Shown: piece by piece, positions 1-64,000 of the stretch
Layout: each line of letters opens with the position of its first letter
Position numbering within the stretch: the first letter of the stretch is position 1
From: Sipunculus nudus
Taxonomy: Eukaryota > Annelida > Sipuncula > Golfingiida > Sipunculidae
Direction of reading: 5' to 3'
NCBI GenBank assembly: GCA_026874595.1
Contig: CM049316.1
Location: forward strand, 64,399,176 to 64,463,175
DNA: 64,000 nucleotides
Notes under the pieces: generated by a model
Told to the model about the DNA's origin: nothing
Databases searched by the model: none
Seen by the model: the letters and a program-made list of their open reading frames with translations, nothing else
Program-made: the position numbers and the translations under genes

Positions 1-116
1 GCCTACACGTGTTGGTGAATATTTGTCGAGGACCTCAATCGCATGCAAGGCCCTGGACTTCGTGCGACAAAGTGCGACTGTATAAGACAAAAAAAAAAAA
101 AAATAAATAAATAAAA

Positions 117-394
117 GGTATGGTTCTCAGGCACCGCCCGCGTCAATTGTATCCCCCCCTTCCCCCTCCCGCATTAAAAAATTATTTTGATATTCATCTT
201 TCAAGAAGATAAATTGATACAATTTTGATAAGATTTCCTTTGTTATGTAGTGCTTTTGCGTGTATAACAAAACAATTCTGTTATTTTTCATACATTCCCT
301 GATCATATGAACTTTTTATCGAAACAAACAAAAGAAAGGTAAAATATCGCCCGGCCTCACAGGTTTCTGAAATTAAGTGCCAGAGAACCATATC
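117..394. mobile_element. Small non-autonomous element with terminal inverted repeats (MITE-like)
   Basis: An 18-base sequence at 117-134 recurs inverted at 377-394 with 16 of 18 positions matching, enclosing about 280 bases with a C-tract and AT-rich core. No coding capacity is present. The size and paired ends fit a MITE. No clear target-site duplication is seen because both flanks are A/T runs, so the superfamily is undetermined. Confidence 0.5.
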
Positions 395-859
395 TTTTTT
401 TTTTTGGCCTATCCATCACGATTTCTTTCGACCCGGTAGATGTGCACTCAAGCATATCAGGTCACGAAGAGGGCTCCTGAAAAACAATACTTTCAAAGAT
501 CCCCCTTTTGAGAAGGAATCGCCGGTGGGGATTATTTCGGGCCGGTCACCGTGAAATGTAAGAAAACCCCAGATAGGGCCCCTCGAGTAAAACTCTGTCC
601 CGCCATCACACACTCTATGGCCATTGTGTTACCTGGCCCGAAGACACAAAGAAAAGAGGCACCCGCGGGGGAGCAAAAAATAACATTTTTAATTATGCAC
701 GTAAAACGCAAATATTGTAAATAAAAGTGGGTGGAATCTCTTCGGACAAACCCGGAGCATATGCATGTCGAAAATCACGGCAATCCGTACGGTGGTATCA
801 GAGGAGATACGGAAAATCACAAAAATCGCCTCACGCTATTAATATATAGATGTAAGATT
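395..859. other. Unassigned DNA upstream of the DHRS11 copy A duplication
   Basis: A moderately GC-rich stretch at 400-680 is followed by AT-rich sequence. A 65-codon minus-strand frame at 416-613 shows no recognisable domain. No match to exons 1 or 2 of the complete DHRS11-like gene is present here. Confidence 0.4.
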
Positions 860-2391
860 AAGGTTATGACACGGTTGTTGAAAATTATTCGTTGCTCAAG
901 GTTAAGTTATATTCGCTGTTTGCTGTGTTGTGCCCCATCTTTTTTTATGTCTCTGATAAAAGATTAGAATATTTTATCGGTATAATATGACATCTTTAAT
1001 TTCAATTGATTATGAAATTGACCAAGAATCGATTAATTGGCACACCACTAATGAATGTTCATATGAGTTACAAGCAATACTAAATATATAAATTAAAAAT
1101 TAAACAAATGATGACAAAATTTAAAGTGACAGATATTTTACAACTAAAAATCTACTCTTAAAAGATAAGTCTTAAGCTGAATTTGTTAATAAATCAAATG
1201 AGAAAAGCTTCTTTGAAATTTCCAGTGGACGTTTGTTCTATTTTATTGGTCCAATTTTCTTGTCCAAAAATCACAAGATTTTATTCTTAGCCTGTATCTG
1301 CACTTGGTTCGCATCCAAATCGGTTCTTGCTAAACCGGTTTTATTTGGGTCTCGAAGTAGAACGCCGAGTCCGCACTGTAGTTTCCTTTACAGCAACCTA
1401 AATCGTTTTTTTTTTCCAGTAATGTGAGTTTGCTGTCCGCACGTGGTTGTTAATCAGGTTTTCTCTACTGCAAAAAGTTATATTTTATATGGTAGAAAAT
1501 TTTCTTCGAGACTCAAGTAATACGGTTTAGTGTAATCCAGTTGAGATTCGAAGCAAGCCCAGATACGGCCTAAATTTCGATTGAACAAAATATCCTTCGT
1601 GGCAGGTGTCATTATTCTACTTGGTTTGTAGTACCGAAAATTATTTCTAATAAAAATAAGAATTATTTCATTCATTGAAGGGTTCTGAAATCATTGTAGT
1701 TTCCCCAAATGACTCATGATAATTCGGAACTGCCCATATCGAGACGTGAACTGATAAGAGTGAGTTTTTCATGGTGAATATGAAAATTTAATTTTTTTTT
1801 GGCCAAAAAAATAACCTTTTCTTTTCAAGGTAGATAAAATCATGTTAAAGGAGAAACAAAAACAAAATGCGACATTGTCTTGTAGTTAATTATTAGTCCA
1901 CTAAAATTTGGTACCCTTTAAGAATTGAGAATTTCTAAAAATTGTTAAAATATCGTGTGATGTCAATGAAAAATTAAAATATTTTTTGCGCCTTTTAAAA
2001 CAAAGAATTGTAATAGGCTGAAAATAATGTATACTTTATGAGTAGTATTAAGAATTCAAAACAACTTTTAAATTAATTTTTGAGATAGGGTCTCTGCGAA
2101 TTGTTCTACCTTTAGTAAATACAAATCAGAAACTCAAAAGAAAACGTCCAATAAGAGGTCAGCATGTTTTCTCTTTAATTTTCTTTCCACTTTTAGCTTC
2201 TACACTCGTTTCAGGTAAATGTTCTCGGATTGGCCATGTGCACCCGAGAGGCGGTCAAGTCTATGAAAGAACGGGGCGTTGATGACGGTCACGTGATACA
2301 AATCAACAGGCAAGTTCCATCTTCTAAACCGGTGTTATCATTCGGATGTAATCATTGCAAGATGATGTTGTTCTCTTTCTTTCTCTCTCTC

Positions 2392-2395
<4 letters not shown>

Positions 2396-2444
<49 letters not shown>
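2396..2444. repeat. (AT)n microsatellite in intron 3 of copy A
   Basis: About 24 uninterrupted AT dinucleotides follow a short CT-rich run. The corresponding intron of copy B has a (CT)n run at 16438-16476 and a (TA)n run near 16527-16566. Confidence 0.9.
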
Positions 2445-2447
<3 letters not shown>

Positions 2448-3402
2448 TATGTAAATGGAAGCACATACATATATAGCCATATCTATTAGTCTTGAAATTA
2501 ATTGCATACGATAAACTTTATGGCAAACCTAAATAAACATTATCGTCATCTTCACCATCAAACATAGCATAGCGGGTAAGCAACTGGGAGTCCATGACAT
2601 TCCCTTCTACTCGGCCACCAAGAGGGCGGTGTCGGCCATGGCGGAGGGACTGAGAAACGAACTCGTAGCGATGAACTCCCGCGTCAGAGTCAGCGTAAGT
2701 TGTAAAAATTCCCCTTTTGCCAAAATATGCATGACACCCATAGCAATTAAAAAACTAAATAATAAAAATTGGGTCATTTGTTAAACAGTTTAGAGTGAAG
2801 GGTGACGGCATCTGCTGATGTTACTGTAGACCACTGAATAACTGCCAAGATATATATACATATCTTGAATTCTTGAATTTTTAATAAAAGGAAAAGTATA
2901 AAAAGTATAAAAAATACAGCTTAACACGTATTAGAGAGGTGAATATGTGCAGAAACGGAAAAGTCACTTGTGGCAAAATGCCTTGCACAACTGGGATCAT
3001 CAAATGTTCTATCGGATATCCTTGTCGAATGCCTTTGGCTGATTTTGCCCCCCCCCCCATGTTATAAACACATGGTTATAAACAAACTAATGGTCTTTTT
3101 AAGGTGATATAGATTTTTTCTGGTGTATTTTTATGAAAAGGTTCGAGGCATAATAGACGTCAGATATCGCATTATTTCACTTCATGTTTCTTTTAGTTCA
3201 GTCAGATATATATAATTAACTTGCATTTTTATCGAATATAAATTGTATTTACTTTTTTTTAAAATGTAGCCTCGGTAGCATGTACTCTGAACTAAATTAT
3301 GTTGTCATATATTCCATCTGTAGTTATATAAAAAATTACTTAAATGTATATATAACTATTATAAATTAGGATATTTTGCATTTATTTAATGTATTTGACG
3401 TG

Positions 3403-3405
<3 letters not shown>

Positions 3406-3452
<47 letters not shown>
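3406..3452. repeat. (AT)n microsatellite abutting the exon 5 acceptor of copy A
   Basis: Near-pure AT repeats run directly into the TCAG acceptor before exon 5, so no pyrimidine tract separates them. Copy B has the same arrangement at 17612-17659. Confidence 0.9.
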
Positions 3453-4683
3453 CAGCAAATCAGCCCAGGGTCTGGTGGAGACAGAGTTCGCTTATAGAGT
3501 TAGGGGACCAGAGGAAGGCAAGAAGAGATACTGCAGGTTTAAGGTGACATGAGCACATTTTATTATCCTTTTTACAGCCCCCCCCCCCCTTTCGTTTATA
3601 CATCGTTTTCCACCTAGCTGCGAGGGTCGCCAAACAACACCCCCCCCCCCCCCCAAAAAAAAAGAACAAACAAACAAACAAAAACACGCCAAATAATTCA
3701 AAAGGATTTGCTGCGGGCCCTCTAAGTTATAATAACTGGTAATAACTGTGTATAATAAATAGACCATTTAATAAACAAACAAGTATATACCGTAGTTTTG
3801 ATCGTACAACAAAAACGCGTAAGTCTGCGTAAGTGGGACCTCCGAGCATGACGCAACTTATAATGAAATGGGGAAACAGCTGAAACACTGCAGATTTTTA
3901 TTTTTACATTATCGAATATCGAATGCTTATCTTGGGCTTGAACTAATATCCTTTCGCCTTGATTGTTCGTTTTAGAAAAATATGTAAATGTTCCGAATAA
4001 TCAACAATTAATAATTCCAATTAAATTATAAGAAAATAATCTATTGGATCCCTTTTCAGCCACTGGAAGCCAAGGACATTGCAGATTCCGTGGAGTACGT
4101 GTTGACTGCGCCCCCGCATGTTCAGGTAGGACTGATGGCAATTTTTATCAGTTAAGTACTGGGTGCCTATTGAGCCGATAATGATGTATGAAAAATATTC
4201 GTGCTATTTATCTAACACGGTTAAGCTTAGATTTCTTATAATAGTTGTTAGTCACCATATTCATTTATGATCGTAATGCCGTGTTGTGTTTTTCTTTTTT
4301 TGTCCTTTGATTGCTCCCGGGGGAAGTTTAATTCTGCTGTTTACAGGCATTAAAAATGGATCTTGACATTACTATGATATTTCCAAGAGAGAACACCTAA
4401 TCTGTATACCTAACATGTCCAATTAAAGAATATTTATCATTAAACAAATGTTTTTTGGTTAATTGTTCATGAGTACATTTAAATAAAGGTACATAAACCG
4501 TTACTCCATTCTTTGACAGAATTTAAGCTTAATGTAGCGACCAGTATTTTTATATGTATTTTTGTTTATGCTTGATATAAATAATATATTAATTCATTGT
4601 CTTAATCCATTAATCTACCTTACTTCTTATTTAATCAACAGGTGCACGACGTTATAGTGCTTCCGATAGAACAACCACTATAA

Positions 4684-5593
4684 CTGAAGATGAGGAAGTC
4701 GAAGTAACTGAAAACAAATAAGATACATATTCTTTCAAAAATTAACTTTGCGAAAAAAATCGACAAAACTCCGTCACTAGTTGACTCCTTTGTTATAAGC
4801 ATATATTAATTTCGATTAGGATCGTTGATAAACTAAGCCTTGCAATGATTGAAATTTAAAAACAAAATAAATTGTATACATGTGCTGAAGAAGTTATTTT
4901 TCTTATTGTTCGTTGTCCATGAACGGAAAAGAGAAACGAAAATGTGAAGTCGGTGTTCGAGCTGATCATGTTGACTCAAGCAAGCCGAGACCCGCTTCAG
5001 CCTCCTCACCAATGATATAAGATCTGAAAGTTTGATTCCACTTATTGGCCTCCACATATTGTAAGGAGAGAATGAGGCAAAGTATTTGAATTTACATGCA
5101 TATTAATTATTGAAGCGCAACGGTATCCAAGACGTATTCCCAGGTTATCTCCAAACAAGCCGATACCGATGTCAAGAAGAGTAGTTGGACAAGCCGGCAA
5201 AGCAGCAGAAACCACGCCCACTCAGCGACAACGACGCATGCAGACAGTTTGGCGTTAGTCAAGGACCTTTACAACGAATGACGACAGAGCAATCTTTATC
5301 TTCTGGTATAGCCTGGTAATCTTTGAACGTTAACACTAAACATTTAGATTACGAATGTTGTCGCCTATACTTTTCCCCAAGACAACTCGACGATATCTTA
5401 CTGCGAGGCATTGAATACATTCCTTGACGCACGGTCGAGGGTAGCGGCAGCCTCCCACCCATGCAAACGTCGATTTTAATGAGCTGAAGGCGTTGATGTG
5501 GCAGTACCAGCTACTGGGTTCGGGACAATTCTAGTATAAGTAGATGTTCACGCCGTTTCAAAAGGTACCATTTTTCATATTCATCTGCGTGTC
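4684..5593 (+). other. 3' flank of DHRS11-like copy A
   Basis: This flank is shared with 19073-20585. An AATAAA at about 4866-4871 is a possible polyadenylation signal, about 185 bases past the stop codon. A minus-strand frame at 4833-5057 is partly mirrored at 19223-19615, but no protein family is recognised. Confidence 0.4.
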
Positions 5594-5861
5594 GAACAGT
5601 CTTTTTCTCGAGGTAAGACAAAAAAGTGCGTTATTCTTTGGGGGAAAATCATCAATAAATTACCTTCACAGATGAGTTGCGTGTATTTATGCAGCAGTTA
5701 TTAATAACGGGGCTTGTTTTACTTGTTTATTTTGTCTCTCCGTCGTCATGGCGGCTTGACAGCAGAAAATGCGGTAGCCGAAACTGCTTACTGTTGCTCC
5801 GTTGTTTGGCCTGATTTACAAGGCAAAGCCTACGAACTGCTCGAGTACAAACGACAGAAGC

Positions 5862-6073
5862 GGATCCACGGGGGGGGGGGGGGGGGGGGGGGCGGGTCCA
5901 GGGGGTCCGGACCCCCCCTTTTTCATCAGAAAAAACGTTTTTTTAAGGGCTTCAGACAAAATTTTGCCGCCTGGACCCCCCCTTTTTCAGACCTGAGGAC
6001 CTTTTTTTTAGGGTTTTCATTTGTCCTCCTGGGTTGGACCCCCCCTTTTCCTAAATCCTGGATCCGCCCCTGA
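5862..6073 (+). mobile_element. G/C-tract interspersed element, forward copy
   Basis: A G-run of about 20 is followed by several CCCCCC-TTTTTC blocks, each preceded by a GGACC motif, and the element ends with a GGATCCGCCCCTG-like terminus. A clearly related copy lies inverted at 6706-6920. Elements of this appearance are dispersed in invertebrate genomes; I cannot name the family. The 119-codon frame crossing it (5714-6073) is low-complexity translation, not a gene. Confidence 0.6.
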
Positions 6074-6263
6074 ACGAGATATGGTTGATAACCCACAAAT
6101 AAAAAAAAAAACCCACAAAAAATGTTCAGACGTTTGCCGTGGCTATAAAGAGACCGAGCGTTACGGGGCCTGTTGTAGCTCTGTAATATGTTTTACAGAG
6201 CAACAAATGGATCTAGGCGAGCTACAGCTTCAAACGATATTACCGAAGGGGGGGGGGGGGGGT

Positions 6264-6278
6264 AGGTCACAGTGACCT
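6264..6278. promoter_or_regulatory. Palindromic nuclear-receptor-type site (consensus ERE shape)
   Basis: AGGTCACAGTGACCT is two perfect AGGTCA half-sites inverted with a 3-base spacer, the consensus estrogen-receptor binding arrangement. It sits right after a G-run between the two inverted G/C-tract elements, with no gene start nearby. Function is not implied; a repeat origin or chance is likely. Confidence 0.35.
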
Positions 6279-6705
6279 GTGTTCTGTGAGAGACCGAGCA
6301 AAATCCTCATCCTGATCACTTTTCAAGTCAGATTGGTCTGTGTTGATTTAAAAATAATTTTTTACCCTGACAAAAAAAATCTTTCCAATTTACACCTTTA
6401 ACACCACTAGCATGCATATTTTTATATAGGACTGTGTTTGCCGAGCTATGAGGCGAAAACATTCCATTGATCCCTGTTGTGTGCATTATCTTAAAAAAGA
6501 CTGTTCCAGATATTGCTGTTGAATTCGATCTAACAATTGGTCCTTAAAATGGGATGTTTTTGATCAGATTTCAAACCTGTCATAATCCAATTGCCAGGCT
6601 TGGGCACAGGCGTTATTGAATTTCAGACCTGGCAAAATTCATATGACCGCCAGGCTTAGAGGACCATCAAAGCATTTGCCCTTACATTTTATCTGAAAGT
6701 TACTG

Positions 6706-6920
6706 GGAGGATCCAGAGTTTAGGAAACAAAAACAAGGGGGGGGGGGTCCCACCCAGGAAGACTAATAAAAACCTAAAAAAATCCCAAGGTCCGGAAAAG
6801 GGGGGGGGGGGTCCAGGCCGCAAACCTTTGTCTGAAACCCTTAAGAAAAGGTTGCTTTGGAGGAAAAAGGGGTGGTCCGGACCCCTGGAACCCCGTCCCC
6901 CTCCCCGGATCCGCTTCTTT
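6706..6920 (-). mobile_element. G/C-tract interspersed element, inverted copy
   Basis: This is the reverse-complement relative of 5862-6073. It begins with a GGATCC-containing end, carries three G-runs each next to GTCC or TCCGG motifs, and ends at a GGATCCGC terminus near 6905-6915. With the forward copy it forms an inverted repeat with arms of roughly 200 bases around a 630-base spacer. Confidence 0.6.
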
Positions 6921-7400
6921 GTTAGTTATTATAAGGAGATGTGTGACGGTTTCAAAGCCATTATATATTCACTATTCCTGGATCGACAACAGCGGTCGAG
7001 GTAAAGCTTTGTAAATCACAGAGAAAGCTACAAACAGCAAATTTAACTTCGGAATGAGTACCGTCTCGCTGATCTTCGTCACATTGATATTTGACAGGAA
7101 CAGACACGTATACAGATATAGCTGCGCAAAATCGTTTTATTTTGTCAGGCTTAGGACCTGGAATCATTGTTTCGTCCACCATTTTTTTCAAGGCCTGAAC
7201 GCTTGATAGGGTTATATGACGGACGGCCTACCATTATTTTCCTGGACGATGTTGTCGAAACGGCGGTCACTCCTTTAACAGAAGAGTTTGTGTGAAGTTT
7301 TTGCAATATCCGTATTAAAGTTCCACACTGTCTCGTGAATGTTCAGTGTTATCATTGCCACGGACCATGACACAGTTAAAAGCGATGTATCACAAGGCAG

Positions 7401-7441
<41 letters not shown>

Positions 7442-8520
7442 CTGTTCATATTTTAGTGCTGCCGTCCCTTATCTTTCGTTAACTCTATTCTAGTGTATCT
7501 TTTATGCAAATAACACCATCTAAATATGTTGTTGTCATTACTATTATTATTATTATTATTATTATTAATACTTATATTATTTATATTATCATTAACAATA
7601 ATATAACTTATTATTACTCCTACTACTAGTAATATTATTATCATCATCATTAGTGTCCAATAAATGTATTTGATAATAACCGCTTTTTAAACTGAAAAAA
7701 ATAAATATCAACTTTTGTATATCACTGTTAAGCATATACAGTCGAACCTCAATAATGAAGGCGCCCTTGAGACTTGATCTAAATGCCAACTTCTTTATTA
7801 TAAAAAGAACACATATCGTACATATATGCAACAAAACATACAAAAAGACAATTTATAACAAGGTGACATGAACATTTACAAACATATTGAAAATCTGTCA
7901 GCACAATGTAACGAATTTTTAACAAACTTGTAATATAAAGAAAAATGGATGATATTAAGTACATCGAGTCAAAAATGTGTCAGTACGTATGTAACATATG
8001 ACAGACATCAATAAAAAAGAAACCTGTGTACCTGAAAAGAGGTGTTCATCTATAGAAAACCTAAAATCTGTCCACAATGGTCAGTTCACACGCAAAACTC
8101 GAAAGAAATATTTATTTGCAGAACCCACAGTAATCTTCAGTCTGGTCCAGATGGTTTAATGTTTTGAAAGTTTTCGTTTTGATATTACCACCTAATCAGT
8201 TTAATGGCACTGTTAATTGACAACGATTGATCTTTGCATTTGTAATATATATACATATATATATATTAATTAATTATATATATATATATATATATATAAT
8301 ACTTTACAAGCAATATAATTTTTATCTAGCAAATGATCTGTGCTTACATTAAAAAGTAACACTGTATGTGAAAGGGGGTTTCGAAGATCCAAATTATTTA
8401 ACCGCTTACATACATCACGCCAAAAAGTTTTTCAAACCATAGTCATAAAAATGTGTAACACGGTCTCCTCATTTTTACACAAGGAACAGTACTGATGTTT
8501 TGATCAACCCGTCAAACTGA
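6921..8520. repeat. Non-genic stretch with microsatellites
   Basis: Contains a (CA)n tract at about 7402-7436, an (ATT)n tract at about 7537-7568 with related AT-rich trinucleotides to 7652, and a (TA)-rich block at about 8250-8300. A short GTCGAACCTCAAT-type motif at 7741 resembles ends of small transposon-like repeats. The 76-codon minus-strand frame at 6961-7191 shows no recognisable domain. Confidence 0.6.
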
Positions 8521-9049
8521 AGAAAAAAATTTACAAACAGAACTTCAAGAACAAAGTCCACCTTGACTGAACCTGTGAAGAAACCGACCAAAACCAGGAA
8601 AGTAAAAACAACGAAAGAGGAAAAACCTGCCAAGATTTCAAAAGAGACTTATACAAAAACTTACACTCCCTATCAAATTTTCACTTTGATTATTGCCTGT
8701 TTCATGTCACAGGATTGGGATGAGAATACCAAAGACAAGCTCCATGAAATTGTCATCACCCTTGCTGCATTCTTTAAAATGTCATACAAAAACAAAGCCT
8801 TTGACCACGCCAGCACTACACTATCAAAATGGCAGCCGTGCATGCACTTTAATACCAGACAAGAATTTTATCCAGAATAGAGCTAAATTACAAGAAGTTT
8901 AACGCAGAATACAAGACGAAGCCCAAAGGAACAATGACCTTTCCTCGATATTCTATGTGGAAACTGCAGATGAAGAAGATGAATATGAAGAAGATGAATC
9001 TGAAGAAGATTCTGAGAACGCATCTGATGACCACATGGATGAAGATTAA
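8521..9049 (+). pseudogene. Decayed ORF with lysine-rich start and acidic C-terminal tail, family unknown
   Basis: From 8521 (just after a TGA) an open frame runs to a stop at 8878-8880. It encodes a Lys/Thr-rich segment, then a hydrophobic/aromatic stretch (around YTPYQIFTLIIACF) and a helical-looking part. The reading then continues in another frame (ending KLQEV), meets TAA at 8900-8902, and resumes in that same frame as RRIQDEAQRNNDL followed by a run of Asp/Glu to TAA at 9047-9049. One frameshift near 8850-8880 plus one nonsense codon would account for loss of a single longer protein. The first segment has no ATG start; the first in-frame ATG is at 8704. I do not recognise the family. 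It could be a mobile-element protein, a retrocopy, or chance, although the long acidic tail in one frame argues against chance. Confidence 0.4.
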
Positions 9050-10659
9050 CTTAAAATTTCACGACTGATCTAAGCAAAATTAAACACGAGCAAGCCAAGA
9101 TTTTAATAAAAAAAAAGGAACTTTATTCCGACTTAAATTGTAAAACAACACAGCGACTTAAATACCATGGCATTTCGACGTCAGCACCAAGGCAGAACAT
9201 ATTTCTCAATATTTCAACTTTTGAATGGACTTTATATTTTCAAAGTACAGTCTAAAGAAGCGATCGGCGCAAAGGACTTAGTTCTTTCGTACCGTATCAG
9301 TCTCAGGACTATAATACAAGCTCTAGACTAGTCTATGCCTTCTAGTATAGCAGCTAGAGCCGACCAAACTATTCAGTATAATCCATTTCATGCTCAGGGC
9401 TCTGAGGCAAAGATGACGTTAAAATCTGTCTAAAAGAAACCCACAGTTATCTTGTCACAAGTATATCTTTATGTGTTAAGCAACATATTGACGGCACTAA
9501 GGGATATATTAAGTGTAAAATTTGCTGTAAATTGGAAATAAAATGCAGATGATATTGTCATACCTCATATGTATTAGAAGCATAATTTTGCCCTTGTTTA
9601 CATAAGACTAAATAAAAAAATGCTAAAAATAAAAAAAGAAGAACACAAAATAAAATTAATAAAATCACCAACTTAAAGTAAATTAATTAATTATTTCCGG
9701 TTAAAAAAAAACCCTTAAAATTGTATAAATCTTTTAAAATATAAATATGTTGAAAATATTTTAACATAAAACTTCCTCACCGTATACCAAAGTATTGAGT
9801 AAATGGGGAACCTATGTAAAAATTTTAATTGATTAGATATAATTTAGGCACTTTTTACAAACACAACATGGTTCATTTCCAGGCCATTTTTGTCCTTTGC
9901 ATTTTACAACTAAGCTTTATTACACTGAAACACAATAAACAAAGGGATTCAAAACACTATGAAAGAGGGGTATGCAGACTTGGCAGCAACTTAAATTCAA
10001 TTAAATAACATGCCAGTAGTAATCAAAATAACGCGGATCGACCACTGAATAAAAAAATACTGTTGTACAAGAGGAAGCAAGGCGGGTATCATAACCCAAA
10101 AAAATGTGACATGTAATGGATGAAAATACGGGATGTCGCTAATACCGATACTCTCGTGTGTGGATTCAGCAAATGGCTGCCTGCCTGAAAAACTGCTGGC
10201 AAACAACTAGTGCCCTCTAACTTTGTGTCTGACCGGCCCATACATTCAACAGAGCTGTTTGTGCACTGGACATACTGTTTTAATTGCCGATCATCCTGAT
10301 ATTAATCATTTATTATATTTTTTATGCGGTTTTGAAAAAAAATATATATATTTCAGAAAGATGAAATGACATGATTAATTGCAGCATTTGGCACAGATTG
10401 TATTAGGATTTGATCTTTGATCAACTGCCTGGTAGGACGTTATTGATGAAGGTTACTTAGGATTTGTCATTCATAAATAAAAGTTAAATTTTGTAAGTTT
10501 CCTTGAATTTGTCGCACAAACTTGCCTGCACAAACGGGCTTTCTTTCTCCGTCTACACAAAAAAAAACTTCCTTGGCGCTTCTCCGTATTAATGTTGCTA
10601 CCAAATAGTAGTAAATAAGATGAGCGTTCACAGTTTCCTACATGACAATCATCCACTTC
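9050..10659. other. Unassigned AT-rich intergenic DNA
   Basis: I see no exon-like blocks, tandem arrays or paired termini here. Minus-strand frames at 9997-10206 and 10471-10656 lack recognisable features. Confidence 0.4.
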
Positions 10660-10661
10660 AA

Positions 10662-11415
10662 GCAGTGACGTACGTAGGACTTCAGTCCGGACGTGGACTC
10701 GAGTTCACTTTTTAGGGACTCGGACTTGGACTCGAGTTCACTTTTTAGGGACTTGGACATGGACTCGAGTTCACTTTTTAGGGACTCGGACTTGGACTCG
10801 AGTTCACTTTTTAGGGACTCGGACTTGGTCTCGAGTTCACTTTTTAGGGACTCGGACTTGGACTCAAGTGCACTTTTTAGGGACTCGAAATTGGACTCGA
10901 GTTTACTTTTTAGGGACTCGGACTTGGACTCGAGTCCACTTTTTAGGGACTCGGTTTTGGACTCGAGTTCACTTTTTAGGGAATCGGACTTGGACTCGAG
11001 GGTCCTGACCTCTGACTTGTACTTGGACTTGGAGGTTTGACTGAATCCATCTCGAACCAAGTAAAAACCTATCACATATTTGCATACTTTTCATGCATGT
11101 GCAGAACACTACCAGAGTACTAAAAAACTATATATGCATCATGCTTTAAGCTGTGCATAGGGGAGCTAAATATAATCAAACATATATAAGTGAAAAGCAC
11201 ATGCATACTTAAAACGCACGTTTAATACACATGATAATATCAAATTTTCATTGTATATTTCTTTAATATATTAGAGATTTGTATCGGAAGCGGAGTCTGA
11301 CACAGATACAAAGTAACTCGAAATCTGGTCTCAAGTACTCGGACTTGGACTCGGACTCGAGTAGCCTTGACTCGGACTCGTAGTCAGCCAGATGGTGTGG
11401 ACTCGACTACATCAC
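10662..11415 (+). mobile_element. GACTCG-type element, copy 1 (contains 33-bp minisatellite)
   Basis: The element starts with a GTGACGTACGTAGGACTT-like end and finishes with the inverted relative TGGACTCGACTACATCAC. The left half is built from GGACTCGAGTTC-type motifs including a 33-bp array. The middle is AT-rich (about 11040-11300), and the right half again carries stacked 6-base GACTCG/GACTTG motifs. Its left part (TTGGAGGT, CCATCTCGA, CACATA-type blocks) matches the element at 22807-23275. It has no credible coding capacity; probably a non-autonomous DNA element. Confidence 0.55.
10700..10999 (+). repeat. 33-bp minisatellite, nine units
   Basis: Units recur at an exact 33-base spacing, each containing CACTTTTTAGGGACTCGGAC with few substitutions. 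Because 33 is divisible by three, both strands stay open: the plus strand reads as DSSSLFRDSDL repeats (10693-11040) and the minus strand as SLKSELESKSE repeats (10638-11075). The minus-strand product resembles a coiled coil, but this follows from the repeat itself. Confidence 0.9.
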
Positions 11416-13194
11416 GGATCTCAAGTTTTAATGAAGGTTTGCATTTAATTTAGAATAAAACGTGGATAAAATAAAGTCCTACGCACTAACATGCCTTTTT
11501 TTATTTTGTAAAACTTCTTGGAATCTTTGATGACAATAAATAGACTGATGACAAATCAAGAAAAGAAAAAATCCATGCACAGGCCTCTATGTCTATGGTC
11601 AGATTTGCGTTCAGATTGATATAAAATAGGATTTCATTTTTTTGCGAAAGGTTACATATATGAGCTTATTTACCATAACCTATATATTCTCTTTGTGATT
11701 TTCCTCTGATTAACGTCCATAACGAAATTTCAGGCAATGTTACTCGTACTTTAGCAACATCTCGAAATATTTCAACCCAGCTTTATCGTTTCTTTGTTTT
11801 TACATTAACATTTATGAGGCAGAGAAAACCCCGGCACCTGTTAACATGAAATTTTTCGTCCGATGCTTAAACGATGTATTGTGTCTGAAAAGTGTCTGAG
11901 GGCATCCTAGAGAGCCCCCCTCCTCCCCCCCCCCCCCTCCCGTGTTTATGCCTATGTTTATAGAATTACCAATTTTCTCTCTATGGCATAAAACGTATTA
12001 TATAACATAAATTATTGGTTTTAAATAGAAAAAAAAATTAAAATTGGGAAATACAATTTTGTCTGAGTGAGGCATTAATTTTCATGTTGACATATAATTA
12101 TTCATGTAAGCACAAATGATTATTCATTTTCATCCCCAGAAAAAAAATCAAAACCTTATTTATATGAGTATAGGAAATAAAAATCCGGTAAAAGACATTA
12201 CAGAGATGATATTTTCGATCATTTTTTAAATGTTAAAAAGCGAAAAAAGCGGCATTGGTAGCTCAGAGCTGCCTTTTTTACGACTTTTAAGTTTTGTTGT
12301 TCCCTGCTTCCAAGAAACGGGGGACAATGATTTGCTTATTTTTTTTCTGTCTATCTGTCCATCTGTCTGTCTGTCCGTCCGTCCGTCATGACTTCGTTCT
12401 CGTGCGATGACTTTCCTTATATTATCCGATTTCATTCAAATTTGGGTCAGTTATTGCTCTCATGCATACCTTGGATACAATTGGTTAGGGAGTGTATGTC
12501 TGAAAATTTATTATCACCAGCTCCAAAACAAACAAAAGATTCCTCCCTCTGTTCAAAATTCACAACAAAAATTATGACGTGGAGATATTTTCAGGGGAGA
12601 ATGAGGACTAAAACACGGCCACTATAACATATGGAGACATCTTCAGGGGAAAATAAAACATAAAATATTAGTTCACGGGAGGCTAAAATAAAAAGAGGAG
12701 GAAGCGGAGGACATAAATTCCACGAATGTGCTTGTTGTGATTGAATTGTATATAAAACATTTGCAAATCTTTTACAAAATGTATATACGCATGTGTTATC
12801 TAAGTACAGGCACCGATGTACCGCTCTTTCATAGAAAAAGCCATAAATCAATGACCTGCATTGGCCTTATTCGATATACTCATAGGTTCCGCCCGCTATA
12901 TCTGTGATATACTCGTCAGTCGTTGATATATGGTATGCTTATGTGTGCTGAATCTGGTCCTTGAGCTATGGTTTAATACCCTAGGGCAAATAAGACTTTG
13001 CTAATGTAACTGGTTATGTGTATACTTCTCATTTGCACGAACTCTGGCCACAGAGGACGGGTTTGGAAGCTTCTGTTTAAACGTGCTTTACATGAGCGGA
13101 GCACCAGTCTACACGTGAACCGTTTGCAGGCCACTTTCTTTAATAGGTCGATGCGCAGTGTGTGTTTGCAGGTTGGCTTGAGTCCAATTCATTA
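11416..13194. other. Intergenic DNA upstream of DHRS11-like copy B
   Basis: Contains a C-tract at about 11925-11940 and a stretch of CTGT/CCGT tetranucleotide repeats at about 12346-12390, followed by ATGACTTCGTTCTCGTG, a layout common at edges of molluscan interspersed repeats. The last 170 bases before 13195 probably hold the 5' UTR and promoter of the complete DHRS11-like gene; a TTTGCAG at about 13165-13171 could be an acceptor of a 5' non-coding exon. No TATA box can be assigned with confidence. Confidence 0.4.
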
Positions 13195-13341
13195 ATGATG
13201 GAGCGCTGGGTCGGTCGCGTCGCCCTGGTAACCGGAGCGTCCTCCGGTATCGGTGCTGCTGTTACTGAGAGGCTGGTGAAGCATGGTATGAAGGTGGTTG
13301 GCTGTGCCAGGAATGTCGACAGAATAAAGGTACGATTGAGG

Positions 13342-13384
<43 letters not shown>

Positions 13385-16300
13385 AAAACTCCTCCAAGTG
13401 GGACACTCAAAGGACTGGAGGATTTTGTCCCTATTAGTGAGTTGTCCTGATTAGAGTTGTTGTGTTAACACTGTTATTTAAATTAAATGTACGTTTAATT
13501 TGAAACTTATAATTTATATTTAAGGTCTTCTGAAAAGATTTAATAAATATGTTTGTAATATATAATGATATATATATATATATAAGAATAGGAATCTTGA
13601 GCTCCGGTTGTTGTGATCTATGAATGACTATCCGAAAGTTCACTTTATATAGGCTCCATATACAAATGAACCTTCATTTTAATGTGGCACTTAAATAAAA
13701 GGAACCCTAGCCAGTGTTTACACAAGACCTTGACAAAGAGTGAAATCACTCCCGGGTTGTTGTGTATTCCGACTGAATCATGGGTGTTGTAACCTACAGT
13801 CTGGGCCTTTGGCCTTCATGCTAAACCAACCGACAAGTAACTTTTTGCATGCACAGGAACTGCTACTAATCTTGTTTGTAATGTAAGGAAATGTGTATGT
13901 ATACTGAGGGCACACAGGTGATCAGACATGCGCTACAACTTTACGTGTCACTGCACATTTTTTTTGTTGTCAACATTCATACAGCACACAGAATTTATGT
14001 CGATACGTACACACGTGTCCATATTATGTGTGCAGACGTTAGTAGGTATATATTATGCGAATTTAGTTTATGAAAGAGAATAAAGTGCAAGGTATTATCA
14101 GTGTTAAGGTACACACATGTACGTAAGTGCAAAAATGCTTGTGTTCTGACTGTTTATTAATTTTTTATATTTTGTGTATATGAGAAGAAATTATGAAAGG
14201 CAGAGCTCTGTTTTCATATCCTCATGAATTTGACATAAGGCAAGGAAAACTCAACTCTAATTTCGGTAAGAATCCGAAAAGAAATGCGAGTCCTGTAAGA
14301 TTGGTCTCCTTTGGCGGATGTACGTGCTCTACTGAGTCTGCTCTAATTGAAATATTAAGCCCTTTTATTATACATTTATTTTCCATTAACATATAAGCGT
14401 TAAATTTGTTAAGGATCAAGCGGACAAACTGACAGGGGAGAAGGGACAGTTGTTTCCTGTAAAATGTGACGTCACCAATGAGAACGAGGTGCTGGCCATG
14501 TTTGACGAGATCCGGAATCAACATGGCGGCGTGGACGTGTGTGTCAACAGTGCTGGGGTGGCTCATGTGGCGCCACTTGTGTCGGGTGAAACCAAAGACT
14601 GGGCCAATATGTTGAATGTTAGTATACACTTTCACTTCTCATTATAACATATCCATCTGGTGTAAAACTAAATGGAATTTCATTTTAATTAAAATTCTTC
14701 AAAATTTTTAAAAATTGTCAGAAGTAATAATAATCCTACAGATAAGAAAACACTGGCATGACAATGTGAATTAATAAATATTAATGGTAAGAGTCGGTTG
14801 GAAAATCAGATTCGATGATTTAAAGCTGAAAACGAGTGATGACCTTTTCTTAAAATCAGTTACTTTATGAACCATTTATATTACCGTCAAAATGTTGAAC
14901 AAAACAAAATATATAATCGAGTAAATTCAGTCCGATGAAAGGTCAAGGTTATGACCAGGTTGTTGATTATTATTCGTTGCACAAGGATAAGTTATAACGC
15001 TGCATGCTGTTTTGTGCCCCGTCTTTTTTATGTCCCTGATAAAAGATGGACTATTTTATCGGGATAATATGACATCTTTAATTTTTATTGATTATGTAAT
15101 CGACCAAGAATCGATTAATTGTCATACCACTAATGAATATTTATATGAGTTACAAGCTATACTAAATATATATAAATTTAACCAATGATGACAAAATTTA
15201 AACTGAAAAATATGTTTCATCTGAAAAAGCTACTCGTAAAAGATAAGTCTTAAGCTAAAAGTTAAATGTAATAAAAGAAGAACAGTTTCTTCCAAATTTT
15301 CGATGAAAGTTTGTTCCATTTTCTCAGTCCATTTTTCTTGTTAAAAAATCACAAGATAATATTCTTAGCCCGTATCCGCACTTGGGTCGCATCTAAATCG
15401 GTTCATGTTAAACTGGTTTATTTTGGTCTCGAAGTAGAACGCTGAATCTAACATTGCAGCTCCCTGAATCGGTTTATTCAAGTAAAAGTGAGTTTGCTGA
15501 CCGAACTTGCTTGTTAAACAGGTGTACTCTACTGCCAAAAGTTGTATTTCATATGGTAGAAAAACATTCTTCGAGACTCAAGTAAAGCGGTTTAGTGTAA
15601 TCCAATTCAGATGTGAACCAAGCCCGGATATACGGCCTAAATTTTGAGTGAACAAAATGTCCTTCGCGACAGGTTTCTTTATTCTACTTGGATTGTAGTA
15701 CCACACATTATTTCTAATATAAATAAGAATTAGTTCATTCATTGCAGGGTTCAGAAATCACTGTAGTTTCCACAAATGACTCATGATAATTCAGAAGTGA
15801 CCATATCCAGACGTGAACTGATGAGAGTGAGTTTTTCATGTTAAATAATAAAATCTTAATATTTTATTGGCCAAATAATTTCCCTTTTTTAGGTAGATAA
15901 AAGCATGTTAGAGGAGAAACAAAGACTAAATGAAACATTGTCTTGTAGTTTAAAATTAGTTTACTAAAATAGGGTACCTTTTGAGAATTTAGAATTTTTC
16001 ATAATATTAAAATATCAAGTGACGGTCAATGAAAAGGTCAAAATTATATGTAACTTCCGAAATAAACACTGTACTATAGGTTTAAAATAATGAATACTTT
16101 ATGAAGTGTATTGAGATATCAAAACAACTTTTTAATTGAATTTTTGAGGAAGGGGTCTCTGCCATTTATTCTACCTTAAGTAAATACGAATCAGAAACTC
16201 AAAAGAAAACGTCAAATAAGCGGTCAGCATGTTTTCTCTTTAATTTCTTTTCCACCTTTCTCTTCTACATTCGTTTCAGGTAAATGTTCTCGGACTGGCT

Positions 16301-16439
16301 GTGTGCACCAGAGAGGCGGTCAAGTCTATGAAAGAATGGGGCGTTAATGACGGTCACGTGATACAAATCAACAGGCAAGTTCAATCTTCTAAACCGGTGT
16401 TATCATTCAGATGGAATCATCATCAAGATATTGTAGCTT

Positions 16440-16475
<36 letters not shown>

Positions 16476-16524
16476 AGGGAAGTATATAGTATATATAGTA
16501 TTCTGATTTTTACTGTAGACCTCT

Positions 16525-16570
<46 letters not shown>

Positions 16571-17606
16571 TTATACACTTTATATACATATATATATAAA
16601 TATATATAAATGGAAGCACATACACATACAGCCACATCCAGTAGTCTTGGAAGTAATTGCATACGGTAAACTTTATAGTAGCCCTAAATAAACATTCTCA
16701 TCATCTTCACTATCAATCACAGCATAGCCGGTAAGCAGCTGGGAGCCCATTTCATTCCCTTCTACTCAGCCACCAAGAGGGCGGTGTCGGCCATGGCGGA
16801 GGGACTGAGAAACGAACTCGTAGTGATGAACTCCCGCATAAGAGTCAGCGTAAGTTGTAAAAATTCCCCTTTGGCCAAAATGTGCATGACACCCATAGCA
16901 ATTCAAAAAATGAATAATAAAAATTGGGCAATTTGTTAAACAGTTTAGAGCGAAGCGATGGGTGACGCCATCTGCTGATGTTACTGTAGACCACTGAATA
17001 ACTGTCTAGAAATATAAACATAAAATACCTTCTTCTTGAATTTTAATAGCAGGAAAGATATAAAAAAAAGCCTAACACGTATTAGAGAGGTGGTTATATG
17101 CAGAAATGGAAAAGTAACTAGTGGCAAAATGCCTTGCACAACTGTGATTCACCTGACGTTCCACCAGATATCCTTGTTGAATGTCGTTGGCTGTTTTTGC
17201 GCCCCCAATGTTATAAACACATGATTACAAACAAAACTAATAGACTGTGTAAGGTGTTATTGATGTTTTCTGGTCTATTTTTTAAAGGCTCGAGTGATAA
17301 TGGACGTCAGTTATCGCAGGTTTTCCCTTTAAGTTTTTTTTCTTGTTTCAGTCAGATTTAACGTACATCATTATTGGATATTAATTGTACTTATATTTTA
17401 TGTTTTTCAAAATGCAGTCAGGGTAGCATATACTCTGGACTAGTTTATGTGGATATAAATTCCATCTGTTGTTACATAAAAGTAATTTAATGAGTATATA
17501 ACTATTAAAATAAGGATATTTTGCATTTGTATAATGTATATGACGTGTATCTTATTCCCCGTCTTTTCGTATGTGCCCGTTTTGGCGAAAAAATACATAA
17601 AAATGC

Positions 17607-17662
<56 letters not shown>

Positions 17663-19072
17663 CAAATCAGCCCGGGTCGGGTGGAGACAGAGTTTGCTTA
17701 TAGAGCGAGGGGACCAGAGGAAGGCAAGAAGATCTACAGCAGTTTTAAGGTGACATGTACACATTTTATTTATTCTTGGTACAGACTCCCCCCCCCCCCC
17801 CCCCGCCCCACCCCCACCCCCCTTAGGTTTATACATCGTTTTCTACCTAGCTGTGAGGGTCGCCCCCGCCCCGCCTTAAGTTTAAACATCGTTTTCTACC
17901 TAACTGTAAGAGTGCCCCCGCCCCGCCTTAAGTTTATGAATCGTTTTCTACCTAGCTGTGAGGGTCGCCAAAAATCTCCCCCCCCCCCCCTTAAGTTTAT
18001 ACATCGTTTTCCACCTAGCTGTGAGGGTCGCCAAACAACTCGCCCCCCCCCCCCCCCGCCTTAAAAAAACACGCCAAAGATTTCAAAAGGGTGTGCAGCG
18101 GGCCCTCGAGGTTATAATAACTCGTTATAACTGTTTATAATAAATAGATCATATAATAAACAAATAAGTAAATATCGTTGTCTTAATCATACAATGTAAA
18201 GGCGTAAGTTATATATCGTTTATACCTGCCGGTTGGGACCCCCGTTTATGACGCAACTTATAATGAAATAGGGAAACAGCTGAAGCACTGCATAATTTTT
18301 TTTCGTTATCAGTTATTGAATGATTATATTTGGCTTGTATTGATATCCTTTCGTCCTGTTTGTTCGTTTGAGAAAAATATGTAAATGTCCCGATTAATCA
18401 ACAATTAATAATTCCACTTGAATTATAAGAAAATTATCGATCGGATCCCTTTTCAGCCACTGGAAGCCAAGGACATTGCAGATTCCGTGGAGTACGTGTT
18501 AACTGCGCCCCCGCATGTTCAGGTAGGACTGAGGGCAATTTATATCAATCAAGTATCGGGTGCCCATTGCGCCGATAATGATGTATGAAAAATATTCGTG
18601 CAATTTATCGAACACGGTTACAGTTCGATTTCTGATAATAATTGTTAGTCATCATATTCATTTATGACAGTATGTCGTAATTTGTTTGTGTATCCCTTTT
18701 TGCCTCTGATCGCTCTCGGTGCAAGTTTAATTCTGCTGTTTACAGGCATTCAGAAACGGATCTTGACATTTACTGCGATATTTCCAAGACAGAACACTAT
18801 ATTTCATGTATATCTATGCCAAATAAAAGAATATGTATCATTAAACAAATCTGTTTATGTTCATTGTTCATGAGTACATTTTAATAAAGGTACATAAACC
18901 GTTATTCTATTCCATGAAATCATTTAAGCTAAATGAAGCGACCAGTATTTTTATATGTATTTTTGTTTATGCTTGATATAAATATGTTCATTCTTTATCT
19001 TAATCACCTTACTTCTCATTTAATCAACAGGTGCACGACGTTATAGTGCTTCCGACAGAACAACCACTATAA
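13195..19072 (+). CDS. DHRS11: DHRS11-like NADP-dependent short-chain dehydrogenase/reductase, complete copy B
   Basis: Seven exons: 13195-13329, 14414-14617, 16280-16374, 16723-16849, 17663-17749, 18457-18522 and 19031-19072 (TAA), joining in frame to 251 aa (human DHRS11 is 260). Residues 11-20 hold the Rossmann glycine motif (TGASSGIG). CDV at 63-65 and NSAG at 90-93 follow (NNAG in most relatives). The catalytic Asn is about residue 113, with Ser 145, Tyr 159 and Lys 163 (YSATK). SPGRVET at the start of exon 5 is the PG motif, and the protein ends LPTEQPL, matching the family C-terminus. It is a cytosolic reductase class; vertebrate DHRS11 reduces 17-keto and 3-keto steroids and other carbonyls, but the substrate here is unknown. 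The start is the first of two adjacent ATGs, followed by ERW as in relatives. Intron 3 is GC-AG and splits the catalytic Ser codon; the others are GT-AG. The reading frame is intact. Confidence 0.93.
13341..13450. repeat. (CA)n(TA)n microsatellite and short transposon-like end in intron 1
   Basis: A (CA)n run passes into (TA)n to about 13380. It is followed by an AAGTGGGACACTCAAAGGAC-type sequence with a GTCC-CTATTAGTGAG-TGTCC layout, which resembles ends of small DNA elements seen in many invertebrates. No partner terminus was identified. Confidence 0.6.
13451..14413. other. Remainder of intron 1 of DHRS11-like copy B
   Basis: AT-rich, with a short (TA)n near 13568-13584. The frame 13891-14073 and the first half of 14193-14396 show no recognisable protein features. 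Nothing else is seen. Confidence 0.4.
17612..17659. repeat. (AT)n microsatellite abutting the exon 5 acceptor of copy B
   Basis: About 24 AT units are followed directly by TCAG and exon 5. The acceptor therefore lacks a normal pyrimidine tract, as in copy A. Confidence 0.9.
17790..18062 (+). repeat. C-rich minisatellite of about 52-62 bp in intron 5, four units
   Basis: Four units, starting near 17827, 17880, 17932 and 17994, each hold a TTTA-CATCGTTTTCTACCTAGC core followed by a GAGGGTCGCC segment and a C-tract. Copy A has a single unit at about 3594-3640. The long plus-strand frame 17534-18064 that runs through exon 5 and these units is a by-product of the repeat. Confidence 0.8.
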
Positions 19073-19862
19073 CATAAGTTGTGGAAGGCGAAGTAACTGA
19101 AAACAAATAAGATATATATTCTTTCAAAAATTTACTTTGTGAACATATCGACAAAACTCGTCACCAGTTGACTCTTTTGTTATTATTAACATATATTAAT
19201 TTCGATTAGGATCGTTGATAAACTAAGCCTTGCAATAACTGAAATTTAAAAAATGAATTGTGAAACATAGAGAAGAAAATTGTATATAAAGTGTTGAAGA
19301 TCTTCTTCCGATTGTTCGTTGTCTATGAACGAGAAAAAGAACGAAAATGTGAACTCGGGGTTCGAGCTGATCACGCTGACTCCAGAAAGACGAGACCCGC
19401 ATCAGCCTCTTCACCAATGACGAAAGCTCTGACAAGTTAAGATTCCACTTATTGGCCTCCACATACTGTATGGAGAGAATGAAGCGAAGTATTTGAATGT
19501 ACATGTATAATTGAAACGAAAAGGTATCCAAGACGCCATTCCAGGTTAGCTCCAGACCATTCGATACCGATGTTAAGAAGAGAAGTTGGACAAACCAGCA
19601 AAGCAGCAGTACCACGCCAACTCAGCGACGACCGCTTGATCACCCCGGCAACCAGCATGCAGATAGTTTGGCGCTTGTCAACGACTTTTACAACGAATGA
19701 CGACAGAGCAATCTTTTTCTTCACTACCTGGTTATCTTTGAACGCGTTAACACTTATCAATTAGGTTACGAATGTTGTCGCCTATACCTTCGTCCCCAGT
19801 GGTCGAGACGATATCTTACTGTGAGGCATTGTATACATTTTTGACGCAGGGCAGAGGGTAGC

Positions 19863-20432
19863 CCATAAGAATGAACTCCTCAATTGCTTTTTTTTCAGTG
19901 ACTGACGCATTGTGGAGTCCATAGATTGCACCTGCAGTTAACTGTGATTATAACACTCCATACACAACTGTAAGATTTAACATATATCCATTGATTATTG
20001 TTCAGTACATCTATGTTTATTGTATATTTGACCACTAGAAAACATTACTGTTCTCTTCTCAGCCCTATTTTGCACCAAGGAAGTTAAAATATGAACATAA
20101 TTGTACATAGGCCTAAAGCCTTATACAGGACTGCCACCAAATGCAAGATGTCTACCGGGGCTGTTAATGCTTCAATTCTCTCTGGACAAACACTATCAGT
20201 TGTTAAAGTTACAGGTGCTTCATGCTTTCCAGAATGGTTATTTTTTATTACAGGCCTTTCGACATACAACATTATGTGAACATTGGTTTGCTAAAACCAC
20301 AGGAAATATTTTTATTCAATTTCCTTTCTAAGAGTAACAGATCGTATCGTGCTATAACCTCAGTTAGCCCTTTGGTGGGCCGGCGACGCAACAGAAACCT
20401 GAAACCTGTTGCGTCGACGTCGGCGGCTAGGT
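19863..20432. mobile_element. 570-base insertion flanked by a 10-base duplication, absent from copy A
   Basis: AGAGGGTAGC occurs at 19853-19862 and again at 20433-20442, while copy A has one such site (near 5435), so this is a filled site with an empty paralogous counterpart. Near the right end an 11-base perfect inverted repeat (20384-20394 and 20406-20416) forms a hairpin with an 11-base loop, followed by CTAG at 20427-20430. The hairpin plus CTAG recalls Helitron 3' ends, but Helitrons leave no target duplication. A 9-10 base duplication suits Mutator-like elements, though no long terminal inverted repeats are visible. Several overlapping frames of 60-76 codons are present without recognisable motifs. 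Confidence 0.65.
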
Positions 20433-20585
20433 AGAGGGTAGCGGCAGCCTGCCACCAATGCAAACGTCGATTTTAATGACCTGAAGACGTTGAGGTGGCA
20501 GTACAAGCTATGATGTTCGGATCATTTCTAGTATAAGTAGATAATCACGCCGTTTCAAAAGGTACCGTTTTTCATTTTTATCTGC

Positions 20586-20650
20586 TTTTTTTTTTCATTT
20601 TCAACAGATGTTATAGAAAGAAAATTTGGGATATTCTATAAGTGGAAGAT

Positions 20651-20693
<43 letters not shown>

Positions 20694-22079
20694 GTTGTTT
20701 TTAATATTGTTTAAAGCACAAAATGGCGGTGTATTAGTGAATTACTGCATAACTATGATTATGGTCTACTTGACTCAAGGCCTTGAGATGTCTGGCTCAA
20801 ATCAGCCATTAGCCCGGATTGGATGCTCCTGTGCTAACTAATTAATAAATGTTATTTTGGCTACCAAGAGTGTAAGCCAGCCATGCTCATTCACCCTGTA
20901 AATATTCTATGATCAGTTTACACAGCTTAATGCCGTGAGGTATTTATTTATTTAAACATTTTATGTATATACAGGGTGCAAGGTGCAAAGAGTCGGAGAA
21001 TCCACAAAGACTATATAATTATATATTACGATATATACCATTGTATATTATTACGTATTATGTTTTGTTAGGTCAAGCATCGATAATATTTCATAGACTA
21101 ATTTAATTATATTCAATAATTCAAAAAAATTAAAATATAAAAATTATAAAATGATAATTATAATAATTAGTAGTAGTAGCAGTAGTAGTAGTTTTAGTAT
21201 TAGTATAAGTGTCATTATTACTTCCATAACTACTTCTAAAATTACGTCTATTTCTTATTTATTTGGTCTTACAAAATATAAACACACATAATTATATTGA
21301 TAAGATGCACAGTATTTGTCGCAATCATTATATGGTTAAAAGTAATCCCTGAACTAAGCCTTTTCAAACATGAAACGTACAAGGTGAACTACAGCAGTAT
21401 CACCGGACTTTGACATAGCGACACATCAAACCCAGTTGTGACACTGAAACTTACAAAACACTTGTTTATTTCAGGTGCCTCGACACACCTGTATGCACTT
21501 ATATACAAACAAGGTCAAGGTTTTCCGGTGAACACAAATGAATGTGCTAGACTCCAAGGATATCTTATAAAATCAGGGTTTAATCATTATTTTAGAGCGG
21601 CAAGTCATATCGTAGAACCAAAATCATTTGTATTGAACCATGTATACGTACACGTACATAGGTTAATCAAACAATATATAAAATTAACGAACTCAGACCT
21701 GAGATTAGTTTGACACGTTTATGGTCTCAATTATGGTCGTGTAATATAAAAAAAGGTGTCGGTGGTACGTTACATGTTTATATACTTGACTTTGTCCGCA
21801 AACTATATATTAGCGCCACGCATACATATAATGTGTGGCTAAAGTCGAATGACCTTAAACAAAGGTCATGTGAAGTGAAATTGACATCGCTGGGTCAGCA
21901 TTCACGAGCTGACTGATCAACACCAGCTGTGACACTGAAACTTACAAGATCCTGTCAGATTTCGCCTTTCTGCACCTGTATGTAGTCAGTACAGGGGACC
22001 ATGTCTGTGGGCTTATTCATAGAATTTATATTTACTATACACTCAATAGGAGGATAGAACAAATTGCAGATTTAAAGAA
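20586..22079. other. Intergenic DNA with a (TA)n tract, (GTA)n tract and a dispersed direct repeat
   Basis: A (TA)n run lies at about 20653-20690 and GTA/TAG trinucleotides at about 21170-21192. A roughly 70-base direct repeat around GTGACACTGAAACTTACAA begins near 21422 and again near 21917, about 495 bases apart, both copies continuing to a CACCTGTATG motif. The two copies could be ends of one element. Frames 21438-21713 and 21710-21916 are between them and show no recognisable domain. Confidence 0.5.
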
Positions 22080-22089
22080 ACCAGTATAT

Positions 22090-22745
22090 GGAGTCAAGTC
22101 CACACTGTCCGAGTCCGAGTGCAAGGTCTGAGACCAAGACCAAGTCCAAGTCCGAGTCCTTGAGGTTCGAGTCAAAGTCCACCTTCTTCGAGTCCGAGTA
22201 ATTTGATGTTAATACAGATTTATATTCAGTTTTATATGATTTACTTTCATGAATCTAATCAGATACTCATAAATGCATGGTATATCTAACCACCTTCGTC
22301 GCAGGCCAGTCTAAGAACATACTATTTAAATATGCCTCTATTTTCTTTCTCTCTCTTTCTCACCCTCTCACGCATGCACGAGTCAGGAGCTGGCGGTAAA
22401 TATATAGCATACAAGATTAATTTATAATGCTTGAAGTGGTAACGTCAGTGTGCAGTTAAAAAAAAGTAAGTTCTAACTTTTAAACTGATAATTTTTCAAG
22501 TTTTATTTGGACGATGTCTGCATTAAAAAGCACTTTATCTATTTGATTGGTATATCCACAGCAAGTTTATACAATAATTATTTGTCTAAAATGTTTTAAT
22601 TTTTTTTTTCATTTATTGGTCTGAAACCACTAGAATTCTCAGAAATAGCATGTCGTTTGATCAAATATCTACCACTAGGGACACCTTTGTGCTTTATAAG
22701 TTAGACTCTGACTCTTCTCCTTTACTTTCCAGGTTGAGTCTTGAG
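22090..22745 (-). mobile_element. GACTCG-type element, copy 2, inverted
   Basis: Stacked GTCCGAGTCC and CAAGTCC motifs at 22095-22200 are the reverse of those in copy 1. They are followed by an AT-rich middle, then a CATGCACGAGTC segment near 22375 corresponding to the GCATGTGCAGAAC block of copy 1, and AGACTCTGACTC/TTGAGTCTTGAG motifs near 22702-22745. The boundaries are approximate. Confidence 0.45.
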
Positions 22746-22806
22746 ATCACCAGTTTTTGCAACTGGTATATCCTCTATTTAGTTCATTATAATATGTCCA
22801 AGTTTA

Positions 22807-23275
22807 CATACCGGTGATGTAGAACTCGAGTCCGGACTCGAGTCAACTGTTCTAGGAACTCGGATTTGGAGGTACTCGACTCGGACATGAAGTCGGACTT
22901 GTAGGTATGGAATTGAGAAATCAGACGGGTTCCATCTCGAGTCAAAGAGGAAAAAGCTCTGTCACATAATATAAAGGCTTATATACATGCGCGAACTACC
23001 ATCGGAATAAAAGGCAAATAAAATTTAAAAAAATATATTAATTAACATAACTTAACATTCAAGTAAAGAACATGTATAAACAAACTTAATAATACCCATT
23101 ATTATCTAAAATTTCTATTTAAAATTTCTCATCAAGAAGATGTGTATTGGACTCCAGGTGTCTCGGACTCAAAGAATATTGACTTGGACTCGAACCTCAA
23201 GGACTCGGACTTGGACTCGAGCGTCCATGGACTTGCACTCGGATTCGTATGTTGTGGACTCTACTTCATCAATGT
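22807..23275 (+). mobile_element. GACTCG-type element, copy 3
   Basis: It begins with GTGATGTAGAACTCGAGTCC and ends with GTGGACTCTACTTCATCA, roughly inverted relatives of each other. The left part shares the TTGTAGGT, TTCCATCTCGA and CACATA blocks and their order with copy 1. It carries stacked 6-base motifs at both ends and an AT-rich centre. It lacks the 33-bp array of copy 1. Confidence 0.55.
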
Positions 23276-25461
23276 TACAAACCATGTTGTGGTGGACTTG
23301 GACAAAACCTGACTGCGCAGGATTATCGTAGTCAGCCGACTTCGTCCATCGTCGTGGTACAAGTCAAGTGGCCGCATATGGCTTAAAGGAGTTCTCGTTC
23401 ATACGGTGGTGTTACAGAGTACTTCTTTCATTTAAAGAAAGTCGGTTATCTATTTTAAGTATAACATGTCACGTGTATAACTAGTACTTTATTAATAGAG
23501 TTGCTCTTTTGGGTAGTTCTGTGGGCTAATTAAAATCACATCGCTTAATCTAGGCCAGTTCTGTTAACTAAAGCCTGTTCCACCAGAAGGGCCCATTAAA
23601 AGTTGGCGATTATACTCTTAATTATTATCACTGAATTCGACTCTGATGAAGGAACAAAGGCCTACTATCTAAAGATTAATGAGATGTAAAAGGTCATAAC
23701 AAAAACCAACACTTATATTTTGCAACTTATATTTTGTTTCGTCTGAATCTTTTGGCTCATTGACATGGCCTCTGTCATTGGTTATATGGCAGCCTCACTT
23801 TGACAATAACATTCTTTTAAAGAATATTAATGACATTTAACAACCAATCGGCATCTTTTAAATGTAGCTGTTTGAACATGTGACTAGTGACCTTGGCTTG
23901 TATCAGTGGATTGAGATGTTGTAATAATAGACTGATTACTCATATATGATTTGAATGAATTACAAAAATATTTTACAAGGTATGGTTTTGGTTTCATTTT
24001 AGTTAATTAGGTCTATGTCTCATTCCTCCAACGCAACTTTCTTTTTGGTTCTGCTGTGTAAGTTTAAGAAAAGATTAACAAATTTCAATGGGCGCCCCAC
24101 TATGAAACAGACTTAAACTGACATTTCATCGCATATATTAGCCCATTTATCTCACTGTGATCACATTATTTGCTCAGACCAGATGAGGTTGCACAGTTGA
24201 GCTTAATGACATCATGACGACGACCGACTCGGCTTGACTCTTAGCTGCTTCGATATGGCGACGAAGGGCCCAAACACATATACACCACTCCCATACATGC
24301 ATGTACACCTGATTTTCAACACTGAGATAGAAATGAGAGGCTTTGTGATTACGCATTTTATTTTATTATGTATATAAAGACAAAAAGGAGGTATAATTCT
24401 AGTGACATTGCTTTCTATTTGCACAAAACTCTTCCTTTATTTAAGGATACAGTTTCAAAGATCCATCGATTGTTTTGTAATATTAGAAGTTCGGGTGCAT
24501 TTGCTGTATGTGCAAAACAAAATAAGCGCCAGAAAGATTTGCACAATTAAATTAAATATTGGTTATACAGGGTGACAGCACCAATTCTAATGATCTGTTC
24601 CTTGTCAAGGTATAAGGTATATTACTTTTTTACGATTTTTATTGCTTTAATACATTATTATTTTCAAATAATTAAAATGTATAGCTCATCGCAACTCCAA
24701 CGTCGTGGTAAGACGGTCTCCTATTATAAATTATGTTTCAATTACGTACTATAGTATAGCGCCACTTATGCCCTTAACTTGTACTCGACACAGGCAATAG
24801 CTTGTTACCACAGAGATGGACTTAACCTTTGGTTCACATGCATTCTTTTATGTTAATTTGTTAGTCGTAGCCTAATGTTAAGATTATAAGCTGTTTACCA
24901 CAATGTTGATGTAATAGGATGGACTGCCGTTCCAGGGTATTTCACAGCATGACTTGTGTCAAGACTCAAGTTGTTTATCAGTCGAAATTAAATAACTTCT
25001 GAGTCGTGTCTTCACGGCTTATCACGTATATGACTGTATTTCTATTTCATTAGATAACATGACTCTAAAATGAGATATCCTACATCTGGGAGCATTTGTA
25101 TAATGGCATTTATAATTAGCACGACAATAGTTATCTACATATTAGATATTAAGCTGTATAGTTTTATATACAAAGGTAAAATTGGTAATCATTAAATTTT
25201 CACAACCTGTGCAATCAAGACACTTTTTGAATCAAAGTATACCATATACGCATATATAAAACCCCTCGTATTCCATTAAAGTTAATGTTGTGGGTATAAT
25301 TTGTTAGATATGTTACAGAAGTTCAGGAAGCTGGGAATACTTTATATAATCTTCTATTCGTCGTATTTAGGAATATTTTAATTCTTTTTCACAGGGGTAT
25401 GGTTGGGAAAAATCTGGATCTAAAATAGAACAGCTCAGAGGTCTCCCCCGTTATATTATCA
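23276..25461. other. Unassigned intergenic DNA with one dispersed repeat
   Basis: A roughly 240-base block at about 24785-25030 resembles 38285-38525 in the same orientation (shared TTACCA-AGAGA, TTCACATG-ATTCTTT, GGCTGTTTACCA and CTCGTG-type segments), so it belongs to an interspersed family. The remainder shows no genes, arrays or paired ends. Confidence 0.5.
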
Positions 25462-26098
25462 GGGCCCAGTTTCATTAAACCGACTTAAGTCACTTTTGTT
25501 GAGCTTTAAGTCAGTTTCATTAAAAAAAAATTTAGTGACTCAAGTCAAATGGCGGGCTGAAATAGTAAGCCTGCACCGAGGAGGCTTAACTCTGTTTTTA
25601 CGGGTTTATAACACATTATATCACTTGCATTCGTTGTATGTGACCATACGGCCACCTGTCGAGCGTGGTACGGTACGTCACAGGCGATATTGACGTCACC
25701 CCACGTGCTGTTTCCCTGAAAGGTGTCCGTAAACCAACGAATACATATCATGGGGGTTGATGTTTGTTTTGTAAGTCAAGCACAGCAATACCACGATGTC
25801 CAGACACGTTTTTATTTTAACTATTTAACATTTATAAAGTTCCAAGGAATAACACAGGATTAATAAAAATTCCACGTCACTATCTTCCGCGCAGTGTTTG
25901 CGTCCCCATACCGGACGTTTTTAATATATCATTTCATTAATAGATGGCGTTGAAAAGGGGATTTCCAAGGTCCAGACCGGCTTGGCTAAATCGCGTTTAG
26001 TGAAACGGACTTATCTCGCATGCTTACGTTAGCCGACTTGGGAGGCGTTTCGGTAAAATTTGACTTAAACCATATGCACTCTTAGTGAAACTGGGCCC
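25462..26098. mobile_element. 637-bp non-autonomous element with GGGCCCAGTTTCA terminal inverted repeats
   Basis: The left end GGGCCCAGTTTCATTAA recurs inverted at the right end (GGGCCCAGTTTCACTAA read on the minus strand), with subterminal relatives around GACTTAAGTC and GACTTAAACC. The interior has no conserved protein-coding frame. No confident target-site duplication can be picked out. Confidence 0.7.
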
Positions 26099-26434
26099 AG
26101 TACTTCGGTAAACGTTGGGGATATAAATGCGTGAAACTCCTGCACAACCGTGACCAATGGATTTTGTGGAAACCTCCGTCTAATTTTTTTTATAGTCAAA
26201 CGATTCAGTCAATCGAACGCCCAAGGTGTCCTTGCGGACTTACCATCCACCAGATGTCAGTTGGTACAGTATTGAAAAATTATTATTTTAATGAATACTA
26301 TCTATTACATTCGTGGTTACATATGCATCTGCAAAATAGTAAGACCATACGACAAGTACTAGAGTAAAATAGTGTGAATTCTAAGAATAAAAAAGTTTCG
26401 TTTCGGATATGACGTCAGACTCCCGGAAGTGACG
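26099..26434. other. Region downstream of the EF-hand gene
   Basis: Presumably includes the 3' UTR of the EF-hand gene on the minus strand. A 78-codon plus-strand frame (26131-26367) has no recognisable domain. Confidence 0.35.
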
Positions 26435-29400
26435 TCACTTGTGAAGCAGGAAGCGTACAAATTCGTCGTACTGTAGTTGGCCGTCGTGGTTTGTGTCGTA
26501 CATTTCCACCAGCGTCTCTATTTGGTTCTCAGGAATGTCTAACCGACTCAGCATTTCTTTAGCCTCTTCTACTGACACCGTGCCACTCCCGTCAGTGTCA
26601 AATTCCCGGAAAAGCTCTTGAATTTGTTTGGCTCTGTTGAAAAGAAAAGAATACCCGTTTGAAGTATACATGTTGCATTTATTGTTTTTATTATCTAGTA
26701 AAACTTAACGTTTGCAATCGCAAAGCGATCACTTGGAGTAAACTCCCTTGCCCGCAACTGAGCGATATTAGGGTATCGCCTATAGTGTGAACGACTTTGG
26801 AAAATAGGTCAAGGTCAAAAATAAATATTAGGTACCAATATGCGACCTATGACTTATATTGTGCCCAAAGGTCCTTTTTTTAAATCAGCCTTTTTGAGTT
26901 CTAGCGCAATCTAGACCAGGAAAAAAAAGTTTTAATCAATTGGTTTGCATTGTCAAACAATAAAACTATTGATCCAAACATTGATGTAGAAATAAGCTGA
27001 GAAGCCCCTATAAGCCTTACTAACACACACATGTCTAAAGTTCAAAATTCCATCACATAATGAAATCTTATCATCAGTGCAGTCATCCATCGTAGACACT
27101 GACAAAAAAAAACAGGTTGACACAGGTTGGTGAAACAGAGTATAAAAGGATAAATTTGCATCTCTTACTTTGATTTGACTTTTGTGTAGAACTTGACAAA
27201 CTCCTCATAGGAGAGCTGGCCGTCGCCATTCTTATCGTAACGTTTTATGAGCTCTTGTGACTGTTTCGGCGTGAAACCCAGCTCAGATTTCAGAATTTCA
27301 TGCGCTTCCTCCGCCGTCACAGAGCCGTTTCCGTCCTTGTCGAAATCCGTGAACTTCCGGCGCACTTCCGCTTTCCTACACAATGAAAAATAACACAGTA
27401 AATAAAACTATAAAAGCCTTCACAGAGCGCAGACCTTCGCCAAAGCAGGACAATCACTGAACGTTATAGCATACTGATACTGAGCGCTATCTAGTGGCAA
27501 CAAACAAAGCAGCTCATTGCCCCCATGTGGCATTGTCAGAAATGCAGCATTTTTCGTTAAAAAATTTAAAAAATCCAGGATCTAAATGGTGATCCATATC
27601 AGCCCCAAAATTTAAAAAATTGTTCTTTGTATCATTGCCGAGCCGTCATCAAAGTCAGTTTATAAACAGACAATCAAAGGAACGCCAGCAAAGAAATGAC
27701 CCCGCCCCTTAGTGGAGGTAACAACGGGATACTGCAAATGCAATTATGGTAAGACCAGTTCGGCATGTTAGCGACATCTAGTGTTCAACCTGTGAAACAC
27801 ATCACCTGTGCGACAGATGTTTATAAATTGAGTTTCTTCATACAACAGGATGGATTGAAGGCGTTTTACCATGCTATAATATACTGCAGTATCAAAAAGT
27901 GTAATGTAATGAGGAATATTTAATACTTCGAAATCTACCTACACCGCTAGTACGTATGTAGAAGCCCCGATGCATTGTGGGCCTTGATTTTGAAGTCCAC
28001 AAACGCTAACCAGGAAGGCGTACTCTTAAAAGTGTGGCGTATTGCCCTAAATAAAGATAATCGTATTTCAAAGTACCCCATTTAGGCTACAGCCAATTTA
28101 TTCGAAGAGGAGTTTGACAAACAGTCAGGAGAATGAAGACAATGGTATGAAAAGAACAATTAAAACTAGAAATTTGCATTCTCAGGAATGCAGGCCTCAA
28201 CCACGCTGACGGTCTTAAATGTTCAACAAAATATGTTTGCATACTCCTTTTCGGCCCATATTCCCAGGTTCACTAGTTCAAAGTGACTGTACATTTATGA
28301 ATATTCATGTCCTTCTTGGAACCGGATCATAAGACGGATCCACACCAAAATCGTATGATTCCTTCATTGGTTCATTTCTAAAATACCCTAACATTTCGTT
28401 TGATTCCGTTCAAGATTGCAGGAGTTATTTTGTGAACAAACACACAAACACACGCATCTAAACAGACCAAACCACACACACAAACACAAATACGCACCTT
28501 GAGCGCACTGAGGCAATTATGGAATTTAAACGTGCAGACATGAATGCTACCTGCCACTGAGCTGAAATATCATCCCTCTTACGAAATGTAACAGTTTCTG
28601 AGGAACTCTATCACATTATTGTTAATAACCAATATTGTTAAGAATAAGAATCTGAGTGTATTTTATCAAAAATTTACATTGAATTAATTGACAGAATGAC
28701 ATGTCCCCCCTTGTGGCAAAGTCCTCCCATCCCCACTGTCTTCACGGAATTGCGCCCATAACGGGAGTAAGAAGAGGCACAAAAAGACATAAAAATTTTA
28801 CATGTATATACGCTTTATTTCATGTTTACATACACGACCAAAATTTAGCACAAGACCACCAGAATTTCCTGGCATGCAGTCTGATCAAGGTTGCCCTCTT
28901 ACGGGTATCACGCTAATTTTGAATGAAAAATTCATGGGTTTGGTCCTGTAAATATTCTGCTCTGCCTGTCCACACCAGCAGATGAAACTTAGTATAGAAA
29001 TGTATATATAAAAAAAATTCTCAGATACATAGCTGACAGGGATCAAATGTGTGCGTGTACATTGTAATGTTGTATATAAATTTATTAATATCAACCAATA
29101 TGCCTTTGACAGGGAATCCACATTTGTGAATATTCCTTGATGGCGTTCCTGAGTCCGGTTCATGTACCGGATCCACACCAAAGTTTATTCAATTCTTCAA
29201 TGGTCCATTTAAAAAAATACCTTCAGATTTGCATGAGATAACGTTTATAACTGGCCGAGTTATGTTGTGTACAGACACACACAAACACACGCACGGACAG
29301 GGATTAACGGATACACTCCCGGCGGAGGCCAAAAAAGAGGACATTACGGATTAAGGATCTAATCTAAGCCTATTCTTCTGGGTCTGTATATATTTCTCCA

Positions 29401-32400
29401 TGGCAACACAAGTGCCCCGCCGCTGCTACTGCTTGGACGTTTTCTCCAAGACAAGAAAATGCGATTCCCCGTTAATTGATCTAAAGTCTAAGACCTTTCC
29501 ATGCAGGTACTCAGCCCATGCCATTAGGATTTTTACCGTGCGCATTGAATTAAGAAAGGTGGTAATGTGAAGCATATATGTATCACTTGGGCGTACATAT
29601 ATTTCCAATATATCATTTACACGGTTGTGGTCTATAACTAAGATTCTTCAAATAATACCGAAAACAGACCCCGGGTGGCAAGTGAGGTTGGGGGTGGGGA
29701 TGGTGGTTCCTGCACGTTTTTTTATCAGATGCGCAGGCCGTTGGCCTAAAATTTGGGCAGTGGGTTCCATCTCGGCAAAATAAAAAAATGTTATCTACCC
29801 AGTGAACTTTCAAGGGCAATTTTATGAACAATCATCAACCCTACTCAGTATTTGTTTTTACAATGTTTAACTCCCGGCCATTTTCGATCACAAGCAATGA
29901 CTCTAGGTTTTACATATATTGGGGAAATATAGACATATTTTATATAATGAATATTATTGCTTTTAGAAGTTAGAAAAAAAACTATCCAAATTTGTATTAT
30001 ATAAAGTGTAGTTTATATATAAGCAAATCAACGTATCCTAACATATATGTCAGCAAAACCACGAGCAGCGGTTTTCACTGGGTGATTTTACAGTCATAAG
30101 CAAGGCAATATAATTGAAATTAGATCCCTGCTTATGTCGCGTCCAGCTAAATCTGTGAACCTTTGATGAAGTGCTTATGCTCATTTAGCGACCTCTGGGA
30201 CTGGACGTCCCCGTATACCCCAATACAGAGCGTGCCCGCGGGTCAACCAGCGCATACTTCTAAAACAGACTCCGGTTTTCGTAATGATCTCAGTGCAAAG
30301 TAGACAATTCTTGCGGGGAAAATAAATCATATGTTAATCGTATTTTCCATGAAGCTATCTTTTTTTGTTGGAGGTAAACGCCACCACTTTTTAATGCTTA
30401 CTTGTCTTATTCTTACGCTACGTATTTACATCTGCAGAGTTCCATTTCGGTTTGGGCTACGTGACAGGGCGGTAGCACTCACTTCCTGTCATATCCTGTT
30501 TTATTTCATATCCTGGTGTCACCCAGACTCGGTGTCTACCGCACCTGCAATTCCTTGTTGTTATCTCCCCTTTATCTGGGACATAAAACCGAGGAACCTC
30601 CCAAAGACGCACTTGTGAGTGGTACACGGCTGTCGGATACAGCCGTACCATTAAGCTTGCAGAGCCCTCAGCCTGGGTTGGGTCCGATCGTAAAAATCTC
30701 ATGACCTCCCGGCTTTGAGTCCTGCGCTCTACCCCTACAACATGAGCCACAGAACCCATATAAACTATCGTTATTTCACGTTCATTTTACAATAACCTCT
30801 ACGTCTATGCTTTTCTTTCAACTGAGTTGTCCCAAGACATTAATTATATGTTTTTTTTTAATATTGGTGGAGGTAACACCGTACATTTTTTATATATTTC
30901 CTTAACTAATAACTATGAACATTTGAAGAATTCCATTCAGGTTTCTGACTAGGTGACAGGGGTTCACACGCTACAACCAGGCTGTACCGCTCTTACAAGT
31001 CCTAGGTATATGTGTCATACCTTCCGCAGGTTCATAACACCAAGGAAACCCCAGAAGGCGCACCAGTTTGTGAGTGAAACAGGACTGTTAGCCACAGTCT
31101 CCCCATTAAGCTTGCGGGGGCTCAACCTTTGGCGGAGGCTGACCGTAAAAGATCTCACGGCTGAGATACGAACTCAAGCTCTGAACCCTGTGCGCTACCT
31201 CCAGACCACCGAAGACGGTTTAACATAATGAACAATAATGCAGCATAGTAAAAAATGTGGACTTACACGTCACATTCCATTCAATATACACTGTGTAGAA
31301 ATGTACCTTCATTACATGACAGGGAAAATTATCATATATAATTAGCATATTAAGCGCCGTATCTACAGCCCATTAAAAATCCCTATATATAGTTCCTCTT
31401 GCGGGCATACATTATGTAAGCAGCTCATAAAAACATATAATGCAGGGTTTTGAAAAGATAATCACAAAAAAGACACGAACAATATTTGAATAGGACAATA
31501 AGGTTGCTGCAAATTGAAAACAAGTGACCCATGGGTCAAGACGCTCAGCTGACTGGGAAGAGATTTGTAAAAGGAAATTTTATCATCTGAATGGTAGTAT
31601 ATAACCATTGAACTGAAGCATCAAACAGATTAACCAACAGGCTGAGATTGTGTCTGTATTAATATATCTCAAAAATGGAGAAAAAATGAGTAAACTTTAA
31701 AAAAAATACAGGTGGCTGCAGAAACTAATAAAAACACTTAATGGTCAAAGAAGCATGGTGGTCTCTGGATTAGTTGTTCAGATACTTCAGCTTTTGTATC
31801 AAATTTTCCATTATTCTGAGCTGTATCAAATTTTTCATTATTCTGGGGGGGGGGGGTATTTTGGAACCATACAGCTTAATGGATATGGGTAACAGAGACC
31901 TAATTTCAGGTTTCCATGGAGATTTTTCATGGGTCTCCCCGAGTGTAAAGAATGAAAATTCTAGGTCCAGTTGTTATGATTTGTGCAAGGTTAACAGATG
32001 TTCATATCTTTAAAGGTCTCAAAAATAGAGAAAAAACTTCGAAAAAAAGCCCGAACAAATATATGTGGTGCCACCAGGCCGCAGAAATTGATGAAACACT
32101 CCATGATCAATATCCATACAAACAACTATGGTGATCTCTGCATTAGTTGTTAAGATACTTCAGCTATTGTATCAAATTTTCCATTATTCTGAGCTGTACT
32201 TTGGAGTACTATAGCTCAAAGGATATGGGTAACAGAGACCTAATTTCAGGTTTCCATGGAGACTTTTCATGGGTCACCCTGTGTGTCAAGGATGAAGATT
32301 CTAGGTCCAATTTGAACCCTGTTGACAGATAACTACATCCATAAAGGTCTCAAAAATAGAGATAAAAATTGTAAAAATTTGAAAAATACAGGTGGCGCCA

Positions 32401-35400
32401 CCAGTCTGCAGAAACTGATGAAACATCTCATGATCAATATGTATGCCAAAAATTATGACCATCAGTGATGTAGTTAATCAGATATTGAAGTTTTTTAAAT
32501 GAAATTTTTGACTATTCTGGGGGGTACTTTGGGGCCCCATAGCTCAAAGAATATGGGTAACAGAGACCTTATTTCTGGTTTCCATGGAGACTTTTCATAG
32601 GTCTCTCAGAATGTTAAGAATGAAGATTCTAGGTCCAGTCTTTACGATTTGTGCCCTGTTAACAAATGTCCACATTTTTAAAGGTCTCAAAAATAGAGAA
32701 AAAAATTCGTAAAAAATAAAAAAATAAAGGTGCCGCCACTAGTCTGCAGGAACTGATGGAACATCTCATGATCAATATGTATGCCAAAAATCATGACCAT
32801 CAGTGATGTAGTTAATGAGATATTGAAATTTTTGTATGAAATTTTTGACTATTCTTGGGGGGTACTTTGGGGCCCCATAGCACGAAGGATATGAGTAACA
32901 GAGACCTAATTCCAGGTTTCCATGGAGATTTTTCATGAACCTTTCTGGATGTAAAGTAAGAAGATTCCAGGTCCAGTAGTTACGATTTGTGCCTTGTTAA
33001 CGGACAGACGGCCGGATGGCCGGACGACCGGACGGACGACGGACAAAGAGTGATCGCTATAGCTCAGATTACTTACAGTCAGCTGAGCTAATGATAAAAA
33101 AAAAATGATTTGAAATTTCAGTCGCACCATGCCAAAACATGCTTGGGATGAAGGGACCAATCTGGATCGCATTAATTCAATTAAAAAAGGATGGTTTCAT
33201 TTTGCGTATACAGTAGCAGCTCCGTTCTTGCTCAATTATTCAGGAACAGACGGATACAACAGAGCTGTGGCCATTCATTTTTAAAATGTCAACCACCAAA
33301 AAAAACCTGCATTTACGCCTAGCAACCTGGGTTTTCAAGTAAAAGCGATACAATTTCGGAATCAGGCACGATATACACCTTTTCTAAAAGGTACCTCTAG
33401 GCTATAGCGAACTTAACGGTGCTTTACATGGAGGGTCGAAATAACGCCTTTTGGCTTGTCTCATACAGGCAAACACGTGACATTAATTTTTCATTTGCTA
33501 CCAATGCTTTGGAAAAGTTAACAACTGTATGTTTTCTACATTAGTAGCTGGATAAGTAGTACCAAACATGATACAAAACGAAAAAAATTAGAAGTGGTGT
33601 TCCATAAAACTTATAAAAATGGTCTACAAATTCTTATACTTGCTGGCATTTAGACCCTTATATCCTTTATTGTTCCGTGTGTTTTTTTTTTTCATTGCAA
33701 AATTGAGTGTCTGATATAATAGTGTTACTGTTGAAAACATTCAGTTTTTTTTTCGCATGCAAGTGAGCACGTAAGTTTGCAGAATCAGATTTACACTGAG
33801 CGAAGTGTGACTGGAAGTTTGATATGGTGGTAGGAAAGGCAAAAGTGTATTAATGTTTTCTTTGGAAAGGTGAAAATTTCAAAGTATTACGACCCCTGAC
33901 CTGGATTCATGGACTGTAAAGTAATTAGCTCCAACACAAGCAGGACTATCAACATTGGCCACTGAACCTTTACTACGAACCAATTTTAATTGTTAAGCTA
34001 ATATTTTCCTTCAGTTAGCAGAAACAATAGAATAATGTATTAGCAATATTCTTATAATTTATAGTTATAAACTATACTATATGTATATATGCATTATTTG
34101 TGAGGATATAAATAGTGGGTTATACGAGAGTATTTATTGTAGTCTCTTTATGTATAAATGATAGAACCCGGGGAAAATGGTAGAACAAGTAACACTGGCG
34201 TTAAACAATATAAAATACAAAAACTAGGTATTAGCATTCAAAGGAATGCAAGCCTCCGCCATGTTGGGGTCCTATCAGGGATGCTCCAAAAACCATATTT
34301 TCATTTACTCGATTCTTCATCGGCCCATTCCCGAAATGCCCTAAATATTTCATGAGATTCTTTTATGATTACGTGAGTTATGATGTAAACATACACACAC
34401 ACACACAAAAGGGGATGAATGCATACCCTCATGGTGGACGCAAAGAGGGAGTATTTTTTTTTAGCTTTTCCTGATTAAACGCCATGCAAATCACATCCTC
34501 CTTCGGGCGCAGCAACACTGTGAACTGTCATATGAGTGAAGGCACAACGCCGCTGGGACGCAAATCATCAGAGAGCAAATGTGCTTTGATTTGACCAATT
34601 TTCCCTGATCTTGTGTCAAGTTTGAAGAAGTATGTGAATTTCTTTTTCCATCAAATATGACGACTAGGAATTCAAGGTCATTTGTCTTTCTTTTAAGGCT
34701 CATTTCGCCTTCTCTGTGTCAAAATATGCTTGACTACATGTCCTTCATATTGCTGTTTGACGTCATCACCCATACTTTAAGTCAAATAATACGAACTCCA
34801 CTGTTCACAAAAATGACTACAAAGCAATCAGCGTCATTTTTCAATGGCACGTGTTACAAGTAAACGGTAGCTCACGGTTTAAAAAAAAGGTGATGATCGC
34901 CAGCAAAATTGACGGGCCGGTTTGTCCCAAGTGGACAATATGATTGATTTCAACGCTGCCGGGGCGACAGAAAAAAAAACTAAAGTTTTTGACGGCCTCT
35001 ACCGTGTTTTATCGAGACCAGCTGAAAGATTACGCCGTCGATGCATTAATCCAGCCGCTGCGGAATTATACAACAGACATACAATAGAGCTTCAGTTCTT
35101 GGCCGAGTCCGATAACATTCATAGCGTTGTCCATGGTGTATATTACCGTCTCGTGGGTAATGAGGGATTGGTGTGGTTTTCACGCGTTTCATGAACTGTA
35201 AATGCGGCTCCGGGTATGATTATATATAAGCCGCCCTTTTTTTCGTCGTTTTTATCCCACATGACCTTCTCTGGTTCAATCTCCTCCGTGACGACCGCGG
35301 ATCAATCCCATGATTCTTTGAAGAACAGAAATAACACGGTTAATAATAATATCTTTCCAGCCTGCTGTCCACCGTCCATTCAGTCTCCAACGTAAGCATA

Positions 35401-35699
35401 AAAATAGACCTGCATCCAGAAAAAGAGAGCCCATAGCTTGGGGATTAAAGCTGTAAAAGCACTATAATAAAAGTAGCTGTATCTTTTCTTCATGTATATA
35501 GACAGAGGAAATGTACATTCTTGCCATGAGGCAAATATTTCATCATTCCCTTCGCTCGGGCGAACGACTGTATAATTACTCCCGTGCTGCATCTACCCAG
35601 GGGCTTTTGTAAATATTGCGCTATACACTTTCGATTTTTAACCTCCAATATTGTTGCCCTCCCTCCAAAAGAATCCATATTCTTTTTTTTTCAATTAAG

Positions 35700-35765
<66 letters not shown>

Positions 35766-36203
35766 TAAAAACGCCTAACGGCGACCACCTCGGTTTAGCA
35801 ACACCCCCGAAATAACGACCACTGTATCGATGTCCCATTGGTGGTCGTAATTACGAGGTTTCACTGTATGTACTTCTGTTTTCTTGTAAAAGCAGGTGGC
35901 GTTAAATATATGTGTCACTCTTAGTCTTGACTAATTGGTCTTCAGATTAATTCAGGAGCAACTGGAATGAACAAGGGATATCCAAGGGGGGCCGCCGGGG
36001 GCCATTGCTCCCCCCCCCCGCATCAAGTACTCCCGGTCAACCCAGAATTTCACTTAAATTTTCTGATTTTTAATATTCTAAACACAATAATGAAATTTCT
36101 GTCACTGTTATCCGCAGATTCAGAACTTATTACAATATTAATCATTGCACATATAGTAATTAATGTATTGTTTATTAATTATTCTACACTGATCCTGCAA
36201 ATA

Positions 36204-36255
<52 letters not shown>

Positions 36256-38793
36256 TCAATTGCCTTATATTGTCCAATATTTCGGCCCCCTTCCCTTCCT
36301 CAATCCTGGCTACGCCCCTGCTGAAATTGACGTAACTTACATCTATCTATGGTGTTCATGGGCGCGCTTATTGATTAAGGCTACAGCTGAAAAAAAAATT
36401 TCGCAGGTGTAAATAAATATCCGTGTTTATATAAACTTTCTTCTCCTAATAGTCAAGGATGAGATAAAAATGCAGTCAGCTAGTTACTGGTAATCGCGAA
36501 AAACTAGACCAAGTTGCTTCTTAACTTTTCACAAAAGTTTAAGACAGACATCGGCGTATCATGTTGTGGTACATGTGTGATACAAACAGAGGAAGAGGGA
36601 TGGTATATCGGAAAAGACGAAATGCATGGACCCTGTAGTAAGTCAGTGCCAAGTGATAGAGACTGACAGCGAGAAGCACTATACTACATTGGGTTTCCAG
36701 TAGAGAAATTCGATTTAACAAAAAAGTGCTTTTCATTTAGCCACCATATTGCCACGAACGCTGCAGGGCTGGGAATCTCAAATGAAATGACGTCACGTTT
36801 AGAGGATCTTTTGTCGGGTTTACTTAAGTCTACTTTCACTATCATTAACATCTAGGCACAATACTCCTGGGCCAGTTTTCATCCCGGGTCATTCCTAACT
36901 CAGTTCACGGTATTTGCAGCATTAGAAAATCAATCGTCCTCATTGCATTATTAACTAAATGTACGCTCTCAAAATATAATGTACGGCTGACACGCTTAAA
37001 TGTGTAAGACCAATATTTACAGTGTTAAAGTGTTACAGTGTTCTTTCTGTTGGTGTACATATGTTTTAACTTTTTAAGACTTTAGATATGATTTTGTAAC
37101 CTTTTACAAAGGCCGTGTTTGCTGTATACTGCGTAAGATATACCACTGTTTCGAGTACACGAAGGGTACCCAGTGGGTTTCACAGTGTTGATGAAATATT
37201 ACTGTGCCCTGATAAAAGTCTTACTGCGCAGATTGGGGGTATTATTTTTGAGAAATTAAATCTACTTAGCAGGGTTGTTAACAATGGTGTAAGGAGCTTT
37301 TAGCCTACCATGCTTATAATCATTTTGCCAAACAAAATTAAGGAAGAAAGCAGACCATAGCATGAAAGGTTTTAGCAACTAAGGGAACCATTTATTTTAA
37401 AAAATTTTGGCTTCACGGAGAGGGGTAGCAAGACTGTTCTAGTGAAGAGCTTCTGACTGAGTATTGCAATGAATTTTTGTACTTTTCTATGTTTGGTTTC
37501 GGGGGTACAGTTCATAAAACCATATGGTATGAATATTGTTATCACTAAATTTCTGTATTTCATGTTTCGGATGAAATATACATAGCAGATCAAAGAGGTG
37601 ATGAAGAGGCATTGGAGGCGCTTTGCGCGTTTTTGGCGCTACCTTCTAAACTTTCAAATTCATGGCTCCGTCCTGCGTGAAATATTGCTAGTTGGAATAC
37701 CGAGGGGTCAGTTTTCATATTGGTTGATCCGTATCCCAATGCGTGATATTTACGGGGACTAGTAAATCAATCGTCCTCATTGCATTATTAACTGGATGCA
37801 GTCTCTTAAAATAAAATGTACGGCTGTCATGCTTCAACCGACACAGTTCCTGGCAACGGCATGTACCATCGTTTGTGATGATACGGGAAGCGGGGTTCAC
37901 ATTGACATTAGATAACACACAGTTGTCATCTATGCTAGCGCCAATTCGAGCCTCTGACATCAGAAAATATACGACCAGCGTACTGGGGTCATCAGAGTGC
38001 CGTTACATCCTTCAACAAGTAACACACTTAAAGGATCAATAAAGATGCAAATATTTCGACATTTTTTATAATTCCTGATGGCATACAAGTATGCTGTATC
38101 TTGACTAATTCAGAGTAAACGTTACGTTTTTAGTATACTTTTTAACAATACCTAATATGTGCGAGAAAAGTTCCATTTAGCTCAGAATATTGGTAAATCC
38201 CTCTGCGTGATTTTTGAATTTCTAACCGCATGAATATAAGGACGGCTCGGTATAGGGTTACTGGACCGCAGCAATCTTATACGCGATACAGGAAATGACC
38301 CGTTACCATAGAGACGGAGTTTCAGTTTGGGTTGTGAGTTCACGTGTATTCTTTTGTGTTAATTCATCATCTGTAGCATAATGGAATGATTATGGGCTGT
38401 TTACCAAGATATCAATGCAACATAATTTTTTACCATTGCGATGCATTCCTCGATATGGCTTGCATCACGACTCATGTTAGGCTTACCATGCAGCCCAATA
38501 TAAATGTCTGCTAGGTCGTGTACTCGCGGCTAAATCTATGCCTGGTTAAATCTAACCTGAGCAAAATTAAGTGAAGCTAAGATGACGGTGAAAGCGCATG
38601 GTACCAGTCTAAAATCCTGTAAATCGAAACTACAATTCTCAATAACCTGCATGTTGGTTTTGACTTTTTGGCAAAGAAATACTTACTCGTGTTCTTCTTT
38701 CGGAATATGTATCATATTTGCTGGCATGGCCAATAGGAACTCGTCAAACGATAGGGCACCATTTTCATCCAAATCCCGCGCGTTCATTATCTC
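26435..38793 (-). CDS. Calmodulin-like EF-hand calcium-binding protein (5' exons not found)
   Basis: Three exons on the minus strand: 38793-38687, 27375-27169 and 26633-26435 (TGA stop). Splice phases agree (2 then 2) and the exons join into 170 residues. Five canonical 12-residue loops have acidic or Asn ligands at positions 1, 3 and 5, Gly at 6 and Glu at 12: residues 7-18, 48-59, 83-94, 117-128 and 151-162. Loops 2/3 and 4/5 form pairs. The first visible loop starts six residues into its exon, so a partner EF-hand upstream is expected, giving probably six in all. The protein ends FLLHK with no membrane segment, so it is likely a cytosolic calcium sensor or buffer. The intron between the first two exons is 11.3 kb and full of mobile elements. 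I could not find the N-terminal exon(s) between 38794 and 64000; they may lie beyond the window or be too short to see. No orthologue can be named with confidence. Confidence 0.88.
28170..28500 (+). mobile_element. RTE-like retrotransposon 3' tail fragment, copy 1
   Basis: Contains GGATCCACACCAAAAT, a TCCTTCATTGGTTCATTT segment, a CGTTTGATTCCGTT stretch and a terminal ACAAACACACAAACACACGC run. This order is typical of 3' ends of RTE-type LINE families in marine invertebrates (from general familiarity). It resembles 29110-29340. Confidence 0.5.
29110..29345 (+). mobile_element. RTE-like retrotransposon 3' tail fragment, copy 2
   Basis: Contains GGATCCACACCAAAGTTTA, CTTCAATGGTCCATTT, GAGTTATGTTGTG and an acaaacacacgc-type run ending in a GGCGGAGGCC tail. 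It is closely related in order to copy 1 and more loosely to 34230-34460. Confidence 0.55.
29346..30330. other. Intronic DNA without recognised features
   Basis: Part of the 11.3-kb EF-hand intron. Short minus-strand frames at 29426-29608 and 29613-29831 are unconvincing. Confidence 0.35.
30370..30760 (-). mobile_element. tRNA-derived SINE, copy 1
   Basis: Read on the minus strand from about 30760, it opens with GGGGTAGAGCGCAGGACTC, a tRNA-like A-box layout, and a degenerate B box. A body follows, shared with the next copy: AAGCTT-type stretch, GACAGTC/ACAGCC, CCTT-GGTTT and TGTCAC-type segments. It ends near a GGAGGTAA-like motif (30370-30376). The frames 30331-30618 and 30457-30759 follow the element and are not genes. 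Confidence 0.55.
30870..31215 (-). mobile_element. tRNA-derived SINE, copy 2
   Basis: Same family and orientation as 30370-30760. The minus-strand head has GGAGGTAGCGCACAGGG (A-box side) and AGTTCGTATCT at 31174-31164 (degenerate B box), followed by the shared body and a GGAGGTAA-type end near 30870. The two copies lie head to tail, about 110 bases apart. Confidence 0.6.
31543..33088. mobile_element. 1.55-kb element with 13-base perfect inverted ends and four internal 340-bp repeats
   Basis: GCTCAGCTGACTG at 31543-31555 recurs perfectly inverted at 33076-33088. Between them lie four diverged tandem units of 328-340 bases, marked by GGATATGGGTAACAGAGACC near 31881, 32221, 32549 and 32887. After the last unit comes a run of GGACGGACG-type tetranucleotides (about 33001-33050). 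The layout suits a non-autonomous DNA element whose core has been amplified. Confidence 0.65.
33089..34229. other. Intronic DNA without recognised features
   Basis: AT-rich, inside the EF-hand gene's long intron. I saw no paired termini, tandem arrays or exon-like frames. Confidence 0.35.
34230..34460 (+). mobile_element. RTE-like retrotransposon 3' tail fragment, copy 3 (diverged)
   Basis: Contains GATTCTTCATCGGCCCATTCC, a TTTCATGAGATTCTTTTATGA stretch, GAGTTATGATGT, an ACACACACAC run and a GGTGGACGCAAAGAGG tail. This is the same block order as 28170-28500 and 29110-29345, with more changes. Confidence 0.45.
34940..35194 (+). CDS. Unrecognised 84-codon ORF in the EF-hand intron
   Basis: From ATG at 34940 the frame encodes a mixed, non-repetitive sequence with a basic patch (AERLRRRC) and no membrane segment or known motif. 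The block is more GC- and CpG-rich than its surroundings. It is as likely to be a repeat or regulatory fragment as a gene. It lies on the strand opposite the host intron. Confidence 0.2.
   Translation: MIDFNAAGATEKKTKVFDGLYRVLSRPAERLRRRCINPAAAELYNRHTIELQFLAESDNIHSVVHGVYYRLVGNEGLVWFSRVS
35703..35870. repeat. (TA)n microsatellite next to a small transposon-like end
   Basis: About 30 TA units (35706-35764) are followed by GCGACCACCTCGG, GGTGGTCGTAATTACGAGG and TTTCACTGTA motifs, in the style of termini of small DNA elements. No opposite end is seen left of the tract. Confidence 0.7.
36206..36254. repeat. (TA)n microsatellite
   Basis: About 24 TA units lie between a C-tract block at about 36011-36019 and a TCCTGGCTACGCCCCTG motif near 36303-36320. 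The latter resembles the right end of the G/C-tract element family, so a degenerate member with an internal (TA)n is possible here (about 35980-36320). Confidence 0.7.
36900..37840. repeat. Direct repeat of about 95 bases, spaced about 845
   Basis: A block around AATCAATCGTCCTCATTGCA at 36898-36992 recurs at about 37743-37837 with several substitutions, both continuing through an AATGTACGGCTG segment. The interval between carries no recognised gene. This may be a local duplication or the ends of an old element. Confidence 0.6.
37715..37960 (-). CDS. 81-codon ORF with Cys-rich PAN/apple-like segment, tentative
   Basis: ATG at 37960 leads into a non-repetitive sequence. A CRCQELCRLKHDSRTFYF segment resembles the central Cys/aromatic part of PAN/apple domains, where Cys-x3-Cys is followed by Phe or Tyr. 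Only part of such a domain would be present, and the C-terminal third overlaps the direct repeat at 37743-37837. It could be an isolated or relict exon of an extracellular protein; chance is not excluded. Confidence 0.2.
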   Translation of the reverse strand: MSEARIGASIDDNCVLSNVNVNPASRIITNDGTCRCQELCRLKHDSRTFYFKRLHPVNNAMRTIDLLVPVNITHWDTDQPI

Positions 38794-40660
38794 CTGTAAA
38801 GATATGTTTATGTTAACGACATCTGACATGTAAAACAATCACACAAATATAGTTTGCATCGCCCAGCTTGTAAGGGTGTTATTATAAGAAGTGATCACTT
38901 TATCAACATAGTTTTTTATATGTAACGTATAAATACAAACACTAAAACTGGCATTACTACTGCTACTCTTACTACTTTTATACTACTACTACAACCACCA
39001 CCACTACTACTACTACTCTCACTGCTAGTACTAGTACTACTACTACTTATGATGTTAAAAATAACCATCATCATCGCTTAATGTTTCAGAATAGGATACT
39101 ACTATAATAATTTTTGTGGATTTGTGCGTGGTCGCAACAAAGCGATAGCTCAGAGGGACCCGAAACACGTCCCACTGCCACCACTACTCTATCCGTAGAT
39201 CAGTACATTAATATAACTTGGACGATATCCTCGAAATACTTTCGTGTCGTATCCTTGAACCCTTACCAAACTTTTATTTTATATTCTACATGGCCGCAAC
39301 CAGGCCCAGCCACTATCCATACAGGCTAAAATTCGGGTGTCAAAAGACGGATGACGGGGCCAAAGTAGAGCTATTTAAAAAAAAACACACACAGGTAAGG
39401 TTCGCTAGTTATATACGATGAAAGTTTCCCAAGTATATTTACATATAAAAACGAACATGCTATTTGCACTGATTATGTCAGGAATGTGCGGTGTTTGTAG
39501 GACTGATCAGAAGAGGTAAAGAACTGATCTACAGATCTCAATTCTGATCTATTTTATAAACCATATTATAAGAGTGTGCTTTATTAAAAGAAAATATAAC
39601 TCATCAGCGCAGGGACATTAAATGATAATAACAGCATAATTTTATATACGGATAAAAAAAAATAACACATAAATAAAAAAATATTAAGAGCATAATAATG
39701 CTTCTTTTAAATTACATTATACCCTTTGTGTTTATTACAGTAATACACTATATCTTTCTCCATTAAATTTCATGAACTTCATGAACTATTTTTTATATTC
39801 TGTATTATTAGTACTTGTCTACAATAATAAATGTGGAATGCGTGTATTTCATTTGTTCTAATTGTACGCTCCACTCTACTTGCATTACAGCTGGCTGTGG
39901 TCAAAGTCAACTTGCAAGACAGTTTTCATATGAGGAGCACACACGGTTTGTTTTGGTTAGCATATAGTGATTCCATCCGACTTGTCATACCTGGAGAACT
40001 TGGAAAATCATGGTTAACCATACGCTGTGCGAGACCTCTGGAAGATCCTTTCAGAAACCAAGAGACATTCTACTTCACGATAACATTATAATATGTACCC
40101 CTTAAATGTTTCGTATTCATCATAGGTCAAAGATTTTTTTTTTGCGAAAGCTTGTGCGAAATGCACATAGGCACTGTTATTCATCTAATGTATCGTTTGA
40201 TAAGCATTGATCAGTGATGAGAGGAAAAAAATATCTTCCCTGTGTTCTCGGGAAGCCAATTCGAGCCAGCAGCCTCTGGGATAAACATGTTACAATATAT
40301 CAACTGCCAGCGGTTCAGCTCTGTGAGCAAAGGCCACACAAATCATTGAACATTTCGGATTACAAGAATGTTTCAAGCACCGTGGTTGCAAAGTCTTTTG
40401 AGGTTGCAGAGTTCGGTTTCATTTATAAACAGAATATTTAGGTAAATTGCTTAATCTTTCATGTATATCACTATTTGAGGCGCCAAATTATTGAAGTTTC
40501 CATAAAAAATTGATTTTATACGATATTGTTCCAGGCAAGCGATGTATGTTCTGGAGTTTTTCCCTAATCTTTTTATACCACGGTATCAAGAATCCTACGC
40601 CACATATATGCAGTTACACAAAAGCTAGACCAAGCTAGAGCTCGGTTATGAGTGGGAGTT
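38794..40660. other. Unassigned DNA upstream of the visible EF-hand exons
   Basis: Contains a (TAC)n-type trinucleotide region at about 38978-39045. Plus-strand frames at 39831-40091 (86 codons) and 40214-40441 (75 codons) are non-repetitive but match nothing I recognise. No EF-hand exon was found. Confidence 0.35.
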
Positions 40661-40692
40661 TTACAACAAGACAGAAGATAGAAATGACCTTT

Positions 40693-40790
40693 GAAATGTT
40701 GTGCATCACGTAAAGTTTCACTTGTCGTGTGTCAATTTGTGCCAATCATGATCCACGGCTTTCAAAACCTTACGTGATGCATAACATTTC
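40693..40790. repeat. 21-base inverted repeat with 56-base loop, next to a (TA)n tract
   Basis: GAAATGTTGTGCATCACGTAA at 40693-40713 recurs inverted at 40770-40790 with one mismatch. A (TA)n microsatellite follows at 40806-40850. The whole is a potential stem-loop. Confidence 0.7.
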
Positions 40791-40798
40791 ATACATAT

Positions 40799-40850
<52 letters not shown>

Positions 40851-40851
<1 letters not shown>

Positions 40852-43280
40852 TGTTTTTATACGAAAAGAAATTTCAACGATGTCAGGGTCAAAGAATTTT
40901 CACTTTTTTTTAAAAGTCTTGGTTCCCCGGGATGCAGTCATCATAGTTACCGGGGAGGTACCCGCTTCACAGGCTCAAAAACGAAAAAGACTGGTATTCA
41001 TTCCCTCCTGGGCTTCTTTACCTAAAGACCTTGACCGCACTTGATATATATACACACACTCAGTCTGTACTAAAATTGACAGTGTCACTATAACGTTGTC
41101 ACGTAACTCCTCCCTGGCCACGCTCGTAAAATTCCCGTGTTTTCTTTTTTTTTATCTTAAACTGAAAGGGACTATGCTCTGTGTTTCATTTTCCCAGTTC
41201 CCTTAATAACCCTTGTTAATTTAACATCATATACGAAATTTCTGCAAAGGATCTATTGCAGCGCTATCTATCAGAAAAAAAAATATCCAACGGAAGGATT
41301 CAGCCCATGAGAAACTTTCCTAGACGACGGAAAAAAAAACCGTGGGGGACCTATCCCAATGCAAAATCTGCTTGTATTTATAAATTGTATTTCAAATTCA
41401 ATTTGAATTTCATCTTTTTTTTCTTTTTCCTGATAAAATGTTTGGTTCAAACAAGGACTGAATGTCTACAGATGGGATTGTAGAAGTGGTTGAGCAAAAC
41501 ATTAATTTCCAAAGCATCCTGGCTAGACAGGGAAAAAAATATAATTAAATATGATTCCTCACAGAAGATTGCAGGATAGCTCACAAAGATCCATGAGATC
41601 ACGAAAAGATATTGACTGAGAACAGAGAAACCCTGCCGGATGGATTCATGATATGTCGAATTTTTACGTCTACTCTTTGATGGCGGAAATAAAGCATTTT
41701 TCAGGTTCATTTAGATCCGATTTGAGCCCGGGAATATTACCGAACATGCAAGAAAATAAGAGTTCAATATGCATATAATGAAATATTTTGCTATGTGAAC
41801 AAAATTAAGATTGACGATAGGAAGAACTATTTACAGTGCCATTTAAAGAACGGTACAGGGCTCCTCAAAATCTGAATGCGAGGACCTCCTCATTAAACGA
41901 TATTTAAGAGGGCCCTTCAATGTATATTCCTCTTTTACTTCCGGCTGCAATGCACGGTATGGAACAATGGTGTGTGATCTTGTGATCTTGAGTATGAAAA
42001 TAACCGTTTGAAGTGCTAAGGGATGAAACATTAAAAATACGGATTTTATTTATGAAGTCTGCTTGAAGAACTGTAATTTTGTGCTTCAAGCTTTGGTTAA
42101 ATCCATTGATCAGCTTTACGTGCCAGTTTAATCTGCCAAGTGGAATTAACAGGGAACTGTCAAATCAAGTATTTGGTTTCGATCTAAAAAGCTCATTCCT
42201 TTAAAACGGAAATAATTGTCCGTCATGATTTGACAATTTAATCAATAGAACCCATTTGGGAATGGCGGTAGAGGAAAACAAACAGGTCGCGTGACAGAGT
42301 TGTCTGCTTTCGAGAATGCTTGGTAATCTGAAAATTGATTGATTTTAAGTCCAACCTGATATTTCACTTAATATTAAACTATACATATGTAAATGGGGAC
42401 TAATGAAACCCTCTTTTTGGAATAATTTTCAGAGGAGACTTCAATTAAAATACAATAAGTTTCCATACTCGAAGGTTTAATTTTCACAAGGGGCTTAAAA
42501 CCTCGAGAAATTACTAAAATTGCTGTCTAAAATTGCTGTAACACAGTAACAGACATATCCGTATTTTCATCGTTGGTCGTCATGGCGGTCGCTTACCAAT
42601 TTCCATCGATTCTTTGACAATCGATTTCGAAAGTTTTCACACTACCCTTATGTCAAACACAATCTTGCTTATTCATTGATTTCCGTGGTCGACTCGTATT
42701 TTATGAGTTTCAAATCTCAAGGGTTTATAACTTTGGTCAATGATTGCTAATGCTAATGAATATCTTGTTCATTGTTTTAAAATAATAGATCCATATAGTA
42801 TGTTGGTGGAACTGTCAGCTGAATGTGAAAAAAACAGACCATACATGAGAATTGTGTATTACTTTAATTTTTGCTTCTCATAATTCTTGTGTGTGGGGCC
42901 TAGGTATAAATTATGTTAGTGGTATATGAAATAAAATTTCAATGATATTTTGAGTATTATAAGAGTAACATGATTTCAGCTGAGCTAAGCCAAGGAAGGC
43001 TTTGTACTGTCTTTGTCACAAGTAACGGGCATGATCTGCTCTCTTAACTGTTAATGACTATTACAGCTATATAACATGACGACAATTCACGACGTTTTCC
43101 TAAGACTTAGACGGGTAATAAAATACCCACTTAATCTGTTCAAATATGCCTGTAGAAAATTTGTGGGCCACGGAACGTGACCTAAGGTCACAGGGTCCTT
43201 TAATATTCATGGGAAAGGAAAATTTGTAGAGCAGTAATACATTTGGAGAGCTTTGCTACGATTTGTGCGACGCTCAGTTA
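40851..43280. other. Unassigned DNA left of the foldback element
   Basis: No gene is recognised; several short frames of 60-90 codons are AT-rich and unconvincing. At 43177-43191 GTGACCTAAGGTCAC is a perfect palindrome of two receptor-type half-sites in everted order, about 90 bases outside the foldback element. Confidence 0.35.
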
Positions 43281-43592
43281 GGCCATGGGCTAGTGGGGGT
43301 CATAGTGCACCCCCTTGTGATTTACTTTAATAGGTATTTTCATGTAGCCCTAGGTCTAACAATTCAGAAAATTGATGTTGCCAGCAAAAAAACTGGGATG
43401 GAAGATACCTCCCATGGACTTTTTAATAACGCCTACTTTTACAGCTGGAGGCAGATAATTAGGGGTATGGAAAATCCAAACAACCCTCACTTTGCAACTC
43501 TTGGCCAAAATATTTCAAATGACCACTTAAAATGTTCGCCTTGTCAAGATCTACCAGTTCATGCAAATGATATGCAAATTTATTTTGTGAAA

Positions 43593-43629
43593 AGGTCACT
43601 AGAGGTCAAAAGGTCACAAACTTTGACCT
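43593..43629 (+). promoter_or_regulatory. Cluster of four nuclear-receptor-type half-sites inside the foldback arm
   Basis: AGGTCA occurs at 43593-43598, 43603-43608 and 43611-43616 (spacers 4 and 2, the DR4 and DR2 layouts), followed by an inverted TGACCT at 43624-43629. The same three-site cluster is kept inverted near 47485-47510; in the third copy near 48280-48305 the outermost site is altered. It has receptor-binding potential only; no gene start is close. Confidence 0.4.
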
Positions 43630-44569
43630 TTCCCTATTATTTCTCGTATTATCAGGTCTAATTTATCGCCAAGACCATATGAAGTTTTTTTTAATTGAAA
43701 ATTAATTAAAATGAAGGTTTACATGTGCTTTTTAAAACTTGGAGTCAAAACGTTTGAAAAGAAGTAGTGATTACCCCGCGGTTTGTAAGATATTTCTGCA
43801 CTTTTACATACTTTTTGTACGTATTGCCGAATGTGCTGAATAGGAGTAAGGCAAAATCTAACAATGGTACTTTGAAATCTTTCATTGAATCTTTGCAAAT
43901 GACCACCAAAGATTATATTTGTGTGTTTCTATAAAATGAAACATAAATTATGCAAATATTTTCATCGAAGTGTTTGTTGCAGTCAAAAGTAAACAAAGGT
44001 TGACCTCACCAACACCATAGCTGTTTGTTACACATATTCGTTATGAAGCGTGCCACGAAACTTTAATATTAAAACAAATGTATGTTACTTTCTTTCTTTC
44101 AATTAACACATTTCCAGTTAACATTCATCCTAATTTTTACCAGTTTGTATCTTATTTTATGACAGTAACATATGTTCTTAGATAGTTGTCACTGGTTTAT
44201 TGATCTCTGTTAACAGCAAATCCCTAATTTAAATTTGACTAGTAACAGCCAATCTATTATTTGTTGCATAAATACATGTACTCTTATATCACATATATCA
44301 ATTTCTATTACTAGTTGATAATATATTAGTTATTATAATTCATGTAATAATTGATAATTAATTCTCTGAATAAATATAGGATCTGTTTTTGTGACACAAA
44401 TCAATTATATGTCTCCCCTCACTACGAGCCTAACTTTCCCAAATTTGAGGGAACAAATGGACCCCTTCAAAAGTTTGGTGTTAACTTAAATCCTGCATTT
44501 CTAAAGATTTTACCTTGTATGATGATGATCAAGTTTACCAAGTTATGATCTGATCTGAGATTTTATTTT

Positions 44570-45330
44570 TTATTCTGATTGATTTAACCTTGAAGATTCA
44601 GGTCAAGGTCACCAGTTATCGAGCTCCTCAAGAAACTCTATTAATAAATAGTGTTTCAAATTTGAGGGAAAATATGTGACACTTCAAAAGGTATCGGATT
44701 CAAATTTTTTTTTTTTCATCCAATATAACCTTGATGATGGTCAAGGTCACCAGATTTTTAACTGGTCCGAGATACAGGTAGAGACATTTCAGAAGTTGAA
44801 TTTCATAAAAATATATCAAGTGATTCAAAAGTTATAGCGTTCAAAATAATTTCTATTCTTGCTGATTTGACCTTGAATATCCAGATCAAGGTCACCAGTT
44901 ATCAAGCTCCTCAAGGGAATTAATTAAAACATTGGTGTTTCAAATTTGAGGGGAAAATATGGGCTATTTCTAAAGTTATCGGGTTCACAAATAATTGTTT
45001 TAGCCAATTTACCATGATGTTGAAGGTCAAGGTCACCAGTTTTCGAACTTGTCCGAGATGTTGGCAGAGACATTTCACAAGTCAAATTCAATGAAAATAT
45101 ATTGGGTGGTTCAAAAGTAATAATGTTCACAAATACTTTCTATTCTGACTGATTTGACCTTGAAGATCCAGGTCAAGGTCACCAGGTTTCAATCTCCTTA
45201 AGGAACTTGATTTAAACAATAAGCGTTTCAAATATGAGGAAAAAAATATACAATACTTAAAATTTATGGGGGATAATGAAAGATAAGGTCACCGGTTTTC
45301 GAACTCCTCCAAGATTTTGGTAGAAACAAT
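44570..45330 (+). repeat. Satellite-like array of about 143-bp half-units (dimer about 285 bp)
   Basis: Six diverged half-units recur, each carrying AGGTCAAGGTCACCAG or a close variant: near 44600, 44739, 44884, 45026, 45170 and 45278. Alternate units share GATTTGACCTTGAA (44864, 45146) and GTTTCAAATTTGAGG, which gives a dimer period of about 285. Each unit contains TCAAGGTCA or a near variant, the extended half-site shape of NR5A/ERR receptors. Confidence 0.7.
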
Positions 45331-45585
45331 TTAAATTTTAAATTTCATGAAAAATTGATGAATCGTTCCAATGTTATCACGCTAACAAAATATGACACAG
45401 ACGATGACGATAGTATGATAATTGTGATAATTGATTAAAATTGCAATTTTAGAAATGAAGCGATCTTTATATTTATGGCCCAGGGAATAAGCTCACAAAA
45501 GTGTGACTCCTTGGACAATTAATCTTATTCTGATAGCTGAACGCTCTTAAGAGGGGGTGTGTTACGGGTTTACATAAAAGCCGAC

Positions 45586-45680
45586 CGAACTGTCTCACTA
45601 GTGAAGCTTGCTTTTCTAGCGAAACGATTGGAACGCTGGGCATGTGCGCCACCGACATGGGTTCGAATCCCGGATCGGCC
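45586..45680 (+). mobile_element. tRNA-like sequence with intact B box (SINE head or tRNA relic)
   Basis: GGTTCGAATCC at 45660-45670 is a perfect pol III B box. It is followed by CGGATCGGCCC, which can pair partly with GCCGACC near 45590. The upstream half is too irregular for a functional tRNA. It lies in the left inner part of the foldback element and is not mirrored on the right. Confidence 0.5.
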
Positions 45681-46300
45681 CAGAATTATCCCCTGAAAAT
45701 TTGTCTTCGTAACAGTATTCGAGCAACTGCATATTCCATTGATAAATACAGAAACACTGCCAGTGGGGTTGCCAGTCAGTCAGACTACCACAGACAGTCA
45801 GTAGATAGGCAGAAGGGACAGTCAGATAGACCTTCACAAAGCTTCTCAGGCAGTCACTGATATCTGATTTGATTTTGACTAGCTCTGGTGGCAAACAATT
45901 TTTCCAACACCTGGTTATGACTGTAGCTGTTCATCTGTCATGGTCTTTCTGACTCACTTGCTCTCTAAAGGCCAGCCTGTTTGATATATTTATTATTTAT
46001 CTGGTGTGTTGTCTCCTAGACGATTAGTTAGCTAGTTCTCTGGAACGATATATACCTGATAGTCAGATTGATGATTAAAGCTCTGGCTCTTGCATTTATG
46101 TATCGTTGAACAAAGGGGACGCCGTCTTGTGGATTACCAGTCTGGTAGTCAGAAAATAACTGACCACCTGTCGACCAGAAACATTGGTATAAAGACAGCT
46201 GGACTACCAGAGTGTTAGCTAATTAATCAAACAGACTGAACACCGCTAGAGCTATAGTCATCAATCTGACTATCAGGCAAATATCCTCCCAGAGATATAG

Positions 46301-46340
46301 CTGGTCTGACTGTCGATAGCTGGTCTGACTGTCGTATCTG
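46301..46340 (+). repeat. Short tandem repeat at the foldback centre
   Basis: A 19-base unit (ATAGCTGGTCTGACTGTCG) occurs twice in tandem, within a central region dense in CTGACT/AGTCAG motifs on both sides of the axis. Confidence 0.7.
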
Positions 46341-48617
46341 ACTATCTACTGACTATGTGTATTAATCTGACTTACTGCCAATCCAAATGGCAGTGTTTCT
46401 GTATTTTTATGGACTATGCAGTTGTTCGAATACTAAAAACACAAACTGTCTGTCAGTCAGATATTTAGTCAGAGAGATAGACATTAAATCAAACAGAAAG
46501 TATGATGTACCGCTGGAGAGAGAGTCATTTGATCAGAGTCAAAATGAGAAACAGGTGTACCGGTTAGATAGTGAGCCAGCCTGTCAGAGAGTTTTTTCGT
46601 TCAAGATGATAGACAATAGACATGACAAGCCAACGAATAGACTTACAGACAGTCATAAGTTAAACCAAATGACTGACAGAGGTCCATATATAAAATAAAC
46701 TAGACTACCAAAGTCCGCCAAAATGTACGGAGGCAGGCCATTAATGTATAAGTATAAAAGATCGCTTCATTAATAAAACTGCAATTATCACAATTATTAT
46801 ACTATGACGAACTCAGTAATAAATCCAGGTGAGATATAATATTAATCATATGTAATTAATGAGAGATTTAATTATCAATTATAATATGAAATATAATAAC
46901 ATATATTGTATACTAGTGATAGAAATGGATATATGTGATATAAGCGTATTTATCCCCCCCCCCCCCCCCCAATAATATTTTGGCTGTTACTAGTCAAATT
47001 AAGGGTTTTGCTGATAGCAGAGATCAATGAACCAGTGACAAATATCTAAGAACATATAACTGTCATGATATATGATACAAACCGGTAAGAATTAGGATAA
47101 ATGTTAACTGGAAATGTGTTAATTGAAAGATAGAAAGAAATATACATTTGTTTCAATATTAAAATTTCATGGCACGCTTCATAACGAATATGTGTAACAA
47201 ACAGCTATGGTGTTGGTGAGGTCAACCTTTGTTTACTTTTGACTCCAACAAACGCTTCGATGAAAATATTTGCATGATTTTTGTTTCATTTTATAGAAAC
47301 ACACAAATATAATCTTTCGTGGTCATTTGCAAAGGTTCAATGAACGATTTCAAAGTACCACTTGTTAGATTTGCCTTACTCCTATTCGGCACATCCAGCA
47401 ATACGTACAAAAAGTATCTAAAAGTGCAGAAATATCTTAGAAACCGCGGGGTAATCACTACTTCTTTTCAAACTTTTTGTTTGTGACCTTTTGACCTCTA
47501 GTGACCTTTTCACAAAATAAATTTGCATATCATTTGCATGAACTGGTATATCTTGACAAGGCAAGTGGTCATTTGAAATATTTTGGTCAAGAGTTGCAAA
47601 GTTAGGTTTGTTTGGATTTTCCATACCCCTAATTATCTGCCTCCAGCTGTAAAAGTAGGCGTTATTAAAAAGTCCATGGGTGGTATCTTCCATCCCAGTT
47701 TTTTTTTGCTGGCAACATCAATTTTCTGAATTGTTAGACCTAGGGCTACATGAAAATACCCATTAAAGTAAATCACAAGGGGATGCACTATGACCCCCAC
47801 TAGCCCATGGCCTATGTTAATTGAAAGAAAGAAAGTAACATACATTTGTTTTAATATTAAAATTTCATGGCACGCTTCATAACGAATATGTGTAACAAAC
47901 AGCTATGGTGTTGGTGAGGTCAACCTTTGTTTACTTTTGACTGCAACAAACGCTTCAATGAAAATATTTGCATAATTTATGTTTCATTTTATAGAAACAC
48001 ACAAATATAATCTTTGGTGGTCATTTGCAAAGATTCAATGAAAGATTTCAAAGTACCATTGTTAGATTTTGCCTTACTCCTATTCGGCACATTCGGCAAT
48101 ACGTACAAAAAGTATGTAAAAGTGCAGAAATATCTTACAAACCGCGGGGTAATCACTACTTCTTTTCAAACATTTTGACTCCAAGTATTAAAAAATTTTC
48201 AATTAAAAAAAACTTCATATGGTCTTGGCGATAAATTAGACCTGATAATACGAGAAATTATAGGGAAAGGTCAAAGTTTGAGACCTTTTGACCTCTAGTG
48301 ACCTTTTCACGAAATAAATTTGCATATCATTTGCATGAACTGGTAGATCTTGACAAGGCGAACATGTTAAGTGGTCATTTGAAATATTTTGGCCAAGAGT
48401 TGCAAAGTTAGGGTTGTTTGGATTTTCCATACCCCTTATTATCTGCCTCATGCTGTAAAAGTAGGCGTTATTAAAAAGTCCATGGGAGGCATCTTCCATC
48501 CCAGTTTTTTTGCTGGCAACATCAATTTTCTGAATTGTTAGACCTAGGGCTACATGAAAATACCTATTAAAGTAAATCACAAGGGGGGTGCACTATGACC
48601 CCCACTAGCCCATGGCC

Positions 48618-49074
48618 TAAGTGTTTACATAGAAGTACTCAATACGTGTTTAGCATAATAGGGACTGTAACTGACAATGCTGCTTTATACCGTATATTTT
48701 TATATCTGGCCAAACAGATAAATATTTTACATATCTCTCATATTTTCTTGCATATACTGCAAATGTAGAATACATTCCATATATTTTCTACTTGAATGGT
48801 TAAATAATAATAATATATGAGCTTCATCTCATTTTTTTTCATTACCGTACTGATGTGCATTTATCTAGACTTCTACAGAAAAGTTTCGTTACAGTTGTAC
48901 TTGATGGTGTTTTATCTGTGTTTTTAACCAAGCCACATTTTATGTATTTAGGAACTCCGTTGCATACGTTTCACTACGTAACTCTACTATAAATGTGTAC
49001 TTATATTTTAGCTGTACTTACGTGACTGCGTTTTTGCTTGAAACCCTGTTTGATGTCATTTAAGTTTAATGGAC
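48618..49074. other. Unassigned AT-rich DNA right of the foldback element
   Basis: I see nothing in it beyond AT-rich sequence. Confidence 0.35.
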
Positions 49075-49683
49075 CTATTGAACATTGTATTTTATTGTGA
49101 ATTCTCTATGTATTAAAGGGCCCTTCTGTGCACAGAATTTTATTCTGATATAAAGGCTACCCTGGAAGATGTTGTAATAAATAAATAATGAAAATAAAAT
49201 AACATAAACAACAAAGACATAATGTCCAAACTCACGTTTGTGACTGATGAAAAGGAAGGGATGATCCAAGCCTACATTTGCTTGCCCTTGTTGTCTTTTA
49301 AAAAGAGGACAAAGTCGCAAAGAGTCCCATGTCGGACTTTCACCCAGGGTCTTAAAAATTTTGGGAAGATACCGGGGAGCTCGGCTTCCTGATATCGGGC
49401 TGGCCCCAGCCTTATTGGGGCCGTGGGTGGATACGTCTTTTGGGGACCGAAGACGACTTATTTGTGCGACAAGTACGGGCAGTCTCTTCGGGAAGATCTG
49501 ATGGCTATCAAGTGTGTTTAAACAAGCTGCTGGCTGGCTTGGGTTCACACCTGAGATAGCGCGGGGCTCATTATATGAATGAAGTTCCCGCGCACCTGAC
49601 AGGAAGGCGCCAGACTGGCACATCCTGAAAGGGAGCTCGAAAAAAAACGAACGATTTATAGTGTAAGGTAGTGTAAGAAGCAT
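49075..49683 (-). CDS. Longest single ORF in the window, 202 codons, unrecognised
   Basis: ATG at 49683 opens a frame whose middle (about 49310-49640) is clearly more GC-rich than its surroundings and non-repetitive. The C-terminal third is hydrophobic (HYVFVVYVILFSLFIYY) but encoded by AT-rich DNA. No domain is recognised. Just upstream at about 49690-49710, GGTCGTTACCTCCGCCA resembles a reversed RTE-type tail, so the block may be part of a mobile element. It could be an ORF by chance. Confidence 0.2.
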   Translation of the reverse strand: MLLTLPYTINRSFFFELPFRMCQSGAFLSGARELHSYNEPRAISGVNPSQPAACLNTLDSHQIFPKRLPVLVAQISRLRSPKDVSTHGPNKAGASPISGSRAPRYLPKIFKTLGESPTWDSLRLCPLFKRQQGQANVGLDHPFLFISHKREFGHYVFVVYVILFSLFIYYNIFQGSLYIRIKFCAQKGPLIHREFTIKYNVQ

Positions 49684-50990
49684 TTAAGAAAATGGAGGTC
49701 GTTACCTCCGCCAATAAAAATTAAAAAAAGTCGCAAATAGAAAGTCTTTTATCAGATTTTAGTTTCAAAATTGATCAATAGAGACGCAAACCTCAGTCAT
49801 CATATAAATGCAATTTAAATATTACATTTATTAACCTAAGTTAACTCTTGACCAATAGGAAATGGTAAAATATTTAACTCTAACCTGTGATGGATTCTGA
49901 TTATTTGTTTTATTTGTGCATTTTTCTACTTTGAAGATTATTCAAGCTGTTAAAAGTGTAACGTAGGAAATAAGAAATACGCAAATACAAAATATATATA
50001 TCGTCATCTACATGATATAGCTATCCAACGTCATTAAAATGGATAACCCCGAATACCAGTGGATCATTTTAAAGGCACATTGGACATATTCTTCCAGATA
50101 TATTTTGATTATTTCGGTTATTCATCCTTCTGGAACTATATGTATCAGTGTATTCCCCTTGCATTGCTTTGCAGTCAAATGACAGTAGTTGTGCAAGATA
50201 AGTAAATTTTATATCATATCTAGGTATAAATTCTTCGAAACTGTGACTACACCGTAAATCCAGACACATTTTCGGCACAATAAATAGTTTTACTGTGGCG
50301 GTAGATTCTAATTAAGGGGGAATCCCTGTGAAAATGTGTTATTTTATCGCATTGGCTGTCAGACAGTGTTATCTGCTACTAACAAAGAGACTGCTCATCC
50401 ATACCTGTAGTGTTGTTTGAAAGGAACTTATTCAAATACCAAGTTGAATATTCGGGCTGGATATAGCCTAAAATTTCGTACCGCAATATATTGCGATATG
50501 TGGTGGCGTATTGCGATACGTATTGCGATTTTTTCATTGTATTGAATTTATAGGGAATCAGTGTTTTTCTATGTCATATTTTCTCTCGTGGGTCTTCGCC
50601 TTGTCATGGAGTCCCGCATGCACAAGATCAGACCTCTGATCAAGCAGTAGTGTTATAATAAACAGACAAAAGTAAACTGTGTTTACCCGCACACAGAACC
50701 ATCATGACGTGTTAAACTTTGGAATTAGAGATAGAATATTCGTTTACAAGGATGGTTTTGCTGGGAAATATTTGTTTTAAGCCAAAATAAATAGCTTGAG
50801 ATAATACACCTATTATTGCATGTGTTTATCTTCCTGTCAGCCCCTGCACCACCTTTATTCTTAATGTATAACTGGAAGGATGTTTAACAAGTAATGAATT
50901 CATCATAATTAACAACAAAAACAGACCCTAACCATTGCACATACACGTATCTGCTGACATATGCTGAATTAATGCTTAGATTTTTCCTGA
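49684..50990. other. Unassigned AT-rich DNA
   Basis: Apart from the reversed tail-like motif near 49690-49710, no feature is seen. A minus-strand 69-codon frame (50069-50278) has several Cys but no recognised motif. Confidence 0.35.
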
Positions 50991-52110
50991 ACATGAGTCA
51001 ATCAGGCCACGTTCAATGAAGTAATCAATATCCTATGACCTTGGCCATGGAATGAGGACATTCCATTATTTGATCCATAGAAAGTCTAATTTTTTTATAT
51101 TCTATTTAGCCATGGAAGGTATACTTTTAATGGTCTGAGCCATAAAATGCACATTATAAATTGTAAAAAAAAACAACAGTGAACTCATAACTCATATAAT
51201 AACTGGCCTTTATCTGTTCGTGTATCTTAATTCATGACCTAGAGTATTCTTATCAGGTGTTTCGGAGGGAAATGTCCGTCGTTAAATACAAAGTTTATTG
51301 TATATGGCTAACTGTTTTACTGCTCATAACAACGCCGTATATTTACCCTACACTTTAAACGTCCGACTTAATAATCGCCCTGTGTTAAATACAATTTCAC
51401 AATTGTATTTACCCGGGCCTTCTCGACACCAAATTTATTTGTCATCCGTTATAACGCATTCCAATTAATAAACTGCTTTTATGAAGTACAGCTTTCCGTG
51501 AACAAAATATCCATACATCCACAGAGAAGGATACTAGTGTTAACATTACACTACATGTCAAAAGTAAAACTTTTAAGTGGAAGGTAATCAGTGCCTGTTC
51601 GGAAATTGAAGTTTCAATTGGAAATCTATTGACAGAACAGATCAGTAGTACATTGGGTACACTAACATAAACGAGTCTCATCCTCTGTCTCATGTCCCTG
51701 TGTTTGTATTAGCAATAACTTTGGGAATGACTCCTACATTGGGAAATAAAAAAATATATAAGTATGACCCATATCTTTATCTAGATTTTGATACATTCTT
51801 AAACAAAAAACAATTCTACAAAGCACAACCTCATAAATTTCAAACGGACTTAATTCCAAATTGAAAAAAGTATATTAAATCTTCTTACTTCAGAATGACG
51901 ACTTTTTAAAATTGCTAATCTATGATTGGGTCATCTATGTTTAGCCAATGAATGTTAATGGTTCATTTTAGAGACTGATAGACTAATATTCTCCAGTGTT
52001 TACTAATATAAAACACTTTGCCCTCCATAAGAAAACCTGTTCGTATATATTAGCAAATATAATTTTCCATAAATTTTCACGATTAGAAGTTCTAGTTGGC
52101 ATATTGTAAA

Positions 52111-52380
52111 ATGAAAATCAACTGTGAAGCGTTCCAGTATTTTGTTTGCGTGACCGTATATATGACTGTAGGGATGTTGATATTTTATATTGCCGAATCG
52201 ATATACGCAGTTTTATACCGGAAAGTGTTTCACACAGCGAGTGTGACCCGAGGGACCCGAAAGAGTTATTTCCTGGGCGGTTGTCTGATGTTTGGAATCT
52301 ACTTTGAGATCCATAAAAGTATACAGGCTTTAGTAGCTCATCGAAATGTACCATTAACGCCAGCAGCAAGAGGTCATTAA
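52111..52380 (+). pseudogene. Hypothetical 89-aa hydrophobic ORF, probably a remnant
   Basis: ATG at 52111 starts an 89-codon frame with a hydrophobic stretch at residues 11-33 (FVCVTVYMTVGMLIFYIAES), a basic middle and a second weakly hydrophobic segment. Upstream in frame the paralogue in block B is open (HDEKFLLAYCEVK), whereas here the same positions hold two TAG codons (H-D-stop-K-F-stop-L-A-Y-C). The frame was probably longer in the ancestor, making this a relict. The block B copy is interrupted by a CA/TA microsatellite. The protein family is not recognised. Confidence 0.35.
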
Positions 52381-54231
52381 AATGTGTGTTGCCAAATGAA
52401 TGAATATTGATCTCTTTTTCGGTTTTGCAAACCACAATTCGGTCGAATTTAAATAACTTGAGATTAATCATAATGACTTGAAATCTAAAGATGCCCATTT
52501 TTTTACCAGGCAAATTAGGTATCGATGCAATGCAATGTTTTTTTCCTGAAAATATATGTAAAATAGTTTCTGCCTAGTATTAAAACCATTAGCGTAAACG
52601 CAAATTCGGTAGAAATAATCTGGTGCGATCAGCTGACGGGAAGAAAACGTTAACCTGGTGTTCAGGACTAATATCTTAAATCAAGATTGTGATTACCATT
52701 AAAAACTAAATGTATATGTGGCTCATAACAAACACATCCCCACGTTTTCCCGCAGGGACAAATAATATCTTGGCTCAGGTGTTTGAATAGTATACCGGAC
52801 ACACTTGGATTGAATTTATCTAAGCACAACTAAAATAATATGTAAACAGGTGAAAATGAGAGACTCGTTCTGTAAGCCGAGATGGTTGCGATAGTAAACT
52901 TCTGTATACAGTTAAACTCATCGTGGAATATAATACACGTTGTGACAATATACTTCTATCCTCTTAGGACTCGAAAGCAGGTATAATGTAGATTGAAAGA
53001 TAATCATGAATATGCATGACGGGTAACTTGGTGTGTGGTTTAATCAAATGGTTCAAAATCTGAAAGGTGATATTCCAGACTTGATTCTGGTTTATTAAGA
53101 TATATGGACCAAAATGTTATACGAGAGTCGAACTTCAGCGCGTTATAAGGGTTGCTGTTTTTTAAAATGGCTTCTGAAATGAATAATATTTGAACTAATA
53201 GAAGTAATTGCTGCTTGTCAAATCGATGACTGGGTGATTTAGAAAGAATATGGAGATTGTGTTGCCTTGGTCATGGAAATTTTAAATATAACATTATAAT
53301 TATGGTTTAATCAAAGGGAGTTAAACAATACTTATGGCCCTATCATATTTATTTAAATTCTAAGGGAATTAGAAATTTGTAAATATCTGCAAAACAATCA
53401 TAGTTTTGTATGTTACTTTCATCTTTTTATGAGAATTCAGAAACCGAAAGCATGTTCTTTCATTTTCTATTTAGTAAAAGAGAATCGATTTATAAAGTTA
53501 ACAAAAGTTTGGAAATGAGACGTTAACGAAGAAGATATTTTACTTATAATATAAACATAGAAACAACATTTTATTGAAGCAAACTTGTCGATATTGTAAT
53601 TTTATTTTACATGTTCACAAAACTAGTAAAATTTATATTTTTGTTTTAAAGTTTAGTTAGATGCCCCAAGTGCCTCTAGATTATAAGACCCTGTAATGCA
53701 ACCCGATCAGTCTTGCGCTGTCCTCGCTGTATGGCAAACAGCTCTTTAGTGGGAAGACGGAAAACATCTACGATATCATGGCTGATTGATGACTTTTTGT
53801 GTTACGTCATGGTAATGCCCCGTGGAGATCATTTCAATATAACCAATTTTTTTTGTGTTGATATTGCAGTGAAGATAATTTAAATTTATATCGGATTAAG
53901 GCTATTAATTTTGATTTAGTTAGATTAATTTTACATGAATACGTCTGGTGGCATAGGGTAATGAGAATAAGATGACACCTAGCATGCTGTATTCATTACC
54001 GTGTGTCGCTAAGCAGCCAAGGGATATTTGCAAATTTGCTTTTGCACGTACAAACATTTATTTTAACACAGGCGTCATTTATTATTAATAATAAAATAAT
54101 AGATAGTATTTATATAGCAACAATTTTCCGATTAATCAGTCTCACAGTGCAATACACACACACATACCTCCTCACGCACACACACACCAATATCCAGTCA
54201 CAAAGTACAATTTCACGGAAGCCTACTCCCT

Positions 54232-54651
54232 GTGCTTCTTGTTAAGCCCACTTTCTTTCTCACCTTCTCTCGCGTGATTATTCATTCTAACTGGCTTAAT
54301 AAAAACAACGGAAAAAATATATTAATGACCAAAAGCTTGCCGAGGGCCATGAAACGAAAGGAACGTTTATCATATCGTTGCCGACTTACGATGCCTCAGG
54401 ATGTCAATGTCAACCTATTGTTATTTTTATATATAGCGTTTATCGATTTAGAGTTGAGTGATTTTTATCACAGTATATATCACGATATATCTCTGAACTC
54501 CTTTAATGAATGGTATATTACGACATTTAAATTTTGGTCTAAGACTTTTTTGGTGACTGTTATATGCCATAAAATAAGGTCCTGTTCATATATTTCTACG
54601 GTTAATATGAAACCCCTGCCCATGCCATTTAACACAGCAAAGCTCGATTAA
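54232..54651 (+). other. 139-codon AT-rich ORF, probably not a gene
   Basis: The frame is open for 139 codons but rich in Asn, Ile, Phe and Lys as expected of AT-rich DNA. The matching part of block B (about 58100-58330) does not keep it open. No domain is seen. Confidence 0.2.
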
Positions 54652-55159
54652 CAAGCCTTTGAGGTGTATTTAAAGCAAGAACAATTAAGTAGTTTTTCTT
54701 CGAATAAACTATATCCAAACCTCTGAACTAACATAATACATAGGTTGCGAACCCTGGAGTTGCATTTATCATCCATAACTCATAGAGTTACACAAATATT
54801 CTCTGGTATTAATTGCTTAACATAAAGTAATGTCATTTTTGCAACTCTATATATAAGTCTTTGTCTGGCAGTACTTAAATATCCCTACATCGCCATAATG
54901 GAGCCATGACCTTGCCGCCCACACATAGCATGTTCATACAAATCTAGGAAACAGATGATGTATATGGTAATTCATCTAGTTAAAAAGGGCTTTTAACCAA
55001 TTTGGTATTTTATCTGCATAACTGCATATTACTGCAGTCGGACTGAAAGCTAGGTTTTGGTAATTGGCAAATGCAGTTTCACACCGTTACTAATTTAACA
55101 ATACTCGCACGACTAAAGGGACCTGGAGAAATTTATTTATTTATTTTTTATTATTTGCA

Positions 55160-55262
55160 GAGGCCGGATATTGTAGAACACAGCAAATGGCAATCAGAAA
55201 AATTGTTCCTTCTTTAAAGTCTTTAAAACAATGATCATGTTATTGGCTGAATCCTCCTTTGT
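55160..55262 (+). mobile_element. Fragment of the LINE 3' end (same family as 60490-61640)
   Basis: GAACACAGCAAATGGCAATCAGA, ATTGTTCCTTCTTTAAAG and AAACAATGATCATGTTATTGG correspond in order to 61272-61345, where the LINE's last coding part ends. It sits at the junction between blocks A and B. Confidence 0.6.
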
Positions 55263-55344
55263 GGCTTAATTCTACTTCCTATAAATATAAACTTAATTTA
55301 TTTTACATGGATTTAACAACTAGTTATAATAACTAATACGAGGC

Positions 55345-55525
55345 ACTCTCCAGGGCCCGGATGTTGACGCTCGGAAGTTCTTATGGGTCGAGGAAACCGG
55401 AGGACCTGAGAAAACCACCGGTCTTGGACGGGCAACTATAACCCACTCTCATAACAACGCCGGGAATCGAACTCGCCAGTGGAGAACACCGAGCGTTTTA
55501 CCACTCATCTGTCCAGGCCTCCCTA
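55345..55525 (-). mobile_element. tRNA-derived SINE with B box
   Basis: Read on the minus strand, AGTTCGATTCCC (55473-55462) is a near-perfect pol III B box. Upstream GATGAGTGGTAAAACGCTCGG provides an A-box-like region. The body contains CCGGTGGTTTTCTCAGGTCC and CCGGTTTCCTCGACCCATAAG, familiar from tRNA-type SINEs in aquatic animals. Confidence 0.7.
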
Positions 55526-55544
55526 TGGAATGTGCTGCCTAACA

Positions 55545-56990
55545 CCATGAACATGAGTCCATTAGGTCAAACAATCTATATCCTAAATAACCATGGCCAT
55601 GTAATTTGGACATTCCATCATTTGATCCATAGAAGGTCTACATTTTTTTCAATTCTGTTTAGCAATAGAAGGAATACTTCCAATGGTCTGAGCCATAAAT
55701 ATTCACAGTATAAATCGTGAAAGCAGTACAAACAGTGAAATAAGTATAAATAACTGGTCTTTCTCTGTTTCATGTCACTTTACATTACTACCTAAAGTAT
55801 TCTTATCATGTGTTTGGGAGCGAAATGTCAGTCGTAATAAACAGGGTTTATTGTATTTGTCTCACTGTGTCACTGCTCCTAACGTATATTTACCCTACAC
55901 TTTAAACGTCCAACTCAATAATTTCCTTGTGCTATCCAGACTTTCTCTTGTATTGACTCGGGCCTTATCGATACCAAAGTTATAATATTAGTCACGAATT
56001 TCCATCCATTATCTATTGTTATGAAGAACAGCTGCCTACGCATTATTCAACTGGAATACTATATTCATAAATCAACATAAGAATGAGAGCAGTGTTAAGA
56101 TTACATCACGTGTCGAAAGTAGAACTTGTAAGTGGAAATTTATCGTATTTATTCGGAACTTGAAGTCTTAATTGGATATCTGTTGATAGAATAGTCTAGA
56201 GTCATATATATTCAGGATTAAAAAGAGGCATTCAAACTACCTTCAAGTAATTTACTTTACATAAGCATAGAACATGACACCAGCATCAATTCTTTCATCA
56301 GTCCAATCAAGAACATATTAGACTAAACGTTAACAATGTCATTCAAAAATACAAGTTAACAACTTCACAGAAACTGATGTTGGTTTGATAGTATTCATTC
56401 TAATACAGCATATATTAAATTCATGGGATACAAATATTACTTAGTTTGTTATTTGTGCTTTATTTTATGCATTTGTTATATTTTGGAAGTTACATTTGCT
56501 TTATTCTAGTTCATTACCATTTAACTAAACAGGAAATGGTTGTGTTGGGCATTCTATAACATATATAGATCTCATTTTTTTAATCAACTAAAAAATTAAG
56601 TTATATTCTGCTGATCACACCACTAAGTAAATGTAATTAGTGTATGCCCTCCTGTAAGGACTACCACCATCCGAGCAACTAGTTGTGCAATCCAGCAGGT
56701 AAAATAAAGGAAATTTTTTTACTTAGAAATCTATCATACATTAAGAAATGTATATTCCGTTTTCCTTTCTTTGTTGATGACTTTTCATTTAATATATTTC
56801 TCACGTGTTTTCTAATTTATTAAGTTATATAATGTCATTGTATCACTCTTTCACTCATCATCACGATGAGAAGTTCTTATTGGCATATTGTGAAGTGAAA
56901 AGAAACTGTGAAGGTTTCAAGTATTTTGTTTGTGTGACCGTATATTATATATACACACACACACACACACAAATACACACACATATATAT

Positions 56991-57050
<60 letters not shown>

Positions 57051-58850
57051 GGCTGAAGTGAGGATGACATTCATATTCCCAAATCGATACATGCAAATTT
57101 ACACCCGAAAGTGTTTCGCACAGCCAGAGGGACCCGAGGGACCCGAAAAAGTTATTTCCTGGGTGGTATTGACGTTTAAAGAGACGGTATACAGTTATTC
57201 TAAAATTGTGTCTGCGTTTTATGTTCTTTTTCAGTCATGCATAGTAAATTTTGTGGCCTCTCTGCATGAAACCCAAAACGTTTTAATGGTTTTCTGATGT
57301 TTTGAAAATACTCTGTAGATCCATACAAGTATAAATGTTTCGGCAACACATCGGAAATGTGCTATTTACTCAAACAGCAAAAGTTTATATTCATTGAAAT
57401 ATGTCACTGTGTCGGTCGGCTGATAATTGAAGACATACCCCTTTTCTTACCAGGCAAATTATACATCCAAACAGGGTTCTCCTGAAAATACATGTGGAGT
57501 AGTATCTGGTAAAATTTCGTCCTGAAACCAATGAAAAGAAGGGTATAAAGTAGAAATAAACTTGCATCAGGCGCGATGGGTAGGGGACAGAAAACGCAAC
57601 CATACGGTCCTGCACTAGTATCATTTATTAATATTGTTGCCAACAGAAAAATCATATTTTATTAGTGATTCATTTATTTGTTATTCTATATAATGAGACG
57701 ATGTTATGCAACTCCAAAAGCTCTGCATTGTCCTCGCTGTAGGGAAAACAGTTTTATATTGGGTAGACAGAAAACATCAGCGGTTAGTTTTATCTTGCTG
57801 AATATCTTGTATTATGTCATGGCGTTGCCCCGTAGATGCATCCTTTTAAACGAGATCATTTCAATATAAACGGCTTTATTTGTGTTGATATTGCAGTAAA
57901 GATAATTCAAATTATTATCGGAATGAGGCTATTGATTTTGATGTGGTGGAATTATTTTTACATAAATAAGTCGGAAAGCATAGGAAAGAAGTAAATGACG
58001 CCTAGAGTGCTGTTTTCATTACCGTGTGTCGCTTAGCAGCCAAGGGATATTTGCAAATATGATTAAGTACCTGCAATCATTTATTTTAACACGGGCGTCA
58101 TTTATTATTGCCAGTGTACGCTTCCTCAGGATGTCAATGTCAACCTAATTTTATGTTCATACACGGTAAATCCAATTTAGAGTTGAGAGATTTTCATCAC
58201 AGTATATATATCACGGTGTATCGATGGATTCAGATGATAATTGGTATATTACTACCTTTTAACATTGGTCCAAGAATATTTGGTGACTCTTATAAGCCAT
58301 ATAATAGGATATTAAACCACTGCGCATGACATTTAACACAGCAAACCTCGCTTTACAGGCCTTTGAAATGTACTTAAAGCCAGAACAATTCAGTAGTTTT
58401 TCTCCGAATAAACTATATGCAGACCCCTGAACTAAATTTTTAACCTCTCTCAGAGGCCGAGAATCAAAGAATAGCTTACAACATATATAACTCAGAGAGT
58501 TACATAAATATTCTCTAGTATTTATTGTTTTACAATAAAGTAATGTCATTTTTGCATCTGTATGTCTACGAGTCTTTGGCTGACAGTACTTAAAATGTCC
58601 CTATACATCTCCATTGTAGAGCTATGGCCTTGCCGCCCACACATAGCTTGCTCATATAAATCTAGAAAATAGAAGTGGTATTTGGCAAATTATCTAGTTA
58701 AAAAGGGGCTTTTAACCATTGGGTATTTTGTCTGCATAATAACATCCTACTACAGTCGGGCTGGAAGTGATGTTTTTGTAATTGAAAACTCAACTTTCAC
58801 ACCGTTGCCTTATTAATAATACTCGCACAACCAAAGTGATCTGAAGAAAT
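55545..58850 (+). repeat. Tandem segmental duplication, block B
   Basis: Paralogue of block A (51000-55130). Differences include a CA/TA microsatellite at 56953-57050 inside the former ORF region and an extra stretch of about 115 bases (about 57170-57290) that recurs near 58860-58980. The frame equivalent to 52111-52380 is destroyed. Confidence 0.75.
56953..57050. repeat. (CA)n(TA)n compound microsatellite
   Basis: (CA)n from about 56953 passes into (TA)n to 57050, interrupted twice. It lies within the block B version of the block A ORF (after the VTVY codons). Confidence 0.9.
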
Positions 58851-58854
58851 TTAT

Positions 58855-59075
58855 ATCCGTGGTGGTATTAGCGTTTAAACAGAGCTTGCAATGGTTTTAA
58901 CTGTTTCACGATTTTATGTTGTTTTATTTTCTACCTTCCTGCATAACTACTACGCAGAAAAATACAACGGTTTCCCATAGTTGTGGATCGGTAAAATTAT
59001 ACAGGTCTCAAATTTTAAAATGTATACCATTTACTTTAGCAGCAAGAGGATACGTTCATTAAAATCCAACCAGTA
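58855..59075 (+). repeat. Third, partial copy of the duplicated region (block C)
   Basis: GTGGTATTAGCGTTTAAACAGA, a TTTTATGTT-TTTT segment, TGCAT-AAC, a TTTTAAAATGTAT stretch and TTTAGCAGCAAGAG follow the order seen at 57157-57395. It begins right where the similarity of block B to block A ends. Confidence 0.5.
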
Positions 59076-60480
59076 TATTTCCACACTTGTCTGGTTGCTT
59101 GTTTATGGCATAAACAATGACATGAAACTTTACCTCAGCGATCGCACTCCCAATTTAGTACATTATGAAAAGAGCATCTGGTTCACGTTTGCAAGACTTA
59201 GTGCATAAACTGAGGATGTCAAAGCCCATAAATTGCAAGAATGAGATGAACTAATAGGTTTAAATCTAAAAGAAAATTCCCCCGATACCAGTAATTAGAT
59301 ACCTCTAATAGAAAACTGAAGTGTTGCCCGGCCCCAGTTTAGACACATTGTTTCATTAACGTCTACTAAGATGAATTTTCTTGGCCATGACCCCTGATTA
59401 AATAAATTTTTTTAAATGTGAACTTTTTATATTATAAATAATAATAAACGGTAAAAAAGCGCACTGATTTATGAAAAGAGCGCATAAGAACGTATTTTTT
59501 AGCCTTTAACCTGGAGGCTCATATCGTTGGTTCCTTGCATGGACAGAAAATACTCAAGGGAAAATGTATCGCTGGCGGTCCTCCACTGGTTACCCGGGCA
59601 TGTCCTTTCTGAGACTACCTGTAAAAATTATAATTCTGACAGGCATGGTAGCTTCGACAGATTTTGTAACTATGTACATAACAAGTGTAACGGCGTTGTC
59701 TGGCTGGTCTTGAATCTATAAACTGGAAACTTGCCGAGCCACATAATAATTAGGCCATGTGGAAACTACCCAGCTTATTACGATGAACATGTAAGAAGTT
59801 AAGAGAATTCTCTTGACATACAGTAATCTTGTGGAATGTAATGAAGAAAATTTTAACATATGTTTGATTGATTCGTCAAGAAGTACATAAGTTCCTCGTA
59901 TAAACGTAAAAACGTTACTGCCAAGCCTGCTCCAAGTAAAATGGATGCTCACGGTATATTTTCTAAACTGTTGAGAACAGCCTTGCATATATTATGCGAC
60001 AGTTTAGCTGCCTTATTATTATCAGTGTCTCATTGAGGCTACCTTTCCCAGTGACTAAGAGTCCGAAAGTGGAATTCCGTACGAATCCCTCCCATATACA
60101 AATGCCGAGGGCCCACAGAAAATATTACAAACTATCGACCTTTTCCTGTTCCTCCTCATAATCATATCTCATGAATATTCAAAAAGGTTTTCTATGGTTA
60201 GGTTTTACACCACTTAAACGGGCGTGACAATATAACTTATGATCAATCTTTTTTTAATCATTCTATTTCAATAATTTTATGTTAAGTTGTAGACAACTGG
60301 CTGCAAGCAATATATACTATACGTCACTCAGGGACTTGCTTCCTTGACAGCAAGAGATGAATTAACAGAAACAGGTGACACTCTCGTAAATAAATTAATA
60401 AAGCATTACGGTTTCATGGTAAATCACATTAAATGATAAAGAATTGTCTTTCAGATGTTTAAAAAACTACCAAATGATGT
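59076..60480. other. Unassigned AT-rich DNA
   Basis: No genes, arrays or paired termini are evident. Frames at 59527-59721 and 59716-59988 are unconvincing. Confidence 0.35.
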
Positions 60481-60489
60481 TCAAATTAT

Positions 60490-61640
60490 CCTTTGAATAG
60501 AGTACCAAAATATTCTTTAATAGGGCCCATATTATAATTATATCATAATATATGTAAATGATATTACCGGAATACTAGCAAATGTCATTGTAATCTTTAC
60601 GCCGATGATACCATTATTTATTTTACAAGTGAAGATTCTAAAAAGTTTAGACAGAATACGGCGTCAGTGCTTTATCAAAGTGTTATTATGATAATAAGCT
60701 TTCTATCAGTATCGTGAAAACGTCAACCATTCACTTTATTCACATTACATGGAGCCGTTTGATCTAAATATCATTAAATCAGCATTTAACCCGCCCTTGG
60801 GGCTATTGCCTAATCAAAACCTATCACGGACAGATCACGTAGAACAAATATTCAAGAAGCTCTCCTCTACGGTAGGTGACCTGTTTACGTGCAGTCAATA
60901 CATTCCCCGAGACACCACTTTGAAAATGTGCAATGGCCTGGTTCAGCCACACATTGAATATGGCCTCCCATTTTTGGAAAAATGCGTCTTCCTCATGTCA
61001 AACAATCGTACTAAGATTTCTGTATAATAAGTCGCATAACAACCATAACTATAGAATTAGCGATATACGTCAATCCCTTTGAATCAAATAAGTTGAACAC
61101 AGAAATGAATATCTTATGTTTAAAAGTCTATCATATATGACCGATCGGTTTAATTTCTTTTCAAAAGTCCACTAACATGACGCACAGAAGAGCCAGTCCC
61201 ATAAATGGTATGTGCCATAACCTTGCACAGACTACTTATAGTAACCTTTTTGTGCCGAGGCCCCATTTTATTCAACACAACAGGTGACAATCAGAGATAT
61301 TGTTCCTCCTTAAAAGTATTTAAAACAAAGATCATGTAATTGGTTGAAACATCCTGTGTGTCTTTTCTCTACTCCCGGTGTCCTGTACTACAATATTACA
61401 CATAGTTCTCCCATTGTCTAGAGTGCACTGTATATCACGTTGCATGTTATATATTTTTATTTATTTTTTTAATCTTTTCGTATAATTTTGCCGTTAATCA
61501 CTTTTATCATTTTTTCATCGTGAATTACAAGATTATACATTATATAAAATGTATTGCCAACACTGCTCTGTGGCAGATCAAACAATCTTGCCTGAATGGG
61601 CCACCCCGTGTAAACATATAAACAATAAATGAATCAATTC
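60490..61640 (+). mobile_element. Non-LTR retrotransposon (LINE) remnant: reverse transcriptase C-terminal half and 3' UTR
   Basis: A GP....YVNDI segment (about 60522-60570) is followed, in another frame, by YADDTIIYF at 60598-60624, the reverse transcriptase catalytic box. After further decay, 60749-61027 encodes TDHVEQIFKKLSSTVGDLF...LVQPHIEYG, typical of the post-catalytic region of Jockey/CR1-like elements. PRPHF(I) with N-R follows near 61255, and an AT-rich tail ends in a GGGCCACCCCGTGTAAACA-AATAAATGAAT-type sequence near 61600-61640. Several frameshifts and stops show that it is inactive. The 5' part, including any endonuclease, is missing. Confidence 0.8.
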
Positions 61641-62645
61641 TTGAAGGTGTTGGGTATTTCTGCCTTGTGCAGATAATTGTTCAACTGGTCTTTTAGTAGT
61701 TAAACGTTTCACCAAGCTTAGCCAGAACAATTGAGTTTAAGCAAGCGCCATTTCTGCTACCCCAAATAAGATGTAACCTTGCCGCTTTTTTAAATTTAAG
61801 TCCATATCAAAATTGCTGCTACAGGAGATCCTTAGATAATTACTCAAGCCACTAAGCATGATATTCCGTGCTCAGACTTTATATATCCAGTCGAAGTCCA
61901 CTATATCAACTGACTGGTTGTTTCTTTACTTTAAGGGGAAACAGTTCTTTGTCGATCAATAAACACACTAAATATGCGTGTTTGAATAAAGTAGGCTTTA
62001 ACCTCAAGGGACTTATTTTATTCAGTCTTTCCAATATATTAAACAACAGTATGACCAAAAAGAGAGATTTGTACAACTTTTACAATTTGAGAAAAGGTAA
62101 ACTTAATATTTCGAGGTCAACTAGGTAAAAGACGTAAACGATCCGAACCCTCAGGATTAATTTTTACCAAAAGGTGCAGTTATGATTCTGGAAAATAATT
62201 AAATGCTTTCAGTATTTATAAGATTATATCGCACATAAGAATTAAGTAACTTATGTAGCTTTGCTGTAACAGCTGGTCATGCATAGATAGGTTATAATTC
62301 CCTGTTCACAGATTCAATAAATATAGAATAATAAGTTTTCATGCAAAGTCAATGGTAATAAAACATTTACATTTAGTAAGAATCACAATAACTCTCTGAG
62401 GGGATTTGATGTTATTAATTGTTTTGGTACAGATGACAGAAGACTCTCACCGTTAGTTTAAGTATACCAACCCGACCGTTCCGTTTGTTTCAATGGTAAA
62501 ACCTAACAATCTATCTGTATATGTTAGAGAATAAAGTAATGTTTAAATAAAATGGGGTTTACGCAGAACGTTGAGACGGAAATGTCAACGGTGATTTGCC
62601 ATTGTTTATAACAGTATATCATCTGTCGGCATAGAATCAATGGAT
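61641..62645. other. Unassigned AT-rich DNA
   Basis: An 86-codon plus-strand frame (61868-62128) shows no recognisable domain. Nothing else is seen. Confidence 0.35.
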
Positions 62646-62671
62646 CTATTTCCAGAGATGCAAGGAGGAGG

Positions 62672-62860
62672 GACGTAAATTGTAATGGGCAATTCTCCCC
62701 GGATCTGCACCAAACTGTAATGGGGTCTTACCCGGATCCGCACCAAATTGTAATGGGTCTTTCCTGGAACCGCTAAAAAAATTGTAATGGATTTTTCCCG
62801 GTTTCGCACCAAATTGAAATTGGGTATTTCCCGGATCCGTGCCAATTTGCAATAGAATAA
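62672..62860. repeat. Minisatellite of about 36 bp, five units
   Basis: Units contain AAATTGTAATGGG, then a TTTCCCGGATCCGCACC-type segment with substitutions. On the minus strand they translate as variants of LQFGADPGKTP, which keeps two overlapping frames open (62606-62944 and 62646-62852). Confidence 0.8.
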
Positions 62861-62944
62861 AAATAATAAATTCTTAAAACATAAAAAGAGGCTAAAGAGC
62901 GGTATATTGTAATTACATGAAGAAACGCATTCATCAGTAACCAA

Positions 62945-64000
62945 TACGTAGATGGAAAGGTGTGTATGGAGAAGGGCTTAATGACGCAGAGCGCTCAATT
63001 TCAAGTCTCCCCGGCATCCGAAATTGACGATAATTGAGAATCTGATATGGGTCGTACGACCTTGGAAATTAGTTCAAGGTTTTAGTTAGATATCGGGTAC
63101 ATATCTGCCACACATGAATAATAAGTGATATCCCCATATGAATCTGTCACATATGAATATTACTTTGCCTAAAGGCCAGTTTTGAAAATTAGACACATAA
63201 GAGTCTTAGCGCATGCGCCGGCAGAAGAAAGAAAATACAGAAAAAAGGAACAAAAATAGTAATCGATAGTTTTGCAATCGAAGCCGGACCTAAAAAAGTC
63301 AACGCGCAAAATGAAATAAACCTAACCCAAATGTTGATATAGAAATAAAATTGTAAACCCCATATAAGCCTTCCTTATTTAAGGATGAAGGCTTTAATAA
63401 TCGCTCTATATCAAGTTGGATAAAGAAGCAACTGCAATTCAATATAATTTATGGTCACTGAACCTATGATAATCATTAACTGAAAATAATTAGATTTCCA
63501 AGTCCTCATTCACGTTAGGATCAATTATTATTTAACATATATAAAGAAATTATGATTGTCCCCGTGGGTGGCCTACATCATTCAGCTGTCACGGAAATCT
63601 TTACTTCCTCGGAACTGTAATCAAATTGTACGCAATTCCTATACAGTGAGCTGTCGCCCGAATTCACCCATGATGACTGGAACTGTAAATTAAGTTTGAC
63701 AATCGTTCGAGGCACGTGCTACAACCATGGATAATTATGTCTATTGCCATGCTGATTAGTAATTACATGGTTGCATCTTTCGCCTTCCGCCCAAGACTGA
63801 GCACCTCAATGTGTAATATATGTACTATGCACCTTTAAAAGATGTGATTCTGTGGTGAGACCTTTGAACTGGAGAACGTCTCATAAAAAATCATGATTTA
63901 TGATTGAAGCAAGTGGGAAAAAATAGTTTGTACAACCAGTGATACACCAACGATACATAGTTATGTCATAACTCGGTTTTTATGTTCAGATCAAATAAAG
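62945..64000. other. Unassigned DNA to the end of the window
   Basis: A GCGCATGCGCCGGC motif at about 63210-63223 is a small CpG-rich island in AT-rich sequence. No exon is recognised, including none for the missing 5' part of the EF-hand gene. Confidence 0.35.

Follow-up and report, generated by a model that had tools for sequence, protein, structure and literature searches.

A three-ended foldback element of Sipunculus nudus and the dispersed, non-coding family to which it belongs

The window, a stretch of 64,000 nucleotides from the genome of Sipunculus nudus (C11:64399176-64463175), was found to contain a long inverted repeat from nucleotide 43279 to 48619, as delimited by self-alignment and terminus matches. 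The original prediction had placed the repeat at 43281..48617 with an axis at about 46160; self-alignment confirmed it with slightly wider limits, and the collinear blocks of both arms place the axis near 46166. The element starts with TAGGCC, ends with GGCCTA and contained three termini, a form that is called type B here. The terminus TAGGCCATGGGCTAGTGG was present as an exact match at 43279 (+), 47814 (-), and 48619 (-), with no further matches in the window at ≤3 mismatches and no matches in 100 shuffles of the window. The well-conserved part of the left arm (43279–44376, + strand) pairs with both right-hand copies, the inner right arm copy (Ri; 46853–47814, - strand) and the outer right copy (Ro; 47815–48619, - strand), the latter ending in the third terminus. 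In the window self-alignment, nucleotides 43278–44108 matched 48620–47815 at 94.5% over 832 columns, followed by 43279–43621 against 47814–47479 at 94.8% over 345 columns and 43746–44376 against 47479–46853 at 88.3% over 639 columns. Relative to the left arm, ~125 bp were missing from Ri at 47479, and Ro was without this deletion. Ri and Ro were arranged head to tail and were 93–95% alike; when the left arm, Ri, and Ro were compared, Ri was the odd one out in 27 of the 40 differing columns. Closer to the axis, three short blocks of the inner left arm (45427–46087, + strand) pair with their partners in the inner right arm (46245–46797, - strand), the collinear pairs being 45427–45476/46797–46748, 45714–45826/46434–46324, and 46030–46087/46302–46245.

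The left arm was also found to contain a 286-bp tandem array of ~2.4 to 2.9 units (44564–45389, + strand). The core of the array (44567–45239) had a period of 286, 2.4 copies, and 79% matches, and the similarity continued more weakly to ~45389. The predicted left-arm array was thus present; the array and the lopsided plan of the arms occur in other copies as well and are therefore not peculiar to this one. The array predates the split of the structural types A, B, and C described below, because all three carry it. Among the best 40 of 1267 candidate places of the 286-bp unit, comparison by eye placed 26 inside copies that we read and 9 at a distance of up to ~4 kb from a listed terminus, with 5 unplaced; the best matches therefore travel with the element. 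The array may have been gained by the left arm or lost by the right arm.

The genome that was searched comprised 1.43 Gb. The first 370 bases of the element gave 242 candidate places, the best 40 of which matched at 96–100%. The 29-base terminus gave 208 genome-wide matches at ≤3 mismatches (97 forward and 111 reverse), and its reversed control gave 0, so that the repeated family expected from a search with this terminus was recovered; 100 of the 208 places, all exact, make up the listed termini. Copies with the same ends were dispersed in the genome, and 32 of them were at hand, namely that of the window and 31 further copies (L009–L039). L009–L035 were taken from the 40 best places and are therefore biased to close relatives. 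L036–L039 were chosen from exact terminus pairs with unusual spacing, and their arms or interior were found to be shuffled or inverted. The other copies of types A, B, and C aligned with the window element at 91–98% over most of their length. A 735-bp segment of L022 was locally and exactly duplicated.

The window element is one copy of a non-coding mobile foldback family, in agreement with the foldback-type structure that had been predicted. The inverted arms are long and fill most of the element; they contain repeats and differ in length between copies, with the array in one arm only; and mobility is seen in the many copies with target duplications. No description of this foldback family was found in full-text literature searches, Repbase and Dfam lying outside that comparison.

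Three main structural types were found among the copies. Type C contained a complete right arm and was 4.63–4.66 kb long in 8 copies, the exceptions being L032, which was shorter, and L029, which contained a 2.85-kb insert. Type A was 4.45–4.54 kb long in 8 copies and had ~125 bp of the right arm deleted; its right end is the inner terminus of the window element. Type B, found to be 5.33–5.36 kb in 6 copies including that of the window, is type A with an additional outer part of 805–832 bp ending in the third terminus. L023, which has lost its left end, and L011, which stops after 44 bp of the additional part, also belonged to type B, and L020 and L031 were too damaged for a type to be assigned. 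The deletion junction was present at 17 places of the genome (≤3 mismatches; the reversed control matched once), 8 of them type B and 9 others, and the 8 of these 9 that were read were all type A. The ninth, C6:34527710, is known from the pattern match.

Four ORFs of the element in the window matched no Pfam family at E values up to 1, as expected of an element predicted to have no recognisable transposase, and neither did one ORF of L037. The longest frames were of ≤164 aa in L036–L039, ≤113 aa in the insert of L029, and ≤95 aa in the foreign stretch of L036. A frame of ~118 codons recurs in the arms and had ≥90 codons in 44 of 58 arms. Its variable sites numbered 77, 68, and 68 of 122 at the three codon positions, an even spread from which no coding constraint is seen; the arm frame was therefore rejected as a coding sequence, the codon-position signal being absent. 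Rfam at gathering thresholds and ARAGORN found nothing in the window, and the phage collection gave no match.

The ends of the family are TAGGCCATGGG...CCCATGGCCTA. Just outside them, the window element is flanked by AGT on the left (43276–43278) and AGT on the right (48620–48622), the two copies of a 3-bp target-site duplication. Before the duplications were counted, five copies of the 32 were set aside: L011 without its right end, L020 with altered ends, L023 without its left end, L028 with a damaged left end, and the fragment L031. The 27 counted copies were that of the window, 22 of L009–L035, and L036–L039. In L020, CAG on both sides also fits by eye if one base is taken as inserted and another as changed. 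All 27 counted copies contained TA-GGCC...GGCC-TA or a close variant at both ends, and in all 27 the three bases just outside the TA were identical on the left and right (chance expectation 1.9% per copy); four identical bases were found in only 1 of the 27. The insertion sites were AT-rich, and the position five bases ahead of the duplication was preferentially A (59%, both strands counted).

Several copies are inserted in tandem arrays, and array units without the insertion serve as paralogous empty sites. When the joined flanks of a copy, with one 3-bp copy kept, were aligned with such units, 4 of 9 empty-site alignments were gap-free at the site (L010 vs L033, L033 vs L010, and L033 vs L031 twice). 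The other five were not, which counts against the reading favoured below; three of L029 were shifted by one base within a run of A, and two of L033 had larger gaps nearby.

The shared terminus in opposite orientation was as the original prediction had it, whereas a reading of its flanking TA as the target duplication did not hold. The TA that borders GGCC...GGCC on either side in all 27 counted copies would suit an element of the Tc1/mariner type, which duplicates TA at its target, but the three bases beyond it are repeated in every one of these copies, and the gap-free empty sites hold a single 3-bp copy and no extra TA. Such an element is therefore highly improbable here; the TA forms the outermost bases of the element and is not the duplication. 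A TA that never varies next to an element can be misleading in this way, as the duplication lies outside it. CACTA/EnSpm elements have CACTA/CACTG termini and were rejected, the termini here being TAGGCC. The duplication also argues against PIF/Harbinger, which has a target duplication of TWA (PMC4482050), as TWA was found in only 3 of 27 duplications.

The type B junction (47809–47820) reads GGCCTA-TGT-TAA and joins an exact type A end to arm sequence. In a whole-genome pattern search the junction of TTTCAATTAACA with TAGGCC was present exactly at 8 places on 7 contigs, and it was also seen in 7 read copies besides that of the window. Read on the other strand it is GGCCTA-TGT-TAATTG, in which an exact A end is followed by three bases and by the arm in register, and unbroken arms contain GGAAATG-TGT-TAATTG at this position. 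Both duplications were read in 6 of the 8 type B copies (AGT, CTA, ATT, TAT, ATA, and ATA), and the flanks of these six were unlike each other. Long inverted repeats are difficult to assemble, and the 735-bp duplication of L022 could be a case in which an arm or an extra end was falsely joined; however, the same exact junction at 8 places on 7 contigs makes an assembly artefact very unlikely as the source of the third end, and the unlike flanks and copy-specific duplications of the six tested copies argue against it too. The three-ended form had a single origin, after which it spread to several sites of this genome.

The relationships of the copies were studied in two trees. The body tree contained 21 of the 32 copies; the damaged copies, L029, and L036–L039 were left out. 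In this unrooted tree, a branch at 100/100 separated A and B from C, and type B formed one clade at 100/100 inside A and B. Mean p-distances were 0.011 within B, 0.023 within A, and 0.037 within C, and copies of A differed from those of C by 0.056 on average; the lowest divergence was thus that of type B (1.1% vs 2.3% in A). From its divergence and its complete arm, type C appears to be the oldest form. The arm tree was built on 22 of the 32 copies, which contributed 50 arms. Here Ri grouped with the right arms of type A at 100/99, whereas Ro made up a clade of its own (99/98) in the left-arm part of the tree; the left/right split that places Ro among the left arms was weak (75/89), which counts against a nested origin of the third end.

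We give a probability of about 0.75 to the reading that the family is a non-autonomous foldback transposon with the ends TAGGCCATGGGC, moved in trans by cut and paste with 3-bp duplications, and that type B was formed by nesting. We infer that the movement by cut and paste is due to a foreign transposase. Type B probably originated when a type A element inserted into the arm of another copy and the composite was then mobilised, as GGCCTA-TGT-TAATTG is what such an insertion would leave on the right of A. A transposase supplied in trans would move the element and leave 3-bp duplications at AT-rich sites; a type A copy would insert into an arm, of the left type, of another copy; the left end of A and the own end of the host copy would then be mobilised together to give type B; and the three-ended composite would transpose as a unit. 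The idea that the nested insertion required a C-to-T change in the host arm was dropped once the duplication was found to be 3 bp. By the preference of the family itself the putative nested site is only a fair target, ranking 180 of 1104 arm positions with a score of 0.67 vs a median of 2.82 at real sites, and the target test is neutral.

The third end could also have been formed without an insertion. The internal terminus had been predicted at ~47813, which is close to the 47814 found, and had been read as a simple repetition of the terminal 0.8 kb of the right arm. The head-to-tail order and the likeness of the two right-hand copies fit a tandem duplication of the terminal part of the right arm by unequal exchange or slippage, and if this preceded the deletion in Ri, the undeleted state of Ro would be no obstacle. 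However, in type A the deletion is already present and the extra end is not (by place, 9 of 17 deletion-junction places are not B), Ri groups with the type A right arms and Ro elsewhere, Ri is the odd one in most differing columns of the window, and the breakpoint sits exactly on the terminal base, all of which make a tandem duplication improbable. A broken type A end joined to the arm of another copy or of a sister chromatid, in abortive transposition or repair, would result in the same junction and is somewhat easier to entertain, though still unlikely. It would agree with the absence from the assembly of the reciprocal junction expected of the founder locus (0 matches at ≤3 mismatches), which counts against nesting, and the three bases after GGCCTA are plain arm sequence and by themselves no proof of a target duplication; but a precise, unprocessed end would be more usual for strand transfer.

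No autonomous partner of the family was identified. The best 150 of 701 candidate Harbinger-type DDE_Tnp_4 frames in the genome were scored, and none of these was inside a copy when compared by eye with the listed termini (100 of 208); one, at C3:8596501, was ~4.8 kb beyond a listed terminus. One Zator/ISAzo13-like frame (PF07592) was found at C7:75738369-75738902 with an E of 2.6e-7, above the curated cut-off. PF07592 had a match in 0 of 14 control genomes, and no terminus was near this frame on C7 among the matches listed. Academ elements make duplications of 3–4 bp. Zator is a possible mover and Academ an equally possible one, the fit being by duplication length only; a 3-bp duplication is common to several superfamilies and is therefore not diagnostic for either. 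If Zator or Academ were the mover, the present family would provide the first foldback elements known to us from that superfamily. Zator makes 3-bp duplications (PMC10045372); in one mollusc survey, Zator was reported from bivalves only and Academ with many copies in bivalves (PMC10294476).

Known foldback systems share several features with the family. Tetris of Drosophila virilis is described as non-autonomous, with long modular inverted arms, no coding capacity, tandem repeats in the arms (~220 bp), and rearranged forms, as here (PMC4079207). This likeness is one of description and not of sequence, and Tetris differs in its target duplications of 8–10 bp, against 3 bp here, and in that the array is in one arm only in our family (PMC4079207). 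Galileo, of the P superfamily, also contains long arms of varying length with tandem repeats and foreign pieces, but it has duplications of 7–8 bp and transposase-bearing copies are known; the excerpted account of its TIR variation includes no third terminus of the kind found here (PMC4168063).

With 8 three-ended places vs 9 further deletion-bearing places, the family offers a replicated example in which a transposon acquired one more end and nevertheless spread. The duplications of Mutator-like elements are 8–11 bp. Some of these elements contain multiple TIRs, with a further terminal repeat placed in tandem beside the usual one, as in our family, and in plants nested insertion has been discussed as one possible origin of the extra TIR (PMC3310237). 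Among 12 distinct Mutator-like elements with one extra TIR, only 1 had another copy, a fate called 'death on birth', whereas the three-ended form was present at 8 places here (PMC3310237). As a more speculative proposal, and a rather doubtful one, the three-ended composite may transpose in its own right and spread at least as much as its two-ended parent, the extra end perhaps aiding pairing, with a mover from an undescribed lineage having TAGGCC ends and a 3-bp AT-rich duplication. Besides the exact type B junctions, a ninth match with 3 mismatches was given by the pattern search at C9:47039350, and from the pattern match it is probably ordinary flank.

The foldback element was found to contain the stretch GGGTTCGAATCCCGG at window 45659-45673, which we take to resemble a tRNA-type B box, and no tRNA was found there by ARAGORN. 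This stretch was also present in L036, L037 and L038, variant copies in which arms or interior are shuffled or inverted; the stretch is perhaps a captured piece of a SINE. Repeated, nuclear-receptor-like AGGTCA half-sites and AAGGTCA motifs were present in the arm (window 43594-43629) and in the units of the 286-bp tandem array of the left arm (44567-45239).

Among the other copies of the family, L029, of the form with a complete right arm (type C), was interrupted by a 2.85-kb insert at 5388-8239. The copy L022 contained an exact 735-bp duplication of its flank (1104-1838 = 2760-3494) together with part of a left arm; this is either an error of the assembly or a local duplication that happened very recently. 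The variant copy L036 contained 2.2 kb (3009-5243) absent from the element of the window, parts of which resembled the satellite at window 31824-33091. The tandem repeat at window 31851-33001 consisted of 3.4 copies of a 338-bp unit, and relatives of it lay close to several of the family's other copies. Only one frame of Zator/ISAzo13-like type (PF07592) was found in the genome, at G000:C7:75738369-75738902, Zator being a candidate mover superfamily by the length of the 3-bp target duplication only.

Elsewhere in the window, about 4.7 kb occurred twice in direct orientation, matching in several blocks (849-5588 and 14934-20585, 79-88% identity), and there were several direct repeat blocks, spaced about 4 kb apart, between 51023-56194 and 53675-58854 (75-87% identity). 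The minisatellite at 10638-11090 contained 9.5 copies of a 33-bp unit; three of its listed frames were open over 120-150 codons, and its minus frame reads as an 11-residue repeat.
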